64,000 bases of DNA, taken from assembly GCF_000455825.1 (NCBI RefSeq), contig NZ_ATAO01000002.1:62001-126000 (forward strand), given 5' to 3'. Shown piece by piece: positions 1-64,000 of this stretch. Each line of letters starts with the position of its first letter. The first letter of the stretch is position 1. The DNA comes from Microbacterium maritypicum MF109. GTDB lineage: Bacteria > Actinomycetota > Actinomycetes > Actinomycetales > Microbacteriaceae. Position numbers and translations under genes: made by a program. The notes below the pieces were generated by a model. That model did not search any database. It saw nothing but the letters and a program-made list of their open reading frames with translations, and was not told the DNA's origin.

Positions 1-103
1 GGTGGAGATGAACTGCACGTTGGCTCCTCGGCTCGGGACTCGGCCCGTCCATTCTCGCAGGGTGTTCCCGTCCGCGATGACGCGATGACACGAGAGGCGG
101 CTT

Positions 104-148
104 CCGCTCAGAAGAGAGCCGCTCAGAACAGAGCCGCTCAGAACAGAG
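104..148. repeat. Three 15-bp tandem repeats overlapping the ogt stop codon
   Basis: Three units of ccgctcagaa(g/c)agag lie head to tail at 104-118, 119-133 and 134-148. The last unit contains the stop codon of the ogt gene (TGA on the - strand, 138-140). The remaining units are downstream of the gene and each carries another TGA in the same frame. The rest of 1-137 shows no gene that I can support. Confidence 0.85.
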
Positions 149-644
149 AGGTCGGCAACGCACCCTCGTGTTCCAGCAGCCAGCGCTTGGTCTCGAGCCC
201 GTGTCCCTCATCGCCGCCCGAGTACCCGCCGAGCCCATCGCCCGCGACGACCCGGTGGCAGGGCACGATCAGCGGGACGGGGTTCGCCCCCATGATCGAC
301 CCGATCCCCCGGGCCGGCACATCTGTGCCGCTGCGCGCGGCGAGTCCACCGTAGGTGATCGTCTCACCGTGGCCGACCGTCTCGTGCAGCACCGTGAGGA
401 CCGCCCGCGTCGCGACCGTCTGATCCCCGAGATCGACGGGGACGTCGAAGCGATGCAGGGTGCCCGCGAAGTACGCGGCGAGCTGGGCGAGCGCCTCGGC
501 GAGCAGCGGATCGGAGGTGGGGTCCGACGGCGCCAGGCTCCCTTCGGGCGGAGTCGATCGCCACGCGACGCGGGTGATCGCCGCACCGTCGCTGACGACG
601 CCGATGACGCCGACCGAGGTCGCGAGCGTTGCGAAGGCGGGCAT
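138..644 (-). CDS. ogt: Methylated-DNA--[protein]-cysteine S-methyltransferase
   Basis: Suicide repair enzyme that transfers O6-alkyl groups from guanine in DNA to its own cysteine. The 168-aa product has the family hallmark PCHRV with the acceptor Cys at about residue 129, preceded by the DNA-binding segment TYGGLAARSG and followed by GLGGYSGG, where the family expects the substrate-pocket glycines. A reading frame extends 27 codons further upstream, but that part is an Arg/Val-rich stretch unlike the family. The ATG at 644 gives the usual domain start (PAFATLATSVG) and the usual length. It stands alone, divergent from the hydrolase gene at 796. The assignment is from the catalytic motif; Ogt is chosen over Ada because there is no N-terminal methylphosphotriester or AraC domain. 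Confidence 0.92.
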   Translation of the reverse strand: MPAFATLATSVGVIGVVSDGAAITRVAWRSTPPEGSLAPSDPTSDPLLAEALAQLAAYFAGTLHRFDVPVDLGDQTVATRAVLTVLHETVGHGETITYGGLAARSGTDVPARGIGSIMGANPVPLIVPCHRVVAGDGLGGYSGGDEGHGLETKRWLLEHEGALPTSLF

Positions 645-795
645 GCGTCGAGGGTACCTCTCGACAGCGACAGCGACAGCGATCGTCCGCGGCACTCTGC
701 GGACGGGTATGGCGCCAGGACGCATCGGGGGGCGAACCTGGACCTACCGAAACCGCAGAACACGGGAACGCCACCTCGATGACAAGGAGCACCAC

Positions 796-1608
796 ATGAG
801 CACCACCACGGCTGCGCTCGACCTGCCCGACGTCCGTCTCCACTACGAACTCCGCGGTGAAGGACCGCTCCTCGTCCTGATCGGCGCCCCCATGGACGCC
901 GATGCCTTCGCCCCGTTCGCCGTCGAACTCGCGACCGATCACACGGTGCTCACATCCGACCCGCGCGGCGCCAAGCGGAGCATCCTCCACGACCGTTCCC
1001 GGGGTTCGAGCCCCCAGCAGCGCGCCGACGATCTCGCGGCACTCATCGCCCACGTCGATCGCGGGCCGGCGGTCGTCTTCGGATCGAGCGGCGGCGCGGT
1101 GACCAGCCTGGCGCTCGTGCAATCGCATGGAGACCTCGCGTCCACGGTCATCGCCCACGAACCCCCGCTGCTCGAGCTGCTCCCCGACCGCGTCGAGCAG
1201 CGTCGTCTCACCGACGAGCTCACCGCGGCAGCCCTCTCGGGCGACCGCGTCGGCGCCTGGCGGCTGTTCTTCGCGCAGGCGAACATCCCGATGCCGGAGG
1301 AGATGCTCGTCCAGTGGTTCGGCGGCGAGGTCGATCCGCAGCATCAGGAGGACGAGCAGTTCTGGTTCCAGCACGAGCTGCCGGCCAGCGTGCGCTGGGA
1401 GCCCGACGTCGAGACTCTGCGGGCACGGGCGGACGACCTCGTCCTGGGTATCGGCGAGGAGTCGGTCGACCAGCTCTGCGAGCGCACGACGACGGCACTC
1501 GGTGCACAGCTCGGCATCGAGCCGACCCGTTTCCCCGGCGACCACACGGGATTCGTCGATCACCCTGCGGAATTCGCGGCCCGCCTGCGCGAGGTCCTCG
1601 CGCACTGA
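796..1608 (+). CDS. Alpha/beta-fold hydrolase
   Basis: The 270-aa product has the fold's signatures: HYELRGEGPLLVLIG near the N terminus (oxyanion-loop region), the nucleophile elbow G-S-S-G-G around residue 95, and a C-terminal GDHTGF that supplies the likely catalytic His. Substrate cannot be told; this branch is usually annotated as a cytosolic esterase or peroxidase-like hydrolase. The start at 796 is supported by AAGGAG at 784-789. A longer open frame reaches back to 460 but lies antisense over ogt and lacks a ribosome site. The gene is monocistronic and converges on the erm gene, with a strong hairpin between them. Confidence 0.85.
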   Translation: MSTTTAALDLPDVRLHYELRGEGPLLVLIGAPMDADAFAPFAVELATDHTVLTSDPRGAKRSILHDRSRGSSPQQRADDLAALIAHVDRGPAVVFGSSGGAVTSLALVQSHGDLASTVIAHEPPLLELLPDRVEQRRLTDELTAAALSGDRVGAWRLFFAQANIPMPEEMLVQWFGGEVDPQHQEDEQFWFQHELPASVRWEPDVETLRARADDLVLGIGEESVDQLCERTTTALGAQLGIEPTRFPGDHTGFVDHPAEFAARLREVLAH

Positions 1609-1624
1609 GGACGACGTGACGGAC

Positions 1625-1659
1625 GAGGCCGTCGAGCCCCTTCAGCGCTCGACGGCCTC
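1625..1659. terminator. Bidirectional terminator-like hairpin
   Basis: A perfect 13-bp stem (gaggccgtcgagc at 1625-1637 and its complement at 1647-1659) with a 9-nt loop lies between the convergent hydrolase and erm genes. There is no strong U-tract, so efficiency is uncertain. Confidence 0.65.
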
Positions 1660-1665
1660 AGCGCG

Positions 1666-2430
1666 TCATTCCCGCGAGACCTGGCGCCAGAGCGCGGCCC
1701 AGTGCTCCGGATGCAGATCACGAGGAAGACTCCGGCCGGTCACCCCGGCAGCCGCCACCACGCGTCGTGCTCGAGACATCGGGATCCGCGCCGCACCCGC
1801 GACGACGGCGGGCAGACTGCCTCCCCGCCCCGTGAACATCAACCGAACGAACTCCTCGTACGCTCGCCGATCGGAGACAGGGACGAGCGGAGAACCACGT
1901 CGGGTGATCGCGAGGAGGCCGCCGTCCACACTCGGCTGCGGTGCGAAGCCCCACGCCGGCACCCGCCCCTCGAGGGAGAACTCGAACCACGGCGCCGATT
2001 GCGCGGTCATCATGGTGCCACCGCCGACGCCTGCCCGCTTGCGCGCCACCTCCCACTGCGTGAGCAGCACCGCCTCGTTCCAGCGGCCTCGGGAGAGCAG
2101 CCGTCGCAGGATCGGCGTCGTCACGTGGAAGGGGATGTTGCCGACGACTACCTCGGCATCGAGCGGATGACGTGTGGCGTCGGCGATCTCGATACGGATG
2201 CCGGGCAGCGTCGCGCGCAGTCGGTGCACGCGGTGCTCGTCGATGTCGATCGCGGTGAGCGGCCTGCCCAGCTGTGCGAGAGCGCGGGTCAGGGCGCCGT
2301 CACCGCAGCCGAGCTCCAGGATCGAACCGGACGTCCGGCGGACGAGGCCGGAGATGCGGGTGAGGGTCGGACGATGGGTGAGGAAGTTCTGGCCGAGTTC
2401 GTGACGGCCACCATGGATCGAACGAGGCAT
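1666..2430 (-). CDS. erm: Erm-family 23S rRNA (adenine-N6)-methyltransferase
   Basis: Predicted to methylate adenine 2058 of 23S rRNA using S-adenosylmethionine, which in this family gives macrolide-lincosamide-streptogramin B resistance. The 254-aa product begins H-E-L-G-Q-N-F-L, has SAM motif I LELGCGDGALT, the acidic motif II end AIDIDEH, and catalytic motif IV N-I-P-F followed by HVTTPILRRLL. KsgA of the same superfamily prefers N-L/M-P-Y, so N-I-P-F points to Erm. The ATG at 2430 is preceded by TGGAG at 8-nt spacing; a GTG at 2460 would add 10 residues (LRFFFWSAL). A 138-nt leader and a possible leader peptide lie upstream, suggesting induction by attenuation. This kind of chromosomal erm is common in actinobacteria. 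Confidence 0.88.
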   Translation of the reverse strand: MPRSIHGGRHELGQNFLTHRPTLTRISGLVRRTSGSILELGCGDGALTRALAQLGRPLTAIDIDEHRVHRLRATLPGIRIEIADATRHPLDAEVVVGNIPFHVTTPILRRLLSRGRWNEAVLLTQWEVARKRAGVGGGTMMTAQSAPWFEFSLEGRVPAWGFAPQPSVDGGLLAITRRGSPLVPVSDRRAYEEFVRLMFTGRGGSLPAVVAGAARIPMSRARRVVAAAGVTGRSLPRDLHPEHWAALWRQVSRE

Positions 2431-2568
2431 GAGTGCGCTCCAGAAGAAGAATCGGAGCACCTCGGAGGAGGGAGGACGCGAAGAGGCGTCGCTGAGGACT
2501 GCCCGTCCCGAGGTGCGATGACATCTCGGTGGACGGCGCGCAGATGCGTGCGATGAGCGAGCGCGCCG

Positions 2569-2646
2569 TCAGGCGCGGCGGTCGCGGAACACGAGGTTGC
2601 GCCCCATCACGGGCGCTGCGCATATCGTTCCCATGCGCATCAGCAT
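2569..2646 (-). CDS. Possible Erm leader peptide (25 aa)
   Basis: A 25-codon open frame starts at ATG 2646 and stops at TGA 2569, 138 nt before the erm start. Its C-terminal half reads GRNLVFRDRRA, which contains R-D-R. The Arg-X-Arg/Lys pattern is known as a macrolide-dependent ribosome stalling motif in some Erm leader peptides. It is not in a strong ribosome-site context and starts only 8 nt after the response-regulator stop codon, so it could be read from the upstream operon. The assignment is speculative. Confidence 0.35.
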   Translation of the reverse strand: MLMRMGTICAAPVMGRNLVFRDRRA

Positions 2647-2654
2647 ATCGGCCG

Positions 2655-3257
2655 TCAGATCCAGCCGCGCTCCTCGGCGACGAGAACTGCCTGCTGACGG
2701 GTGCCGACCGCGAGCTTTCCGAGGATGACGGAGATGTGGTTGCGCACCGTCCCCGGGGCGAGAGCGAGCGATCGTGCGATCTGCCCCGTCGTCTCCCCAC
2801 GCCGACCGGCACGCAGCACGTCGAGTTCACGGTCCGTCAGCGGTGAGCGCTCGTCGCTCAGGGCATCGGCGGCGATCTCGGGATCGACGTAGCGAGCCCC
2901 CGCCGCGACCCGGCGGATGACGGCGGCGACCTCGTCGGCCCCACGGGACTTCGGCAGGAAGCCGGAGACACCGGAGGCCAGGGCACGGCGCAGCACGCCT
3001 GGACGCGCGTGACGGGTGACGACCACGCACCGCGTCGCGATCGCCCTGTGCAGCTTCTCGGCCACCTGCACGCCGTCGAGCCCGGGCATCTCGAGGTCCA
3101 GCAGGCATACATCGGGCTGAAGTCGCAGAGCCTCGACGACCGCCTGCTCGCCGTCCTCGCACTCGGCGATGACCTCGATATCGTCTTCCAGCCGGAGGAG
3201 GGCTGCGAGCGCGGAGCGGATCATCGCCTCATCGTCGGCGATCAGCACACGGATCAT
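2655..3257 (-). CDS. NarL/LuxR-family response regulator (DesR-like)
   Basis: DNA-binding output protein of the two-component pair encoded with the kinase at 3254. The 200-aa product has an N-terminal receiver domain with acidic pocket D8-D9, phospho-acceptor D54 in CLLDLEMPG, and a conserved Lys in LPKS near residue 104. It is followed by a LuxR-type helix-turn-helix (LTDRELDVLRAGRRGETTGQ and VRNHISVILGKLAVG). It overlaps the kinase stop region by 4 nt (ATGA), so the two are co-translated. It most resembles DesR-type regulators of actinobacteria and Bacillus. Its target sites may be the two palindromes around the kinase start. Confidence 0.93.
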   Translation of the reverse strand: MIRVLIADDEAMIRSALAALLRLEDDIEVIAECEDGEQAVVEALRLQPDVCLLDLEMPGLDGVQVAEKLHRAIATRCVVVTRHARPGVLRRALASGVSGFLPKSRGADEVAAVIRRVAAGARYVDPEIAADALSDERSPLTDRELDVLRAGRRGETTGQIARSLALAPGTVRNHISVILGKLAVGTRQQAVLVAEERGWI

Positions 3258-4456
3258 CGTGTCTCCTCCGACCGCGCCGGGACCGTCACGACCACCACGA
3301 ACTCGTCCGCGTCCCGACGCACGTCGAGCGTGCCGTCGACCTCTTCGACGCGCCGACGGACGCCGTCCAATCCGGACCCGTCATGCTCGTCGACCGCGCC
3401 GGGCACGACGTCGTTGGCGATCTCGTATCGCCACGTGCCCGCGACGCGCGTGAGCACGAGGCGTGCGCGTTCCCCGCCGCCATGGCGCAGCACGTTGGTC
3501 GTCGTCTCACGGATGACCGGGCCGAGGGCCGATGCCGGTGCGGAGTCGGCATCCGCACCGATGGCGGCGTCCACCTCGAGCCCGGCCGCGGTCAGCAGGT
3601 CGCGGGCGTTGGCGAGTTCATCGCCGAGAGGCACCGAGCGGAAGCGCGTCGCGAGGTCCCTGGTCCCCTGACGCGCCTCGTCGACGCTGACCCGCGCGGC
3701 GCGCAGCTGCTCCATGCCGGCATCCGGATCGCTCGGCAGGAGACGCTCGGCGAGTTCGAGCTGCAGCGCGATGACCTGGAGATGGTGACCCTGCAGGTCG
3801 TGCACGTCGGTCGCGACCCGCAGCCGCTCCTGGGTCGCGGCGAGCTTCGCCTCCGAGGTGCGGGCGCGGTCGAGGGTGACGAGCACATCCCACCACCACA
3901 ACGAGCTCACGGTCATCACGGGGAAGAGTGCGGTGTAGATCACGGCCACCCACCACGCGAGCACCGCACCGAAGGCGTGAGCGGAGGAGTCGACGGCGGC
4001 CAGCACCAGCAGGAGCAGCGTTCCCGCCACGACGACGCGGATGCGGATGCCTCGCGGCCAGTTCAGGAGCACCACCGACTGGACGATCGGCATCGCCGCG
4101 AGCTGCCAGCTCCCGGCAAGCGTCCCGGCGACGGTGCCGTACGCGACGGCGATGAGCAGGGGGACGGCGATGCGCCTCCAGCGGAATCCCGGCACCGCGT
4201 CGACACGGTGGCGGTAGTCGAACAGGAGCAACGCCGTCGATGCGCACCACACCAGGCCGCCGACGGCGACCACGAGGATCAGCGGACCGTTCTGACCTTG
4301 CGCGGCGAGGATGCCCGTCCACGCGAAGACCAGCATCACCTGGAGGAACATCACGGCGGTCACGGTGTACCACCACGTCGCCGTGATACCGCGAGACAGT
4401 TGTCTCGCCCCCGGACTCGGTTCGACGGGGGCGAGGGGCTCGACGCGGCTGCTCAC
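3254..4456 (-). CDS. Membrane sensor histidine kinase (HisKA_3, DesK-like)
   Basis: The 400-aa product has about five or six N-terminal membrane segments (residues about 25-180), then a dimerisation/phosphoacceptor helix with VHDLQGHHLQVIALQLELAE, in which the His after Val is the expected phosphorylation site, and a C-terminal HATPase_c domain with N-box VIRETTTNVLRHG and G-box DGSGLDGVRRRV. These are the hallmarks of NarL-paired kinases. Some DesK relatives sense membrane state, but the ligand here is unknown. The ATG at 4456 is adopted. One of two matching palindromes lies 49-66 nt inside this start, so a later start cannot be excluded, although the frame is clean from 4456. Confidence 0.92.
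   Translation of the reverse strand: MSSRVEPLAPVEPSPGARQLSRGITATWWYTVTAVMFLQVMLVFAWTGILAAQGQNGPLILVVAVGGLVWCASTALLLFDYRHRVDAVPGFRWRRIAVPLLIAVAYGTVAGTLAGSWQLAAMPIVQSVVLLNWPRGIRIRVVVAGTLLLLVLAAVDSSAHAFGAVLAWWVAVIYTALFPVMTVSSLWWWDVLVTLDRARTSEAKLAATQERLRVATDVHDLQGHHLQVIALQLELAERLLPSDPDAGMEQLRAARVSVDEARQGTRDLATRFRSVPLGDELANARDLLTAAGLEVDAAIGADADSAPASALGPVIRETTTNVLRHGGGERARLVLTRVAGTWRYEIANDVVPGAVDEHDGSGLDGVRRRVEEVDGTLDVRRDADEFVVVVTVPARSEETR
4391..4408. promoter_or_regulatory. Palindrome 1 of a pair at the kinase gene
   Basis: gcgagaca-gt-tgtctcgc: perfect 8-bp arms around GT. It shares the core GACA-GT-TGTC with the palindrome at 4472-4489, 81 bp away centre to centre. It lies inside the 5' end of the annotated kinase gene. 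Confidence 0.6.
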
Positions 4457-4471
4457 GCTCCCACGATAGGG

Positions 4472-4489
4472 CCGTGACAGTTGTCACGG
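4472..4489. promoter_or_regulatory. Palindrome 2 of a pair upstream of the kinase gene
   Basis: ccgtgaca-gt-tgtcacgg: perfect 8-bp arms around GT, 16 bp upstream of the kinase ATG and sharing the GACA-GT-TGTC core with the site at 4391-4408. Likely binding site for the response regulator (autoregulation) or for another dimeric regulator. Confidence 0.65.
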
Positions 4490-4611
4490 ATGCGTCGTGC
4501 GATCCGCCCGGGAAGCGATGACGGGCCGACACTGCCGCCGAACGGAGCACTCGGCTGGACTGGAGTCATCGCGGCGGAGACTCCGTTCGCACCGACAACC
4601 GGGAGCATCCC

Positions 4612-5160
4612 TTGAACCTCATCGAGACCTTCCAGAACCTGGTCGCCCAGGTCCCCGAGCTCGTGCAGCCGCTCATCGTCGCCCTCGCCGGCGCGATCCC
4701 CTTCATCGAGGGCGAAGGGGCGGTGAGCATCGGCATCATCGGCGGCATCTCTCCGGTGATCGCCGCGATCGCCGCGATCGTGGGCAACTTCCTCTGCGTC
4801 CTGGTGGTGGTGCTCGTCAGCTCCGGAGCCCGACAGGCCGTCGTGAACCGTTCGCGCGCCAAGACCGCGGCGCTCGCCGGTGCCGGCGGCGGCACGATCG
4901 ACGAGCCGGCCGCGGATGCGGCCGAGACGGGCCGCGGCACCGCGCGTCGCGAGAAGTTCCAGCGTGCGTTCGAGCGCTACGGCGTTCCCGGGGTCAGCCT
5001 GCTCGGACCGCTCCTGCTGCCGACGCAGTTCACCGCGACCATGCTCGCGGCTTCCGGCATCGGCAGGGCGCGCATCCTCTTCTGGCAGGCTCTGGCCATC
5101 ATCGGCTGGACCACCGTCGTGGCCGTCATCGTCGGAAGCGCGGTGTACGCGATCCGCTGA
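4612..5160 (+). CDS. Small multidrug-export family membrane protein
   Basis: The 182-aa membrane protein matches the layout of the putative small multi-drug export family (PF06695): an N-terminal ALAGAIPFIEGEGAVSIGII segment with the conserved P-F-I-E, a hydrophobic helix, a hydrophilic loop (about 70-125), a second conserved part RYGVPGVSLLGPLLLPTQFT, and a final helix. The transported substrate is not established for the family. The start is a TTG at 4612 with GGGAG at 4601-4605; no ATG or GTG gives the conserved N terminus. It is transcribed away from the kinase gene and is followed closely by the ArsR operator region. Confidence 0.75.
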   Translation: MNLIETFQNLVAQVPELVQPLIVALAGAIPFIEGEGAVSIGIIGGISPVIAAIAAIVGNFLCVLVVVLVSSGARQAVVNRSRAKTAALAGAGGGTIDEPAADAAETGRGTARREKFQRAFERYGVPGVSLLGPLLLPTQFTATMLAASGIGRARILFWQALAIIGWTTVVAVIVGSAVYAIR

Positions 5161-5169
5161 GACCCTCAC

Positions 5170-5211
5170 AGAAGATCCTGAATTCAGGTGTTCTTGAATT
5201 CAGGATTTTCT
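5170..5211. promoter_or_regulatory. ArsR-type operator over the arsR-CDF promoter
   Basis: A 17-bp inverted repeat, agaagatcctgaattca (5170-5186) and tgaattcaggattttct (5195-5211), with one mismatch and an 8-nt spacer. Each arm contains tgaattca, itself palindromic. It overlaps the likely promoter: TACAGT at 5213-5218 ends 6 nt before the GTG of arsR, so the mRNA is probably leaderless. This is strongly suggestive of metal-released repression by the ArsR protein. Confidence 0.8.
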
Positions 5212-5224
5212 GTACAGTAGTGGC

Positions 5225-5560
5225 GTGACCACTGCTCTGGCCTCCCTCACCCACACGGCCGCCGTCGCCCGCCTCGGGCATGCGCTGTCGGACTCCACCC
5301 GCGCCGGCGTCCTGCTGGCGCTGCGCGAAGCACCGCGCTACCCCGCCGACCTCGCGGACGTCCTCGGCGTCTCGCGGCAGGCGATGTCGAACCACCTCGC
5401 CTGTCTCCGCGGATGCGGGCTCGTCGAGAGCGTTCCGGAGGGACGCCGCAGCAGCTACCGACTCGCGGATCGCCACCTCGCTCCGGCCCTCGACATGCTC
5501 ATGCGGGTCACCCTCATCGTCGAGCCGGACTGCTGCTCGGGCGAAGGCTGCACCTGCTGA
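5225..5560 (+). CDS. ArsR/SmtB-family metal-responsive repressor
   Basis: The 111-aa winged-helix repressor has ALSDSTRAGVLLALREAP and the recognition helix GVSRQAMSNHLACLRGCGLV, in which the typical C-V-C/D-L-C-V arsenic motif is replaced by Cys residues in the second helix (HLACLRGC). It ends in a cysteine-rich tail, DCCSGEGCTC. Cysteines in both places suggest a CmtR/CadC-like Cd/Pb sensor, or possibly Zn. The metal is inferred, not shown. It starts at GTG 5225, 6 nt after a -10-like TACAGT, so it is probably leaderless. The stop overlaps the ATG of the CDF transporter (ATGA), forming a repressor-exporter operon under the palindromic operator just upstream. Confidence 0.9.
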   Translation: MTTALASLTHTAAVARLGHALSDSTRAGVLLALREAPRYPADLADVLGVSRQAMSNHLACLRGCGLVESVPEGRRSSYRLADRHLAPALDMLMRVTLIVEPDCCSGEGCTC

Positions 5561-6243
5561 TGACCGCCACGGCAACCGCGGCGCGCCGCGACACCCTCCA
5601 CCGCCGCATCCGCCTGATCGTCGGCATCACGATCGGCTACAACCTGATCGAGGCGGTCATCGCGATCGCCGCCGGCTCCGTCGCCTCATCCGCCGCGCTC
5701 ATCGGCTTCGGGCTGGACTCGACGATCGAGGTGCTGTCCGCGGCCGCCGTCGCCTGGCAGTTCACCCGCCGCGATCCGGAGCGCTGGGAGAAGCCGACCC
5801 TGCGGGTGATCGCCGTCGCCTTCTTCGCGCTCGCGCTCTACGTGACAGCCACCTCCGTGGCCGCGCTCGTCACGACCGAGCGGCCCGAGCACAGCACGAT
5901 CGGTATCGTCCTGACCGCGGTCAGCGTCGCCGTCATGCCCTTCCTGTCCCTCGCGGAACGACGTGCGGGCAAGGAACTCGGATCGGCCACCGCCGTCGCG
6001 GACTCGAAGCAGACGCTCATCTGCACCTATCTCTCCGCCGCCGTGCTGATCGGGCTGATCGCCAACTCGCTGCTCGGATGGTGGTGGGCGGATGCCGTCG
6101 CCGGTCTCGTGATCGCCGCCTTCGCGGTGCGCGAGGGCATCGAGGCGTGGAAGGGCGATGCCTGCGCGACCTCGGTGGGGATGCTCCTCGACGACGAGGA
6201 CGCGCACGACCACGACCACCACCACCACCACCACGACGACTGA
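5560..6243 (+). CDS. Cation-efflux (CDF-like) transporter with His-rich tail
   Basis: The 227-aa protein has five or six membrane segments and the CDF-like motifs NLIEAVIAIAAGSVASSAAL and GFGLDSTIEVLSA. A second conserved segment, VADSKQTLICTYLSA, is followed by a helix containing ADAVAGLVIAAFA. The protein ends in a metal-binding tail of alternating Asp and His with six consecutive His. The usual cytoplasmic C-terminal domain of CDF proteins is missing, so it is a short member. It is translationally coupled to the upstream arsR (ATGA overlap), indicating export of the metal that the repressor senses. The His tail favours Zn, Co or Ni, while the repressor's Cys tail favours Cd or Pb. Confidence 0.85.
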   Translation: MTATATAARRDTLHRRIRLIVGITIGYNLIEAVIAIAAGSVASSAALIGFGLDSTIEVLSAAAVAWQFTRRDPERWEKPTLRVIAVAFFALALYVTATSVAALVTTERPEHSTIGIVLTAVSVAVMPFLSLAERRAGKELGSATAVADSKQTLICTYLSAAVLIGLIANSLLGWWWADAVAGLVIAAFAVREGIEAWKGDACATSVGMLLDDEDAHDHDHHHHHHDD

Positions 6244-6275
6244 CCACTGACGCGCACAACGCCTAGGTTGGGGAG

Positions 6276-7196
6276 ATGGATGCCGCTCCCCTCCCGCCCG
6301 CAGACCTGCGCGGACGCACAGTGCTGGTCACCGGCGCGAACGCCGGCATCGGATACTGGTGCGCCGAACAGCTCGCCGCCCGGGGCGCACGCGTGCTGTT
6401 GGGCTGCCGCTCCCCCGAACGTGCGCAGACCGCGGTCGCCGCGATCCGAAGCCGGGTTCCGGCTGCCGACCTGCGCGTGCGGGGGCTCGACCTCGGCTCC
6501 CTCGACAGCATCGCCCTGGCCGCAACGGGGGTGGGCGAGCGACTCGATGCGGTCATCTGCAACGCGGGGGTGAAGGCGGCCGACCGCTCGGCGCGCACGA
6601 GCGACGGCCTCGACCTCATGGTGGGCACGAACTTCCTCGGTCATTTCGCACTCGTGGCCCAGCTCGAGCCCCTCCTCGCCCCGGATGCCCGCGTGGTCGC
6701 CGTCGGATCGATCGCGCACCGATTCGCACACCTCGATGCCGCCGCCCTCGATGCCGCCAGCCTCGACGCACCGTGGAGCGGCTCCTCGCTTCGACAGTAC
6801 GGAAGGTCGAAGGCATCGTTGATGGCCTTCGCCTTCGAGCTCGCGCGACGCTGGTCGGGTTCCTCTCGCGCGGCGGTCTGCGCACACCCGGGCTATGCGG
6901 TCGATCCCCTCACTCCCCCACGACTGGGCCTCGCCGAGGTCTCCGGCTTCGTCCGTGCCGTGGCCTCCCCGACCCGAGCACTCGTGCAGGGCAAGGACGG
7001 CGGGGCCCTCCCGATCGTGCATGCCGCGACCGCCTCGGAGGTCGTCGACGGCGACTACTGGGGTCCGGGCGGACTGCTCGAGTTCCGCGGAACGCCGACA
7101 CGGGTGACCGCATCGGACGACGTGCGCTCCGCCGCGGTCGGGGCGCAGCTGTGGACCGCGGCAGAGCGCCTCACCGGGGTGCGTTTCCCGACATGA
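6276..7196 (+). CDS. Short-chain dehydrogenase/reductase
   Basis: The 306-aa Rossmann-fold oxidoreductase has the nucleotide motif VTGANAGIGYW near residue 20, the structural motif CNAGV near residue 95, a serine in VAVGSIAHR, and the catalytic pair Y-G-R-S-K. The active-site set Ser-Tyr-Lys is therefore complete. It resembles the retinol-dehydrogenase/protochlorophyllide-reductase-like SDRs usually annotated only as SDR; the substrate cannot be told. It follows the CDF gene by 32 nt but has no obvious functional link to metal export. Confidence 0.88.
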   Translation: MDAAPLPPADLRGRTVLVTGANAGIGYWCAEQLAARGARVLLGCRSPERAQTAVAAIRSRVPAADLRVRGLDLGSLDSIALAATGVGERLDAVICNAGVKAADRSARTSDGLDLMVGTNFLGHFALVAQLEPLLAPDARVVAVGSIAHRFAHLDAAALDAASLDAPWSGSSLRQYGRSKASLMAFAFELARRWSGSSRAAVCAHPGYAVDPLTPPRLGLAEVSGFVRAVASPTRALVQGKDGGALPIVHAATASEVVDGDYWGPGGLLEFRGTPTRVTASDDVRSAAVGAQLWTAAERLTGVRFPT

Positions 7197-7236
7197 TCCG
7201 GGCCGCTATGTCCGACCCCCGCGGCAGGATGAGCCC

Positions 7237-8142
7237 ATGATCACACTGCTCTCTGCCCCGTCGAACCTCGGCCTGCGCCCGCCGGAGCGCGGGAGCGTGC
7301 CGGGCGCGGCGAAGGCGCCGGAAGCGCTACGCGATGCCGGCCTCTTCGCGCGCTTCGTCGAACGCGGTGCCTCCGACTCCGGCGTCGTCCTCGCCGGCCG
7401 CTACGTCGATGACGACGACACCCGGCCGGCCGGCCGCGTGCGCAACGAGAGCGCGATGATCGACCACTCCCAGCGCCTCGCCACGCGCATCGGCGCGGCC
7501 ATCGACCGCGGCGAGGCTCCCCTTGTGATCGGCGGCGACTGCGCGATCCTCCTCGGAGCGGGTCTCGCGACCGCACGCCGCGGCGGTGTCGGCCTCGTGC
7601 ACATCGACGGCCATACCGACTTCCGCCACCCGGGCAACAGCGACGAATGCGCGAGCGTGGCCGGGGAGGCCCTCGCCGCCGCGGTCGGCGCACACTGGCC
7701 GTCGATCGCCGACATCGACGGGCTCGCGCCCTACTTCCCGTCCGCGCACACCGCGCACATCGGTCACCGCGCCGACGATGAGGATCAGGACGAGGTACGT
7801 GGCATCCTCGGCAGCGTCACGCCCGCCGCCGATGTCACCTCTCTCGGAGCCGCTCGCGTGGGTGCAGAGAGCGCCGCCGTCGCCGGTCCCGCGTACTGGC
7901 TCCAACTCGACGTCGACGTGCTCGACCCGACCATCATGCCCGCGGTCGACAGCCCCGATGCCGGCGGAATCAGCGCGGCGGAACTCACCGCACTGCTGCG
8001 GGAACTCGCGCCTCGCGCGATCGGCGCCTCCATTACGGTCTTCGATCCCGACCTCGACCCGGATGGGCGCTACGCACGCTTGCTCGTCGAGGTGCTCACA
8101 GCGGGCCTCGGCGAACTGGGCACTCGGGTGCGGCGCCCCTGA
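7237..8142 (+). CDS. Ureohydrolase (arginase/agmatinase-like)
   Basis: The 301-aa protein has the three metal-binding blocks of the ureohydrolase superfamily in order: GGDCAILLG (family GGDHS), HIDGHTDF (family D-A-H-x-D), and QLDVDVLDP (family D-x-D-x-x-D-P), followed by DSPDAGGIS. Binuclear Mn2+ hydrolysis of a guanidino substrate is expected. GGDCAI replaces the usual GGDHSI, so the first metal-binding His is a Cys. That is seen in some arginase-like branches and leaves the substrate (arginine, agmatine, formimidoglutamate or another guanidine) open. The start at ATG 7237 has GGCAGGATGAG about 10 nt upstream. Confidence 0.85.
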   Translation: MITLLSAPSNLGLRPPERGSVPGAAKAPEALRDAGLFARFVERGASDSGVVLAGRYVDDDDTRPAGRVRNESAMIDHSQRLATRIGAAIDRGEAPLVIGGDCAILLGAGLATARRGGVGLVHIDGHTDFRHPGNSDECASVAGEALAAAVGAHWPSIADIDGLAPYFPSAHTAHIGHRADDEDQDEVRGILGSVTPAADVTSLGAARVGAESAAVAGPAYWLQLDVDVLDPTIMPAVDSPDAGGISAAELTALLRELAPRAIGASITVFDPDLDPDGRYARLLVEVLTAGLGELGTRVRRP

Positions 8143-8229
8143 CGTCGGCGCCTCTGACATCGGCGCCTCTGACGGCCGGGCTCCTGACGGCCGGACTCCT
8201 GACGGCCGGGCTCGTGACGCCCGGACTCG
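8140..8229. repeat. Six 15-bp tandem repeats starting at a stop codon
   Basis: Six degenerate 15-bp units (tgacggccgggctcc type) run from 8140 to 8229. The first three bases of unit 1 are the TGA stop of the ureohydrolase gene, and every later unit also begins TGA, in the same frame. No hairpin or gene is seen in the repeats. Confidence 0.85.
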
Positions 8230-8248
8230 TCAGAGCCACCGCCTGGAC

Positions 8249-9529
8249 TCACGCCTCCGGCTCGACGACGGGTTCGGTCATGACCCGCACGCGGGCGATG
8301 CGTCGGCGGTCCACCTCTGCGACCTGGATCGTGGCTCCGGGCACCTCCACGACGTCACCGACGACCGCGAGACGCCCGAGCTGCTCGGTCACGAAACCCG
8401 CGATGGTGTCGGATGAACCGCGCGGCATCGCCAGCCCCGTCGCCTCCTCGAAGTCCTGCAGGTTGAGGCGTCCGTCGATGCCGTCGTCCGCAGAGATGAA
8501 CACCTCGGCGTCGTACTCATCGAAGATCTCGCCGACGACTTCCTCCACGAGGTCTTCCAGGGTGACCAGACCGTCCGTGCCGCCGTACTCGTCGACGACC
8601 ACCGCGATGTGGTGGCCCTCCGCCCGCATGCGGGTCAGAGTCGGCAGCACGCGCGCAGTCGAGGGGATGTAGGGAATGTCGCGCATCAGCGCGCTCAGCG
8701 GACGCTCCGGGTCGTCGGATGCGGCCTCGAACAGATCACGCACGTGCACGAATCCGGTGATGTCGTCGATCGAGGTCTCCGAGACCGGGTAACGCGAGAA
8801 GGGAAGGTCGCGCACCTGCGCCATCACCTCGCCGACGCTCGCGGCCTCATCGAGGGCGACGACCTCGGGGCGCGGTCGCATGACCTCGCTGACCTGGCGC
8901 CCACGGAGGGAGAGCACATCATCGAGGATGCGCCGTTCGTCATCGGGCAGCCCCTGATGGCTCGCCACGATGTCGCGCACCTCCTCGTCGGTCATCTCGT
9001 CGCTCGTCTTGTGCGGATCTCCCCCGAGCACTCGGACGAGGGCGTTCGTCGAGACCGAGAGCAGCCAGATCACCGGCCGCATGACCGTCGCGAACCCGTT
9101 GAGGGCAGGCGCGACCGCGTAGGCGAACTGGGCATTTCTCTGGATCGCCAGACGCTTGGGCACGAGTTCGCCGAGCACCAGCGACAGGTAGGCGATCACC
9201 AGCGTGAGCACGAGGGTCGCGACGGTGAGGGCGAGAGCGGGGGCGAGACCCCATGACTCGAGCACCGGCGCCAGCGACGGCGCGATCGATGTCGCTCCGT
9301 ATGCCGCCGAGGCGAACCCGGCCACGGTCACACCGATCTGCACCGCCGAGAGGAACGTGTTGGGGTTGCGGGCGAGGGCGGCGACCTTCGCACCGCGCCG
9401 CCCTCGTTGGCCGATCGCATTGATCTGGCTTTCGCGCAGCGTGACCAGCGCCATCTCCGTCGCAGCGAAGACACCGCCGATCAGCACGAACGCGAAGACG
9501 AGGGCGATGTTCCAGAGCAGGTCGCCCAT
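8249..9529 (-). CDS. CNNM/CBS-domain membrane protein (CorC/HlyC family)
   Basis: The 426-aa protein has an N-terminal CNNM (DUF21) transmembrane domain (residues about 1-190, with GGVFAATEMALVTLRESQI and a conserved GVTVAGF), a CBS pair (about 205-330, with SEVMRPRPEVVALDEAASVG and DEYGGTDGLVTLEDLVEEVVGEIFDEYD), and a C-terminal CorC/HlyC transporter-associated domain. Members act in Mg2+/Co2+ efflux or homeostasis and are often mislabelled hemolysins. The start is ATG 9529, directly after a TTG. It lies downstream of terC in the same direction but behind a hairpin, so it may be separately transcribed. Confidence 0.9.
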   Translation of the reverse strand: MGDLLWNIALVFAFVLIGGVFAATEMALVTLRESQINAIGQRGRRGAKVAALARNPNTFLSAVQIGVTVAGFASAAYGATSIAPSLAPVLESWGLAPALALTVATLVLTLVIAYLSLVLGELVPKRLAIQRNAQFAYAVAPALNGFATVMRPVIWLLSVSTNALVRVLGGDPHKTSDEMTDEEVRDIVASHQGLPDDERRILDDVLSLRGRQVSEVMRPRPEVVALDEAASVGEVMAQVRDLPFSRYPVSETSIDDITGFVHVRDLFEAASDDPERPLSALMRDIPYIPSTARVLPTLTRMRAEGHHIAVVVDEYGGTDGLVTLEDLVEEVVGEIFDEYDAEVFISADDGIDGRLNLQDFEEATGLAMPRGSSDTIAGFVTEQLGRLAVVGDVVEVPGATIQVAEVDRRRIARVRVMTEPVVEPEA

Positions 9530-9557
9530 CAACGGGCCGCCTCGTCTGTGGTGGGGT

Positions 9558-9583
9558 GAGCGCCCGGGACGAACCGGGCGCTC
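9558..9583. terminator. Hairpin after terC
   Basis: A perfect 10-bp GC-rich stem (gagcgcccgg and ccgggcgctc) with a 6-nt loop, 41 nt past the terC stop and before the CNNM gene. There is no clear U-run. Confidence 0.6.
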
Positions 9584-9623
9584 GTACTGTCAGAATCCGA
9601 AGAGTCAGAACAGCGCTGCGCGC

Positions 9624-10646
9624 TCAAGAGTGCTCCTTCTTGGTGGTGGTGTCGGCGGATGAGATGTCGTGGGAGGTGTCGCCCGGTGCACGGCGCGTCT
9701 TGATGAGGCTCGCCACCGTGGCGACCGCGATGGTCGCGCCGATGAACAGCAGCGAGAACCAGATCGGGATCTCCGGCGCCCACTCGACGCCCTGGCCGCC
9801 GTTGATGAACGGCAGCTCGTTGACGTGCAGAGCGTGCAGGACCAGCTTGACGCCGATGAATCCGAGGATGACGGCGAGTCCCTGCGCCAGGTAGACGAGG
9901 CGCTCGAGCAGACCGCCGATGAGGAAGTACAGCTGTCGCAGTCCCATGAGCGCGAAGGCGTTCGCCGTGAAGACGATGTAGGCCTGGTCGGTCAGGCCGT
10001 AGATGGCGGGGATCGAGTCGACCGCGAACACCAGGTCGATGAAGCCGATCGCGATGATGGTGAGGAGCATCGGCGTGACGAAGCGCTTGCCGTTCTTCAC
10101 GACCGTGAGCCGGTCGCCGTTGTACTCGTCGCTGACGGGCAGGTGCCGACGGACGAACGTCATGAAGCGCCCGTTCGCGGGGTTGCTCTCGTGGTTGCTG
10201 AACGCCTGACGGTAGGCGAGCACCAACAGCAGAGCGCCGAACAGGTAGAAGATCCACGAGAAGTTCTCGATGAGCGTCGCGCCGACGGCGATGAAGATGC
10301 CGCGCAGGATCAACGCGATCACGATGCCGATCATCAGCACCTTCTGCTGGTACTTCTTCGGCACGGCGAAACCCGTCATCACGATGAGGAAGACGAACAG
10401 GTTGTCGATCGACAGGGCCTTCTCGGTGAGGTATCCGGCGAAGTACTCGCCGCCGAACGTCCACCCGGAGAAGACGCCGATACCCACACCGAACAGCAGC
10501 GCGAGGCTGATGTAGAAGATCGACCAGCGCGCCGATTCCGCGATCGTCGGCTCGTGCGGTGTGCGCACGTGAGCGAAGAACTCGTAGACGAAGAAGGCGA
10601 TCGTGACCGCGATCGTGATGATCCAGATCAGAGGGGTGATATCCAA
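9624..10646 (-). CDS. TerC-family membrane protein (Alx/MeeF-like)
   Basis: The 340-aa polytopic protein (about nine membrane helices) has the family motifs FFAGYLTEKALSIDNLFVFL and GFIDLVFAVDSIPAI, each with the acidic residues conserved in TerC/Alx. It has a hydrophilic tail (SSADTTTKKEHS). Family members export manganese or help load exported metalloproteins; the name refers to tellurite resistance, but no ter operon is here. The start is TTG 10646 with GGAG 7 nt upstream; this gives MDITPLIW, the usual N terminus. The upstream RNA looks like a yybP-ykoY riboswitch, so Mn2+ control is likely. Confidence 0.92.
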   Translation of the reverse strand: MDITPLIWIITIAVTIAFFVYEFFAHVRTPHEPTIAESARWSIFYISLALLFGVGIGVFSGWTFGGEYFAGYLTEKALSIDNLFVFLIVMTGFAVPKKYQQKVLMIGIVIALILRGIFIAVGATLIENFSWIFYLFGALLLVLAYRQAFSNHESNPANGRFMTFVRRHLPVSDEYNGDRLTVVKNGKRFVTPMLLTIIAIGFIDLVFAVDSIPAIYGLTDQAYIVFTANAFALMGLRQLYFLIGGLLERLVYLAQGLAVILGFIGVKLVLHALHVNELPFINGGQGVEWAPEIPIWFSLLFIGATIAVATVASLIKTRRAPGDTSHDISSADTTTKKEHS

Positions 10647-10699
10647 ATGCGGACTCCAGACTCGGGGTACGACAGTACCGCCAAAGTCTTCTCCATTCC

Positions 10700-10790
10700 A
10701 TGGAACATGGAACCGGTGGCCCGGGATGCGACGTGCATCCGTAATGACGACCCCACCGTGTCGGAGTACTCCCCTTGGGTGTCTTCAGAT
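10700..10790 (-). ncRNA. yybP-ykoY-type manganese riboswitch upstream of terC
   Basis: Read on the - strand, the leader contains AAGGGGAGTA-CTCC (10776-10763), GTCGTCATTACGG (near 10752-10738), a stem gatgc...gcatc, and GGCCACCGG (near 10719-10711). These match the conserved parts of the yybP-ykoY motif (GGGGAGUA in loop 1, GUCGUCA in loop 3) as I remember them. Riboswitches of this class sense Mn2+ and very often control TerC/Alx genes. The boundaries are approximate. Confidence 0.75.
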
Positions 10791-10963
10791 TAGGAGAAGA
10801 CCCTTTGCTCTTCCTGTGGATCTGCCGATAACGTCACGCCCCGAGAGAGAACGGCATATCGGGTTTCGACGCGTGAATCAGTAACATTTCACGTATTACC
10901 CGTCTATCCCTTTTCGGTCGCGTCCGATGCTGCGGAGCGTCACCCGACCAGACAGGAGCCGCG

Positions 10964-12520
10964 ATGCCGCACGCCAGCGATGATGCCGCCGAGAAGCCGG
11001 GCGCCCGAGACCGGGCCCCTGATCTCGAGAACGACCGCGAGAGGCTCGGCGACGTGTCGACGTCGGTCCAGGACTTCGCACACGAGCAGACCGGGTATCA
11101 CACCTCTCTCAAGGCGCGGCATCTGCAGATGATCGCCATCGGCGGAGCGATCGGCACCGGCCTCTTCATGGGAGCGGGGGGACGACTGCACACGGCCGGC
11201 CCCCTGCTCGCTGTCTCCTACCTGATCTGCGGTGTCTTCGCGTTCTTCATCCTCCGAGCGCTCGGCGAGCTGGTGCTCCACCGGCCGTCATCCGGATCGT
11301 TCATCTCCTACGCTCGCGAGTTCTACGGCGAGAAGCTGGCCTTCGCCGCAGGGTGGCTCTACCTGCTGAATTGGGGCATGGTCGCGATCGTCGACTCGAC
11401 GGCCGTCGCACTGTACGTGCATTACTGGTCGGCGTTCGACGTCGTGCCCCAGTGGCTGCTCGCCCTGGTCGCGCTGGTGGTGGTGGTCGGACTCAACCTC
11501 GTCTCGGTCCGCCTGTTCGGCGAGATGGAGTTCTGGTTCTCGATCATCAAGGTCGCCGCTCTCGTCGCCTTCCTCCTCATCGGCATCGTGGTCCTCGCCG
11601 CGGGCTGGGAGACAGATCAGGGACCGACGGGATTGCAGATGCTCAGCGAGAACGGAGGCTTCAGTCCCGAAGGCGTGCTTCCCGCGGTCATCGTCATGCA
11701 GGGCGTCGTGTTCGCCTACGCCTCGATCGAACTGATCGGTACAGCTGCCGGCGAGACCGAGAATCCGGCCAAGCTCGTACCTCGAGCCGTCAACTCCGTG
11801 ATCCTGCGGATCGGCGTCTTCTACGTGGGGTCGGTGCTCCTGCTCGCACTCCTGCTCCCGTATACGGTCTACCGAGCCGGGGAGAGTCCTTTCGTGACCT
11901 TCTTCACCCACATCAGCGGCCCGGAGATCGGGGCGATCGCCGGGAGCGCCATGAACTTCGTCGTGATCACCGCCGCGATCTCCGGGCTCAACGCAGGCCT
12001 GTACTCGACCGGCCGCGTCTTCCATTCCCTCGCCGCCTCCGGTGCGGCCCCGAAGGTCGCCGGGCTGATGAGCAGGCGTGGTGTCCCGGTCGCCGGAATC
12101 CTCTTCACCGCAGGGTTCGCCCTGATCGGGGTCCTGCTCAATCTCGCGGTTCCCGACGACGCCTTCGAGATCGTGCTGAACATGTCGGCGCTGGGCATCA
12201 TCGCCGCGTGGGCGACGATCATCCTGTGCCAACTGCGCCTCCGCTCCTGGGCGTTGCAGGGACGCATCGTGCGGCCGTCGTTCCGACTGTTCGGGGCGCC
12301 GTTCACGTCCTACCTCACCCTCGCCTTCCTGGCGTCGGTGATCGTCCTCATGGCGTTCGACTACCCCACCGGAACCTGGACCGTTGGCACGCTGATCGTC
12401 ATCGTCCCCGCACTGATCGGCGGCTGGTTCCTCGCCCGGCGAAGGATCAGCGAGGTTCAGGCGCTGCGACGGGGTGCGAACTTCACGCCTGAACCGACGG
12501 AGACGTCCGACTCGGCCTGA
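10964..12520 (+). CDS. Amino-acid permease (APC superfamily, AnsP/GabP-like)
   Basis: The 518-aa transporter has 12 predicted membrane helices. After a hydrophilic N terminus of about 45 residues comes the AAT-family signature [20 protein letters not shown], then [13 protein letters not shown] and [20 protein letters not shown], and later [20 protein letters not shown]. This pattern is that of asparagine/GABA/aromatic amino-acid permeases of Gram-positive bacteria; AnsP-like (L-asparagine) is the best guess, but the substrate is uncertain. It is transcribed alone, divergent from terC across a 300-bp region that also holds the terC riboswitch. Confidence 0.88.
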
Positions 12521-12542
12521 GCGAGCTGCAGTCCGTTAGAAA

Positions 12543-12580
12543 CTGGATGAGTCCGCTGGTCCTGGATGAGCCCGCTAGTC
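12543..12580. repeat. 19-bp direct duplication at the gntR stop codon
   Basis: ctggatgagtccgctggtc (12543-12561) and ctggatgagcccgctagtc (12562-12580) are tandem copies with two differences. The second overlaps the stop codon of the GntR gene. The sequence then continues ctggat, a partial third unit. Confidence 0.75.
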
Positions 12581-13264
12581 CTGGATATCGGAGCGGATGA
12601 GCTCCTGTTCCTGGGCGCGATCGATGATGGCGGGGAGCACCTCGTCGAAGAAGGTGACGAGGACCGCGCGGGTCTTCACCGCATCACGCTCGAGGATCGC
12701 CTCCCGAAGGGAGACGACGAAAGCACCGACGACCTCCCAGTCGAATGCATCCCGCGAGTGCTGGCTGAACCTCCGGATCTGAGGCCCGAGACGTTCGATG
12801 ATCACGGCTCGCGACGCGTTGCCCTCGATGCGCGCGAATCCGGTGGCGGCCGCACGGAGCGCGATACCGAACCCCGCCACATCGCGTGCCTTCACCGCCG
12901 CGGACATCTCGTCGGCGAGCTCGGTGAGATAGACGATGTCGTCGTCCTGGATCAGGGGCATCACGTGGCGCACCGAGCCGATCCAGATGTCTCCGAAGAG
13001 ATCGACGGCGTTGCGGACCTGATCGAGATCGATCGGGGCGACGCGGGTGTAGCGGTTGCGCTGCATCTCGACGAGACCGTGGTCGGCGAGGCGGTCCAGG
13101 GCATGCCGGATCGGGGTCTTCGACGTGCCGAGGCGCTCTGCGAGCTCATAGTCTCGCAGACGTTCACCCGGGCGCAGCTCGCCACTGATGATCGCATCCT
13201 GCAACCGGTTGTACGCCTCGTCGCTCATCGACCTGCGCTCGAGGGGTCCGCCTGAGAGTGCCAC
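12575..13264 (-). CDS. GntR-family regulator (FCD-like)
   Basis: The 229-aa repressor has an N-terminal GntR winged helix (AYNRLQDAIISGELRPGERL, then LAERLGTSKTPIRHALDRLA) followed by an all-helical C-terminal ligand domain of the FadR/VanR type. Ligands of that domain are typically small carboxylates; none can be assigned. The start is GTG 13264, with GGAGG 9 nt upstream. It gives VALSGGPLERRSMSDE, like other members. An ATG at 13228 is the alternative. It is divergent from the transporter at 13368, and a small palindrome between them may be its operator. Confidence 0.85.
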   Translation of the reverse strand: MALSGGPLERRSMSDEAYNRLQDAIISGELRPGERLRDYELAERLGTSKTPIRHALDRLADHGLVEMQRNRYTRVAPIDLDQVRNAVDLFGDIWIGSVRHVMPLIQDDDIVYLTELADEMSAAVKARDVAGFGIALRAAATGFARIEGNASRAVIIERLGPQIRRFSQHSRDAFDWEVVGAFVVSLREAILERDAVKTRAVLVTFFDEVLPAIIDRAQEQELIRSDIQD

Positions 13265-13317
13265 CGCTTTTGTCCTCCACTCGAGCACGGAATCGCTGTA
13301 GAGCCTGAAGTTCTACC

Positions 13318-13331
13318 TACACTGCAATGTA
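13318..13331. promoter_or_regulatory. Candidate GntR operator
   Basis: TACA-c-TGCA-a-TGTA, a 14-bp near-palindrome with one mismatched pair, in the 103-bp region between gntR and the BASS-type transporter gene. Confidence 0.4.
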
Positions 13332-13367
13332 TCGCATCCGACGTAACGGGCGAGAGAATACCGGGTC

Positions 13368-14342
13368 GTGGAGGTGACCGTGCGCGCGTTCACGGCATGG
13401 GGAGAACGGCATCAGGTGACGCTGTACCTGGCGTCGATCGCGGTCGGCGCCGTCGTCGGCCTCCTCTCCCCCTCGACGGCACCGGTGTGGGAGTCGGCGG
13501 TCACCCCGCTCCTCGGCGTTCTGCTGTTCGCGACGTTCCTGGGCGTGCCGTTCGCGCACATCGGACGGGCATTCGTCGACTGGCGCTTCCTCGGCACGCT
13601 TCTGCTCCTGAACTTCGTGGTGGTGCCGGCGCTGGCTTTCGGCGTGAGCAGAGTGGTGGCGGCCGATGAGGCGATCCTGCTGGGGGTGCTTCTCGTGCTG
13701 CTCACCCCGTGCGTCGACTACGTGATCGTGTTCACGGGCCTGGCGGGCGGCGACCGCTCCCGGCTTCTGGCCGCGACACCGCTGCTCATGCTGCTGCAGA
13801 TGCTGCTGCTCCCCGTCTACCTCTCCCTCTTCCTCGGCACCGATGCGATGAGCGTCGTCGACCCGCGCCCGTTCATCGACGCGTTCCTGCTGCTGATCGC
13901 ACTGCCGCTCGCACTCGCCGCACTGACCCAAGTGCTGACCAGGAGGTTCACCTCGGCCCGCGTGATCGAACGCGGTTCCGCCACGGCGATGGTGCCGCTG
14001 ATGATGCTCACCCTCGCGGCCGTCGTCGCTTCGCAGGTGTTCGCCGTTGGCGGCGCGTGGGGGCGCCTGTTCCTCACGGTGCCGGTCTTCGCGATCTTCG
14101 CCGTGATCGCCGCGCCCCTCGGCGCAGTCCTCGCGCGGGTCGCCGGCCTGGACACGCCGGGCCGCCGCGCGGTCGTCTTCAGCGGTGTCACGCGCAACTC
14201 TCTCGTCGTGCTCCCGCTCGCTCTGGCCCTGCCCGACGCGTTCACGCTCACGCCGCTCGTCGTCGTCACCCAGACGATGGTGGAGCTGATCGTCATGGTG
14301 GCGATGGTCGCTGTGATCCCACGCCTGATCAGGCAGCGTTGA
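13368..14342 (+). CDS. BASS/ACR3-like transporter
   Basis: The 324-aa membrane protein has about ten helices with the bile-acid:sodium symporter fold pattern. It has an LLLNFVVVPALAF segment, LTPCVDYVIVFTGLAGGDRS (a TPC motif like the essential Cys of ACR3 arsenite exporters in a T-x-P-C context), and FSGVTRNSLVVLPLALALP (compare GxxRN in ACR3). It is often annotated as an arsenic-resistance protein, but no arsR or arsC gene lies next to it and the neighbouring regulator is GntR-type, so the substrate is open. The start is GTG 13368; GTG 13380 is an alternative. Confidence 0.75.
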   Translation: MEVTVRAFTAWGERHQVTLYLASIAVGAVVGLLSPSTAPVWESAVTPLLGVLLFATFLGVPFAHIGRAFVDWRFLGTLLLLNFVVVPALAFGVSRVVAADEAILLGVLLVLLTPCVDYVIVFTGLAGGDRSRLLAATPLLMLLQMLLLPVYLSLFLGTDAMSVVDPRPFIDAFLLLIALPLALAALTQVLTRRFTSARVIERGSATAMVPLMMLTLAAVVASQVFAVGGAWGRLFLTVPVFAIFAVIAAPLGAVLARVAGLDTPGRRAVVFSGVTRNSLVVLPLALALPDAFTLTPLVVVTQTMVELIVMVAMVAVIPRLIRQR

Positions 14343-14597
14343 GCGCCGCGACGATCATCGCCCCGGCGGACCGTCGAGCATTGTCGGGACGTACTCCAAC
14401 AGCTGCGTACGCTGATCGGGCTTCCGATCATGAGTCGCCGGGCGCCGTCCCGACCCTGAACGCGCACCCAGCTTGGGCGCGTACCGTCAGCACCAGCGAG
14501 CACAACTGAAGATCCGAACGCGACGCTCTGAAGGGCCGTTCGCGAAAGAACAACACCTCCGCCGCCCGCTCTGGGCGACGCCGGAGACGAGGTCATC

Positions 14598-15704
14598 ATG
14601 GACGTCATCCGTCCGACCGTCCACACCCGTCCGCGCGACAACGCGTCCCGAAGATCGAGCGCCTTCACCGAGTTGGCGCAGCAGGTACGCGAGCGCGGGC
14701 TCCTGCACCGGCGCTACGGCTACTACTGGACGAAGCTCATCGCCGCCCCGATCGCTGTGGGCGTGTGCCTGCTCGCGTTCCTCTGGATCGGCGACACCTG
14801 GTGGCAGCTGTTCACCGCCGCCGTCCTGGCGATCGTGTTCACCCAGATCGCGTTCCTCGGGCACGATGCGGCGCACCGGCAGATCTTCGTGTCCGGCCGG
14901 TGGAACGACTGGATCAGCATCATCCTCGGCGACCTGCTCGTCGGCATGAGCTACGGATGGTGGCAGCACAAGCACACCCGCCACCACGCCAACCCGAACA
15001 AGCTGGGCTCCGGTCCCGACATTGAGCTCCCCGTGATCGCCGTCTCCGCCGAGGCTGCGACGAGGCACCAGGGACCGGTCATCACGTGGCTGCGCGGACA
15101 TCAGGGCGTGCTGTTCTTCCCGATCCTGCTCCTCGAAGGACTCTCGCTGCACGCTTCGAGCGTGCGGCGGATGTTCGCGCGGGGCCGGCTCGAACGCCGG
15201 TGGGCCGAGATCACGTTCCTCAGCGTCCGCATGATCGGATACCTGGTACTGGTGTTCATCGTGCTGTCCCCCGGAATCGCCTTCGTCTTCCTGGCGGTGC
15301 AACTGGGACTGTTCGGGTTCTACATGGGGATCGCCTTCGCCCCCAACCACAAGGGGATGCCGGTCGTACCTCGGGACATGACCCTGGACTTCCTGCGGCG
15401 GCAGGTGCTGATGAGTCGGAACGTGCGCGGCGGCCGCTTCCTCGACGTCGCCATGGGTGGACTGAACTACCAGGTCGAGCATCATCTGTTCCCCTCGATG
15501 CCCCGCCCGCATCTGCGTCGCGCCGCCCCGATCATCGCCGCGTACTGCCGGGAGCACGACGTGCAATACACCCAGGTCGGCCTGTTCGCCTCATACGCGA
15601 TCGTGGTTCGCTACATCAACCGGGTCGGTCTCGGCGAGCGCGACGTGTTCCGTTGCCCGCTCGCGGATCAGCGGCTCGCGATCGGGGTGCCGCTGCGGTC
15701 GTGA
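14598..15704 (+). CDS. Membrane fatty-acid desaturase
   Basis: The 368-aa di-iron desaturase has all three histidine boxes: GHDAAHRQ (about residue 94), HKHTRHH (about 129) and QVEHHLFPSMPRPHLR (about 294), between four predicted membrane helices. Q-x-x-H-H in the third box is typical of the acyl-lipid (delta-6/delta-9-like) family. It introduces a double bond into membrane acyl chains, which in actinobacteria supports fluidity. The ATG at 14598 follows GGAGACGAGG. The 255-bp gap upstream (14343-14597) holds no supported gene. Confidence 0.9.
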   Translation: MDVIRPTVHTRPRDNASRRSSAFTELAQQVRERGLLHRRYGYYWTKLIAAPIAVGVCLLAFLWIGDTWWQLFTAAVLAIVFTQIAFLGHDAAHRQIFVSGRWNDWISIILGDLLVGMSYGWWQHKHTRHHANPNKLGSGPDIELPVIAVSAEAATRHQGPVITWLRGHQGVLFFPILLLEGLSLHASSVRRMFARGRLERRWAEITFLSVRMIGYLVLVFIVLSPGIAFVFLAVQLGLFGFYMGIAFAPNHKGMPVVPRDMTLDFLRRQVLMSRNVRGGRFLDVAMGGLNYQVEHHLFPSMPRPHLRRAAPIIAAYCREHDVQYTQVGLFASYAIVVRYINRVGLGERDVFRCPLADQRLAIGVPLRS

Positions 15705-15714
15705 ACCGCCGCCT

Positions 15715-16704
15715 CTAGCCGCGGACGGTCGCGATCATCCGGTCCAGATCGGCGTCGAGATCGGCGTCGACGACCTGTCGGGCCGGCGTGGCATCGTGAT
15801 ACTCGATGATCTCCTGCGCACCGATCCAGAACGGCACACGGGAGCAGAACTCGGGGACGATACGTCGGATCTTGGCGGTGTCGAACACCATCGGGTGAGC
15901 CCTGTCGCCGTGCAGGTCTGCGGCGAACGACGGCCGGATTGCGGCGATCGTGTCGGAGGACACGTGCACCAGCTCGGGACGGACCCCTGCCGCCTCGCCC
16001 AGCCAGGTGTAGATCTGATCCCACGTCGGCGCGTGGTCCCCCATGATGTGGAAGACGTCGCCGAGCACGTCACGGCGCCCGAAGAGGCCGACGAAACCCA
16101 GCGCGAAATCGTTCGTGTGCGTGATCGTCCACGGTGAGGTACCGTCGCCGTGGACGACGACCGGCCGACCCTCGCGCATCCGAGCGACGTCGTTCCACCC
16201 GGCCAGCGTGGGCATGCTGGTGCAGTCGTAGGTGTGCGAAGGGCGGACGATCGTGACCGGGAATCCCTGATCGCGGTACGCGCTCGTCAGGGCATCCTCG
16301 CAGGCGATCTTGTCTCGCGCATACCCGGAGAACGGATTGCGGAGCGGGGTCGACTCGGTGATCGGGAAGCGCAACGGCGGCTTCTGGTACGCCGACGCGG
16401 AGCTGATGAACACGTACTGCCCGGTCCGGCCGGCGAAACGCGCGATGTCGGCCTGCACGTGGGCGGGGGTGAAGGCGGTGAACTGGGCAACGACGTCGAA
16501 CTCACGGTCCCCGAGCGCTGCCCGCACCGCGTCCGCGTCACGGATGTCGCCCTGCAGGAGCTCGGCCTCTTCCGGCAGCGCCCTCTCCTCGGAGCGACCG
16601 CGATTGAGAACGGTGACTCGATGTCCGAGCTCGACCGCCCGTCGCACCGAAGCCGCGCTGATCACACCGCTGCCGCCGATGAAGAGGATGTCCTGTGTGC
16701 CCAT
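15715..16704 (-). CDS. NAD-dependent epimerase/dehydratase (extended SDR)
   Basis: The 329-aa Rossmann protein has the N-terminal motif ILFIGGSGVISAASVRRAVE (GxSGxIS rather than GxxGxxG), then LNRGRS, ISSASAYQKP and YARDKIACED, giving the catalytic Tyr-x-x-x-Lys. The layout resembles the CSP41b/UDP-glucose-epimerase-like group of reductases in Gram-positive bacteria; the substrate is unknown. It converges on the desaturase with only a 10-nt gap and no obvious terminator. Confidence 0.85.
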   Translation of the reverse strand: MGTQDILFIGGSGVISAASVRRAVELGHRVTVLNRGRSEERALPEEAELLQGDIRDADAVRAALGDREFDVVAQFTAFTPAHVQADIARFAGRTGQYVFISSASAYQKPPLRFPITESTPLRNPFSGYARDKIACEDALTSAYRDQGFPVTIVRPSHTYDCTSMPTLAGWNDVARMREGRPVVVHGDGTSPWTITHTNDFALGFVGLFGRRDVLGDVFHIMGDHAPTWDQIYTWLGEAAGVRPELVHVSSDTIAAIRPSFAADLHGDRAHPMVFDTAKIRRIVPEFCSRVPFWIGAQEIIEYHDATPARQVVDADLDADLDRMIATVRG

Positions 16705-16843
16705 GTCCCGATCCTGTCACGCCGGCGTCGCCGGGTCGGCGTCGTTTCGACGAGGTCGGGACGTCGTGAGTGATCGGGATGGACGCGCATGGGTTCCGTG
16801 AGACTCCTTCATCGCCACGATCACCCAGGCGTAGGACGGAGTC

Positions 16844-17365
16844 ATGACTCTCACCGACATCCTTCCCACGCTTCGACAGAGCATTCCCACTCCCCTCGAC
16901 GGATGGAGGTGGCCGGTGCACACGCACCCGACGACCACCGATGTCGTGGCGGGAGGCATCTCGCTCCTGCGGCTGTTCGAGATCAGCGGATCACCCGCGG
17001 TCCTCACGGGCGACCTGCCGCTGCCGACCGCGGGAACCGACGTGACCGTGCTGCTGTTCCGGATCACGCTGCGCGTCGACACCCAGGAGGACAAGCGCAT
17101 CGCGCTCACGGACTGCTCGTTCGACGGTGTGGATGCCGCGTGGGAGGAGTGCCGCCTCATCGGCCGGGCTTCTTCGGCGCGGACGACGAAGATCGAGCTG
17201 ATCCCCGGCGAGGTGGGCGGCGTGGCCTGGCCGCACCCCATCGCGCCTCTTCCTGCCGACCTCCGGGAAGGCGATCTCGTCGTCGTCCCCTGCGTCGGTG
17301 CTGTCACGCTCCGAGACGTGCGTCCGCGCGTCACCGCCGCGCTCTCTGTGGAGGCGTCACGATGA
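16844..17365 (+). CDS. Hypothetical protein, paralogue A of a coupled pair
   Basis: The 173-aa soluble protein has no motif that I recognise. Its C-terminal third (PADLREGDLVVVPCVGAVTL) matches a segment in the next gene's product, and both share a DVTVLLFRITLRV / HVTLVVARITARE strand followed by a D-C pair, so the two are diverged duplicates. The start at ATG 16844 fits the coding pattern; the ribosome site is weak (ggacggagtc). The stop overlaps the next start (ATGA), so the two are co-translated and may form a heteromer. Confidence 0.7.
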   Translation: MTLTDILPTLRQSIPTPLDGWRWPVHTHPTTTDVVAGGISLLRLFEISGSPAVLTGDLPLPTAGTDVTVLLFRITLRVDTQEDKRIALTDCSFDGVDAAWEECRLIGRASSARTTKIELIPGEVGGVAWPHPIAPLPADLREGDLVVVPCVGAVTLRDVRPRVTAALSVEASR

Positions 17366-17964
17366 CCGTCCTGCACACGGTGCTGCACTCGACCGCATTC
17401 GTATGGAACGACCCGCGACGCGATGCACGGCAGCTGTGGCCGAAAGACACCGTGATCGGTGCGCACGACATCGTCGTCGCCGGGCGAGCGCTGTCCGATC
17501 TCGCGCGCGAACGACGCACCCCCTGCATACTGATCGCGCCCGTCGCGCCCTCTGCGGCGCACCCCGAAGCGGACCCGCACGTGACGTTGGTGGTGGCACG
17601 GATCACCGCCCGCGAAGAGCCTCCGGGGTGGCATCGCGAGGCGTCGGCGACCGTCGACTGCGATCTCCGCGCGATCGTCCCGCTGGTCACCCACGTCGAG
17701 CGGCTGCGCACGCCCCGGGCTCGAGACCTGGTGCAGACCGTCCTCCGCACCGACGAAGACGACACGCGGCTGCACGCCCGGCTGCCGAAGGCGCTCTCCC
17801 CCGGCGACCTGATCGTGTTCGCGTGCACCGGTGCCCTCGCACTGAGCCAGGTCGCACCGCGCACGCGCACCGCCGCGGCCGCGGTCGTCGACGCCGTCGC
17901 GGAAGATGTCGAAGAGACAGGAGGCGTGTGCCGCAAGTATCGGGGTGAGCCGTTCGCCGACTAG
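17362..17964 (+). CDS. Hypothetical protein, paralogue B of a coupled pair
   Basis: The 200-aa soluble protein, translationally coupled to the gene before it, has no recognised domain. It contains LPKALSPGDLIVFACTGALA, the counterpart of the other paralogue's C-terminal segment, followed by about 45 residues of Ala/Val/Glu-rich helix absent from paralogue A. The frame is open further upstream, but the ATG at 17362 in the ATGA overlap is the natural start. Its stop shares bases with the stop of the convergent VOC gene (CTAG at 17961-17964). Confidence 0.7.
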   Translation: MTVLHTVLHSTAFVWNDPRRDARQLWPKDTVIGAHDIVVAGRALSDLARERRTPCILIAPVAPSAAHPEADPHVTLVVARITAREEPPGWHREASATVDCDLRAIVPLVTHVERLRTPRARDLVQTVLRTDEDDTRLHARLPKALSPGDLIVFACTGALALSQVAPRTRTAAAAVVDAVAEDVEETGGVCRKYRGEPFAD

Positions 17965-18485
17965 CGCGTCGGCGCGCTGCTGCGCCCGTGCGCACGACCG
18001 CTCAGCTCGGCGTCGAGCGTCTCCTGCGCGACGCGCATCTGGTCGGCATACTCGGTCTGCTGCAGCCGCTGCCACATCACTTCTTCATCGACGTCTTCCA
18101 CGCGGCTCACGACCCACCAGATGTTGCCGAACGGATCCTTGATGCGCCGACCGCGCTGGCCGAAGGCGTTGTCGCTGAGGGCGGTCACCACGCTCGCCCC
18201 TGCAGCCTCGGCTCTGGTGAAGGCCTCTGCGGCGTCGGGCACCCACACCCGAAGCAGGCTCGGCATCACGGGCCACTCCGGCCGACGATCGAAGGCGAGG
18301 ACGACGGTGTCGCCGATGCGTATCTCACCGTGTCCGATCAGACCGTCTTCCGTGGCGACCCGCGCCAGTTCCTCCCCGTCGAAGACCTGGGAGATGAAGT
18401 CGAGCAGCGCGCCCGTGTCGTCGGTGACGACCCAGGGGGCGACGCTCGTGTAGCCGTTCGGGGCTGCGCTCGTGGCTGCGGTCAT
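17961..18485 (-). CDS. VOC-superfamily (glyoxalase/bleomycin-resistance-like) protein
   Basis: The 174-aa protein has the paired beta-alpha-beta-beta-beta VOC layout: a first half with APWVVTDDTGALLDFISQVF and a second half with LRVWVPDAAEAFTRAEAAGA, then GQRGRRIKDPFGNIWWVVSR. This resembles the PhnB-like/3-demethylubiquinone-type VOC branch. Function is unknown; some members sequester antibiotics. The ATG at 18485, with gggaag upstream, is chosen over a start 12 codons earlier. Confidence 0.8.
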   Translation of the reverse strand: MTAATSAAPNGYTSVAPWVVTDDTGALLDFISQVFDGEELARVATEDGLIGHGEIRIGDTVVLAFDRRPEWPVMPSLLRVWVPDAAEAFTRAEAAGASVVTALSDNAFGQRGRRIKDPFGNIWWVVSRVEDVDEEVMWQRLQQTEYADQMRVAQETLDAELSGRAHGRSSAPTR

Positions 18486-18563
18486 GGCTCTTCCCTCTTC
18501 CCGGTATGCGGAGTGAGACACACAGTAGAAGGGGCCTCGGACAGTCGCCGAGAAGCCGGGGAT

Positions 18564-19109
18564 TCACCGGGCGGAACCGGTCGCGATGACAGCGGCCTGC
18601 GCGTAGGCAGCCGTCCACACCCGGTCGAACCGATCACGACCGATTACTCCCTGACGGCAGGCGAGAGCGGCGTCGCCGAGCGCGTGGGCCAGGGTCTCCA
18701 GACGGAGCTGCTGGGCGCGCTCGGCCGCGGTGTCTTCGCTGAGCCCGGACCGACATGCCGATACCGTGACCACGCGCCGACGGATGCTGCGCGAGCGCCG
18801 CGACAGGATGATGCCGATCGGAAGCAGAGCAGCGACGAGCAGCATCGCAGCGAGCAACGGAGGAAAACCCGCGGCGCACAGCACCACCCACGCGACGACG
18901 CCACCGCCGAGCGACAGCGGAGTGAACCAGCGGTGCGCCTCGGCAATGCGCCGCTCCGCGTCCGTGGAGTCGGGCGGATAGACCGCGAGCACGCACGCGA
19001 CGGTGCCGTAGTGGCTCACGGTCCTCGACAGATGGCCCCAGCATGGAGGGCACGAAGCGCTCGGCAGTGTCTGCGCGGGGACGTGATGGGGAGGACGGGA
19101 CACGGACAT
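18564..19109 (-). CDS. DUF6611-like small membrane protein
   Basis: The 181-aa protein has two adjacent hydrophobic helices (LGGGVVAWVVLCAAGFPPLL and AAMLLVAALLPIGIIL) after a conserved-looking stretch CWGHLSRTVSHYGTVACVLAVYPP cut here for brevity (central part YPPDSTDAERRIAEAHRW), then a soluble helical tail. That pattern resembles the actinobacterial DUF6611 proteins as I remember them. The start is uncertain: ATG 19109 keeps the CWGH segment, while GTG 19019 would drop it. Function is unknown. Confidence 0.6.
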   Translation of the reverse strand: MSVSRPPHHVPAQTLPSASCPPCWGHLSRTVSHYGTVACVLAVYPPDSTDAERRIAEAHRWFTPLSLGGGVVAWVVLCAAGFPPLLAAMLLVAALLPIGIILSRRSRSIRRRVVTVSACRSGLSEDTAAERAQQLRLETLAHALGDAALACRQGVIGRDRFDRVWTAAYAQAAVIATGSAR

Positions 19110-19276
19110 GCCTCCCACGTTGCTCCGGACGCGTGCCTCTGAGCGCCTGACAGACGGAACCCATACGGCGGCCGGCGTTTTCCATGCGGAATGGCGACGC
19201 CTCCGTGGTCGGCATATCGTCCTCATATCGAGAACGGCATACGGCGACGCAACGGCGCGCGCCCTGGACTGGAGGT

Positions 19277-20596
19277 ATGACAGAGACTTCTGCCCGAGCT
19301 GCCCTTCCCCGCTATCGCCGTACGGCGAAGCCGCCCCACGGCGACGGCCTCCTCCCGGAGCAGGCAGGGGCCGGGAGGGCCGAGCACGAGGCACCCGAGA
19401 CGACCGCGATGGCATCGCCTGGCCGCATAGCCTCGCTCGACGTGATCCGCGGCGTCGCCATCATCGGCACTCTCGCCAGCAACGTCTGGCTGTTCCAGGC
19501 GTTCTTCGGCGAACGGGTGGTCGACATCTGGTGGCAGGACCTCGTCTCCGCACTTTCGGAAGGGAAGTTCCTGGGCCTGTTGACCATCATGTTCGGCATC
19601 GGACTCGAGATCCAGCGCCAGGCAGCGCTCCGGCGCGGCAGCCGGTGGCCCGGCACCTATCTCGTTCGTGCCGGTCTGCTCTTCATCGACGGAATGCTCA
19701 ACTACATCTTCGTGGTGCAGTTCGACGTACTCCGCGCCTACGCCGTCCTCGGCTTCGTCGTGGCATTCGTCCTGCTGCTCCCGGAGAAACGCCAGTGGGT
19801 GTTCATCGGCGTGGCGCTCGTGACGCACGTCACGCTCATCCTTCTCCCCCTCTTCACCGGCAGCGTCATGATGTTCCCAGGCCTCGTGATCCCCGGGGAG
19901 TCCCCGACGGTCGGCGGCAGGCCGACATATTGGGAAGAGGTGCAGATGAACACCCTGACCGTGTTCTCCGACCTGACGGTCGGCACCGACACCGGCTCGA
20001 TCCTCACCCTCGGTCTCGTCGTCTTCACCCTCGGCGCCATGCTCTACCGCCACGGACTGTTCGAGGCCCGCGGCGCGCGACTGCGCAGATGGGTCATGAT
20101 CGTCGGCTTCGGTGCGGGCATTCCCGGCGAGGTCGTGTTCTTCCTCATGCAAGAGACGTTCGGACTCAACAGGTTCCTCTCCGCGCCGCTGGTCGCGTTC
20201 GGCATCCTCGCCCTCATGGCCTCCTTCTATCGAGGACACCGCATCGGATTCGTCGGACGCGGACTCTCCCTTGTCGGCCAGATGGCCCTGAGCTGCTACG
20301 TGCTCCAGAACATCCTCGGTCGGGTGGCGCAGTCGATCATCGGTCACTCGCCGCTTGCGGAGACGCTCGACCCGCTGGTCGGAACCCTGGCGATGTTCTT
20401 CGTGATCGCCGCTCTGGTGATCCTGTTCGCGAACCCCTGGATGCGCCAATTCCGCAAGGGACCGCTCGAGTACGTCTGGGACGTCAGCTTCCGATTCCTC
20501 ACCCGGAGCCGCGTGAAGGCGCCGACCGTCTGTCCGATCTCGCGGAAGTTAGCGGTAGGTGAGACGCGCACCCCCGTAATCCCGCGCATCTCATGA
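19277..20596 (+). CDS. DUF418 membrane protein, C terminus altered by transposon insertion
   Basis: The 439-aa polytopic protein begins its conserved part with SLDVIRGVAIIGTLASNVWL (about residue 50) and has the C-terminal DUF418 region with ALSCYVLQNIL and FRKGPLEYVWDVSFRFLTR. DUF418 proteins are inner-membrane proteins of unknown activity, possibly transport-related. The ATG at 19277 is close to its GGAGG, so ATG 19409 is an alternative. From 20531 the frame runs into the left end of the Tn7-like element, replacing the native ending by 22 foreign residues. Joining 20530 to 45693 restores ...APTVA-stop (419 aa). Confidence 0.88.
   Translation: MTETSARAALPRYRRTAKPPHGDGLLPEQAGAGRAEHEAPETTAMASPGRIASLDVIRGVAIIGTLASNVWLFQAFFGERVVDIWWQDLVSALSEGKFLGLLTIMFGIGLEIQRQAALRRGSRWPGTYLVRAGLLFIDGMLNYIFVVQFDVLRAYAVLGFVVAFVLLLPEKRQWVFIGVALVTHVTLILLPLFTGSVMMFPGLVIPGESPTVGGRPTYWEEVQMNTLTVFSDLTVGTDTGSILTLGLVVFTLGAMLYRHGLFEARGARLRRWVMIVGFGAGIPGEVVFFLMQETFGLNRFLSAPLVAFGILALMASFYRGHRIGFVGRGLSLVGQMALSCYVLQNILGRVAQSIIGHSPLAETLDPLVGTLAMFFVIAALVILFANPWMRQFRKGPLEYVWDVSFRFLTRSRVKAPTVCPISRKLAVGETRTPVIPRIS
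20526..20530. repeat. Target-site duplication, left copy
   Basis: CCGTC directly outside the left terminus. The identical 5 bp lie outside the right terminus at 45688-45692. Confidence 0.9.
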
Positions 20597-20634
20597 CCAG
20601 GATTGGTCGCACTTTGTCTCACGAAGCCTGTCGG
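20531..20634. repeat. Transposon left end with putative TnsB sites
   Basis: The terminal site is TGTCCGATCTCGCGGAA (20531-20547). Inner partial matches to the right-end repeat, in the inverted orientation, are ctcatga (20590-20596), gtctcacgaa (20616-20625) and TGTCGG (20629-20634). The sites are more degenerate and more widely spaced than on the right. Confidence 0.7.
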
Positions 20635-20713
20635 TAACGGATTGATGCGCTGCGATCAGACCTGGCGCAACATCCTCAGTTTCAACCATGAGCGCGAAGC
20701 GCGACGACTCGAT

Positions 20714-21322
20714 TCACCCATCCTCGAAGTGGTCGCCAAACGACTTGACCGGCGTGGAGTCAATGTCTCCGGTCAGCATCCAATCGCGCAGTCGTTGGTG
20801 TATCTCCGCGACTACGGCGTAATAGGCGACCTCGTACGCCTGAAGTGGCGCGGCAGCCTGCTCATGTTCCCATTCGCTGTCGTAGTCCCGCGGGTCTGGT
20901 GGAACATGCTCATCCGACCATGACTGCGCGGCCTGGTACGCCTCACGTTGAGTCTTGGATGTTTCAGCCAGCCAACGAAGCAGAGGCTCCTGCTCAACAC
21001 CCGTCGCGGCGAAGACGCGCGCGAGCGACTGGAAGGCCGTGAAGTCGCGGAAGTTGTGACGCGTCGCTTCGAGATAGTCGAAGGCCGCGCCGCCCACAGC
21101 CGCGCGAGCCTCGTGCGCTTTGCGATGGTCGCTCTCCTCCTTCTCCTGCTTCTGCCGTTTCCGCTCGCGGTTGGCGAGATACCAAGTGAGGCCAACGGCG
21201 ACGAGAGCAACGATTGTTGACGAAATCGCCGTGAACGTCGGCAGCCCGACCTCGATCCACCAGCCCGGAGGATCGTTGACGATGAGGACCGGGATCGGCG
21301 TTGGGTCTACGGCAGGCAACAT
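20714..21322 (-). CDS. Membrane-anchored coiled-coil protein, cargo
   Basis: The 202-aa protein has one transmembrane helix (about residues 27-48, FTAISSTIVALVAVGLTWYL) followed by a basic, charged coiled-coil stretch (NRERKRQKQEKEESDHRKAH) and a soluble helical domain of about 130 residues. No family is recognised. A short periplasmic N terminus, one helix and a cytoplasmic domain recall membrane-effector proteins of defence modules, but nothing in the sequence proves that. The ribosome site is weak. It is the first cargo gene inside the left end, on the - strand, 247 bp after the HEPN-like gene in the direction of transcription. That gap (21323-21569) holds nothing that I can support. Confidence 0.65.
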   Translation of the reverse strand: MLPAVDPTPIPVLIVNDPPGWWIEVGLPTFTAISSTIVALVAVGLTWYLANRERKRQKQEKEESDHRKAHEARAAVGGAAFDYLEATRHNFRDFTAFQSLARVFAATGVEQEPLLRWLAETSKTQREAYQAAQSWSDEHVPPDPRDYDSEWEHEQAAAPLQAYEVAYYAVVAEIHQRLRDWMLTGDIDSTPVKSFGDHFEDG

Positions 21323-21569
21323 CTCGCGAGCCTAACGAGAAAACGTGCACGCAGATTCCGACCCACCAGTTCCGGTTGGGTCGCCTCAACCAGATCGAGA
21401 TCGATCCAACCGGCTACTTGCGTGAGCACGGTTCAATGACCGTGGCGAGATACTGCTTGGGCTGGTCAGGATGCCCTGCCGACTTGCCGCAAGCGCAGGG
21501 CGGCGCGAGCGATCACGCACCGCCTGCCGCGTCGCGCTTGTCTGCGGCATCGATGCATCGATGATTAGG

Positions 21570-23474
21570 TCATTCGTCGGTGCCAGCCGCTACGTGGCCG
21601 CGCCAGTAGTCGGCGGCCGTCTGACCGTTTGCGAGAGCCTGCTGAAGGCCGTTGGTCTGGGCGAGCACGGCATGAAAGTCTCCCTGTGAGGTGAAGGCCT
21701 CGAGCGCGGTGCCGAGTGCGGTGTTGCCGAGGAACTCGGCGAACTCTCGAACAGAGTCAACGACCGCAAACTGCGTTGGGTTTCCATGCACGAGCGAATT
21801 GCGTACACGCGTGCGTCGTTGCCCCAAGTTCTCTCCCTCTTCCTGGAACTCGGCGATGATTTCCTCATAGGTCTGGAGGTCGCGGAGACTCCGCAGCATA
21901 CGGGTGATCCAGCCCCGCTCATGCTCGACCCGGCACAGGTCGAGAAGTTCCTGTTCGTGGTCGGCGGCGAAGAGCATCCAGGGACGCCGGCTCGTGCTTG
22001 CGTAGAACTCGCCAAGTAGCTCGCTGGTGCGTCTACTATTCGGCCCACCACCGAGCAGGCAGCGCAGCACGGCGTTCTGGACGGCGGTGGCCCAGCGAGC
22101 ATAGGCCCACCTCTCGACGAGCAGGTCGAAGAGAACGCCAGGCTTCATCGCCGCATAGGCCGCGACGTGTTGCACAACACGATCCGCCAGTGGAACCACC
22201 GCGCGGCGATCCGCCTCTGAAGGCTTACGCAGGGCAAAGGCGCGGCTGAACGGGAGGTCGGCGGCGGTCTGAGCCTCGATCGCTGCTGAGAGGAACCGTG
22301 GCAGGTCGTCCGTCGCGAGCGCGTCGGCGATCTTGGCCGCGTGACGCTCCAGTCCTTCGACGGTGAGCTGCGCTCCATGGCGGTCATCCGGGAAACCGGG
22401 TTCGGCCCGTGAAACCATGAAGCTTTGCGTTGTGGGCTCTCCAGACTGCACGACCACGTACTGGGCCAGGTGTGGACGGATGCCGTTGGAATCGTGAACC
22501 GCAACAGCGAAGATCGTGTCGATTACTTCGACGGCTCGCTCGAACGCGTTCGCGGCCGTGGTGAGTCCGAGGTCGACGCGGACGAGGAAGTCGACGTCAT
22601 AGTCTTCGCCTATCCGCTCTTGCCATTTGAAGATGCCGCCGTGCTTCGTGATCTTCGCCAGTTCTGCCTTGTGGGGGAAGTCAGGGCGCCCGGGCGCGGA
22701 GTTCGGGATATGCCAGGGTGCGTTGTAGAACTGAACATTGCCCGCGCCGATCTCGGGAACAAATCCACCCTTGAAGCCAAGCCAGACCGCAACTGACTCG
22801 ATAGTCTCGGGAGCGACGACGAGGTCGCGAGCCTTCGATACGCGAGATCCGACCGCAAGCTCTCGCTCCTCGAACGGGAGATCTTCCGGCTCCCGCCCGT
22901 ACGCGAGCATGTCGACGGCGTGACGCAGGACGCGCTCCGCTGACTGACCTCGCCGGCCGAGCATATCGAAGAGCAGGTCGGCGACGAGCTGATAGTCAAG
23001 AGTCTCTAGAGCACGGTCCTTCGCGATGGCGACCAAATCATCCCAACACGCGCCGACTGCCCTGTCCGTCGCGAGGGCTGCGAGAAGGCTGTCGGCGGCA
23101 CCTTCCACGTCGGCCCAGCGCTGGTCCGTGCGCAGTCCTGGACCCTGCGACAGCACGGCCTTTCCACTCGCCGCGAGCACTCCAAAGCAGGTCTGCAACG
23201 CAGCGACCTCTCGTGCAACTGCGGTGCGCAGCGACGGACCGAGCGAGGCTACCGACTGCGCCAGGTCCGCTTTCAGCGAGTTCTGGTTGTCCTTCCGAAC
23301 CCAGGCTTCTTCACCACTCGCGAGTTGCACCCAATCTCGGATCTCCTGCGTCGCGACGGTCAGCGGGAGTGCGAACGGAACGTAGCCCTGACGGCTGAGT
23401 GACGAAACAAGCGATTTGAGCCAGTCCGGTTCCCCCTCGGGCCAGTCGTCCCTCACGTGATAGTCGATCATCAT
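21570..23474 (-). CDS. Large HEPN-domain protein (ApeA-like), cargo
   Basis: The 634-aa soluble protein has a C-terminal segment QRRTRVRNSLVHGNPTQFAV (about residues 553-572) with the HEPN RNase motif R-N-x-x-x-H (R-N-S-L-V-H), followed by helices expected of a HEPN bundle. HEPN domains often act as toxic RNases in antiphage systems (ApeA, RNase L-like, abortive infection proteins). The N-terminal 500 residues are helical and unrecognised. The start at ATG 23474 has GAAGGAGG about 8 nt upstream; a second ATG follows at once. It is divergent from the Druantia-like operon and could be an independent defence gene. Confidence 0.65.
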   Translation of the reverse strand: MMIDYHVRDDWPEGEPDWLKSLVSSLSRQGYVPFALPLTVATQEIRDWVQLASGEEAWVRKDNQNSLKADLAQSVASLGPSLRTAVAREVAALQTCFGVLAASGKAVLSQGPGLRTDQRWADVEGAADSLLAALATDRAVGACWDDLVAIAKDRALETLDYQLVADLLFDMLGRRGQSAERVLRHAVDMLAYGREPEDLPFEERELAVGSRVSKARDLVVAPETIESVAVWLGFKGGFVPEIGAGNVQFYNAPWHIPNSAPGRPDFPHKAELAKITKHGGIFKWQERIGEDYDVDFLVRVDLGLTTAANAFERAVEVIDTIFAVAVHDSNGIRPHLAQYVVVQSGEPTTQSFMVSRAEPGFPDDRHGAQLTVEGLERHAAKIADALATDDLPRFLSAAIEAQTAADLPFSRAFALRKPSEADRRAVVPLADRVVQHVAAYAAMKPGVLFDLLVERWAYARWATAVQNAVLRCLLGGGPNSRRTSELLGEFYASTSRRPWMLFAADHEQELLDLCRVEHERGWITRMLRSLRDLQTYEEIIAEFQEEGENLGQRRTRVRNSLVHGNPTQFAVVDSVREFAEFLGNTALGTALEAFTSQGDFHAVLAQTNGLQQALANGQTAADYWRGHVAAGTDE

Positions 23475-23636
23475 CCGGCGATCCTCCTTCTCGGGCGTAG
23501 CTGAACCTCAGTGTGACGTCCCCTTGGGGTCGTGTCGTTCTCGGCAGGTTGTTCGCGTCGTGCACGTGGGGAAGCCATCGTGCGATGGCCAGTGAGTACC
23601 GATCAAAGTCACTCACAAGAAGGACACAAAGCACGA

Positions 23637-23784
23637 TGGGCTCTAGACCAGTCTGCCCTCCTCGAGCTCCTCGGGAAACTGAAACTCACCGATGTCACCG
23701 ACGGATCCGGGTCGCGACCGACACGCTCTATCAGGAACTGATCGACGCGGAAATGGCCGAGTTCATTGACGTGGGCCGGGTCTG
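23637..23784 (+). pseudogene. IS256-family transposase 5' remnant
   Basis: One frame reads LDQSALLELLGKLKLTDVTD, and after a frame change it continues as RIRVATDTLYQELIDAEMAE, ending in FIDVGR. Together these resemble the N terminus of actinobacterial IS256-family transposases (LLELLxKLKLxD...TLYQxLIDAExxEFIGAGRHER). A frameshift after the first segment and loss of everything after FI-GAG make it a relic. It sits in the 478-bp gap between the HEPN gene and the Druantia-like operon (23475-23952); nothing else is evident there. Confidence 0.6.
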
Positions 23785-23952
23785 CTGGATGACGAGGTGG
23801 CGCCTGATCATTTAGCACGCCCGACTCAACCCGCGTCACACCTTGATAGCTCTGTCGGGGTCGAGCACGAGCAACTGTCGGAGGCCTTCGCCAGACTGTG
23901 TGCCAACGGCACGGCCACGATATGGTTCCGATCAACGGCGGAGGGGGACGCG

Positions 23953-26811
23953 ATGACCGAGTTGAGGCCACAGAACTCTCTAGATGCGCTCGAGGTCCTT
24001 CACTCGCGTCTCGACGCTCACTTCAGCGAGTTGAAACAGCGGAGGCAGGCGTTCTCCACCGAAGCCCCTGTGTTCGCTCTCGAGCACGGGCTTTCCCTGA
24101 CCGATATCGATGCGCTGAACGCAAGCGTGCGGTTCGCGGTCACCCACGGATTCAGCGCCCTGTACTGGCGGAAAAACTGGCTGCCCTTCGTTGTCTACGC
24201 GGCAGAGTCCGGCTACGACTACGAGGGCAGCGAATTCTGGCCGAGCTTCGAGCAAGCCACACCGGGCTGGGCGGTCCACGGCGATCGGGACCGTATCCGG
24301 ACGATGTTCCGGAGGTTCGGCACCGATTACGGTGGAGCTATCCCCACCGGCGGCTTCGCACAGAACTTCCCGATCATCGCTTGGCCGATTACGCACGCCG
24401 TTCTACCGGTGTATCTGCAGCGTCACCTCGCTCAGCTGCTTTACGAGTTCCGCATGGGCTTGACCACCGAACTGCTCCGGCAGCCGGAAGACCTTGGCAA
24501 GCGTTTGTCAGCTCGCGCCTGGGGCTACACCGAGCGGTTCCGCATCTTCTGCTCAAATACGTCACTACTCGGGCATGTCGCGGCGGCGCTGCTCTCCGGT
24601 GAGGACGAAGAATCGCCTTACCTGCTGCACTCGACGCTGCTGCGGCTGGTCGAGGGGCTGGAGCAGGAGCGCCAGTCCAAGTTCTGGTTGCAGGGAGCCC
24701 GAAACGCTGCGAGTCGAGTCCGCGCCCAAGGATTTCAACCTGGAGCCTCCTGCACCGGAGCAGGCACTCAGCGGGACCGACTACCGAACCCGACAGACCC
24801 GCGCCTCGTCCTGCGGGGTAGCGATACGGGCTGGCGGGCATACGCCCAGTTGCCAGATCTCCGCAGTTTGAGCCGCCGACTGACCCACGTCTACGACGAA
24901 CTGCGTACCCGACGTGCGCGCGTAGCAGGCGCCGAAGACATCGTCTTGGCTCGTGGCCGTCTCGTGACGCCAGGCCAGCAGGTCCGGCTAACTCATTGGC
25001 CCGACCCCGAGACATCATTTATCGAGCTTGAGGACGGCAGTAGCGATGTCAACGCCTTGCTTCGCGACCAGGTGGAAATCTCTCGTGGTCCGGTCTGGTT
25101 GTTTAAGCGGCGGGCACCTGGCCTGGCTGTCGAGGTCAAGAGCAAAGTGGTCCGCCCCGACAACACCTACTACCTCGTCCACGCTGAGGGCTGGGTAGGT
25201 GAGGGCGCTCCTGGACTGGATCCGATCAAGCTTGACGTAGCCGGAGCAGCGGCAAGTCGACTAGTCGTGCCCGAGCAACTCACTGCCGCAGAGTCCAATG
25301 CCCTCCTAGCTGCCGGGCTGAGTGTGGTCACCAACGTGGCGATTCGTCCAGTCGGAATCGTGGCAAGTTCGTGGGACGGTGAAGGAGCTGTCGAGTGGAT
25401 TGCTGGTGAGCCGGGTCTGATCGGCATCCACGCCGAGCAAGTTCCGGCGGGCGGCGCTCTGAGTCTGGACGGCGAGCGATACAACCTTGAGTGGCCCGAG
25501 GGCAGCAGCGAACTCTACTTAACCCTGGACGATCTCTCGGTGGGCGACCACGAGTTGCGCGTCACGTTGACCGGCGTCGCCCAGCAAACCTTGGCCGAGG
25601 GATCGCTGCTGGTGACGATTCGCGACCCCCAGGTGCGCCGCGACGCTGCCGAGGTCGGCGAGGGAATCCGGTTGCTGGCATCGCCGGCCCGCCCCAATAT
25701 GAGCGAGATTTGGGCACCTGGAGCGGTCACGATCGCGGGGCCTGATGGCCTGCGAGTCGACCTAGCCATATCGCTCCGAGGTGAGGCCGACCGGGAGCTA
25801 ACCAAGATCTCGCATCCCATCACCTTGCCGCTTCTCGACTCCGATTGGATCGGCGTCGCCAAGAAAGTCCGCGACGACAGCCGCTTCACCGGGAACTTCG
25901 ATCAGGCCGAGTCGCTGGAGCTGACGGTGTCTAGCGCAGGGGTCGGCCAAGCCACACTTCGGGCAGATCGCGGCTTCCAGCCCCTGCGGTGGCAGCTACT
26001 TCGGGAACGAGAGCAGACCCGTGCCCACCTCATCGATAGGACCGACAGCCCCGGCACACGGGTGCTCTTGTACCGGTTCGAAACACCGGTGGCCCTCGAA
26101 GAACTCGACCCGAACTCCGACGTAGTTGCTCCGGCGACTGGCGGTCTCCTGACCGCGAAAGGTGGAGAGGGGATCGACGCTTCCGCCACCATCCTGCTCC
26201 CGACACGACCGAACGACCTGCTGGGAATTCGTGTTAGGCCGAACGTCCCGACCGGACCGCGGACTCCGGGGGAACTCCTTCGACTGGTGTTTCACTACCG
26301 GCGGTGGGCAGAGGCCGACCTGCCCGGTGACATCTTCGCCCAGCACCATCGGGACGCCGTACTCGAAGCCATCACCCGTGCGCTGGTTTCTCTAGCGTGT
26401 GGAAACCGCTGGGCAGCCCTTGAGAATAGACTCGCCAACTCGAACGATCCCCTCGGTCTGATCGACGAGGTGCAGGCTCTCGTTGGAGACAGCGATGATC
26501 ACACGCGTCTGGCGAAGAAGATCGGACGCAGCCTCTACGCATGGCAAGACCCGGCCTCCCTCTTGACGGGATTTGACGAGGTCATCCAGGGGTCATTGCG
26601 AGCCAATGGGGTAATAGGGCATGACTCGGCTCCGCGATTTCTTCTGTCGCTTGCGGGGCGCCCCAGCCAAGTGCTGTCCTGGCAGGAAGTCGAGCGAGGC
26701 TATCTGATGCAGCAAGTCATCGCTTCACCAGCGCTGCTGCGTGCCGCCAGATTCGCCGTCGTCGGTACCCGGCTAATGGGTGAAGCCGAGCTAGCGGCTA
26801 GGGGGTTCTGA
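23953..26811 (+). CDS. Large unknown protein, first gene of the Druantia-like operon
   Basis: The 952-aa soluble protein has two parts. The N-terminal part (about 1-250) contains YWRKNWLPFVVYAAESGYDY, SEFWPSFEQATPGW and FPIIAWPITHAVLPVYLQRH. It resembles, from memory, the STY4851/ECs_5259-type proteins found next to large helicases in enterobacterial defence islands. The rest is beta-rich (about 330-750) and then helical. No catalytic motif is seen. The start is ATG 23953 with GGAGGGGG just upstream; an open frame reaches back to 23797. The stop overlaps the next ATG. In Druantia type I loci two or three unknown proteins precede the giant helicase, and this gene occupies that place (possibly DruC-like). 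Confidence 0.75.
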   Translation: MTELRPQNSLDALEVLHSRLDAHFSELKQRRQAFSTEAPVFALEHGLSLTDIDALNASVRFAVTHGFSALYWRKNWLPFVVYAAESGYDYEGSEFWPSFEQATPGWAVHGDRDRIRTMFRRFGTDYGGAIPTGGFAQNFPIIAWPITHAVLPVYLQRHLAQLLYEFRMGLTTELLRQPEDLGKRLSARAWGYTERFRIFCSNTSLLGHVAAALLSGEDEESPYLLHSTLLRLVEGLEQERQSKFWLQGARNAASRVRAQGFQPGASCTGAGTQRDRLPNPTDPRLVLRGSDTGWRAYAQLPDLRSLSRRLTHVYDELRTRRARVAGAEDIVLARGRLVTPGQQVRLTHWPDPETSFIELEDGSSDVNALLRDQVEISRGPVWLFKRRAPGLAVEVKSKVVRPDNTYYLVHAEGWVGEGAPGLDPIKLDVAGAAASRLVVPEQLTAAESNALLAAGLSVVTNVAIRPVGIVASSWDGEGAVEWIAGEPGLIGIHAEQVPAGGALSLDGERYNLEWPEGSSELYLTLDDLSVGDHELRVTLTGVAQQTLAEGSLLVTIRDPQVRRDAAEVGEGIRLLASPARPNMSEIWAPGAVTIAGPDGLRVDLAISLRGEADRELTKISHPITLPLLDSDWIGVAKKVRDDSRFTGNFDQAESLELTVSSAGVGQATLRADRGFQPLRWQLLREREQTRAHLIDRTDSPGTRVLLYRFETPVALEELDPNSDVVAPATGGLLTAKGGEGIDASATILLPTRPNDLLGIRVRPNVPTGPRTPGELLRLVFHYRRWAEADLPGDIFAQHHRDAVLEAITRALVSLACGNRWAALENRLANSNDPLGLIDEVQALVGDSDDHTRLAKKIGRSLYAWQDPASLLTGFDEVIQGSLRANGVIGHDSAPRFLLSLAGRPSQVLSWQEVERGYLMQQVIASPALLRAARFAVVGTRLMGEAELAARGF

Positions 26812-27899
26812 TGGGTATCGCCACACGCACCGTAGACGAGGTCGCCATGATCTCGGTCCGAGCCTTAGGCCTGGACGAGGAGTGCTTCGGCCTGGACTAC
26901 CCGGAGGCGGTTGCCGCTTCGGTGCGACGTGCCGCATCCTTCCTATGCCCGACGACGCCGCGAGCCTTGACGGATGCCGTGCTCGAGGCGTTGACTCCGG
27001 TGCTGCCAGAGCCGCCAACCCGCGATGACCTTATGGCCTTGATCGATCAATTAGTCTCAGGAGGCGACCTGCTGGAGATGGCCGATGCCACTTCAGATCG
27101 CAAGATTCGCCTGCTGTACCTTGGGCCACCAAGCTTTGTGCCGAAGTCAGCTAACCGCTTTCTCCTGACAGGCATTCGCCCGCACGGAGCAGCGCTGGTT
27201 CCGGCCGATGTTGCCGTCAAGGCGGAGGCTCACATTCGGGCGGTTTTGCTCGACGGCGATGACGCGGAAGGCAGACTTCGGGCGGCCGGGCTGCACAAGA
27301 TCAGTGTTCAACACTGGATCGGCCAGCCCGCAATCGTGGCGGCCCAAGACTTCATCGACCAGTTCCGGCAGCGCCTCGCCAACTCACCGGCAGCTGGGTT
27401 CGTCGACGGGCTGACCATCATCAACCCCGGATCTCGGCCGACCTACTACAAGGGACGCTGGCGCGCGCCGGCATCAGGAGACAACGGCGACTACGTCGGG
27501 CGGCGCCCGCAGGCGTACGGCGCCGACCGTTGGTGCGTTGTTCGGCTGGTCGACGGGGCACCGGAGAAGTTGCTCGACCTACCACTAGACAACGCTGTGT
27601 CTCCTGCGCGTGATGACGCCTGGCGCTTGCAGGCGGCCATCGACGCGGCCCGCCACACGCCGCTTGGCTATCGGGTCCAGCCGATTCCAGGCACGACGCC
27701 GATTACCGAGTACATCGTCGACTTCTTCTCGCCGCTGCCCAGTTGGGTAGAGCGGTACCTTGAACTGGCCGGAATCTCCGTGGATAGGTCCCGCGGCGCC
27801 TTGTTCTCGTACCGGATTCCGGCATCTGCACTCGCAGAACTCCAGTCAGTGGTGACCGGGACTCTGTGGATGACGACTACCCAGGGGGACAACCAGTGA
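26811..27899 (+). CDS. Unknown protein, second gene of the Druantia-like operon
   Basis: The 362-aa soluble protein has no recognised catalytic motif. The N-terminal part is helical. The middle has RKIRLLYLGPPSFVPKSANR and TIINPGSRPTYYKGRWRAPA, and the C-terminal part ends in YRIPASALAELQSVVTGTLW. It starts at the ATG that overlaps the previous stop (TGATG) and its own stop overlaps the GTG of the helicase gene (GTGA), so stoichiometric co-expression with both neighbours is likely. Its size and position match DruD of Druantia type I (a protein of about 350 aa directly before druE), which is a positional inference only. Confidence 0.75.
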   Translation: MGIATRTVDEVAMISVRALGLDEECFGLDYPEAVAASVRRAASFLCPTTPRALTDAVLEALTPVLPEPPTRDDLMALIDQLVSGGDLLEMADATSDRKIRLLYLGPPSFVPKSANRFLLTGIRPHGAALVPADVAVKAEAHIRAVLLDGDDAEGRLRAAGLHKISVQHWIGQPAIVAAQDFIDQFRQRLANSPAAGFVDGLTIINPGSRPTYYKGRWRAPASGDNGDYVGRRPQAYGADRWCVVRLVDGAPEKLLDLPLDNAVSPARDDAWRLQAAIDAARHTPLGYRVQPIPGTTPITEYIVDFFSPLPSWVERYLELAGISVDRSRGALFSYRIPASALAELQSVVTGTLWMTTTQGDNQ

Positions 27900-30800
27900 C
27901 TGCAGAAGCACCAACCATCGCCGAGACGATCACCAAGATTCAGTCCGCTCTTCGCGATTACATCGAAGCGACCTATCACATCGGCCATCCGACGCTCATC
28001 GAGCAGCGCCGCGAGATTCTCGACCAGGAAGGCGTCATCTCTCAAGCGCCGTTTATCGAGAGCACACCTCGCTACCAGACCGGCCGCCGCTTCTCAGACT
28101 TGGAGCTCGATCCGTCCGCCCAGAAACTCTTCGCGTCGATAGCCAGCAACGTAGGCGGATCGCGACTGCTCTACGACCCGCCCTATACACATCAGGCCAA
28201 AGCACTCGAATGGACTATGCGAGATGGTCTGAGCCTGGCGGTGACCACTGGCACTGGTTCGGGCAAGACCGAGTCCTTCCTTTTGCCAATGCTGGCGAAG
28301 CTGGCTCGGGAGGCGGCCAACAGCCCGCAATCCTTTGCACGTCCAGCAGTCAGGGCATTGGTCCTCTATCCGATGAATGCGCTGGTCAACGACCAACTGG
28401 GTCGTCTCAGGCTGCTGCTGGGCGACAATCGGGTCACCAACCAGTTCCAGTCGTGGGCAGGACGCCCGGCTCGCTTCGCCCGCTACACCAGCCGCACGCT
28501 CTACCCGGGGGTCCGCAAGACGGAGCGCGACCAGACACGCCTCAAGTCAGTCGAGGACTTCTACATCGACCTGCTGGACCGTCAGGACGATCCAAATGCT
28601 CGTCACCATGAAGCTGCGTCCAAGCTGGTTGGTCAATTGAGACAGCGCGGCAAGTGGCCTGCCAAGCCCGATCTCCGCACTTGGTACGGGACCAAGGGAA
28701 GCCGATGGAAGAACAGCTCTGGTGAATTCGTCCGGGCGATCGTGCAGCCCGACGATTCGGAGCTGCTCACGCGGCATGAGGTTCTCGCGGCCCCGCCGGA
28801 CGTCCTGATCACCAACTATTCGATGCTCGAATACATGCTGATGCGTCCGCTGGAACGACCGGTGTTTGACGCCACCCGCGCGTGGTTGGCGGACAACCCG
28901 AACGAGAAGTTCCTGCTGATCGTCGACGAGGCACACCTCTACCGCGGTGCCGCTGGCGCTGAGGTTGCTCTACTCCTGCGTCGGCTTCGAGCCCGGCTGG
29001 GCGTTCCAGCCGACAGACTCCAGGTCATTGCCACAAGCGCGAGCTTCAACGATCAGGCCTACGCCAGTGCCTTCGCCGCGCAGCTTTCTGGCAAAGATCC
29101 CGCGGAGTTCCGGACCGTCACCGGAGAACTGAACCTGCGATCGACTGCGGCACCGGGGACGATGAGCGACGCGAGCCTCCTGGCAGGACTACCGCTCGAC
29201 GACTTCTACGACGGCAATACTGACCCCGAAAGGGTTGCGGCCGTGCAGGAGTTGCTAGACGCCCGCTGCATCTCGGCCAGCCCGGACGACGGGGTCGGTG
29301 TTCTGCTGCACCGGGCGTTGTCGGACTACGAGCCGATGGGTCTGCTGGTCAACGAAACTATGCAGGAAGCCCAGCCCGTCGGTGAGCTCGGCGGCAAGAT
29401 CTTCCCGGATGCCGATCGCGAGACCGCAGATCGAGCCGTCACGGCGCTGGTAGCACTCGGCAGTGTAGCCAGACTTAGCGCCGATGATGCTGGTCTGCTG
29501 CCCTGTCGCGTTCACGCCTTTTATCGAGGGTTGCCCGGCCTGTGGGCGTGCGCTGATGCCGACTGCACTGCTGTCGACCGCGACACCGCGGGACCGGTCG
29601 GGAAACTCTACGGACAGCCGCGGGAGACGTGTGAGTGCGGGGCGCGGGTGTTCGAGCTCTACACCTGCAGGCACTGTGGGTCGGCCTACCTGCGTGCCTA
29701 CACAGACGACCCGGCCAGCCCGAAGTCGCTTTGGCATGAACCAGGCAATAGCTTCCAGACCGCCACAGGTCTGGTACCGCAGCTGCAACCGCTCGATCTT
29801 TTGGTCGAAGAACCCGACCCCGATCAAGCTGCCGAGATCGCCGATCTGGATCTCATCACTGGGCGGCTCAACCCGGTCAAGCTCGGGTCACGCACTCGAA
29901 GCGTCTATCTGCCGGGCAAGCGGAACGGCGAGGTGGTCGATACCGACGATGACGACGAGGACGACGGAGATAGCAAGACCACTGGCAGCGGAGAATTCAA
30001 GCCATGCGGAGTTTGTCGCAAGCTGGCTGGATTCGGGCGTTCCTCGGTCCAGGATCACCAGACAAAGGGCGACCAGCCCTTCCAGGCCCTGATCGCCCGG
30101 CAGATTGAGGTCCAACCTCCTTCCAGCCCCTACAGCGACTTCGCACCACTTCGCGGACGCAAGGTGCTGGCGTTTTCGGACTCTCGCCAGGTGGCGGCTC
30201 GACTTGCTCCGAATTTGCAAAGCTACGCTTTGCGGGACGTTATCCGACCACTGGTCATCCGCGGTTGGGGCGAAATCGCCAGGTTGCCCGGCATGGACAA
30301 GCAGATCGGCCTGCACCAGTTGGTGCTGGCGACTCTGGTCGGTGCCAAGAAGCTCAAAGTCCGGCTTAGGCCGGAGCTTCGCCAGGGTGAGTCGATGGCC
30401 GTCCTACGGGACGTCGGTCGATTGATCGATGCCGGAGCGCTGTCAGGCGACATTGCGGCACAGATGGAACTGGTGTCGCTGGCGGTATACCCGCCCGAGT
30501 CGTTAATGAAGGCGATCTACTCCACGCTGATCGACCGCTACTACGGCATAGCAGCGCTGGGTTTGGCGTCGCTTCGCGAGCGGGAGACCGACAGGGCTGG
30601 GCTCTTGGCGGATCTTACGAATCTGCCAGGCGTTGCCGACACCGATGAGAAAAAGCTCGCTCTAGTCCGAGTCTGGCTGGCTCAGTGGGCCACGCCGAGC
30701 TACGGCATCTGGTTTCCGAACATGACGATGGACTGGCGGGGGAAGAAAGAAGGCGTCCGACCTCACGCAGGCAAGTTCCGGCCGTTCGAGCGTTGGCTTG

Positions 30801-33469
30801 ACTCGTCGATCCTCGTCAGGCAGTTCAACAAGGAGTGGCTGCCGGTTCTTCAGCAGCGGTTCTGCGAGGTGGCCGGCGGTAACAAACACTACTTGTTGGC
30901 CGGCAAAGTCGCGCTGGAGCTCGAAGGCGAGTGGGGCTACTGCGAACGCTGCCGTTTCACCCAGCGGCCGTTCCCAGGATCGTCCAAGTGCGTCAGCTGT
31001 GGTGATGACCAGGTGCAAGTCATTGACCCGGACAGCGATCCGGTGTTTAGCGCCCGTAAAGGCTATTACCGAGCCAGCACGGTGCGCGCGCTGCGGGATA
31101 ACCCCGAAACGCCAATGAGCATCATCGCGGCCGAGCACACCGCACAGCTGAACGCGGCCCAGTCCGAGGCCGTGTTCTCCAAGGCGGAGGAGCACGAGCT
31201 GCTGTTCCAGGACATTGACATTGAATTGCCGAATGCCGGCGCCCAGGAGCGGGCAGCCATCGACGTACTGTCCTGCACTACGACGATGGAGGTCGGCATC
31301 GACATCGGTGCGTTGTCCGGGGTTGCCCTTCGCAACATGCCACCGTCCCGAGCGAACTACCAACAGCGAGCTGGTCGGGCCGGACGCCGCGGCAATGCCG
31401 TCGCAACCGTCGTGGCATTCGGAAGCTCCGATACACATGACGACCACTACTTCCGCGAGCCGGCCGAGATGATCCGGGGCAAGGTCGTCGACCCGGTCCT
31501 AACGATGGACAACGACGAAATCGCCAAACGGCATGTCATCGCATACCTATTGCAGCGATACCACCAGGACAAGCTGCCCACCTTCGACCCCGATACTCAG
31601 AAGTCGCAGCTCTTCGAAGTGCTTGGCACAGTGCCGGAGTTTGTGGGCACCGCGTCGCTGCTCAACCGAACCGACCTAGAAAAGTGGCTCAACCAGAACG
31701 AGGCGTCGCTCCGGGCGGATATCGACGATTGGTTGCCCTCAGAGCTTCCGTCCGCAAGCCGTCAGCAGGTTCTGGATGGCATCGTCTCGAACACGTTGGT
31801 TGCGATCGACAGTGCTCTTGATCTGACAGATGCAGGGACGCTGCCCCCTCCAGAGGCCGGCGACTCGATGCCCGAAGCTGAGGAAGCGGAAGCCGAAGGC
31901 CCGGCAGAGGACGGAGCCGAGGAGCCCAGTCCGATGCGAAGCCAGACCAATCTGCTAGACCGACTGCTTTACAAGGGCGTGCTGCCGAGATACGCCTTCC
32001 CGACCGATGTAGCAACCTTTCACGTTTTCGACGTTGACCGCTCCGAACCCTTCCGAGTTGCCTACCGCTACGCGCCTAGCCAGGGACTTCCCGTCGCCCT
32101 CAGCCAGTACGCCCCCGGCAAGGACGTGTGGATTGACAACAAAGAGTGGCACTCCGGGGCGATCTACTCGCCGGTCAAAGCGGAGCGGTACAAGGCATGG
32201 CAAGAGCACAAGCTCTACTTCGAATGCCGAGTCTGCCACTACGCCAAGTATTACGACCAGGAGGAAGCGCACCCTGGTGAGATCCGCGAGTGCGAAGCCT
32301 GCGGCACCGAAGGTTCGTTTGGAGAGGCGATGGCCTGGATGCGTCCGCCAGGATTCGCGCACCCGGCCGACGAGACCGAGGGAACTAGCCCTGATGACGC
32401 CCCGGCCCGTAGCTATGCCACTCGCGCCAAGCTGGTCGCTCCAGGACCAGATGACGAGTCGGCTTGGGATGAGGTGACCGACCGAATCCGACAGACCTAT
32501 CACCGCGAGACATTGATCGTCACCAACACCGGTCCCGGCAACGAGGGCTACACCTACTGCTTCAAGTGCGGCAAGATCGAGCCGACCGCTCTCCCCACAG
32601 GAACGGTAGTGGGGCAGCACAAGAAGCCATTCCCAGACCCGAACGAGCAGGACTGTTCTGGGAACTCGGCGTGGCGGGGTCTGGCACTGGGGACGGACTT
32701 CATTACTGATGTTCTACTGGTCCGGCTAAAGGTGGCTTCGCCAGTTCGTTTGGCTCCGCAGTTCTTGTCGACACAGGTGGCGCTTCGCACTATCGCCGAG
32801 GCTATGACCATCGCCGCGACTCAACTGCTCGACATCGAGGCGACCGAGCTCCAGGCGGAGTTCCGTCCGGCTCTCACGCCAGGCGGAGCTGCTGGGCTGG
32901 AGGCTGAGATCTACCTCTACGACACTTTGGCTGGTGGCGCGGGATTCACCCGTCGCGTCGAGGAACTAGGCATTCAGGTTCTGGAGGAGACCCTCAAGCG
33001 CTTGGAGAACTGCCCTGCCGCTTGCGACCAGTCCTGTTATCGATGCATCCGCAGCTTCCGCAACCGCTTCGAGCATGGACTCCTAGACCGCAAGGTTGGG
33101 GCAGGTCTGCTGCGGTACCTCCTGTATGGCACCGCCCCGACGCTCGACGAATCGCGACTGGAGTTGTCAATCGGACGGCTCTACGGCGACCTCAAGGGAC
33201 GCGGCATTTCAGGGGTCGAGTTCGAGCGGGACGTCGAGGTCAGTATCCCCGGCATTGGCACAGTGACCGCGCCGATTCTGGCGACGAAGGGCGACCGGAG
33301 GTTCATCTTCGGAGTGCACAGCCCGCTGACGCCGCATTTAGCTTCCGATGACTTGCTAAACGATGCTAAGGAGAACCAGGCGGTTATTCCGGTCCGACTG
33401 GTCGATGACATCGAGATCTCACGGAGCTTGCCAAATGCCAGCCTTGCCGTTGAGAAGATTCTGCTTTGA
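27896..33469 (+). CDS. druE: Giant DUF1998 DEAD/DEAH helicase, DruE-like
   Basis: The 1857-aa superfamily 2 helicase has Walker A TTGTGSGKTES (about 118-128), the partner motif VLYPMNALVNDQLGRL, TNYSMLEYMLMRP, Walker B VDEAHLYRG (about 342) and motif VI QQRAGRAGRRG (about 1157). Several Cys4-type zinc elements lie between and after the lobes (CECGARVFELYTCRHC, CERCRF...CVSCGDD, CRVCHY...CEACGTEG). The C-terminal DUF1998 domain contains YLYDTLAGGAGFTRR and CPAACDQSCYRCIRSF (about 1700-1720). The acidic linker near residue 685 is a run of Asp/Glu. Length and architecture fit DruE of Druantia; DISARM DrmA/DrmB splits these functions. The GTG at 27896 has AGGGGGA upstream. It is coupled to both neighbours by overlaps. 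Confidence 0.88.
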   Translation: MTAEAPTIAETITKIQSALRDYIEATYHIGHPTLIEQRREILDQEGVISQAPFIESTPRYQTGRRFSDLELDPSAQKLFASIASNVGGSRLLYDPPYTHQAKALEWTMRDGLSLAVTTGTGSGKTESFLLPMLAKLAREAANSPQSFARPAVRALVLYPMNALVNDQLGRLRLLLGDNRVTNQFQSWAGRPARFARYTSRTLYPGVRKTERDQTRLKSVEDFYIDLLDRQDDPNARHHEAASKLVGQLRQRGKWPAKPDLRTWYGTKGSRWKNSSGEFVRAIVQPDDSELLTRHEVLAAPPDVLITNYSMLEYMLMRPLERPVFDATRAWLADNPNEKFLLIVDEAHLYRGAAGAEVALLLRRLRARLGVPADRLQVIATSASFNDQAYASAFAAQLSGKDPAEFRTVTGELNLRSTAAPGTMSDASLLAGLPLDDFYDGNTDPERVAAVQELLDARCISASPDDGVGVLLHRALSDYEPMGLLVNETMQEAQPVGELGGKIFPDADRETADRAVTALVALGSVARLSADDAGLLPCRVHAFYRGLPGLWACADADCTAVDRDTAGPVGKLYGQPRETCECGARVFELYTCRHCGSAYLRAYTDDPASPKSLWHEPGNSFQTATGLVPQLQPLDLLVEEPDPDQAAEIADLDLITGRLNPVKLGSRTRSVYLPGKRNGEVVDTDDDDEDDGDSKTTGSGEFKPCGVCRKLAGFGRSSVQDHQTKGDQPFQALIARQIEVQPPSSPYSDFAPLRGRKVLAFSDSRQVAARLAPNLQSYALRDVIRPLVIRGWGEIARLPGMDKQIGLHQLVLATLVGAKKLKVRLRPELRQGESMAVLRDVGRLIDAGALSGDIAAQMELVSLAVYPPESLMKAIYSTLIDRYYGIAALGLASLRERETDRAGLLADLTNLPGVADTDEKKLALVRVWLAQWATPSYGIWFPNMTMDWRGKKEGVRPHAGKFRPFERWLDSSILVRQFNKEWLPVLQQRFCEVAGGNKHYLLAGKVALELEGEWGYCERCRFTQRPFPGSSKCVSCGDDQVQVIDPDSDPVFSARKGYYRASTVRALRDNPETPMSIIAAEHTAQLNAAQSEAVFSKAEEHELLFQDIDIELPNAGAQERAAIDVLSCTTTMEVGIDIGALSGVALRNMPPSRANYQQRAGRAGRRGNAVATVVAFGSSDTHDDHYFREPAEMIRGKVVDPVLTMDNDEIAKRHVIAYLLQRYHQDKLPTFDPDTQKSQLFEVLGTVPEFVGTASLLNRTDLEKWLNQNEASLRADIDDWLPSELPSASRQQVLDGIVSNTLVAIDSALDLTDAGTLPPPEAGDSMPEAEEAEAEGPAEDGAEEPSPMRSQTNLLDRLLYKGVLPRYAFPTDVATFHVFDVDRSEPFRVAYRYAPSQGLPVALSQYAPGKDVWIDNKEWHSGAIYSPVKAERYKAWQEHKLYFECRVCHYAKYYDQEEAHPGEIRECEACGTEGSFGEAMAWMRPPGFAHPADETEGTSPDDAPARSYATRAKLVAPGPDDESAWDEVTDRIRQTYHRETLIVTNTGPGNEGYTYCFKCGKIEPTALPTGTVVGQHKKPFPDPNEQDCSGNSAWRGLALGTDFITDVLLVRLKVASPVRLAPQFLSTQVALRTIAEAMTIAATQLLDIEATELQAEFRPALTPGGAAGLEAEIYLYDTLAGGAGFTRRVEELGIQVLEETLKRLENCPAACDQSCYRCIRSFRNRFEHGLLDRKVGAGLLRYLLYGTAPTLDESRLELSIGRLYGDLKGRGISGVEFERDVEVSIPGIGTVTAPILATKGDRRFIFGVHSPLTPHLASDDLLNDAKENQAVIPVRLVDDIEISRSLPNASLAVEKILL

Positions 33470-34695
33470 CGGAATCGCCGCGCACCTTCGCTACCGGCAT
33501 CGCTTCCAGCCGAGCGATGTTGGCAGCCCAGCCCGCCCGCTGGAGTTACTCGACGCTGGAAGAAGCAACGGCTTGTCCGCTGCGGTACTGCCTGCAGCGA
33601 GCAACCTACCCGGATCTGGGGGACCACAAGGGCTACCCGTCGTTGCCATCGGTTTCGGCGTTGTTCGGCAACGTCGTGCACGGGGTCTTGGAAACTGTAG
33701 TCAAGGCGATGGCTGAAGCGGGCGTGGAGTCGCCGCAGGCCGAATCAGCAGCCAACGTAATCCGCGATCTCGGTGGATTCACGTCGGTAGTTGAGAGGGA
33801 GGTCGCTAGGCAGCTCGCTCCGCTGAAGGACAATATGCGCCTGTCCAAAGATCGCCAGCGCCGGATTGCAATCGACCTAGAAGCCCAGGTCGCCGATGCT
33901 CGGGCACAGGTACAGACGTACCTCAGTCGCACGAGGTTCGTGCCCGGTGCACGGCGTGCTACCTTCAGCTCCGGCAATGTTGAGCCGCGAGCGATTGTGC
34001 GCCGCGAACTCGGAGAGGGATCACACGCAGAGGTTGAGCTGGTCGCAGAGCGCCAGCGGCTGTATGGGCGGGTTGATCTGCTGACGCTCTCACGCGATCA
34101 GATCAACATCATCGACTACAAGACTGGCGGCGAGTCTGACGGCCACGCGGACCAATTGCGGCTCTATGCCTGGCTTTGGGGAGCAGACGACAAAGTCAAT
34201 CCGCGAGGACGGGACGTCACCAGTCTCACTGCGGCCTACCGCGACCACGATGTGACTGTCGGCGTTCCGGATCCGGACCAACTGATCGCGCTGTCCCATG
34301 AGTTCGCTACCAAGATCGCCGATGCAGACAGGGAGATTGCCTCGGGCGACCCCGTCGCGAAGCCTAGTCAGAAGAACTGCCGCCACTGCGCGGTACGTCA
34401 CCTTTGCGCCAGCTACTGGATCACTATCGCTCCGAAACTTTCCCACGTCGGGCAAGGGGAGTTTTTCGACTACGAGGGTGTGATTGGCGAGCAGAACGGA
34501 CAGCGCAGCTGGTGGCTCCTAAACGACGCTGGTCACCCTGACCTGTTACTTCGTACCAGCACATCTACGCCACCGTTCGCGTCGGGAGAACGTTTCCGTT
34601 TCCTGGGACTGCGTCGTGATACCGACCCGCAGGTGGCCTGGTCAATCGGGTCTCTGACCGTGGCGACTGAGGCGTTTCGGGTCGAGTCGGCTTAG
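33466..34695 (+). CDS. Cas4/AddB-like PD-(D/E)XK nuclease with Fe-S cysteines
   Basis: The 409-aa RecB-family nuclease has the metal-binding Asp in GRVDLL (about 201), the catalytic pair IIDYKTGG (D about 216, K about 218), and the downstream QLRLYAWLW (family Q-x-x-x-Y). Four cysteines, C-P-L-R-Y-C (about 37-42) and CRHCAVRHLC (about 305-314), are arranged as in Cas4 and AddB, predicting a 4Fe-4S cluster that clamps the fold. The start is TTG 33466, overlapping the helicase stop (TTGA); ATG 33517 would lose the first 17 residues but keep the cysteines. It is absent from textbook Druantia loci. Its 3' end overlaps that of the convergent DUF4338 gene. Confidence 0.88.
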   Translation: MTESPRTFATGIASSRAMLAAQPARWSYSTLEEATACPLRYCLQRATYPDLGDHKGYPSLPSVSALFGNVVHGVLETVVKAMAEAGVESPQAESAANVIRDLGGFTSVVEREVARQLAPLKDNMRLSKDRQRRIAIDLEAQVADARAQVQTYLSRTRFVPGARRATFSSGNVEPRAIVRRELGEGSHAEVELVAERQRLYGRVDLLTLSRDQINIIDYKTGGESDGHADQLRLYAWLWGADDKVNPRGRDVTSLTAAYRDHDVTVGVPDPDQLIALSHEFATKIADADREIASGDPVAKPSQKNCRHCAVRHLCASYWITIAPKLSHVGQGEFFDYEGVIGEQNGQRSWWLLNDAGHPDLLLRTSTSTPPFASGERFRFLGLRRDTDPQVAWSIGSLTVATEAFRVESA

Positions 34696-36680
34696 GAACT
34701 GTCGGCGGAGAAGAACATCGATTCCGTGGGAGTGGTGTCGGTCTCATCGGTCGGCAAGGGGACGCGAGCTCCGTGGCTGATCGGGCGAACTAGCCGGTGG
34801 CGACGCATGCTCTCAAGCACAGCAGGCTGGACTGCCCGTCGCTGCCCCCACCGTTCGAACCACCAAACGCCAACGGATGTCTCATCCGCTTGCTCCGGAT
34901 CCAAAAGGTACTCAGGAGCAGGATCAATCCCGAGCGAGTAATCACGGAGGTTCTCAACCAGCTTGATGCCATAGACGATCCGTTCCCGGCCATGCTTCAG
35001 CAACTCGCTACTCGGCCACCCAAGGGCAGCCAAGCCGAGACGTACCTTTCGTAGACGCGGGCTGACACCTTCGCCGAACACGCTGTTGACCCGGACGACC
35101 GCGCCCTTGACTCGGGACAACCGAACCAACGCATCGACCGTCTCGTCAGTGAAGTGCGACGTTCCGAAGGAGCGGGATCGGCCGAGTTCGGTGAAGCTGA
35201 TCCATTTATCGTTCGGTCCCCCCATTACGGCGGCCGGCCAACGGAGCCGGTTGTACTGGCTGGAGCCGCTGCCATATAGCGAGGTGGTGCTGATGAAGGA
35301 GAGTCGCGACTCGCGTTCGATCGGCCGACCGGCCATCGAAGAAGCGATGTCGCTCGGCCGGGAGTATTTGGCGCGATAGGCAGCGATGACCTTGGGGGAT
35401 ACGGCCAGGGCGCCGACCAACTTGCCTGCGGCCAGAGCGTTGTATGGAGCGACAGCGCCGCAGACGGTTAGGTCGGCAATCACAGTGCCGACTCGTTCGC
35501 CACGTGCTCGGCGAATCAAGCGGCGGAGTTGCACTTTCGCTTTGGTGTCACTCAGCGCTTGGCAGAGGCCATCTGCTGCCGGCTTCGGCGAGAAGAATGG
35601 CCGGAGGGTACGGGAGGCCTCAAGCGTGTCAGCCAGCATTGCTGCACGCTTACTGCGGAACAGGTGGGAGGTGGCCCGCTGGACCCAGGGATCCTGTTCT
35701 ATCTGCCGCACTTCACTGAGTGGAGTCCGATGGTGTTTCTGGCGGTGACGCTCGGCATCAGCCCGGAGCATGGCGATCGCCTCGTTGGTCGGGTGATGCA
35801 GATCGGTCGGCTGAAGAACGTTGTCGGCTAGAAGATCCTCAAGGTAGATCTCCCCAAGCTGCGCGTCGATTCTGCCAGCGAGCCACGCGGCGATCTCATC
35901 AGAAGGAGCCTTACGAACCTCTTCAAGGAACGTGTCGGTGCCCCAGCCGATCCATTCGTCGCGCTCAGCGATTTGAACGACCGGGCTGGAGATCGCTGCC
36001 AACCCGATGACCGCATGGTGTGGCGTGGCCGCATCGCGTATCAAGATTGGCATAGAGCGCCCGGGCACCGTGGAGTAGGCGTTCGACCACGTGTGCCGGA
36101 AGTACCGCCAGATATCGTGCAGAAGATAGCCGGTGCGCTCACACCTACTTCCATCGACGATCTGGATGTAGGGGCGGATCACCGAACCGGGGTCCGGTGC
36201 CGTCGTTAATGAGTCCGCGAGTTCACGACCGTCACGCATCAAGTTGAAGACAGTGACCAGTTTGCCCTTGAACTCGCGGGGCTTCTCCATGCCCTCAACG
36301 AAGCGACGGACGCTGGCTTTTCTGAGCTGAGGATCGCGGCGAAGGTGCTCCTGGCGACGAACTCGGGCCTTCTCAACCACCGGATCCGCGTTCGAGGGCG
36401 GCGGAGCGAGGAGTGGGCCATGCTTGTACGCGGTTGAGAGAGTCCAGCCTTGCTCTACAAGGTCGATGAGGGTGTTGGCGGCTGCCGCCAAGGTCGGCTT
36501 GTTGTACAGGTCTCCCAAACCAGCCTCGGCGAACCACAAGTTGCGGTCAATGGCGTCAGCAGGATCGAGACTCGCGGTCGCCAGTGCTGTACAGAGACGG
36601 AGGAAGGCAACACGCTCTGCTTTCGGCGTGCCGGTTGGGAGCGAGATGTTGAGGAACGTCGAATCATCTGCTGCGGTCAT
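34692..36680 (-). CDS. druA: DUF4338 protein, Druantia DruA-like
   Basis: The 662-aa protein's central and C-terminal two thirds carry the DUF4338 pattern that I associate with DruA: PHHAVIGLAAISSPVVQIAE followed by RDEWIGW (about 215-245), TVCGAVAPYNALAAGKLVGA (about 400-420), SSMAGRPIERESRLSFIST, TTSLYGSGSSQYNRLRWPA (about 465-483), and an end segment FTDETVDALVRLSR. The biochemical role of DUF4338 is not established. It is coupled by ATGA to the GHKL ATPase gene upstream, and its TAA overlaps the nuclease's TAG at 34692-34695, tying it to the helicase operon. It is larger than the DruA of about 400 aa that I recall from E. coli. Confidence 0.75.
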   Translation of the reverse strand: MTAADDSTFLNISLPTGTPKAERVAFLRLCTALATASLDPADAIDRNLWFAEAGLGDLYNKPTLAAAANTLIDLVEQGWTLSTAYKHGPLLAPPPSNADPVVEKARVRRQEHLRRDPQLRKASVRRFVEGMEKPREFKGKLVTVFNLMRDGRELADSLTTAPDPGSVIRPYIQIVDGSRCERTGYLLHDIWRYFRHTWSNAYSTVPGRSMPILIRDAATPHHAVIGLAAISSPVVQIAERDEWIGWGTDTFLEEVRKAPSDEIAAWLAGRIDAQLGEIYLEDLLADNVLQPTDLHHPTNEAIAMLRADAERHRQKHHRTPLSEVRQIEQDPWVQRATSHLFRSKRAAMLADTLEASRTLRPFFSPKPAADGLCQALSDTKAKVQLRRLIRRARGERVGTVIADLTVCGAVAPYNALAAGKLVGALAVSPKVIAAYRAKYSRPSDIASSMAGRPIERESRLSFISTTSLYGSGSSQYNRLRWPAAVMGGPNDKWISFTELGRSRSFGTSHFTDETVDALVRLSRVKGAVVRVNSVFGEGVSPRLRKVRLGLAALGWPSSELLKHGRERIVYGIKLVENLRDYSLGIDPAPEYLLDPEQADETSVGVWWFERWGQRRAVQPAVLESMRRHRLVRPISHGARVPLPTDETDTTPTESMFFSADSS

Positions 36681-38128
36681 GACTTGGCCAGCATTCGCCC
36701 ATACGTCGCACCCCAGGTCTGGAGTAGTTCCTGGCGCTCCCGCGTAGTGACATCCATGGATGCAATTGATCGGGCGAAGGAAAGCAACATGAGTTCCAGG
36801 GCAGTTCGCACGGGGGTACCAGACTCTCCCAGTTCCTGGAGCGGGCGGTAGAGCGCGCTGAATGCGGGATGGTCGGTGTTCAAGGTGACGTCGATGCGGC
36901 GCTGCTTCAGCGTCAATTCAAACATCGACTCTCCCGTTAGTTGGTCAGCTCCCAGGCGGTAGCTCAGAGCACCGGTCGCGCGCCCTGCGGTGCGGATCAC
37001 CGGCAAATCGGCGTCAGCCGCGCCCGCGATGCGACAGGATCCTTGGACGGCCGCCTCGAATTTTACCTCCTCGAATGCCTGACGAACACGAGCGTTGAGG
37101 ATGCGGGCGATCGATTCAAGCTCGGGTTCTAGTGCCTCTCGCAAGGCGGCTGAGGGGCGAACACCCTGCTTGTTGATCGTGATCCCGAAGTCCTCATCAA
37201 GTGCAGGATCGAACTCAATCTCGCATCGCCACCAGTCGTCGTAGTTTTCTTTCCGCTTGCCGCCCATGAGGTACCACCCACTGGCGATCTCTCGCCCCGC
37301 TCGCAGGATCGAAACCCCGCCGTGACCGACGACTCCTACCCGCCGCTTCGTAGCGTTGTCGAGGTGATGCCAACGAGCAACTGGGAGCATTGCGAACGTA
37401 ACAGTGACGCAACTCGTCTCACCGGTGGCGGTGGAGATCTCGTATCGCAGCGGGTCAAACGCGAGGCGAGCGGAGTGACCGCTAACCGTCGTGTTGAGTA
37501 GCAATGGGTCAACCGGGTCGACCTCATGTCCGTTGATCCGCATGGTCGTGCCACGATCAAGGAACTTGCGAAACATTCGGCCGAGGTCTCGGTGGAGCGC
37601 ACGTTCCAGCCACGCCAGACGTCGGTACTCGATCCGGTCGCACTCATTCCACGTGACGCGGCACCCAGATGGCGCGACGCCTCCGTGCCCGTCAACCGCC
37701 GACAAGGATGCCTCTTCGCCCTGCGCCACCGCATCAACATCCAGGTGAACCGCGCGCGCCGGGGTGCCCGGTCGCCAGGTTGCCACCTCGATATGTCGAG
37801 CCTGGCTTAGCGACGCAGCGGGCAGCCCCATGCCGAACCGCCCGAACGAAGAACGCGAGTCGAAACGAGATGACCCACCAAATCGCAGGCAGGTGATCAG
37901 TTCCTCGTCCGACATGCCACGACCGTCGTCCTCAACACTGATCCACGGCAGCGCATCTGGTCCAGATCGACCGATTGCGATGTCGATGACAGCGGCATTC
38001 GCTTGGATTGAGTTGTCTACGAGTTCCGCGAGCGCCGTGGAAAGGCTGACGTAGCCCGACTCGCGGATTGCGCGGATGAAGTTGGCTGGCACCAGCAAGT
38101 CGACTGTGCTGCCCTGTTTGCGGCCCAT
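36677..38128 (-). CDS. GHKL (Hsp90/MutL-type) ATPase
   Basis: The 483-aa protein has an N-terminal Bergerat-fold ATPase: N-box ALAELVDNSIQA (E35, N39), G1 box SVEDDGRGMSDEE (D67, G70) and G2 box SFGRFGMGLPAA (about 95-104). A MutL-like transducer region follows, with ITINKQGVRPS (about 325), where the Lys could contact ATP. The C-terminal 120 residues are helical and unassigned. Related ATPases occur in several defence systems (MZA, Zn-protease/GHKL pairs) as sensors or clamps. It leads a two-gene operon with the DruA-like gene. The ATG at 38128 has AGGGAG upstream. The 265-bp gap before it (38129-38393) must hold its promoter; I see no gene there. Confidence 0.85.
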   Translation of the reverse strand: MGRKQGSTVDLLVPANFIRAIRESGYVSLSTALAELVDNSIQANAAVIDIAIGRSGPDALPWISVEDDGRGMSDEELITCLRFGGSSRFDSRSSFGRFGMGLPAASLSQARHIEVATWRPGTPARAVHLDVDAVAQGEEASLSAVDGHGGVAPSGCRVTWNECDRIEYRRLAWLERALHRDLGRMFRKFLDRGTTMRINGHEVDPVDPLLLNTTVSGHSARLAFDPLRYEISTATGETSCVTVTFAMLPVARWHHLDNATKRRVGVVGHGGVSILRAGREIASGWYLMGGKRKENYDDWWRCEIEFDPALDEDFGITINKQGVRPSAALREALEPELESIARILNARVRQAFEEVKFEAAVQGSCRIAGAADADLPVIRTAGRATGALSYRLGADQLTGESMFELTLKQRRIDVTLNTDHPAFSALYRPLQELGESGTPVRTALELMLLSFARSIASMDVTTRERQELLQTWGATYGRMLAKS

Positions 38129-38393
38129 TTCGGCTCCCTATGCTGGCGAAAGTCCTAGGTCTAGGGTAGCTCGCCGCACACACCTCGGGCGAGCGCATTC
38201 CCACGAGAATCGCAACAACATGGCTCGATCCCAGAGTCGCGTCAGCGGTTGCGACGTGCTCGATCTGTGTCGCGCAGATTTAGCCGCCATTCGGCGCCAT
38301 CTCGCCGGGGTTCCCATCCGTTCAGCAGACTCGTTCATGAGACCGCCAGCCGAAGCGTTCGCGCGACATCTGCGGGGCCCCTCGGCCTGGAAG

Positions 38394-38777
38394 TCAAGAG
38401 AGGCCAGGATCCGCGTCAATGGCTTCCCAGAGGTGCCTGTCGCAGAGGGTATTCACCCACAGCCGGATCACATACTGCTTCGCGGGCGCCCCGCATACCT
38501 CGCAAGTCTCGATGCTTCGCCACTCGGCGGCGCGTATCGCCTCGTGAAACTCCTCGTCGTACTCGTACGGATCCTCGGAGGGTGAAGCGTGGAAACTCAA
38601 CGATCCGAACTTCGACTTGACCTGGTGCACGATGTAGGCGGGCGCGATCAGCGCGAGGGTTTGATCGAGCCCGACAAGCAACGGATGCCATCCGGCAGCC
38701 ACTTCCAAGACCGGCGGCCAGCCGGGCGCAAACCGGTCGATGATGCGCTGAAGCTCGGGTGGGAACACCTCAGTCAT
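38394..38777 (-). CDS. Small zinc-finger-like hypothetical protein
   Basis: The 127-aa protein has an N-terminal helical half and a C-terminal CEVCGAPAKQYV...LCDRHLWEAI cluster (C-x2-C, then C-x2-H), which would bind one zinc ion. VHQVKSKFGSLSFHAS lies in the middle. No family is recognised with confidence. The start at ATG 38777 lies inside the last codons of the preceding gene (8-nt overlap), so it is translationally coupled to it; a longer frame to 38822 is possible but not needed. It belongs to the small cargo operon controlled from the XRE-divergent promoter. Confidence 0.65.
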   Translation of the reverse strand: MTEVFPPELQRIIDRFAPGWPPVLEVAAGWHPLLVGLDQTLALIAPAYIVHQVKSKFGSLSFHASPSEDPYEYDEEFHEAIRAAEWRSIETCEVCGAPAKQYVIRLWVNTLCDRHLWEAIDADPGLS

Positions 38778-39270
38778 GGCTAAGCTCGGCCTCCGGTCGC
38801 GTGACATCCACATCCCAGCCAACAGCCCCGGGCATCTCGCACCTACTGGCCGTCACTTGCGTGTTCTGTCGCGCCAGGTCTTGCTGGCGCTGACGGGAGC
38901 GCCTCCGGAATTCCCTTCCGACGCGCAGACTCCGAGTCATACCCTTGTCGAAGCTCAGCATCCCGCGTCGTCTCCACTCGACGGTTACGTGTCCTCGGAA
39001 GCCGGCGATTGCGCGGCGTCGCTCAATGTGCTCAAGCCCCTCGGGGAACCGGGCAGGGAGCCCATCAGTGTCTGGCAGAAGGTGCTTGAACAACTCCGCG
39101 AACGTCGGACCGGTTCCGGTCCTCCGCCGTGTCTGCGCGATGAAGATCGCTGCCGCCAATGCCCATTCTCCGGCGGTGTCCTCTCCGGTGAACGCTTCAA
39201 ACACGTAGGCCCACTCGGCAGGGGGAGGCGTCGCGATTCCACGCCACCAGATCGGGTACGCCTCGGACAT
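38770..39270 (-). CDS. Small basic, possibly winged-helix protein
   Basis: The 166-aa protein has the segment GPTFAELFKHLLPDTDGLPA followed by HIERRRAIAGFRGHVTVEWR and RRGMLSFDKGMTRSLRVGRE. The helix-turn-helix-wing shape and the Arg-rich end suggest DNA binding, and I recall similar sequences in actinobacterial integrative elements. The last 40 residues look disordered. It is the first gene of a leftward operon with the zinc-finger-like gene and is divergent from the XRE regulator; the inverted repeat at 39392-39419 lies 122 bp upstream. Confidence 0.6.
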   Translation of the reverse strand: MSEAYPIWWRGIATPPPAEWAYVFEAFTGEDTAGEWALAAAIFIAQTRRRTGTGPTFAELFKHLLPDTDGLPARFPEGLEHIERRRAIAGFRGHVTVEWRRRGMLSFDKGMTRSLRVGREFRRRSRQRQQDLARQNTQVTASRCEMPGAVGWDVDVTRPEAELSHD

Positions 39271-39385
39271 TCAGCCATCGCCTTCACGGTCGTACACGCG
39301 AGCCGTTTCCGCGACGCGACTGTTCGATGTCGGGATCGGCAGCACACGTGCAGAGGAGAGCGGAGCGATCCGACGGAGTCGATGA

Positions 39386-39419
39386 TTGTTTCGTATGGCC
39401 TCCCGAATTATGCCATACG
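39386..39419. promoter_or_regulatory. Promoter and inverted-repeat operator of the XRE gene
   Basis: TTGTTT (39386-39391), 17 bp, then TATGCC (39409-39414) form a fair sigma-70-type promoter for the XRE gene. The inverted repeat cgtatggc (39392-39399) and gccatacg (39412-39419) spans the spacer and -10 element, so a bound dimer would block transcription. Autoregulation is likely. Confidence 0.6.
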
Positions 39420-39461
39420 GATTAGGCCATGTGCGGGTGCGACTGTCTCGACTCTTGATAG

Positions 39462-39746
39462 GTGCGGCAGCGGAACGATGACATCGAAGCAGAATGGGCT
39501 TCGTTCGCCCAGCGTTTCGCGACTTCCCTTCGCACCGCTCGCGACAACGCGAATCTGAGCCAGGAAGACGTGGCCTACCGCGCTGGGCTGACCCGATACA
39601 CCTACCAGAAGTACGAGAAGGGTGAGTCACGCCCGGGCCATCCCGCCAACCCGACGTTGCGGACCCTGCTCGCTCTCACGCAGGTGCTTGGTGTCGCTTT
39701 GGTCGACCTGGTCCCCGACGACGCCCCCGATTTCCGAAATCGCTGA
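39462..39746 (+). CDS. XRE-family (Cro/CI-type HTH) regulator
   Basis: The 94-aa DNA-binding protein has the HTH_3 domain FATSLRTARDNANLSQEDVA, then YRAGLTRYTYQKYEKGESRP, and NPTLRTLLALTQVLGVALVD completing the five-helix fold. It starts at GTG 39462, the only start giving the full domain. It is the only regulator inside the transposon and faces the leftward cargo genes across an operator-bearing gap, so it probably controls cargo expression and itself. Its last 120 bp are antisense to the end of the second tniQ gene, an overlap that could let each transcript affect the other. Confidence 0.85.
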   Translation: MRQRNDDIEAEWASFAQRFATSLRTARDNANLSQEDVAYRAGLTRYTYQKYEKGESRPGHPANPTLRTLLALTQVLGVALVDLVPDDAPDFRNR

Positions 39747-40769
39747 GCGCTTACCCGCCAGGTGTTTCATCCACGGGACGTTGTCCGCCCAACCAGGAAT
39801 AATGCGTTGGGATACGACGCGGGATGCAGGGGCCGCTCGCACGGCTCGCTCCCCGACGTCCACTCGTCGGCCTGAGCGAGTGACATGGCGAAGGAGTACC
39901 GCCTTCTCACGGTACGCCGCTTCCGCTATCCCCTTCTCGAAGGGCGCCTTCGATGTCGTCGCCCCACTCGATCTCGGCATCTGGATCGCGGTGCACATTG
40001 CGGCGCGATGCACCCTCACCACAGCAATTGCCGTCGTTTCCAACTCTGGTGTCCGGCTTCCTCCGCCAGCGCCGACGACGAGTCCGATCAGTCCTTCGAT
40101 CTGTCGAGTATCCCTCTCAGCTAGGGCGGTCAGCCCCAGAACAACATCCGCGTCAGTGAGAGTCACCAACAAGTCGACAGCCGGCCCGTACACGCATGCG
40201 GCAGTGCGTCGCTCTGCTTCAGGCGGCTCCTGCCAGCTGTCCAGAATCAGGCGAGTCGCGAGATCAAGTTCGCCCGTATGCATCGACACCCCACGACTCC
40301 ACAGGAGACCCGACAGCGTCTGCTCAGCGCGGCGATATCCCTCTGGAGAGCCGATGAGTTTGTCTTCGCCACGGAAGTGCCATCGACGATGCCGAACGCA
40401 GTACCCGCCTCCTCTGCCGAACACCTCGGTGGCGTTTCCCTCGCTGCATACCGAGCATGCGGAGCGGGCTTCGTCAACGACGTCGCATCTCGCACAGCGC
40501 CGCAGCTTCCACCCCACGTGGTGGCAGCGCCTGTACATCCGGAAACGAGCACGGTCGTGTGCGAAATGTCCAGGGGGCAGTGCACCAGCACTTTCCGCGG
40601 CCGACATCAGAAGGTGGTTCGTTGGGCCTATGGATTTCGTGCCAGCCTCGCGCAGGATGTAGTTCGCGAGAGCCATAGCATCGATGGCGTTGGCAGCCGC
40701 AAGTCTGGCGAGAAAACCTGTTGGTGTCTCGCCGGGTAGCGGGATCACCCGGCACGGAAGAGCTCGCAC
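39627..40769 (-). CDS. tniQ: TniQ-family target-selection protein 2
   Basis: The 380-aa protein begins with the TniQ signature PLPGETPTGFLARLAAANAI and has the zinc-binding knuckle region RRCARC...CSVC...CVRHRRWHF (about 85-140), like TnsD/TniQ. These proteins choose the insertion site and recruit the TnsC ring. It starts at GTG 40769, directly after the TAA of the first tniQ gene. The C-terminal region (about 190-380) differs from the first copy and may bind a different DNA target. The last 40 codons overlap the XRE gene on the other strand, so the true end could be shorter in function. Confidence 0.78.
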   Translation of the reverse strand: MRALPCRVIPLPGETPTGFLARLAAANAIDAMALANYILREAGTKSIGPTNHLLMSAAESAGALPPGHFAHDRARFRMYRRCHHVGWKLRRCARCDVVDEARSACSVCSEGNATEVFGRGGGYCVRHRRWHFRGEDKLIGSPEGYRRAEQTLSGLLWSRGVSMHTGELDLATRLILDSWQEPPEAERRTAACVYGPAVDLLVTLTDADVVLGLTALAERDTRQIEGLIGLVVGAGGGSRTPELETTAIAVVRVHRAAMCTAIQMPRSSGATTSKAPFEKGIAEAAYREKAVLLRHVTRSGRRVDVGERAVRAAPASRVVSQRIIPGWADNVPWMKHLAGKRSAISEIGGVVGDQVDQSDTKHLRESEQGPQRRVGGMARA

Positions 40770-40771
40770 AA

Positions 40772-41674
40772 TTACCTTGGACCCAGTTCGACCCGATGAT
40801 GCAGCACCCGCGCCCGAATCGTCTTGGCCCTCGGGAGCATGCGCTTGGCAGAGGGCGTAAGCACGCAACCACCCTGCACAGGGACTGCGGATGTTCCGTT
40901 CCAGAGCTCACGTCCTTGAATCCTCAACCCGTCGAGGAGGCCCTCGACGGCCCGCCGCCCCGCAGCGTGCGTGGCGACAAGGCGATCGAACAGCATTGCG
41001 AGCGCGTACCCTCCGAGGCCATGCGGCATCAGGACGTTTGCGAGACGGGCGTCGGCGAGCACGGCCGTCAGCGAAATCCGCCGCGGAAACAGTTGGATCT
41101 CGTTATCCAGCGGGTCCGCTGCGCTCTCAGCCTCAGCGTTGCCCAGTTGCAATAACTCCGTGGCTGCCTCTACTTCAGGTGATCTGTACGGCACGCCGCG
41201 AAGGGTGAGAGAGCCGTTGAGTATGCGTTGCGCGACCACCTGTTTAGATCTTCCCGATAGGCCGATGTCACGACCGTTACCGTGCCACCTTCGATGGCGC
41301 ACGCAGATCGGACCGTGCATGCGCGCCACTGTGATCAACTCGCCTGCTGAGCACCGCCGGCAGAGCGCTACTGCTGCCGGAATCATGCGACAACTCGGAC
41401 ATTCCACTTGGCGCGTTGCTCCTCCGTGATCACAACCGCGACCGCCGGAGTCTCGGAGCAGGGCGCCTTCGGGGAGACGACCCAAGGCCTCAATCTGCCA
41501 GAGGGCGCTTCTCGGCGTCACCCGGATAGGAAGTGCGGGGTCATCGTGGCGCAACGCCAACCAGAGGTCCTTCTGGCCGATCGCGTTGGCAGCGCAGAGC
41601 CGCGCCCAGTAGCTCACTGGCGTCTCACCCGGGTAGAGGCGAACAGCGATCGGAAGCCCGCGCAGCAAGGTCAT
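40772..41674 (-). CDS. tniQ: TniQ-family target-selection protein 1
   Basis: The 300-aa protein has the N-terminal signature LYPGETPVSYWARLCAANAI, then the zinc cluster CPSC...CRRC...CVRHRRWHGNG (about 90-140), followed by a helical C-terminal domain ending in basic residues (RAKTIRARVLHHRVELGPR). It is paralogous to the next gene. The ATGA overlap with tnsC shows translational coupling. Its short C terminus is nearer to TniQ of Tn5053-type elements than to full-length TnsD (about 500 aa). Confidence 0.82.
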   Translation of the reverse strand: MTLLRGLPIAVRLYPGETPVSYWARLCAANAIGQKDLWLALRHDDPALPIRVTPRSALWQIEALGRLPEGALLRDSGGRGCDHGGATRQVECPSCRMIPAAVALCRRCSAGELITVARMHGPICVRHRRWHGNGRDIGLSGRSKQVVAQRILNGSLTLRGVPYRSPEVEAATELLQLGNAEAESAADPLDNEIQLFPRRISLTAVLADARLANVLMPHGLGGYALAMLFDRLVATHAAGRRAVEGLLDGLRIQGRELWNGTSAVPVQGGCVLTPSAKRMLPRAKTIRARVLHHRVELGPR

Positions 41675-42696
41675 GCCGAACCCACGGGTGTTCGCGATCG
41701 GCGCGGCTTGGCGTACATCGTCGCGGCCGCTTGACGACGGCGAAGTTCACGCTCGAATCCCGACAGATCAAGCGTCTCCGTTTCGTCCTCCATCGCCCTG
41801 AGAGCAGCAAACTGCAGCAGATCCTTGAGCAGACCGATCTCACCGCCGGTCAACGAGTGGAGCGACAATGCCGCGGGAAGGATTGAACCCGGGCGTTGCT
41901 CGACCAGACACAGCGAGTTCTCCATCGCGAGAAGGAGGTCGCCCCAGCGAGCCTTCTCATCGGCTGTGTTCAGTGGAAACGGCACAGCTACGTGCACTTC
42001 GAATCTCTTCCCGATCTGACCGCCCCGCTCACCATCGAGAAGCCCGGTACCTTCGACGGCGATTCCGGCATAGACGAAGGTGCCTCCGCATCGCTCCGAC
42101 AGTTGCTTGAGCATGTCCGATGCCTCGATGTTTTGCCGGTACTTGAGGTCAAGGTGATGCACGTCGTCGATCAGAACGAGTTCAGTCGCGCACCGGCGGA
42201 GCGCGTTTGCCACAGCGTCCAGCAAATTGCCGTAGGTCACTCGGCCAAGAACGGGAATGCCCAAGAACCGGGCGAACTCGTGCATCAGCGCTTTGGCGGA
42301 GCACTGAGCCGGCACCGCGACGTAGACGACCGGAATCTTGCCCGGCCCCGCTGCTGGATGGCCAGTGTCTCGCCGCCGGCGCTCGTGCGCGCGACCGACT
42401 TCGACGAGCGAGGTGGTCTTGCCCTGGCCCGGCTCTCCCGAAAGAATCAGGCCTAGCTTGCCAACTCGCCGGTAGGTATTGAGCATGACGCGATCGCGCA
42501 CGGCATTCTGAAACACCTGGAACTGCGGCGTCCGCACAAACGCGCCGGCCTGGGAGTACCGGGCGCGGGCCTGGTTGTACAACGCGCGGTCTCCGAAGCT
42601 CAAGGCCCGAAGATCCTTCAACGTGATCGGCGCCGGCCGTTGGTACACGGTGTCAACGTGCTCGCGCCAACCTTCCTTGGTGGCGATCTCGATCAT
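41671..42696 (-). CDS. tnsC: TnsC/TniB AAA+ ATPase
   Basis: The 341-aa AAA+ regulator has Walker A SGEPGQGKTT (about 86-95), Walker B ELVLIDDVHHLD (about 165) and a sensor region GGTFVYAGIAVEGTG, with a C-terminal helical part (LTGGEIGLLKDLLQFAALRA) of the TniB type. TnsC-type proteins form filaments on target DNA and link the TniQ target selector to the transposase. It overlaps both neighbours by ATGA. The N terminus (VYQRPAPITLKDLRALSFGD) resembles the TnsB-contact part in related systems, which is inference. Confidence 0.9.
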   Translation of the reverse strand: MIEIATKEGWREHVDTVYQRPAPITLKDLRALSFGDRALYNQARARYSQAGAFVRTPQFQVFQNAVRDRVMLNTYRRVGKLGLILSGEPGQGKTTSLVEVGRAHERRRRDTGHPAAGPGKIPVVYVAVPAQCSAKALMHEFARFLGIPVLGRVTYGNLLDAVANALRRCATELVLIDDVHHLDLKYRQNIEASDMLKQLSERCGGTFVYAGIAVEGTGLLDGERGGQIGKRFEVHVAVPFPLNTADEKARWGDLLLAMENSLCLVEQRPGSILPAALSLHSLTGGEIGLLKDLLQFAALRAMEDETETLDLSGFERELRRRQAAATMYAKPRRSRTPVGSA

Positions 42697-44695
42697 TCGT
42701 CGAGTCTCCCCCGCACCTCATCCAGCATCTCGCCAATGAACGGGAAACCGCCGGTGTTCGGCCACTCGTCGACGGTCGCGCCTTTGACCGTTGACTCGAC
42801 GACGTCGGTAGACGCGTCCTCGGCCTCGTGACTCTTCACGCTCGTGAGGTTCATCGGGTCGTCAGCGATCGCCGCCATCCGCGCACGCTGTCGCGCACTT
42901 CGCTTCTGATTGGTGTTCCGTGGTGCTGGATTCCCTTGCCCGGCGAACGCCTTGATCGCCATGGCAAGCTCCCGACGTTCCTCGTCAAGATCGGCGACAC
43001 GACTGGAGAACTCGGTGCGGGCGTACCGCCATACATCACCGAGCAGCGGGAGTTCATGGACCTTGTCCGTCCATCGCAGCGGAATGAACTCGCCGTCTCG
43101 TTCGAGCCAGACGACGTGCAGGTTGTAGGGGTCCACGCGGATCGGCCATCGACCTTTTTCGCCTTGTCAGGAGACTTGCGCCTCCACAGGCCTTTGAGCC
43201 GCTCGGAGTTGTAGATCCGATTGTCGATGCGCACGCCATATCGGTTGAGAACTCGGTGAGCGACAGGTAGCAGCGCGATGTAGTCATCTCGAGTCAGCGG
43301 TACATGGAGTTCGGGCACGTACGCACGGAACGCCCGACACATCTCGTTCGGCGACATCTTGATGCGCGGATGCAGCGGGTCGCGCAGTCCGTCATGCGGA
43401 CGGTTCTGCCACTCCACCGCAATCCAGTCCTCGATGAGCTCCTGGGCCTGAGCGATGGTCAGTAGTTCGGCAGACGCCGTGGCCACGTCACGGCCGCGAT
43501 GTTCGACGCTACGACCGACGTATCCCTTCACGTGCTGCAGCAGCATTGAGTTGATTGCCCCAAAGGCTCGCTCTACGTACGGCTTGTCCGTCGGCGTGTG
43601 CGGCGCCGAGGTGATCAGCGAGATCTTCAACGCTTCGCATGCCGCCCGAAAATGACGCGACAAGTAGTTGCGTCCACGATCCGTCGTGATCGTGTCCGGG
43701 AACACGTATGGCTGAGCGAGACGCAGCCGCTCGAAACGTTCCTGACCGATCAGCTGGTCTTCAGACCATGCCGTCGAGATCAGTTGCCTAGTCTCGCGAG
43801 CGCCCTCCATGCGGCGGCCGTATGGCACCAGCGCACGTGCAAGAACCGCCACCAGATCGACGCTCTTCGTGCCCTCCGGGCGCAGCATCGCGGCGAGGAT
43901 CGACCGCGTCGCCACGTCAATGAGAATCGTCAGCTCGGGCCGGCCGACCGTTTCTTCATCGGTCCGCAACATGACATCTATCCGAGTGGAGTCCATCTCG
44001 ACAAGCTCACCGGGGCGAAGTGCCGTGCGGGTGCCGAACTTCCCGTCGGGCTGCAGAGCCAGCGACTCGCGAGTCTTGGCCGATCCGAAAGTGAATTGCC
44101 CACGATCGTCTGCTTCAAGAAGCCGGAAGAACGTCGCACGACTCGGCAGCTTCACCGAATCGCCATGCAGACGTTGGACGCGCCGCGTGATCTGCTCGAT
44201 CGCGGTCGTTTGGCTCACGGTCGAGGAGCGACTCTTCCCTTCCAGGACGAAGTTGATGGCCTCGATGAGGCGCGGATCCCACTTGCTCTTGCGTGGTGCA
44301 CGATTACCTGCGTTGGTCGTCCCCCGGGCTCGGAACTCCTTGAGTCGGCGCTCTACGGCGCGCGTGGAGACAGGCTTGCCGAGCCGTGCCTCCAACAATT
44401 GACGCTCGGTTTCGACGGCCTTCCCGACCGCGACCTTGTCGCGTGAAGCCTCGATGCGGATGCATGCCTGAAGCCAGGGATCCATATCTGGCACGATGTC
44501 CTCCACTCGCAGCGGTAGGTGCCGGAGGCCGGAGGTATCGGTCAGTAGCGGTGTTGCATCACGTCCAAGCTCGTCTAGGGCGACTTGGACCTCGCCGCCG
44601 TCATCGTCTCGGAGCGTCGCGGAGTCTCTCTCGATGAAGAGAACCGTGTACTGACGTTGACGCCACATGAGCGACCCGCCGACTGCAATACGCAT
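42693..44695 (-). CDS. tnsB: TnsB/TniA DDE transposase, with -1 frameshift
   Basis: Two frames together encode the transposase. Frame 1 (44695 to 43155) has DNA-binding domains and the rve catalytic core: D235 in LVEMDSTRID, D339 in TTDRGRNYLS and E375 in PYVERAFGAI (D-x35-E exactly), then a Mu-C-type beta barrel RLKGLWRRKSPDKAKK. At the A5 run (43155-43159) the reading must move to -1 to continue GRWPIRVDPYNLHVVWLERD and reach the stop at 42693 overlapping tnsC (ATGA). Without the shift, frame 1 runs to 42851 with a nonsense-like tail. The start is ATG 44695 with AAGGAGAG. About 667 aa in total. A programmed shift or a disabling indel are both possible. Confidence 0.82.
43155..43159 (-). other. 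Putative -1 frameshift site in tnsB
   Basis: On the coding strand, gcg-AAA-AAG-gtc (A5 then G, a G-AAA-AAG slippery heptamer). Slipping back one base gives A-K-K-G-R-W-P-I-R, which matches the conserved barrel. The same repair would follow from one extra A in the run. Confidence 0.6.
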
Positions 44696-45432
44696 CACGC
44701 TCTCCTTTCCCACACGATCGATTTGGTACTGAGTGCCTCTTCGAGATCCGTCTCGAGGAGCCCCGACCAGAGGTGCGCGTAGCAACGCGCATATCCCTCG
44801 GATCCGACGCCGAGCAACGCAGCAGCCTCGGCCAAAGGCAACCCGTCCTCCGGCAGCCCCGGCAGTTCCTCAGTGCTCGCGCTGCCTCGGAACGGCGCGA
44901 GGAATCGCAGGTTCGCTTCTCGAATCTGTGATTCGGCGTCATAGACGACATACCGCCATCCGCGCTCAGCGGCGAACTGCCCAGTCATGTCGAACTGCGC
45001 CCTGACGTCGTCGTCGATCCGAGCCGCAGGTTTGACGTCCATCAGCACGGCCGTCCCGTCGTCCAGACGCACGAAATAGTCCGGGTAATGCTCGCGCAGG
45101 CCGTCGGGAGTGACCCATCGAATCCACATCGGCTGACTCGCGACTGCAACAACACCCGGCGTGCGGTCCAACTCGATGAGACAGCCTCGCTCGGTCAAAG
45201 ACTCGAAGCCGATCGACGAGCCGAGCGCGCCCATCCAGTGGTAGCCGTCGTGATGCCGTTTGAGTCGCCAACTAGGGAAAGTCCGAGCAGGGTCGCCTCG
45301 TTCGAAGGGGACGTCATCGCAATCGACGGCGTCGAGCTCCAGTTGCACGCCATCGAGACGGTACTCGACGCGCGCTCGCGTCACGCCTACTCCGGGAGCG
45401 AGAGGGGTCGGCCACTGCAGGGTCAGGTCCAT
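44695..45432 (-). CDS. tnsA: TnsA-like endonuclease subunit
   Basis: The 245-aa protein has the TnsA restriction-like core: FESLTERGCLIELDRTPGV (E77 and E81), REHYPDYFVRLDDG (D118) and AVLMDVKPA (D132, K134). This gives an E...D...D-V-K arrangement close to the E-D-K triad of Tn7 TnsA. The C-terminal part (TEELPGLPEDGLPLAEAAAL) is a helical domain where Tn7 TnsA contacts TnsC. TnsA cuts the 5' strands so that the element moves by cut and paste. It is the first gene inside the right end, overlaps tnsB by one base, and the 176-bp gap to the right-end repeats must hold the promoter of the transposition operon. Confidence 0.85.
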   Translation of the reverse strand: MDLTLQWPTPLAPGVGVTRARVEYRLDGVQLELDAVDCDDVPFERGDPARTFPSWRLKRHHDGYHWMGALGSSIGFESLTERGCLIELDRTPGVVAVASQPMWIRWVTPDGLREHYPDYFVRLDDGTAVLMDVKPAARIDDDVRAQFDMTGQFAAERGWRYVVYDAESQIREANLRFLAPFRGSASTEELPGLPEDGLPLAEAAALLGVGSEGYARCYAHLWSGLLETDLEEALSTKSIVWERRA

Positions 45433-45588
45433 AGGGATCCAATCGACATCGACGGATACGTCCTATTCGGCAGTCAGCCTCTCTCCTGGGGAGCGGTTCT
45501 GGCCTATGTCCTGAGCCTTGACAAAGATCACCCGACTGGGGATCTACTCACGAGCAGGGTACGTCTGGTGCCCAACCAGCCTCGTCGA

Positions 45589-45687
45589 CACGCCGCGGCG
45601 CCCGACACGTGGGGTGAGATTCCGACACCTTCGTGAGACCCTCCGACAGTTCGCATGAGACTCCGACACTTTTCGTGAGATCGGACA
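45589..45687. repeat. Transposon right end with about 20-bp TnsB-type repeats
   Basis: Direct copies ending at 45627 (gtggggtgagattccgaca), 45648 (ttcgtgagaccctccgaca), 45668 (ttcgcatgagactccgaca) and 45687 (tttcgtgagatcggaca, terminal), with a degenerate one ending at 45607. The spacing is 19-21 bp. This ordered array is typical of Tn7-like right ends. Confidence 0.85.
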
Positions 45688-45698
45688 CCGTCGCCTGA
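45688..45698 (+). other. Right target duplication plus detached DUF418 stop codon
   Basis: CCGTC (45688-45692) repeats 20526-20530. The next six bases, gcc-tga, are the final Ala codon and stop of the DUF418 gene separated by the insertion. From 45699 to 45823 I see no gene. Confidence 0.85.
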
Positions 45699-45823
45699 GA
45701 TCGAGAACTTTCCGTGATCAAACCGTTGCATTCGTTATCTCGCCGTTATACAGTGATCGCACGGTGAATGTTTGCTGTGGCATCCACCGCATGTGATTGC
45801 AGGACACTCTTGGTGCAAGGGAC

Positions 45824-45857
45824 AAGGGCCGGTCGGGAGCCTCTCCGACCGGCCCTT
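45824..45857 (+). terminator. Rho-independent terminator
   Basis: Perfect 13-bp stem aagggccggtcgg (45824-45836) and ccgaccggccctt (45845-45857) with an 8-nt loop and flanking A/T residues. It was probably the terminator of the DUF418 gene before the transposon separated them by 25 kb. Confidence 0.8.
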
Positions 45858-45881
45858 TACTGTTCGCACTATTCTGTGAGG

Positions 45882-46310
45882 ATGACCGATCGCAAGCTCG
45901 CCCTGGAGGCCTGGGAGAGCCTGTTCCGCGCGCAGCACGAGCTGTTCACCGAGATGATGAGCGACTTCGAGCACAGCGATATCGCGCAGGCAGAGTACGA
46001 CGTGCTGCTCACCGTCACCCGCTCCCCCGACATGACCGCGCGGCTGCGCGACATCACCTCGAACATGCTGATCAGCCAGCCCAGCGTCTCGCGCCTGGTC
46101 GACCGCATGGTCACACGAGGACTCGTGGCGAAGTGCGCCGACCCCGACGACGGTCGCGGTGCGCTGATCCGGGCGACGGACGAGGGGGCCCGGGCCTTCC
46201 GCTCGCTCGCCACCGTGCACGGACGCTCGATCGCCGACCGCATGTCCCGTCTCGACGACGACGAGCTGCGCGCCCTGCGCGACCTCGCGGAGAAGCTCCG
46301 CGCTCGCTGA
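45882..46310 (+). CDS. MarR-family regulator
   Basis: The 142-aa winged-helix regulator has LLTVTRSPDMTARLRDITSN, the recognition helix ISQPSVSRLVDRMVTRGLVA, and the wing DPDDGRGALIRATDEGARAF. The start at ATG 45882 has GTGAGG just upstream. MarR proteins respond to phenolic or oxidising compounds; the ligand and target are unknown. It is followed, after an inverted repeat, by the flotillin-like gene in the same direction. Confidence 0.9.
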   Translation: MTDRKLALEAWESLFRAQHELFTEMMSDFEHSDIAQAEYDVLLTVTRSPDMTARLRDITSNMLISQPSVSRLVDRMVTRGLVAKCADPDDGRGALIRATDEGARAFRSLATVHGRSIADRMSRLDDDELRALRDLAEKLRAR

Positions 46311-46354
46311 TACGCCGCGTCCGCGCAGCTCCACCCCCTCCAGCTCCACCCCCT

Positions 46355-46406
46355 CGGGAGGAGATCTCCGCGTCGGGCGGATGCGGGGCCACGAGATCTC
46401 CTCCCG
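46355..46406. repeat. 14-bp inverted repeat between marR and the flotillin-like gene
   Basis: cgggaggagatctc (46355-46368) and gagatctcctcccg (46393-46406), perfect, with a 24-nt loop. There is no U-run. It could be a terminator for marR or a regulatory hairpin; the 46311-46537 gap holds no gene. Confidence 0.6.
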
Positions 46407-46537
46407 ACGGCGTACTCTCCGCCCATCACGGTGCACCGCGAGAACAGCCTGCTTCCATTTCTGGCAGGGTGGGGGGCGAAGGCGCGCACCACGGCGCGCT
46501 CGGGACCGCCCCCTCGGGGGGACCAGGGAGGTCATCC

Positions 46538-48154
46538 ATGGAGATCGCCGGAATCGTCGGCATCCTCGTCATCGTCGGAATCGCGGTCGTCGTCGCCGTC
46601 GTTCTGCTGCTCATCCTGCTGCTGTTCGCACGCAGCTGGATCAAGGTCGCTCGAGCCGACGAAGCACTCGTCATCTCGGGCCGCAAGCAGAAGATCCAGC
46701 GGGCGGTCATCGCCGCCGACGGCACGACCAGCTCCGAGCTGGCAGAGTCGCCCGTCACGGTCATAGTGAACGGCAAGTCGCTCGTCAATCCGATCACGCA
46801 GCGCCACGAGATCATCTCGCTGCGGTCGCGCCAGGTCTCCCTCAACGCCGAGGCCCAGTCGCTCGACAGCGTCACGCTGAACGTCGACGGCGTCGCGATC
46901 GTGAAGATCGGCTCCGACCCGCTCTACGTCCGCCGCGCGGCCGAGCGCTTCGCATCGCAAGACAAGGCCATCGAGCAGTTCACCACCGAGCAGCTCGAGG
47001 GTGCGCTCCGTGGCATCGTCGCGACGCTCTCGGTCGTGGAGCTGATGCGCGAGCGCAAGAAGTTCTCCGACCAGATCGCCGCCGACGTCTCGCAGGAGCT
47101 CGCCGAACAGGGCCTGATCCTCGACTCGTTCCAGATCAAGGGCATCACCGACAAGGTCGGCTACATCCAGTCGCTCGGCGCCCCCGAGATCCAGGCGAAA
47201 CGTCAGGCCGCCGAGATCTCCCAGACCAACGCCGACCGTGCGATCAACCAGAAGAACATCGCCAACAAGGAAGCCAACCTGATCGAGCAGACCGCGCTCG
47301 ACACCAACACGGCCAACTCCGACTCCGGGATCGGCCGCGCCCGTGCCGAAGCCGAGCAGGCCGAGGCGCTGGCTCGTGCTCAGGCTGAGCAGGCCGTTCT
47401 GCAGCAGCAGGCCGAGAACAAGCAGGCCCAGCTCGACGCCGACGTCAAGCGCGTCGCCGATGCACAGCGGTATGAGGCCGAGACCCGCGCACAGGCCGAG
47501 CTCTACACGCGCGAGCGCGCCGCCGAGGCTGCCGCGATCGAGCAGGTCAAGCAGGCCGAGGCCCGCACCCGCATCGCCGAGCAGCAAGCGCAGGCCGACA
47601 AGGCTCGTGCCGACGGTGAGGCCGCGGCCGCGATCGCCAAGGCCAGCGGTGAGGCGAACGCGCTGCGTGCTCAGGCCGAAGCCGAGGCCGAAGCCCGCCG
47701 TCTGCGCGCCAGCGCCGAGGCCGACGCCATCCGCGCCGAGGGTGATGCCCGCGCCGCCGCTCTCGAGGCGGAGGCGAAGGCCATCGCCTCGAACCAGGAC
47801 GCGTTCCTCTCGCAGCGTGTGCTCGAGGTGCTGCCGTCGATCATGGCCGAGTTCTCCAAGGGTTATGCGGCGATCGGCAACGTGTCGATCATCGGCAGCT
47901 CCGGCGAAGACGGCGCGTCGAACGTCGTCGGCGCCGACAGCGCGAAGGCCCTGCGCTCGGTGTTCGACAGCGTCCACTCGGCAACGGGGCTCGACCTCGC
48001 CGGGATCATCCAAGGTCAGGCCGTCGGCCGCGGCTTCGGTGCAGGAGTCGCCGAGGCTACGCCGCCCGCACCCGCACCCCCGCCCCGGGTGTCGACGCCG
48101 ACCACTCCACCACCGCCCGCTTCCGCAACCCCCGCAGCTCCCGCAGCAGAGTAG
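46538..48154 (+). CDS. Flotillin-like SPFH-domain membrane protein
   Basis: The 538-aa protein has one N-terminal transmembrane helix (IVGIAVVVAVVLLLILLLFA), an SPFH/band-7 domain (about 35-220, with ADEALVISG, QSLDSVTLNVDGVAIVKIG and ERFASQDKAIEQFTTEQLEG), then a long Ala/Glu/Arg-rich coiled coil (about 240-420) of the flotillin type, and a proline-rich tail (TPPAPAPPPRVSTPTTPPPP). Flotillins organise membrane microdomains as large oligomers. The start at ATG 46538 follows AGGGAGG. The usual partner gene (NfeD) is not adjacent. A 193-bp gap to hrpB (48155-48347) holds nothing obvious. Confidence 0.9.
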   Translation: MEIAGIVGILVIVGIAVVVAVVLLLILLLFARSWIKVARADEALVISGRKQKIQRAVIAADGTTSSELAESPVTVIVNGKSLVNPITQRHEIISLRSRQVSLNAEAQSLDSVTLNVDGVAIVKIGSDPLYVRRAAERFASQDKAIEQFTTEQLEGALRGIVATLSVVELMRERKKFSDQIAADVSQELAEQGLILDSFQIKGITDKVGYIQSLGAPEIQAKRQAAEISQTNADRAINQKNIANKEANLIEQTALDTNTANSDSGIGRARAEAEQAEALARAQAEQAVLQQQAENKQAQLDADVKRVADAQRYEAETRAQAELYTRERAAEAAAIEQVKQAEARTRIAEQQAQADKARADGEAAAAIAKASGEANALRAQAEAEAEARRLRASAEADAIRAEGDARAAALEAEAKAIASNQDAFLSQRVLEVLPSIMAEFSKGYAAIGNVSIIGSSGEDGASNVVGADSAKALRSVFDSVHSATGLDLAGIIQGQAVGRGFGAGVAEATPPAPAPPPRVSTPTTPPPPASATPAAPAAE

Positions 48155-48347
48155 GCGGAGCAGCAGAGCACTTCGACCGACCCGGTCGCGGCATCCGCTG
48201 TTTCCGGAGCGGGCACCGCCGTCCCCGGTTCACGACTCAGGACACCTGCCCCGTGGACGCGCCGTACTGCCCGCTCCGCCGAATCCCTCGCAGATCTCCT
48301 GAGTTCCGAACGGCTCCGGACGTCGCCCGACCGGGCAGACTGGACGG

Positions 48348-50903
48348 ATGACCCCCGCCGCATTCGACCTCGCCGCCATCGGCGCGGGGCTCTCGTTCGC
48401 GGCCGCCCTCGACGAGGTCTCGGCCGCGCTCGACACGAGCGGGTCGGTCGTCGTGACCGCGCCCCCGGGCACCGGCAAGACCACACTCGTACCGCCGCTC
48501 GTGGCCTCACGGCGCAGCGGTCGGGTGATCGTCACCCAGCCTCGCCGCGTCGCCGCCCGCGCCGCCGCCCGCCGACTCGCCCACCTCGACGGCTCGCCCC
48601 TCGGCGCACGCGTCGGCTTCACCGTCCGCGGCGAGCGCGCGGCCGGTCCGGAGACGCGGGTCGAGTTCGTCACCGCCGGCGTGCTGCTTCGACGCATGCT
48701 CGACGACCCAGGGCTCGACGGCGTGGATGCCGTGATCATCGACGAGGTGCACGAGCGCGCGCTCGAGACCGATCTGCTGATCGGTCTGCTCTCCGAGGTG
48801 CGGGAGCTGCGCGATGACCTCATGGTCATCGCAATGTCCGCCACCCTCGACGCGACACGCCTCGCCTCCGTCATCGCCACGGATGCGACACCGGCGCCAA
48901 TCGTCGACCACGACGTCCCGGCCTTCCCTCTCGCCGAACGCTGGGCTCCGAGCCCCGTGCCCCGGCTCGACGAGCGCGGTGTCACGTGGGGATTCCTCGA
49001 CCACGTCGCGGCGGTCACGGTATCGGCGGCACGGGATCTGGTCCGCGAGACGCCCGATGCCGACGTACTGGTCTTCGCCCCTGGTGCCCGCGAGGTGGCG
49101 GAGATCGCCCGCCGCGTCCGCGATGCCGGCGACAGGTTCGACGTGCGGGAACTGCACGGCCGCATTCCCCCGGCCGAACAGGACGCCGTGATCCGGGGCC
49201 GTACACCGCAAGACCGTCCGCGCATCATCATCACGACGTCGCTCGCCGAATCCTCGCTCACCGTGCCGGGCGTCCGTCTGGTCGTGGACACGTGCCTGTC
49301 GCGGTATCCGCAGCGCGACGCCGCCCGCGGCATGACGGGCCTGGTCACCAGCGCTGCGCCTCGCTCGTCGTGCGTGCAGCGGGCCGGACGCGCCACGCGC
49401 CAGGGCCCCGGCGCGGTGATCCGCTGCGTCGACGAGCGTTCGTACGCGGCGGCACCCGCCCGTCCGGTGCCGGAGTTGGCCGTGGTCGACCTCGCCGATG
49501 CCGCGCTCCTGCTCGCGTGCTGGGGTGCCCCGGGTGGAAACGGCCTGCGGATGATCGACCCGTTGCCCGCCGCCCACCTGGCCGACGCCATCGCTGTTCT
49601 GCACGGCCTCGGCGCGATCGAGGACGAGGGCCGCGCCACCGCCGAGGGACGTGCACTGGCGCGCATCCCGACCGATCCCCGGCTGGCCCGTGCTCTGCGC
49701 GACGGCAGCCCGACGGTCGGCAGCCGTCTCGCGGCTGAGGTCGTCGCGCTCGTGGGTGGCGATCTGCGAAGCCCCGAGGCCGACATCGCGCGGGCCCTCA
49801 TCGCCCTCAGAAACGGGCGGACCCCGGACGCCCGCCGATGGCGAGACGACGCGAACCGCCTCGAACGCATGATCGGCCCGGCGCCGGGCGTGCGCGCGGA
49901 CCTCGACGGGGTCGGCCTCGTGATCGCGCTGGCTTTTCCCGAGCGCATCGCCCACCGCGTCGAGCGCACCGCCACCGGAGCGACGTACCTGCTCGCCTCC
50001 GGGACACGCGCAGGGGTGACGGGCCCGCTCGCGGCCGTCGAATGGCTCGCCGTCGCCGACGTGACCCGTGCCTCCGGCCGTGCGGCGGCCGGGTCCGGTG
50101 CGATCATCCGCTCCGCTGCGGCGCTCACCGAGCTGCAGATGGAGCAGGCCGCCAGCCACCTGATGACCGACCGCGTCGAGGCAGACTTCGTCGGAGGTCG
50201 TGTCCAGGCCCGACGCGAACGCCGGATCGGTGCGATCCTGCGCACATCGGTGCCGGTGCGGGCATCGGCCCAGGAGGGGCGGGATGCCGTGCGTCGTGTG
50301 CTCCGGCGCGACGGACTCACGCTGTTCAGCTGGCCCGACGCCGCCGACGGACTGCGCCGCCGTCTGGCGATGCTACGACGCGAGCTCGGCGATCCGTGGC
50401 CCGATGTCTCGGACGCCGGACTGATAGAGACCCTCGACACCTGGCTGGCGTCCGAGCTCGACGCCCTGGCATCCGGCACCCCCGTGGATCGCCTGGACCT
50501 GACGTCGGCTCTTCGTCGGCTGCTGCCGTGGCCCGAAGCGGTGCGTCTCGACGACCTCGTGCCGGAGCGCCTCGAGGTGCCCAGCGGATCCCGCGTCCGC
50601 ATCACCTACCCCGAACCCGACGGCGACCCGACGTCACGTCCTGTCGTCGCCGTGAAGCTCCAGGAGTGCTTCGGCTGGGCGGAGACCCCCCGCCTCGTCG
50701 ACGGACGGGTACCGGTGCTGTTCCACCTGCTGTCCCCCGCAGGGCGTCCGCTCGCGGTCACCGACGACCTCGCCTCGTTCTGGTCCGGCCCCTACGCACA
50801 GGTCCGCGCCGAGATGCGGGGGCGCTACCCGAGGCATCCCTGGCCCGAGGATCCGTGGGCCGCCACACCGACCAAGCACACCAAGAACCGCGCCGCGCGC
50901 TGA
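48348..50903 (+). CDS. hrpB: ATP-dependent helicase HrpB
   Basis: The 851-aa DEAH-box helicase has Walker A TAPPGTGKTT (about 37-46), VTQPRRVAARAAARRLA, the D-E-V-H box IIDEVHERALETDLL (about 130), SATLD, and motif VI SCVQRAGRATRQGPG (about 345). The C-terminal HrpB domain ends with LVPERLEVPSGSRVRITYPE and VAVKLQECFGWAETP, diagnostic of the HrpB C-terminal region. Length matches the family. Function is poorly defined; it is related to RNA helicases of the DEAH/RHA group. It converges on the ABC permease gene. Confidence 0.95.
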   Translation: MTPAAFDLAAIGAGLSFAAALDEVSAALDTSGSVVVTAPPGTGKTTLVPPLVASRRSGRVIVTQPRRVAARAAARRLAHLDGSPLGARVGFTVRGERAAGPETRVEFVTAGVLLRRMLDDPGLDGVDAVIIDEVHERALETDLLIGLLSEVRELRDDLMVIAMSATLDATRLASVIATDATPAPIVDHDVPAFPLAERWAPSPVPRLDERGVTWGFLDHVAAVTVSAARDLVRETPDADVLVFAPGAREVAEIARRVRDAGDRFDVRELHGRIPPAEQDAVIRGRTPQDRPRIIITTSLAESSLTVPGVRLVVDTCLSRYPQRDAARGMTGLVTSAAPRSSCVQRAGRATRQGPGAVIRCVDERSYAAAPARPVPELAVVDLADAALLLACWGAPGGNGLRMIDPLPAAHLADAIAVLHGLGAIEDEGRATAEGRALARIPTDPRLARALRDGSPTVGSRLAAEVVALVGGDLRSPEADIARALIALRNGRTPDARRWRDDANRLERMIGPAPGVRADLDGVGLVIALAFPERIAHRVERTATGATYLLASGTRAGVTGPLAAVEWLAVADVTRASGRAAAGSGAIIRSAAALTELQMEQAASHLMTDRVEADFVGGRVQARRERRIGAILRTSVPVRASAQEGRDAVRRVLRRDGLTLFSWPDAADGLRRRLAMLRRELGDPWPDVSDAGLIETLDTWLASELDALASGTPVDRLDLTSALRRLLPWPEAVRLDDLVPERLEVPSGSRVRITYPEPDGDPTSRPVVAVKLQECFGWAETPRLVDGRVPVLFHLLSPAGRPLAVTDDLASFWSGPYAQVRAEMRGRYPRHPWPEDPWAATPTKHTKNRAAR

Positions 50904-50922
50904 ACACCGACCGGGACGGGAG

Positions 50923-51657
50923 TCAGCGGGTGCGCCGCCGCAGTGTCAGCGAGGCGAGCACGAGAGCGCCGACCGCGAAGGCCACGACGATCAGCAGCGG
51001 ACCGAAGACATCCCACCCCTCGTCGCCCGCGGCGACCGCGTTGATCGTGTCGATCGCGTAGCTCAGCGGAAGCCAGTCGGAGATCGCGTGCAGCACATCG
51101 GGCATCTGATCACGGGGCATGAAGAGCCCGCCGAGGATGATCTGCGGGAACACCAGCAGCGGCATGAACTGCACCGCCTGGAACTCGGTCTGGGCGAACG
51201 CGCTCGCGAGCAGACCGAGCGCGGTACCGAGCAGCGCGTCGACCACCGCGACCAGGCCGAGCTGCCAGAGCGGACCTTCGACGTCGAGCCCGCACACCCC
51301 GACGGCGAACGACACTGTGATCACCGCCTGCAGCAGAGCCATCAGACCGAACGCGAGCGCGTACCCGAGGATGAAGTCGGCCTTCTCGAGCGGGGTCGTC
51401 ATCAGGCGTTCGAGGGTGCCCGAACGGCGCTCGCGCAGGGTCGTTATCGAGGTGATGAGGAACATCACGATGAACGGGAACAGCGCCAGGATCGCGCCGC
51501 CGAACTGATCGAAGACGCCGTCCTGATCGCTGAACAGCCAGGCGAAGAGGCCCACGAGCAGACTCGGCGCGATGAGCATCAGCGCGATCGACCGCGGGTC
51601 GTGCCGCAATTGGGCGAGCACGCGCCCGGCGGTGGCGAACGTCCGGCGGCCGTTCAT
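50923..51657 (-). CDS. ABC-2 type transporter permease
   Basis: The 244-aa permease has six predicted helices, the first after VLAQLRHDPRSIALMLIAPS and a cytoplasmic loop TTLRERRSGTLERLMTTPL that is typical of ABC-2 permeases of the daunorubicin/multidrug export type. The end has LPLSYAIDTINAVAAGDEGW. It starts at ATG 51657, overlapping the ATPase stop by 4 nt, so it forms one exporter with it. Substrate is unknown; the TetR control suggests export of a toxic compound. Confidence 0.9.
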   Translation of the reverse strand: MNGRRTFATAGRVLAQLRHDPRSIALMLIAPSLLVGLFAWLFSDQDGVFDQFGGAILALFPFIVMFLITSITTLRERRSGTLERLMTTPLEKADFILGYALAFGLMALLQAVITVSFAVGVCGLDVEGPLWQLGLVAVVDALLGTALGLLASAFAQTEFQAVQFMPLLVFPQIILGGLFMPRDQMPDVLHAISDWLPLSYAIDTINAVAAGDEGWDVFGPLLIVVAFAVGALVLASLTLRRRTR

Positions 51658-52439
51658 TCTCCGGCCTCCTCCTGCTGGTCGCGCGCTCCTCGGCGCGATC
51701 GCCTCGTGTCGCCGACACCAGCCGCGCGGTCGCGCTCGATCAGCACGAGGAACGCGGCCTCGGCGTCGGTCGTGCCGGTGTCGGCGAGGAGCGAGGTCGG
51801 AGTCGTGTCGGCGATGATCCGCCCCTCGCGCATCAGCAGCAGCCGGTCACAGCGCACGGCCTCGTCCATCACATGGCTCGACACGATGAGCGTCACCCCT
51901 CGATCCGCGAGACCGCGGAAGAGGGCCCACAGCTCGGCGCGCAGCACGGGATCGAGTCCCACCGTCGGCTCGTCCAACACGACGAGCTCGGGCGCTCCGA
52001 TCAGGGCCACCGCGAGCGACACCCGCGTGGCCTGGCCGCCGCTCAGGGAGTCCACGAGCTGCCCCGCCTGCGGGCCGAGACCGACCTCGTCGATGACCCG
52101 ATCGACGTCGCCCCTGGGCGCCTTGAGCAGCGAAGCGAAGTACAAGAGGTTCTGACGCACACTCAGATCGCCGTAGACCGAGGCCCCCTGCGTGCCGTAC
52201 GCGACCCGGCGCCGCAGCCGTCGCGACCCTCCCGGCTCGCCCAGTACCGTCACCTCGCCCGAGGCGATCCTCTGCACGCCGACGATCGAGCGCATGAGCG
52301 TGGTCTTGCCGCATCCGGAAGGGCCCAGCAGGCCCGTGATCTGGCCGCGGGGGATCGCGAGGTCGATCCCGTCGAACACGTGCACCGCCCCGCGACGCAC
52401 ACGCAGCTGCGCGATCTCGACGGCGGAGTTATTCATCAT
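51654..52439 (-). CDS. ABC transporter ATP-binding protein
   Basis: The 261-aa ATPase has Walker A GLLGPSGCGKTTLM, a Q-loop region AYGTQGASVYGDLSVRQNL, the signature LSGGQATRVSLAVALI, Walker B LVVLDEPTVGLDP and the H-loop VSSHVMDEA. It is of the DrrA/CcmA-like drug-export type. It starts at the first of two ATG codons at 52439. The promoter (TTGACG-17-CATAAT) ends 7 nt before this ATG, so the transcript is probably leaderless and the frame upstream of 52439 is not translated. Confidence 0.93.
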   Translation of the reverse strand: MMNNSAVEIAQLRVRRGAVHVFDGIDLAIPRGQITGLLGPSGCGKTTLMRSIVGVQRIASGEVTVLGEPGGSRRLRRRVAYGTQGASVYGDLSVRQNLLYFASLLKAPRGDVDRVIDEVGLGPQAGQLVDSLSGGQATRVSLAVALIGAPELVVLDEPTVGLDPVLRAELWALFRGLADRGVTLIVSSHVMDEAVRCDRLLLMREGRIIADTTPTSLLADTGTTDAEAAFLVLIERDRAAGVGDTRRSRRGARDQQEEAGE

Positions 52440-52475
52440 GTGATGAATTATGCGCCCGCCCGTCGTCCGCGTCAA
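52431..52475 (-). promoter_or_regulatory. Leaderless promoter with TetR-type operator
   Basis: On the - strand: -35 TTGACG (52475-52470), 17-bp spacer, -10 CATAAT (52452-52447), then the start ATG at 52439 as the likely +1. The palindrome attcatca-tg-tgatgaat (52431-52448) covers the -10 edge and the start codons, an ideal place for repression by the TetR protein encoded next door. Confidence 0.8.
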
Positions 52476-52510
52476 CAGGGTCCGCAGACACCCGATGCCG
52501 ACGTTCGGCG

Positions 52511-53107
52511 TCAGTCGAAGAGGTAGCGCTGAACGGTCGGGCCGAGACGGGAGACGAGTTCATCGATCGGTGCCGCCGCAAGCGCCGGCAGCCGCAGCAC
52601 ATAGCGTGCGATCAGCAGCCCGGCGATCTGCGAGGCGACGAGCGAGGCGCGCAGATCGGCGTCGTCGACGTCGAGGCGCCGAGCCACCCGGGAGAGAAGT
52701 TCGCGCGACAGGAAGCCCGCCAGCAGCGGGGTCGTGAGCCGACTGCCGATCGCAGTGCGCAGCAGCATGACTCCCCGACGGCGCACCTCGGGCTGCTCGA
52801 ACGCCTCGAGGACGTACCGGATCAGCCGGTCGCCGATCTCGTCACGCGGACCCGCGAGGATCCCCGGCACATCGACATCCGGTCGCAGCGGAATGCCCAC
52901 GGCTTCTGCGAAGAGATCGGCCTTGGTGCCGAAGTAGTGATGCACGAGGGCAGAATCCACACCGGCCCTGGCGGCGATGGAGCGGATCGTCGCGCCGTCG
53001 TATCCCTTTTCACCGAAGTCGTCGACCGCAGCCGCGATGATGCGCGCTCGCGAGTCGGAGACGCCCCGGGGGCGGCCACGCCGCCGCGCGGGCTTCTGCT
53101 CGGTCAT
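52511..53107 (-). CDS. TetR-family repressor
   Basis: The 198-aa regulator has a basic N terminus (KPARRRGRPRGVSDSRARII), the TetR HTH DGATIRSIAARAGVDSALVH followed by HYFGTKADLFAEAV, and a helical ligand-binding C terminus (about 75-198). It lies directly upstream of the ABC exporter genes on the same strand; the operator-like palindrome between them suggests that it represses the exporter. The ligand is likely the exported compound, which is unknown. Confidence 0.92.
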   Translation of the reverse strand: MTEQKPARRRGRPRGVSDSRARIIAAAVDDFGEKGYDGATIRSIAARAGVDSALVHHYFGTKADLFAEAVGIPLRPDVDVPGILAGPRDEIGDRLIRYVLEAFEQPEVRRRGVMLLRTAIGSRLTTPLLAGFLSRELLSRVARRLDVDDADLRASLVASQIAGLLIARYVLRLPALAAAPIDELVSRLGPTVQRYLFD

Positions 53108-53149
53108 GTCCGTCAGCCTATGACGCGCGACGAGGGCACGGCGCGTGAG

Positions 53150-53902
53150 TCAGTCGAGCAGATGGCGGAGGTAGCGGGTCGGATGCTCGAGGAACGAGCG
53201 CCAGTGGTTCACGATCTCGAGGTCGTCCCACTCCGCCGGCCGCACACCCCACTCCCCCACTTCGAGGATCTTCGCGCCGGGAAGAGCAGCGAGCACCGGC
53301 GAATGCGTCGCGCACAGCACCTGGCCGCCCTCATCGGCGATGCGACGGAGCACGGCGATGAGCGCGAGCGTCGAGTTGAAGGACAGCGCCGCCTCCGGCT
53401 CGTCGAGGCAGTAGAAGCCCGGCTCGTCGAATCGGCTCTCCAGCAGGGCGAGGAACGATTCGCCGTGACTCATCTCGTGGAACGGGACGTCGCCGCGGGC
53501 CGAGGGGTTCTCCTCCAGGTAGGTGTAGAACGAGTGCATCGTCTCGGCGCGGAGGAAGAAACCCCACCGATTCGCCCCCACGCCCCGCTGCAGCCGCAGC
53601 CAGTCCGACAACGGCGACTCGGTCGCGCGCGTGGTGTGTCTGGCCTGGCGGGAACCGCCCTCGGGAGAGAGCCCATAGGCGATCGCGATCCCCTCGACCA
53701 GTGTCGACTTGCCGCTGCCGTTCTCGCCGACCAGGAACGTGACGCCGGGGTCGAGGTCGATCCCCTCGCGCAGCACCTGGGCGACGGCGGGGATGCTCGT
53801 CGGCCATCCTGCGCCGGGTGCGGGGGCGTCGTCGTTCGGGCGCACCGCCACGACGGGCTGCTGACGTCGACGGCGGGAGGCCGGCTCCCAGAACTCATCC
53901 AT
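53150..53902 (-). CDS. AAA/ABC-type ATPase (COG3910-like)
   Basis: The 250-aa soluble ATPase has Walker A FLVGENGSGKSTLVEG (about 55-70), an ABC-like signature EMSHGESFLALLES, Walker B GFYCLDEPEAALSF and the switch His in CATHSPVLAALPGAKILE. This is the compact SMC/RecF-like ATPase often annotated as AAA family or COG3910; cellular role unknown. No partner gene is adjacent. The ATG at 53902 is preceded by GGAGG (acacgcGGAGGatcacg). Confidence 0.85.
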   Translation of the reverse strand: MDEFWEPASRRRRQQPVVAVRPNDDAPAPGAGWPTSIPAVAQVLREGIDLDPGVTFLVGENGSGKSTLVEGIAIAYGLSPEGGSRQARHTTRATESPLSDWLRLQRGVGANRWGFFLRAETMHSFYTYLEENPSARGDVPFHEMSHGESFLALLESRFDEPGFYCLDEPEAALSFNSTLALIAVLRRIADEGGQVLCATHSPVLAALPGAKILEVGEWGVRPAEWDDLEIVNHWRSFLEHPTRYLRHLLD

Positions 53903-53970
53903 CGTGATCCTCCGCGTGTCGTCTCGTGGAGGCTACCGGCATCCGGGGACACCCGCGCGACCGAGGACCG

Positions 53971-55467
53971 TCAGCACTCGATGACGTTGACCGCGAGGCC
54001 GCCTTCGCTGGTCTCCTTGTACTTCGTCGACATGTCGGCCCCGGTCTGGCGCATGGTCTCGACGACCGCATCCAGGGAGACGTAATGGCTGCCGTCGCCG
54101 CGCAGGGCGAGGCGGGCGGCGGTCACGGCCGTCGACGCGGCGATCGCGTTGCGCTCGATGCACGGAATCTGCACGAGTCCGCCGATGGGGTCGCACGTGA
54201 GACCGAGGTGGTGCTCCATCGCGATCTCGGCGGCGTTCTCGATCTGGCGGTTCGTTCCGCCCATCACTGCCGTCAGGCCGCCGGCTGCCATGGCGCAGGC
54301 GGAGCCGACCTCGGCCTGGCATCCGCCCTCCGCCCCGGAGATCGACGCGTTGGCCTTGAACAACGACCCGAGGGCCGTCGCGGTCAGCAGGAAGCGGCGG
54401 ATGCCACGGCGACGGTTCGCCTCGGCGGTCTGCTCTTCGTCGAGGTCGCTCCCGTCGCTCACCGCGCGCACGTCCGACTCGAACCCGAGGAGTGCGCTGC
54501 CGACCAGCTCGCCGTAGGGCGTGACCGCGTTGCCCGCCCCGAGTCCGGAGTCGGCGAGGAACCGCCACCAGTACATCGCGACGGCCGGGAGGATTCCGGC
54601 GGCACCGTTCGTCGGCGCCGTGACCACGCGGCCACCCGCGGCGTTCTCCTCGTTGACCGCGAGCGCGAAGGCGCCGAGCCACTCACCCGGAAGCTCACGA
54701 TGGCCGTCGGCCTCGACCTCTTCGAGCTGGCCGCGGATCACTCCGGCCCGCCGCTTGACCTTGAGGATGCCGGGAAGCGTGCCGTCGGCGTGGAGACCCG
54801 CATCCACGCACCCCGACATCGCGTCCCAGATCGCGTCGAGGCCGGCCGCGACCTCTTCCTCGCTGCGCAGCGAGGTCTCATTGAGTCGGGCCACCTCGGC
54901 GATCGAGAGCCCGTTCTCGTCACAGAGCGCGAGCAGCGACGCGGCATCCGCGTACGAGTACGGGAATCCCGAGGTCGTGAGCTTCGCCTCCTCGCCATCG
55001 CGCCGGATGAACCCGCCGCCCACCGAGTAGTAGGTCTCCTCGGCGACGACCTGCTCCGCGGAGTCCCAGGCGGTGATGGTCATGGCGTTCGGGTGACCGG
55101 GAAGCCGGGTGCGCGGCGCGAAGACGATGTCGTCCTTCGCGAAGGGCACGTCGTGCGCGCCGTCGATGCGAATCACGGCTTGTGCCGGCAGGTCGGTCCA
55201 GGCCGAGCGCACCTCGGCGGGGTCGCAGGTCTCCGGCGCGAGTCCGCGGAGGCCGGCGACGACGGCATCCGGCGTCCCGTGCCCGATTCCCGTCGCGCCG
55301 AGCGAGCCGTACAGTGTGCTTCCGATGCGGGTGACCTGCGGCAGGACGCCCGTCGCAGTGAGTCGTCGTGCGAAGTCGAGAGCCGCTCGCATCGGTCCGA
55401 CCGTATGGGAGCTCGAAGGCCCCACTCCGATGGAGAAGAGGTCGAAGGCCGAGACGTACGCAGTCAC
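53971..55467 (-). CDS. sdaA: L-serine ammonia-lyase (single-chain, Fe-S)
   Basis: The 498-aa enzyme converts L-serine to pyruvate and ammonia with a 4Fe-4S cluster. The N-terminal beta domain begins SAFDLFSIGVGPSSSHTVGP. The alpha domain has ANASISGAEGGCQAEVGSAC, then CDPIGGLVQIPCIERNA, giving the conserved cluster cysteines, and ends in MSTKYKETSEGGLAVNVIEC with the C-terminal Cys that caps the cluster. It is a full-length single-chain type. The start at ATG 55467 fits the family N terminus. It is divergent from the small acidic-protein gene. Confidence 0.96.
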   Translation of the reverse strand: MTAYVSAFDLFSIGVGPSSSHTVGPMRAALDFARRLTATGVLPQVTRIGSTLYGSLGATGIGHGTPDAVVAGLRGLAPETCDPAEVRSAWTDLPAQAVIRIDGAHDVPFAKDDIVFAPRTRLPGHPNAMTITAWDSAEQVVAEETYYSVGGGFIRRDGEEAKLTTSGFPYSYADAASLLALCDENGLSIAEVARLNETSLRSEEEVAAGLDAIWDAMSGCVDAGLHADGTLPGILKVKRRAGVIRGQLEEVEADGHRELPGEWLGAFALAVNEENAAGGRVVTAPTNGAAGILPAVAMYWWRFLADSGLGAGNAVTPYGELVGSALLGFESDVRAVSDGSDLDEEQTAEANRRRGIRRFLLTATALGSLFKANASISGAEGGCQAEVGSACAMAAGGLTAVMGGTNRQIENAAEIAMEHHLGLTCDPIGGLVQIPCIERNAIAASTAVTAARLALRGDGSHYVSLDAVVETMRQTGADMSTKYKETSEGGLAVNVIEC

Positions 55468-55593
55468 CCCTCCAGGCTACGCCGGATCGGCGACTTCGGT
55501 TCACCGAGGTTAACTCGCCGTCCCGTCAACCCCCTACAGCCCCATCCGCCGCCGAGGCATCCTGAGCGGACGACATCATCGAAAGGGGTCCCC

Positions 55594-55890
55594 ATGACCG
55601 ACAGCACTCCCGAGCCCGAGCCCACCGACGAGCTCTCCGCCGAGGCGCAGACTCCGACTCCCACCTCGACCTCCGACACGAGCGACGGCGAGGTCACGAC
55701 ACCGGCACAAGCCGAGTCCCCCGAAGACGCCGACCCGAACGAGGTGCCCCGCACCGAAGACCTCGAAGAGCCGAGCACCGAGAAGGCCCCGGGCGAGGAG
55801 CCCAAAGCCCCGAAGCGCGACGAGCCCGAGCCCGATCACGAGGCGGTCGGCATCGGCGTGGTCGACACGGAAGAGCCGCAGGCCGGCTGA
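55594..55890 (+). CDS. Small acidic disordered protein
   Basis: The 98-aa protein is almost entirely Glu, Asp, Pro, Thr and Ser (TDSTPEPEPTDELSAEAQTP and so on), with no hydrophobic core and no Cys; only the last 15 residues (AVGIGVVDTEEPQAG) are less acidic. It is predicted to be intrinsically disordered; function unknown. It is accepted as a gene because ATG 55594 has GAAAGGGG at 8-nt spacing and the short frame fits exactly between sdaA and the kinase gene. The long frame that reads through the sdaA gene in antisense is not used. Confidence 0.6.
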   Translation: MTDSTPEPEPTDELSAEAQTPTPTSTSDTSDGEVTTPAQAESPEDADPNEVPRTEDLEEPSTEKAPGEEPKAPKRDEPEPDHEAVGIGVVDTEEPQAG

Positions 55891-55904
55891 GACCCGCGAC
55901 CGCG

Positions 55905-56699
55905 CTACCAGGTCAGCGGGTCGAGCCGCAGGTAGAAGTCCTGACGGGCAGAGTCGAGATCGATGCCGTACCGCGCAGCGAAGTCCTCGTCCGCCCGACG
56001 GGCGGTGCTCTCGTCGGGCCACGTCTCGCGGGCGTTCGCCAGGAGCAGGGCGATGTCGGCGTAGGGGTCGGCACGCCCGAGCCGGCCGACATCGATGAGT
56101 CCGGCGACGTGCGAGCCGTCGGGCGCGATCAGGATGTTCGGCAGGCAGAAGTCGCCGTGGCAGACCACCGCTTCTGCCTGCTCCTGGACGATCCGTCGCG
56201 GGAGCTCGCTCTCGAGGTCGGCGAGGATCCGCGACGGCGGCACATCCTGCAGCGCGACGGGCAGGAACTCGGTCTGCACCCGGTCCTCGGCGACCGTCGC
56301 TCTGGCTGCCGTCATCATCCCGTCCACTCCCCGGCCGTAGGGGCAGTCGGACACCGGGACGGCGTGGAGACGCCGCAGGATGTCGGCGATCGCCGGCCAC
56401 GCCGCACGCAGACCGGCCGCATCGAGCCGGTCGGCGGGGACTCCCTCCACCGCCGAGGTCACGAGGGCACCGCCGTGCGCGGTGAGACGCCACTCGATCA
56501 CCGACGGACCGGGGATGCCGACGCTCGCGAGCCATGCGATCCGGTCGCGCTCGGCCGCCAGTTCGTCCACCTGCGACGAGGGGACCACCTTGACGTATCG
56601 CCCACCGGCCTCATCGCGAAGCACGGCCGCGCCCGACTCGCCACTCTCCACGGGCAGCCAGTCCGCACCATCGGGGAGCAGTTCTGCGGGAATGTGCAT
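55905..56699 (-). CDS. APH(3'')-like aminoglycoside phosphotransferase
   Basis: The 264-aa kinase has the phosphotransfer loop VVCHGDFCLPNILIAPDGS (catalytic Asp), the metal-binding GLIDVGRLGRADPYADIALL, and ends FYLRLDPLTW, very like the C terminus of streptomycin 3''-kinases (StrA/APH(3'')) as I remember it. Streptomycin inactivation by phosphorylation at 3'' is the likely activity, but chromosomal homologues may act on other aminoglycosides or poorly. The start is ATG 56699 with GGGAAG upstream. It converges on the acidic-protein gene. Confidence 0.82.
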   Translation of the reverse strand: MHIPAELLPDGADWLPVESGESGAAVLRDEAGGRYVKVVPSSQVDELAAERDRIAWLASVGIPGPSVIEWRLTAHGGALVTSAVEGVPADRLDAAGLRAAWPAIADILRRLHAVPVSDCPYGRGVDGMMTAARATVAEDRVQTEFLPVALQDVPPSRILADLESELPRRIVQEQAEAVVCHGDFCLPNILIAPDGSHVAGLIDVGRLGRADPYADIALLLANARETWPDESTARRADEDFAARYGIDLDSARQDFYLRLDPLTW

Positions 56700-56726
56700 C
56701 TGCTCATCTTCCCGCACCGGACCCGC

Positions 56727-56783
56727 TCCGGTCGCACCTGATGCTGCCCGATCGTCGACGGGACGACAGCAGGTGCGACCGGA
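56727..56783. terminator. Hairpin after the flavoprotein gene
   Basis: Perfect 14-bp arms tccggtcgcacctg (56727-56740) and caggtgcgaccgga (56770-56783) with a 29-nt loop that can itself pair. It lies between the flavoprotein stop and the kinase start, both on the - strand. There is no U-run. Confidence 0.55.
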
Positions 56784-56801
56784 AGCAGCCGCAGTGTGCT
56801 C

Positions 56802-58532
56802 TTACTCGACGAGCTTGCCCGCGGTGTCGACCTCCCGCATGAGCTCCGCGATCTCCGGCGAGATCTCCGGGATCGCCTCGCGGGTCACGCCGTCCTTCGG
56901 CGACCACACCAGGTTCACCTGCAACGTGGGATCGGTGTCGGGGAAGTCGCTGCGGTTGTGGCATCCGCGGGTCTCCCGCCGCTCCAGCGCGGCCTCGAGG
57001 GTGGCCCGGGCGGCGAGTGCCGATGCCTTGAGGTCGAACGCATGCGCGAGATCCTGGAACCCGGCGATGTCGGGGTGGATGCCGATGTCCTCCATGCGCC
57101 CCTCGATCATGTCGAGGTCGGCGAGACCGGCGCGCAGCCCCTCCTCCGAGCGCACCACACCGGCGTACTCGGTCATGAGGTTGCGGATCGCGCGCTGCAA
57201 TGCACGGACGTTCTCGCGCCCCTCGGCCGCCAGCAGATGGTCGATCTCGGCCCGCGCTTCCGCCACCGCGGTCGCCGACCGGCGCTGCGCGTCGAGCCCC
57301 GCCGCATGCTCCATTGCCGCCTGACCGACGATGCGTCCGTAGACGAGGAGTTCGATGAGCGAGTTGCCGCCGAGACGATTCGCGCCGTGCAGACCGCTCG
57401 ACGCCTCGCCGATCGCATAGAGGCCGTCGACGTCGGTCTGGTGGTCTTCCGGACGCACCCAGACGCCGCCCATCGAGTAGTGCGCGGTCGGCGCGATCTC
57501 GATCGGATCGGTCGTGATGTCGAGCATCTGCAGCTCCATCATCGTCTGATAGACGCGCGGCAGACGGGTCATGATCGTCTCGCGCGGCAGGTGCGAGACG
57601 TCGAGCCAGACGCCGCCGTTCTCGGTGCCGCGCCCTTCCTGGATCTCGGTGTATGCGGCGAGCGCGACGCGGTCACGGGTCGAGAGCTCCATCCGCTCGG
57701 GGTCGTACTTCGCCATGAATCGCTCGCCGAGGGCGTTGCGGAGGATTCCGCCTTCACCGCGTGCAGCCTCGGAGATCAGGGTTCCCGCTGCGCTCTCCGG
57801 CTCGATGATGCCCGACGGATGGAACTGCACGAGTTCGGGGTCGCGGAGCCGCGCGCCGGCGTCCACCGCGAGACGGAAGGAGTCGCCGGTGTTCTCGTCG
57901 CGGCGGGACGAGGTGCGCCGCCAGATGCGGTTGTGTCCGCCCGCGGCGAGGATCACGGCGTCCGCGTGGATGAGGTAGCGGGTGCCGTCGGCCTGGTCGA
58001 AGCCGTAGGCGCCGAACACGACGTTGTCGCGCACGAGCAGGCGCGTGATGTAGACGTGGTCGAGGATCGGGACCTCGAGCTGCTCAGCCTTGCGCACGAG
58101 GGTGCGCTGGATCTCGAGGCCCGTGTAGTCGCCGGCGAACGCGGTGCGGCGGAAGGTGTGGGCGCCGAAGAAGCGCTGCGAGATGCGGCCGTCGTCTTCG
58201 CGGGCGAAGTCCATGCCCCAGCGCTCGAGGTCGCGGATGCCACGCTCGGCACCCTGCGTCACGATCTCGACGGTGTGCGGGTTGGCGAGCAGGTAGCTCT
58301 CCTTGATGGTGTCGGCTGCGTGCTGCTGCCAGCTGTCGTCGGCATCCATCGTGCCGAGCGCCGCGTTGATGCCGCCGGCGGCGAGCGACGTGTGCGCATC
58401 CTGCCGCGGTCGTTTCCCCACGGCGAGCACGTCCACGCCGTGTTCGGCGATCTCGATCGCCGCCCGCAGACCCGACCCTCCAGTGCCGATGACGAGGACC
58501 GTGGTGGATATCTGTCGTTCGCGCGTAGCCAT
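56802..58532 (-). CDS. Fumarate reductase/succinate dehydrogenase-like flavoprotein
   Basis: The 576-aa FAD enzyme has the dinucleotide motif VLVIGTGGSGLRAAIEIAEH, SLAAGGINAALG, the active-site region LVQFHPSGI, ELSTRDRVALA, HYSMGGVWV and GLYAIGEASSGLHGANRLGG. That is the SdhA/FrdA/NadB superfamily pattern, including the flavin-linkage area. The Fe-S and membrane partners of a complex are not next to it, so it may act alone (soluble fumarate reductase or aspartate oxidase-like). It starts at ATG 58532. It is divergent from a LysR gene, which probably controls it. Confidence 0.85.
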   Translation of the reverse strand: MATRERQISTTVLVIGTGGSGLRAAIEIAEHGVDVLAVGKRPRQDAHTSLAAGGINAALGTMDADDSWQQHAADTIKESYLLANPHTVEIVTQGAERGIRDLERWGMDFAREDDGRISQRFFGAHTFRRTAFAGDYTGLEIQRTLVRKAEQLEVPILDHVYITRLLVRDNVVFGAYGFDQADGTRYLIHADAVILAAGGHNRIWRRTSSRRDENTGDSFRLAVDAGARLRDPELVQFHPSGIIEPESAAGTLISEAARGEGGILRNALGERFMAKYDPERMELSTRDRVALAAYTEIQEGRGTENGGVWLDVSHLPRETIMTRLPRVYQTMMELQMLDITTDPIEIAPTAHYSMGGVWVRPEDHQTDVDGLYAIGEASSGLHGANRLGGNSLIELLVYGRIVGQAAMEHAAGLDAQRRSATAVAEARAEIDHLLAAEGRENVRALQRAIRNLMTEYAGVVRSEEGLRAGLADLDMIEGRMEDIGIHPDIAGFQDLAHAFDLKASALAARATLEAALERRETRGCHNRSDFPDTDPTLQVNLVWSPKDGVTREAIPEISPEIAELMREVDTAGKLVE

Positions 58533-58609
58533 GCGATCCACGCTAGTTAGGGGATCCTAATAACTCCAATGCATAGTTCGAGTTGAAACGATGCGGGTAG
58601 GCTATGGTC

Positions 58610-59539
58610 ATGAACCTCGAGCAACTCCGCGGGTTCGTCGAGGTCGCGCGTCTCGGACACTTCACCCGCGCCTCCGAGCACCTGCATCTGGCGCAGCCGT
58701 CGTTGAGCCGGCAGATCTCCACGCTCGAGCGCGAACTGGGCGCGGAACTGTTCCACCGCGCACGCGGCCACATCGCGCTGACAGCCGCCGGCGAGACCCT
58801 CCTCCCCCGCGCGCAGCGCATGCTCGCCGAGGCCGACGCCATCCGCGACGAGATGGGCGAGCTGGCCGGACTCCGCCGTGGACGCGTGCGCCTGGGCGCC
58901 CCTCCGACGCTCTGCATCAGCCTGGTCGCCGAGGCCATCCGCGCTTTCCATTCCGCGCATCCCGGCATCGATCTGCACCTGACGGAGAGCGGCTCTCGCC
59001 GACTCGTCGAGGAGCTCGCGGTCGGCGCCGTCGACATCGCCCTCATCACCGAGTCCGAAGGACCTCCTCCCTCGGGATTCAGCCTGACGCGGACCCCGCT
59101 CCTCACCGAGGAGCTGGTCGTCGTCTCGGCCGCGAGCGAGCCACCGGTGTCGAGTTCGGCGTCGATGACGCTTCACCACCTCGCCACCCTCCCCCTGATC
59201 GCCCTCGACGAGACCTACGAGCTTCGAGCCACCACCGATGCGGCTTTCCGCGCCGAGGGACTCCGACCCACCCATGTGCTCGAGGGCGCCGAGATGGATG
59301 CGGTGCTGCGTTTCGTCGAGCGCGGCGTCGGCGTCGCGGTGGTGCCGGCCATGGTTCTGCTCGATCGCCCCGCTCTTCGTTCGGTGCGGCTGACGCACCC
59401 CATGATGACCCGCACGGTGAGCCTCGCCCACCGTGCAGACGTCACTCCGGCCGTTGCCGTCGCCGCGATCCGCCAGGTGATCGTCGCCACCGCCGCGGAC
59501 GTCGCCGACCGCGACCCGGCGATCACCAGCCTGCTCTGA
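58610..59539 (+). CDS. LysR-family transcriptional regulator
   Basis: The 309-aa regulator has the N-terminal winged HTH NLEQLRGFVEVARLGHFTRA, then ASEHLHLAQPSLSRQISTLE, and a periplasmic-binding-protein-like effector domain (about 90-300, with RVRLGAPPTLCISLVAEAIR). ATG 58610 is preferred over ATG 58604 because it gives the canonical M-N-L-E-Q start. The 77-bp gap to the divergent flavoprotein gene contains ttaggggatcctaa (58547-58560), a short imperfect palindrome that could be its binding site. Confidence 0.92.
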   Translation: MNLEQLRGFVEVARLGHFTRASEHLHLAQPSLSRQISTLERELGAELFHRARGHIALTAAGETLLPRAQRMLAEADAIRDEMGELAGLRRGRVRLGAPPTLCISLVAEAIRAFHSAHPGIDLHLTESGSRRLVEELAVGAVDIALITESEGPPPSGFSLTRTPLLTEELVVVSAASEPPVSSSASMTLHHLATLPLIALDETYELRATTDAAFRAEGLRPTHVLEGAEMDAVLRFVERGVGVAVVPAMVLLDRPALRSVRLTHPMMTRTVSLAHRADVTPAVAVAAIRQVIVATAADVADRDPAITSLL

Positions 59540-59635
59540 TCGCGCTCCACGAGACCGCACATCCACGGTCCCGCACATCCATCGCCCGGATGCGCGGGAT
59601 GCCGAGGACGTCGCGAACCACCGCTGGTCATCCGC

Positions 59636-61423
59636 TCACCCTCCCTGGGTCGACAGCGGAATGGGCGACGAGCTGCGCGCCCGACCGATGGGATTGTCGA
59701 GCGTTCCGGCGTACATGAGGGAAGCGGACTGGTCCGCGAGGTCCACCATGCGCAGCGTGTTGCGCAGTTGCAGACGATTCAGGCACGAATGGGCGAATGC
59801 ATCGGCCCGCAGATCGACGAGTGACTCGAGGTCGGGATGCCCATCGGCATGCTCATCGACCGTCTCTCCGACCAGGCGCCAGAAGTCCCCCTCAGTCAGG
59901 GTGCCGTCGATGTGGAGGATGCCCGCCAGGTGCCGGAGCACCCCATCGAAGACGTCGGTGAAGACGGCGAGCGCCTTCTCCTCGTCGCCGACGGGGGCGA
60001 CGATGCGTCGCACCTCCTCCGGCAGCGTGCGCTCGGACAGGAGCGCCACTTCCTCACCGATGTCCTTCATGAACACACCGGTCGGCACGTTCCCCTCGAG
60101 GATGAGGATGAGGTTCTCGCCGTGCGGCATGAACGCGAGATCGTGGGCCAGCAGGCTGTGCACGATCGGCCGGAGATACGCGCGAAGGAACCGGTGGACC
60201 CACGCGGTCGCGGGGATACCGGAAGCACGGATGAGCGTGGTGACCACCGAGACGCCCTCGCTGTCGCGATGCAGGAGCGACGCCAGAGTCGCCAGTCGCT
60301 CAGCCCCGGCTGCCAACGGCACAGGGCTCTCACGCCAGAGGGCGGCCAGCATCTTGCGGTGGGCGGACGGCTGTGCGGTGCGGTGGTACACGTCGCCCGT
60401 GTAGCCGATCGACGCGCGCTCCCGGAGCACTCGGAAGCCGGCATCCGCGAATGTCGGGTCGGCGGCCACGAGCTCGGCCACCCAGTCGTTGATCGCGGGT
60501 GTGACGCGCATGTACGCCGGAGAGAGCCCCCGAAGGAACCCCATGTTCTGCACAGCGAGCGCCGTCTTCACGTAGTGCCGATGCGGATGGGAGACGTTGA
60601 ACATGGTGCGCACCGATTGCTGGGCGCGATAGTCGTCTTCGCTCTCGCCGATGTAGACGAGGTCGCGTCGGGCGAGGTCGGGGGCGAAGGTGATGGTCAC
60701 GCGGTTCTCCCACTGCCACGGGTGCACCGGCAGCAGGTGGAAGTCGGCCGGCTCCTCGCCGAGGTCGCGAAGACGGGTGGCGAAGCGATCGCGTTCGGTC
60801 GGACTCAACTCGCCCGAAAGCAGGGTCTCCTCGGTGAGATCGGCGCCGAGGGCCAGATGCGATGCTGACCGTCGCGCGGCGACCCACACCAGGCGGAACG
60901 ACCGGGCGGCCTCGGGAGCGAAGGTGGCATGATCCGAGACACCGAAGCCGATGCGCCCGTTGTTCGCGACGAAACCAGGGTGCCCCTCGGTCATCGCCGC
61001 CTCGATCGTCTGGAAGTCGGCGCCGGCCAGCTCCCGCGCCGACAGCCCACCCCGCGCGATCTTGAACATCGAGCCGGCGAGCGTGGACGCGATCTCTTCC
61101 AGGTACAACGGGAGAAGCTCATCCGACAGGCCGAGGGTCGGCTGCAGCTCGAGGATCAGCTGCTGCGCGTCCAGCACGGCATCTGTACCGTCGATGAGGC
61201 GACGGATGCTGCTCTCCTCGATGATCCAGTGCTCCAGCTCGGTACGCATGGCGCGGAACCGGTACTCGACGGCGGTGGAGGGCACACCGACGCGCCAACC
61301 ATCGCCGGAGGGCTCCGGGGCGATCAGCCGTTCGTGGCTGAACTCCGCGAGAGCCTTGGCCACCAGGTGACGCTGTGCGCGCTCCAGCGAATCGATCGTC
61401 AGGTGGGCGGCGGGGGCGATCAT
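59636..61423 (-). CDS. desD: NIS siderophore synthetase (IucA/IucC family), DesD-like
   Basis: The 595-aa ATP-dependent synthetase has the IucA/IucC features: MTEGHPGFVANNGRIGFGVS (conserved H-P-x-x-K-x-R-x-G region, here with the usual Lys replaced), LLPVHPWQWENRV, SVRTMFNVSHPHRHYVKTAL, and the C-terminal FhuF-like extension with FMPHGENLILIL and GVFMKDIGEE. By position after the DesC-like gene it should join N-hydroxy-N-succinyl- or acetylcadaverine into a ferrioxamine-type macrocycle. The start at ATG 61423 overlaps the desC stop by ATGA. It is the last gene of the operon. Confidence 0.9.
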   Translation of the reverse strand: MIAPAAHLTIDSLERAQRHLVAKALAEFSHERLIAPEPSGDGWRVGVPSTAVEYRFRAMRTELEHWIIEESSIRRLIDGTDAVLDAQQLILELQPTLGLSDELLPLYLEEIASTLAGSMFKIARGGLSARELAGADFQTIEAAMTEGHPGFVANNGRIGFGVSDHATFAPEAARSFRLVWVAARRSASHLALGADLTEETLLSGELSPTERDRFATRLRDLGEEPADFHLLPVHPWQWENRVTITFAPDLARRDLVYIGESEDDYRAQQSVRTMFNVSHPHRHYVKTALAVQNMGFLRGLSPAYMRVTPAINDWVAELVAADPTFADAGFRVLRERASIGYTGDVYHRTAQPSAHRKMLAALWRESPVPLAAGAERLATLASLLHRDSEGVSVVTTLIRASGIPATAWVHRFLRAYLRPIVHSLLAHDLAFMPHGENLILILEGNVPTGVFMKDIGEEVALLSERTLPEEVRRIVAPVGDEEKALAVFTDVFDGVLRHLAGILHIDGTLTEGDFWRLVGETVDEHADGHPDLESLVDLRADAFAHSCLNRLQLRNTLRMVDLADQSASLMYAGTLDNPIGRARSSSPIPLSTQGG

Positions 61424-62001
61424 GCGCGTCCCTCTCGGTCGAGGCGGATCAGGTCGGACGCCGCGAAGCCGGCGCGGGTGCACACCGAGAGCATCGCGGT
61501 CTTGAGGTGCCCGCCCTCGTCGATGACGACGTGGCGCACCTCGTCGAAGCCGGCGCGCACGTTCTTCGCGCGGATGCGCGCGTTGCGCACATCCGGTTCG
61601 ACGACCACGCGCTCCGCGCCGAGCTCATCGAAGCACCACGACATCACGGCGGCGAACACCGCATCGGTCAGCCCGTGTCGGGGGTCCTCGCCCGGAGGCG
61701 ACACCAGGACGTGCATGCCGATGTCGCCCGGCACCGCGTCGTGGACCTCTGTCAGCAGCACCTGCGCCGGGTCATAGGTCTCGGCGTAGAACAGCGGGAC
61801 CTCGTCGACCAGCCCGAGCCACGCCTGCTGGGCGGGATCAGCATCGACAGCGGCGAGATAGGCCGCGACGGCGGGGACATCCAGGTCGGTCATGCCCCAG
61901 TACGCCGAATGGGGATCGGCCAGCCAGCGGTGCAGGATAGCCGCGTCCCGAAGGGGGCTGGCGACGGTGAGCGATACTCCGATCCCGGTCGTCGTCGTCA
62001 T
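61420..62001 (-). CDS. desC: GNAT N-acyltransferase, DesC-like
   Basis: The 193-aa acetyltransferase of the siderophore type (IucB/RhbD-like) has LHRWLADPHSAYWGM at the N terminus, VPLFYAETYDPAQ, the CoA-binding stretch GDIGMHVLVSPPGEDPRHGL, and AERVVVEPDVRNARIRAKNV. In the des pathway it acylates N-hydroxycadaverine with acetyl- or succinyl-CoA. It is coupled by ATGA overlaps to desB upstream and desD downstream. Confidence 0.88.
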   Translation of the reverse strand: MTTTTGIGVSLTVASPLRDAAILHRWLADPHSAYWGMTDLDVPAVAAYLAAVDADPAQQAWLGLVDEVPLFYAETYDPAQVLLTEVHDAVPGDIGMHVLVSPPGEDPRHGLTDAVFAAVMSWCFDELGAERVVVEPDVRNARIRAKNVRAGFDEVRHVVIDEGGHLKTAMLSVCTRAGFAASDLIRLDREGRA

Positions 62002-63323
62002 CGCACGACCGCCCCGGGCACGGTGGACTCCCGGAGGGCATCGGCGGGGACACCGAAGTCCTGGAACGCGATGCGGCGCTCGATCGGGTAGACCTCTCGA
62101 CCGAGGATCGACGAGAGGATCGACGAGTTGCGCCAGGCGCCGAAGCCGAGGTCCGGGGCGGTCAACCCATGGGTGTGCTCTTCACCGTTCTGCACGAAGA
62201 CCCGCCCGCGTCCGCCGTCGACGCTGTAGTCGCGCGCGACGTCCATCCTGCCCAGAGCATCCCAGTCCAGACGGTCGGCGATGCCCTGCAGGAAAGGCGG
62301 CGTCTGGGCAGAGTACCCCGTGGCGAGGATGAGCGAGGCCGTCTCCCTGTCGTGCTGCTCTCCGAGCTGGCCGTGCCGCAACGAGAGCCGGAAGCGCACG
62401 CCGTCCCACTCGGCGGCGGTGACCTCGGTATCGGCGAGGAGCGTCGTGGGCACTGGACCTTCGGCGCTGAGCCGATAGAGGGTGTCGTAGATGTCGTCGA
62501 TGAGGTCGCAGGAGACACCCTTGTAGAGGCTCCGCTGCTCCCGACTCAGGTGCTGCCGCAGTGCGAGGGGAAGGCGATGGAAGTGATCGGTGTACTCCGG
62601 TGAGGTCATCTCCAGGGTGAGCTTCGTGTACTCCATGGGGAAGAACCGCGGCGACCGGGTGATCCAGTCGAGACGATAGCCGCCCTCGCGCGCGCCCTCG
62701 AGGAGATCGCGGTAGATCTCGGCCGCCGACTGGCCGCTGCCGACCACCGTGATCGAATCCGTCGCGCGAAGCGCATCACGATTCTCCAGGTATGCCGAGC
62801 TGTGCACGGCACGGCCGGAGATGTCGCGGAGAGCCGTCGGGATCGTGGGGCTCGTGCCGACCCCGACGACGACGTGTCGGGCGCGCAGTGTGCGCTCCTC
62901 GCCGGTGTCGGTGCGCATCGCCTGCACGATGTAGACGTCGTCGACAGGGTCATGCTCGACCCGCACGACCTCGTGATTCCAGTGCAGCTGGTGCAGCTGC
63001 TCGGCCGCCCAGCGGCAGTACGCGTCATATTCGGTACGCAGCGCATAGAAGCTCTCACGGATGTAGAACGGGTAGAGCCGCCCCGATTGCTTCAACCAGT
63101 TGAGGAAGGAGAAGCGCGAGGTGGGATCGGCCATAGTGACCAGGTCGGCCAGGAACGGCACCTGGATGGTCGAGCCCTCGATCATCATCCCGGGGTGCCA
63201 TCGGAAGCATTCCGCACGGTCGAGGAACACCGCGTCCACCCCGAGCGGATCCGCGAGACAGGCGAGCCCCAGGTTGAACGGGCCGATGCCGATGCCGACG
63301 ACGTCGTGCACGTGCGCGGTCAT
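61998..63323 (-). CDS. desB: Lysine/ornithine N-monooxygenase family, DesB-like
   Basis: The 441-aa flavin monooxygenase has the FAD motif VVGIGIGPFNLGLACLA, the substrate region PFLADLVTMADPTSRFSFLN, the NADPH motif ITVVGSGQSAAEIYRDLLEG, and the C-terminal ATGYSAQTP. It is of the IucD/RhbE/DesB group. Position between a PLP decarboxylase and the acyltransferase indicates hydroxylation of cadaverine. It overlaps both neighbours by 4 nt. Confidence 0.92.
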   Translation of the reverse strand: MTAHVHDVVGIGIGPFNLGLACLADPLGVDAVFLDRAECFRWHPGMMIEGSTIQVPFLADLVTMADPTSRFSFLNWLKQSGRLYPFYIRESFYALRTEYDAYCRWAAEQLHQLHWNHEVVRVEHDPVDDVYIVQAMRTDTGEERTLRARHVVVGVGTSPTIPTALRDISGRAVHSSAYLENRDALRATDSITVVGSGQSAAEIYRDLLEGAREGGYRLDWITRSPRFFPMEYTKLTLEMTSPEYTDHFHRLPLALRQHLSREQRSLYKGVSCDLIDDIYDTLYRLSAEGPVPTTLLADTEVTAAEWDGVRFRLSLRHGQLGEQHDRETASLILATGYSAQTPPFLQGIADRLDWDALGRMDVARDYSVDGGRGRVFVQNGEEHTHGLTAPDLGFGAWRNSSILSSILGREVYPIERRIAFQDFGVPADALRESTVPGAVVR

Positions 63324-64000
63324 GCCGTCGCCTCCGCGGCGACGAGATCCGGCGATATGCCCGCGAGAGCAGTCGCCGCGTCCTTCACGATGTCCAGGAT
63401 CGTTCGGACGTCGTCGAGGGTGGCTTCCGGGTTGAGGAGAGTCAGTTTCAGGCAGGGCCGTCCGTCGATCACCGTCTTCGCGACGAGTGCACGGCCGGAT
63501 TCGAAGAGCACGCGCCGGACCCCCGCGACGAGCTCATCCTGCACTGCGGGCGGCACATCCCCGGGACGCGCGCGGAAGAGCACGGTGCTGAGCTGGGTGC
63601 GACCCACCAGCTCGAGTTCGGGATCGGCGTCGACCAGATCGCCGGCGGCCGTGGCGAGATCGATGACCGCGTCGAACAGCTCGCCGACCTGCGCCGTCCC
63701 CATCGATCGGAGCGTCGCCCACAGCTTCAGCGCGTCGAAACGGCGCGTGGTCTGCAGCGACTTGTCCACCTGATTGGGTTCGTCGTTCTCCCGCGGGTTG
63801 AGGTAATCGGCGTGCCAGGCGCCCGCAACCAGATCCCGGGGGTCGCGCACGAGCAGGGCGCTGGAGGAGACGGGCTGGAAGAAGCTCTTGTGGAAATCGA
63901 CGGTGACGGACCGTGCCCGTTCGATGCCTGCAAGAAGGTGCCGGCGCCGGGACGAGACCAGGAGTCCTCCTCCGTAGGCAGCGTCGACGTGCAGCCACAG
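63320..64000 (-). CDS. desA: PLP-dependent decarboxylase, DesA-like (partial)
   Basis: The C-terminal 226 residues of a group II pyridoxal-phosphate decarboxylase; the gene begins outside the window. Visible are the cofactor Asp in LHVDAAYGG and the Schiff-base Lys in VTVDFHKSFFQPVSSSALLV, then RFDALKLWATLRSMG and the family C terminus. At the head of a desBCD-like operon it most probably decarboxylates lysine to cadaverine. The promoter and any iron box (DmdR/IdeR) would lie beyond 64000. Confidence 0.9.
   Translation of the reverse strand: MWLHVDAAYGGGLLVSSRRRHLLAGIERARSVTVDFHKSFFQPVSSSALLVRDPRDLVAGAWHADYLNPRENDEPNQVDKSLQTTRRFDALKLWATLRSMGTAQVGELFDAVIDLATAAGDLVDADPELELVGRTQLSTVLFRARPGDVPPAVQDELVAGVRRVLFESGRALVAKTVIDGRPCLKLTLLNPEATLDDVRTILDIVKDAATALAGISPDLVAAEATA

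What the first reader, a model, noticed from the sequence alone, without database searches (positions are those of the whole stretch)
23953..38128. Putative new Druantia-like defence system with a GHKL ATPase and a Cas4-like nuclease
Seen: a 1857-aa DUF1998 helicase (DruE-like) preceded by two unknown proteins, and a DUF4338 (DruA-like) protein. These are the two hallmark families of Druantia type I. Additional parts not in the described type I layout, as far as I know, are a Fe-S PD-(D/E)XK nuclease after the helicase and a GHKL ATPase before the DruA-like gene. The two operons are tail-to-tail with overlapping stops, so they travel as one unit inside a transposon.
Basis: partly seen in the sequence, partly recalled or inferred. 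Interest (0 to 1): 0.9.

Follow-up and report, generated by a model that had tools for sequence, protein, structure and literature searches.

The report
Druantia-I variant with MORC-like ATPase module
A bacterial transposon carries a six-gene relative of the Druantia anti-phage system in which a MORC/MutL-like ATPase and a separate DNA-cutting enzyme are added to the known helicase core, and the same set recurs in rearranged order in several bacterial phyla.

Summary
Confirmed and extended. The window holds six tightly packed genes: an unknown 952-aa protein (C952), DruD, DruE, an Fe-S-type PD-(D/E)XK nuclease, and convergently a long DruA and a GHKL ATPase, as cargo of a Tn7/Tn5053-like element. 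DruA, DruD and DruE match PADLOC Druantia type I profiles full length; DruB and DruC were not found and C952 stands in their place. In 82 loci (the window and 81 found by DruD homology) the core C952-DruD-DruE is constant and two slots vary. DruA is long, with a helical insert and an adjacent GHKL (44 of 44), or short with no GHKL seen in the locus (28); ten could not be typed. After DruE the 44 long loci have the window's nuclease (24), a PD-(D/E)XK-like nuclease-helicase (8), DUF4365+PDC-M02B (9) or none of these (3). All six genes occur in 24 of 82 loci, in four phyla; the long loci show four arrangements. The GHKL is nearest to MORC2 and MutL; DruA models as a GNAT-like fold; C952 has Ig-like domains. 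Best read as a new variant of Druantia type I with exchangeable ATPase and nuclease modules. No held paper names both Druantia and GHKL. Defence is untested.

The parts
23953..26811 (+). C952: 952-aa core protein in the place of DruB+DruC; model: N-terminal helical part, Ig-like beta-sandwiches (within about residues 459-753), C-terminal helical part
   Evidence: no PADLOC, Pfam, NCBIfam or PHROG match at E 0.001; found in 80 of the 82 loci, the other two starting inside DruD; model pLDDT 89.1, pTM 0.55; single Ig-like domain e.g. Z 9.6, rmsd 2.1 over 87 residues
26811..27899 (+). DruD
   Evidence: PADLOC DruD1 PDLC00010, 441 bits, residues 1-361
27896..33469 (+). DruE: YprA/MrfA-family SF2 helicase, 1857 aa; the part after the Zn cluster shows no conserved (D/E)xK
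   Evidence: PADLOC DruE1, 2029 bits; DEAD, Helicase_C, MZB; C-terminal conservation in 71 rows at the 85% level
33466..34695 (+). PD-(D/E)XK nuclease with four invariant Cys of Fe-S type (C37, C305, C308, C314) and E189, D204, D217, K219
   Evidence: PDDEXK_1 84 bits; invariant in 21 of 21 rows with at least 90% profile coverage, of 25 loci with a hit (numbers converted from the span)
34692..36680 (-). DruA, long form, 662 aa; GNAT-like fold split by a helical insert
   Evidence: PADLOC DruA1 PDLC00001, 980 bits; PF14236; model pLDDT 86.8; GNAT structures lead the VIA list, best Z 9.0, rmsd 3.9 over 160 residues
35490..35939 (-). helical insert of DruA, residues about 248-397, absent from short DruAs
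   Evidence: alignment of 37 rows: residues 256-398 absent from short DruAs; model helices 248-396
36677..38128 (-). GHKL ATPase with intact motif residues (E35, D38, N39; D67, G69, G71; G99, G101)
   Evidence: HATPase_c_3 84 bits; residues invariant in 11 of 11 aligned rows; nearest solved structures by sequence MORC2, then MutL
40775..45432 (-). transposition genes: TniQ-like 40775-41674, TniB 41674-42696, TniA/TnsB-like 42854-44785, TnsA-like 44698-45432
   Evidence: Pfam matches, TniQ and rve under the curated cut-off
20531..20541 (+). left end of the transposon (5'-TGTCCGATCTC); flank 20526-20530 CCGTC
   Evidence: no direct repeats found at this end
45677..45687 (-). right end of the transposon (inverted TGTCCGATCTC), repeated end motifs inside it; flank 45688-45692 CCGTC

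Best explanation
It is a Druantia type I-like anti-phage system with a constant core (C952, DruD, DruE) and two exchangeable modules. Shown here: gene content, intact ATPase and nuclease motifs, recurrence and swapping. Inferred: C952, with DruD, detects or docks to the phage trigger and loads DruE; DruE, a YprA-family helicase, moves along DNA with single-stranded parts, as reported for DruE of Druantia III. The DruE tail shows no conserved nuclease site, so where the slot is filled the cut is made in trans by the nuclease encoded behind DruE. The GHKL with the long DruA acts as an ATP-gated DNA clamp that couples recognition to helicase and nuclease, as MutL couples mismatch recognition to UvrD and MutH and as MORC entraps DNA. 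DruA would be the adaptor of that clamp, the helical insert being a candidate contact.
For: DruE1, DruD1 and DruA1 full-length matches. All six genes in 24 of 82 loci; GHKL beside long DruA in 44 of 44; four arrangements: 36 convergent, 6 and 1 collinear, 1 divergent. Slot exchange among the 44: 24 Cas4-like, 8 nuclease-helicase, 9 DUF4365+PDC-M02B, 3 none of these. Cas4-like nuclease residues invariant in 21 of 21; the nuclease-helicase has an invariant E-D-ExK set (E12, D55, E97, K99) and Walker A in 12 of 12 aligned rows. GHKL motifs in 11 of 11; MORC2/MutL nearest. DruE tail without a conserved (D/E)xK in 71 rows, agreeing with PMC12458937, which predicts an inactivated Vsr domain in type I DruE. 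Druantia III DruE engages 3'-tailed DNA (PMC13192584, section heading and passages). MORC/paraMORC ATPases occur with SFII helicases and nucleases in restriction operons (PMC2292703).
Against: No defence experiment. 17 of the 28 short-DruA loci show none of the three slot families (at least L049 and L057 end before the slot) and one more, L080, ends before DruE, so a core without a trans nuclease may work. DruA type and GHKL each change only 3 times on the core tree; the sign test (2 pairs, p 0.5) cannot show significance. Outside the DruD-selected set the insert-GHKL rule breaks: L113 has a GHKL with a short DruA, L109 a long DruA without a recognisable GHKL. Whether DruA is an active acetyltransferase, and of what, is unknown. 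The Ig-like parts of C952 are not its fastest-changing parts; the C-terminal helical part is, which does not favour an Ig-based sensor.
Confidence: 0.6

Rival explanations
1. Two neighbouring systems: a complete C952-DruD-DruE(-nuclease) system and an independent GHKL-DruA (DUF4338) system, placed side by side in one transposon and often co-inherited.
For: A GHKL next to a short DruA-family gene without DruE, DruD or C952 in the 19.9 kb fetched (L113). The two blocks are convergent, i.e. separately transcribed, in 36 of 44 long loci. Leisingera and Paracoccus plasmids join GHKL and long DruA to another DruE form.
Against: A DruA, long or short, was seen in 72 of 82 loci; of the other ten, nine are cut by a contig end near the core and one (L006) is an IS-broken copy. 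Collinear layouts put GHKL-DruA in line with C952-DruD-DruE (L044, L045, L047, L052, L082, L091). DruA is a listed type I component (PMC7251935 passage).
Confidence: 0.2
2. Ordinary Druantia type I: C952 is an extremely diverged counterpart of DruB and DruC, and GHKL and nuclease are unimportant passengers.
For: Same DruA/DruD/DruE profiles; C952 lies where P. putida has DruB and DruC (558 and 625 aa), between DruA and DruD, in the short-DruA and collinear loci.
Against: C952 profile against single DruB and DruC sequences: hhalign probability 0.3% and 0.1% (a single sequence is a weak partner). GHKL beside long DruA in 44 of 44 loci is not passenger behaviour.
Confidence: 0.12
3. A genome-maintenance or plasmid/transposon-exclusion device rather than an anti-phage system.
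For: GHKL is nearest to MORC and MutL, and part of the YprA family is DNA-repair helicases (PMC12458937). The window copy lies on a transposon and some relatives on plasmids.
Against: DruE matches the type I defence profile; patchy distribution: 3 of 396 genomes of the phylum have this DruD, the window's included, unlike housekeeping repair.
Confidence: 0.08

Closest known systems
Druantia type I (DruABCDE)
   Same: DruA, DruD and DruE profiles, full length; DruE with the MrfA-type Zn domain; DruA before the core in some relatives
   Different: no DruB or DruC detected, C952 in their place; long DruA with a helical insert; added GHKL ATPase and added PD-(D/E)XK nuclease; mostly two convergent gene blocks
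Four-gene short-DruA form of the same clade (e.g. Nitrosococcus watsonii plasmid, L005)
   Same: C952, DruD and DruE with a DruA
   Different: short DruA, no GHKL, no Cas4-like nuclease in L005; other members carry a nuclease-helicase (9 of 28) or a Cas4-like nuclease (1 of 28)
Prokaryotic MORC/paraMORC restriction operons (PMC2292703) and MZA (MzaB)
   Same: GHKL ATPase beside an SFII helicase and a nuclease; MzaB is the nearest named profile (68 bits PADLOC; 105 bits NCBIfam)
   Different: MzaB cut-off of 850 bits not reached; no methylase among the six; the words DUF1998, COG1205, YprA and acetyltransferase do not occur in that paper (parts 1-2 of 4 read)
Druantia type III (DruH-DruE)
   Same: DruE helicase; DruH also has helical ends around Ig-like domains (PMC13192584, section 13), as C952 does in its model
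   Different: no sequence similarity found between C952 and a DruH (hhalign probability 0.2%); type III DruE is a helicase-nuclease in itself (abstract); two genes only

Membership tests
Druantia (any type) | DruE, YprA-family helicase with DUF1998/MZB | tested here: met
   DruE1 2029 bits, residues 4-1855; MZB
Druantia type I | DruA | tested here: met
   PDLC00001 980 bits, residues 2-651
Druantia type I | DruD | tested here: met
   PDLC00010 441 bits; against P. putida DruD only a weak colinear match (probability 2.3%, E 0.02)
Druantia type I | DruB | tested here: not met
   no DruB profile match among the seven window proteins scanned; P. putida DruB found only itself in the reading frames of 86 loci (phmmer, E 0.001)
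Druantia type I | DruC | tested here: not met
   as for DruB; hhalign of C952 with DruC 0.1%
Druantia type I | anti-phage activity | not testable with these tools
   needs plaque assays
MZA system | MzaB above the curated cut-off | tested here: not met
   105 bits against 850
Prokaryotic MORC/paraMORC | GHKL domain with intact ATP motifs | tested here: met
Prokaryotic MORC/paraMORC | MORC signature in the S5 domain | not tested
   motif described in PMC2292703, not scored here
Cas4 | TIGR00372 above cut-off | tested here: not met
   26.5 bits against 65
PD-(D/E)XK (PDDEXK_1, RecB/Cas4-like) | profile over cut-off with catalytic residues and Fe-S-type cysteines | tested here: met
   84 bits against 22; invariant residues in 21 of 21
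PADLOC DruK | full-length DruK match | tested here: inconclusive
   55 bits over residues 180-321 only, the same stretch that Cas4 profiles match

The most novel reading that the evidence does not exclude
GHKL plus DruA is a portable ATP-driven DNA-clamp module (a MORC-type ATPase with a GNAT-fold adaptor) that has been fitted to more than one helicase defence core and also occurs alone. In this clade it brings the MutL/MORC logic of 'entrap DNA, then licence helicase and nuclease' into Druantia, while three different nuclease types compete for one effector slot and C952 is a structural counterpart of the DruH sensor.
Probability: 0.3. Interest if true: 0.85.

Novelty: new variant of a known kind. 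Interest (0 to 1): 0.62.

Why it matters
How multi-gene Druantia works is open: PMC13192584 describes type III, and PMC12458937 predicts that the nuclease domain of type I DruE is inactivated. This clade offers a natural experiment: one helicase core with and without an ATPase module, and with three alternative nuclease genes. It makes testable where the cutting activity of type I-like Druantia comes from, and links a MORC/MutL-like ATPase (in eukaryotes a silencer of transposons) to a helicase defence system. It also gives annotation tools three missing models: C952, the DruA-linked GHKL, and the slot nucleases.

Tried and rejected
C952 as a DruB or DruC relative: profile comparisons with the P. 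putida proteins gave no support. C952 as a sequence relative of DruH: none; only the layout is alike, and Ig-like folds are common. Foldseek of C952 against viral models gave phage proteins, some of them tail or Ig/FNIII proteins, at TM scores near 0.1; I draw nothing from it. Foldseek of DruA against PDB gave no match under E 0.001; the GNAT reading rests on the VIA list (best Z 9.0, only a little above the noise level of 7-8 that the tool names, but GNAT-type acetyltransferases fill its head) and on PMC10853773, which calls DUF4338 a GNAT domain (one passage seen). Rule 'insert only with GHKL': holds for the DruD-selected loci, fails outside (L109, L113). Fast-changing Ig domains as sensor evidence: not found. 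The window's transposition genes in relatives: none in L012-L091 at 1e-5, with 79 DruD rows as control, but these loci reach at most about 10 kb either side of DruD. Searches gave empty BLAST output, in 27 and 28 because the locus files were not where I looked, in 124 for a reason I did not establish; searches replaced them. Loss of catalysis in DruE was judged from conservation only. 'NERD' as the name of the slot nuclease-helicase was dropped: its only match to a NERD model (PADLOC C3a187) covers the helicase part, and the Leisingera NERD protein is at best a weak helicase-part match (E 0.013); the E-D-ExK residues are read from alignment A7 (12 of the 19 loci with a hit).

Counts: 82 loci = window, L012-L087 (76), three viral loci (L089-L091) and two plasmid loci (L005, L006). 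Of the five plasmid records I took two; the other three are Sinorhizobium records with the same match figures as L006. L088 (34-residue match) was dropped; L009, L010 and L011 came in by DruE and are not in the 82. L031 is counted as long with GHKL: in L031 its DruA is cut by the locus edge, and L093 shows GHKL beside a DruA that reads in two frames. L075, L076, L078, L083 and L087 got their GHKL. Among the 24 six-gene loci, L016 and L047 have DruE in two frames, L017 and L038 the nuclease in two and three frames, and in L047 the locus ends inside the nuclease. Identical L042/L043 and near-identical L013/L015 were not merged. Some short-DruA loci have little sequence upstream of DruA (L051 282 bases, L080 none, L049 and L071 about 1.1-1.3 kb), so 'no GHKL' is weaker there. 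Doron 2018 is not held and was not read; its type I layout is recalled and seen second-hand in PMC7251935; that '1' in PADLOC names means type I is recalled.
Full report
WHAT IS THERE. On the + strand: C952 (952 aa), DruD (362 aa), DruE (1857 aa), nuclease (409 aa); on the - strand, meeting the nuclease tail to tail: DruA (662 aa) preceded by GHKL (483 aa). PADLOC profiles match DruD (441 bits), DruE (2029 bits) and DruA (980 bits) over their whole length; the nuclease matches PDDEXK_1 and, weakly and partly, DruK and Cas4; the GHKL matches HATPase_c_3 and, weakly, MzaB; C952 matches nothing in PADLOC, Pfam, NCBIfam or PHROGs at E 0.001.

TRANSPOSON. GC is 0.62-0.64 between about 20 and 46 kb and 0.66-0.74 elsewhere, except one block of 0.63 at 10-12 kb. 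TnsA-, TniA/TnsB-, TniB- and TniQ-like genes lie at 40775-45432. TGTCCGATCTC stands at 20531 and inverted at 45677-45687; both flanks read CCGTC. The right end has repeated end motifs, the left end none that the repeat finder reports, and the end motif by itself is not rare in the window. I read the element as 20531-45687, 25,157 bp, with the six genes as cargo.

FAMILY SURVEY. In 396 genomes of the window's phylum (Actinomycetota by the named relatives) 3 have this DruD, the window's among them; the other two also carry all six genes, G307 in the window's layout and G036 with all genes on one strand. A DruD alignment found 77 loci in named genomes (one, L088, a chance match) and 3 in viral contigs. 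With two plasmids and the window this gives 82 loci, mapped with iterated HMMs. C952 was found in 80; the other two, L084 and L090, start inside DruD. 44 have a long DruA, 28 a short one, 10 show none: nine of these are cut by a contig end near the core (one, L033, has GHKL and long DruA on another contig) and one is an IS-broken plasmid copy. GHKL is next to DruA in 44 of 44 long loci (38 in the locus, 6 by going past its edge) and in 0 of 28 short ones as far as the loci reach. All six genes occur in 24 of 82: 18 Actinomycetota, 3 Acidobacteriota, 1 Gemmatimonadota, 1 Omnitrophota and the window itself; four of the 24 have a frame break in DruE or nuclease. The 44 long loci show four arrangements: 36 convergent, 6 collinear with DruA before the core, 1 collinear with DruA after it, 1 divergent. 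Reordering with the set kept is the strongest evidence for one system.

EXCHANGEABLE SLOT. After DruE the 44 long loci hold the Cas4-like nuclease (24), a 650-aa nuclease-helicase (8), DUF4365 with PDC-M02B (9) or none of these (3). Among the 28 short loci it is the nuclease-helicase in 9, the Cas4-like nuclease in 1, none of these in 17, and not covered in 1. The nuclease-helicase has an N-terminal E-D-ExK set and a Walker A motif invariant in 12 of 12 aligned rows; Pfam gives it only weak NTPase matches. DUF4365 is listed as a nuclease domain of short-Argonaute systems (PMC10810196, abstract in a search listing); its residues were not checked here. On the core tree (C952+DruD, 79 rows, quick method) DruA type changes 3 times, GHKL 3 times, slot 9 times. 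With 2-3 independent pairs no significance can be reached (p 0.5); long branches make some placements unsure.

PARTS. Nuclease: four Cys and the E-D-DxK residues are invariant in 21 of 21 rows with good coverage. GHKL: motif residues invariant in 11 of 11; nearest solved structures by sequence MORC2 (8e-12) and MutL (3e-8). DruA: model pLDDT 86.8; GNAT acetyltransferases lead the VIA list (best Z 9.0, rmsd 3.9, 160 residues), Foldseek alone found nothing significant; a helical stretch 248-396 splits the fold between two strands and is what short DruAs lack. C952: confident local model, pTM 0.55, Ig-like sandwiches within 459-753 (e.g. Z 9.6, rmsd 2.1, 87 residues; two-domain rows have rmsd over 12), no relation found to DruB, DruC or DruH. 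DruE: no conserved (D/E)xK after the Zn cluster in 71 rows, P. putida among those with full coverage, in line with the inactivated Vsr domain predicted for type I in PMC12458937 (Results parts 1-2 of 3 and figure legends read). Mean pairwise identity over 91 pairs of 14 loci: nuclease 0.47, C952 0.51, DruD 0.52, DruE 0.69, DruA 0.72.

RESULTS AGAINST A SIMPLE RULE. L113 (unnamed actinobacterium) has a GHKL directly before a short DruA-family gene with no DruE, DruD or C952 in the 19.9 kb fetched: the pair can stand alone. L109 (haloarchaeal plasmid) has a long DruA without a recognisable GHKL, and a PD-(D/E)XK nuclease after DruE. Of 6 of 396 genomes of the phylum with a DruA match at 1e-20, three are long, all with GHKL, and three short, one of them with GHKL (G382, L113), one without in 19.9 kb (G131, L114), one without in its 2.7-kb stretch. 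With the broader PF14236 profile 19 of 396 match, and GHKL is seen beside it only in those same four genomes (stretches of about 1.5 kb either side). Leisingera and Paracoccus plasmids carry GHKL and long DruA with a longer DruE form; Leisingera has a NERD protein after it. So GHKL-DruA is better seen as a module than as a fixed part.

LIKELY MECHANISM. See Best explanation. Shown: gene set, motifs, recurrence, exchange. From the literature: DruE of type III engages 3'-tailed DNA and DruH is its likely sensor (PMC13192584: outline, abstract, passages and section 13); MORC/paraMORC ATPases lie beside SFII helicases and nucleases in restriction operons, and MutL works with UvrD and MutH (PMC2292703, parts 1-2 of 4). 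Inferred: clamp, adaptor and sensor roles.

NOVELTY. No paper of the 5.39 million held contains both 'Druantia' and 'GHKL'; DUF4338 occurs in three. In the listings of the other searches (capped lists, titles and abstract starts) I saw no description of this set. Only open-licence papers are held; the supplementary tables of PMC12458937 and PADLOC's system files were not seen and may list such loci. Verdict: new variant of Druantia type I; not filed as a canonical member, since DruB and DruC were sought and not found.

Noticed in passing
L113:1164-4188: GHKL ATPase plus short DruA-family (DUF4338) gene as a pair, no Druantia helicase in the 19.9 kb fetched; may be a stand-alone two-gene system.
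   Followed up: partly
L109:5356-17262: Haloarchaeal plasmid with long DruA, two unknown proteins, DruE and a PD-(D/E)XK nuclease, and no GHKL recognised; two further unknown proteins lie behind DruA.
   Followed up: partly
L023:16771-18554 and eight other Streptomyces-type loci: PDC-M02A (DUF4365) and PDC-M02B, PADLOC phage-defence candidates, sit in the slot after DruE of the Druantia-I-like system.
   Followed up: partly
L009, L052, L077, L082: Two different GHKL genes in one locus, near DruA, perhaps a heterodimer as in MutL-type pairs.
   Followed up: no
L016:2478-5255 and L017:1-456: A second copy of the C952 gene upstream of the first, perhaps an alternative recognition subunit.
   Followed up: no
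window:21570-23474: 634-aa reading frame on the - strand inside the transposon with no match in Pfam, PADLOC, NCBIfam or PHROGs; unknown cargo.
   Followed up: partly
L006:7998-18698: Sinorhizobium plasmid copy with DruE in pieces around an IS3-family transposase gene, one piece inverted; no DruA found.
   Followed up: no
L047:11077-15023, L069:10966-12270, L072:11074-11755: Extra sequence or genes between DruD and DruE, which elsewhere lie close together.
   Followed up: no
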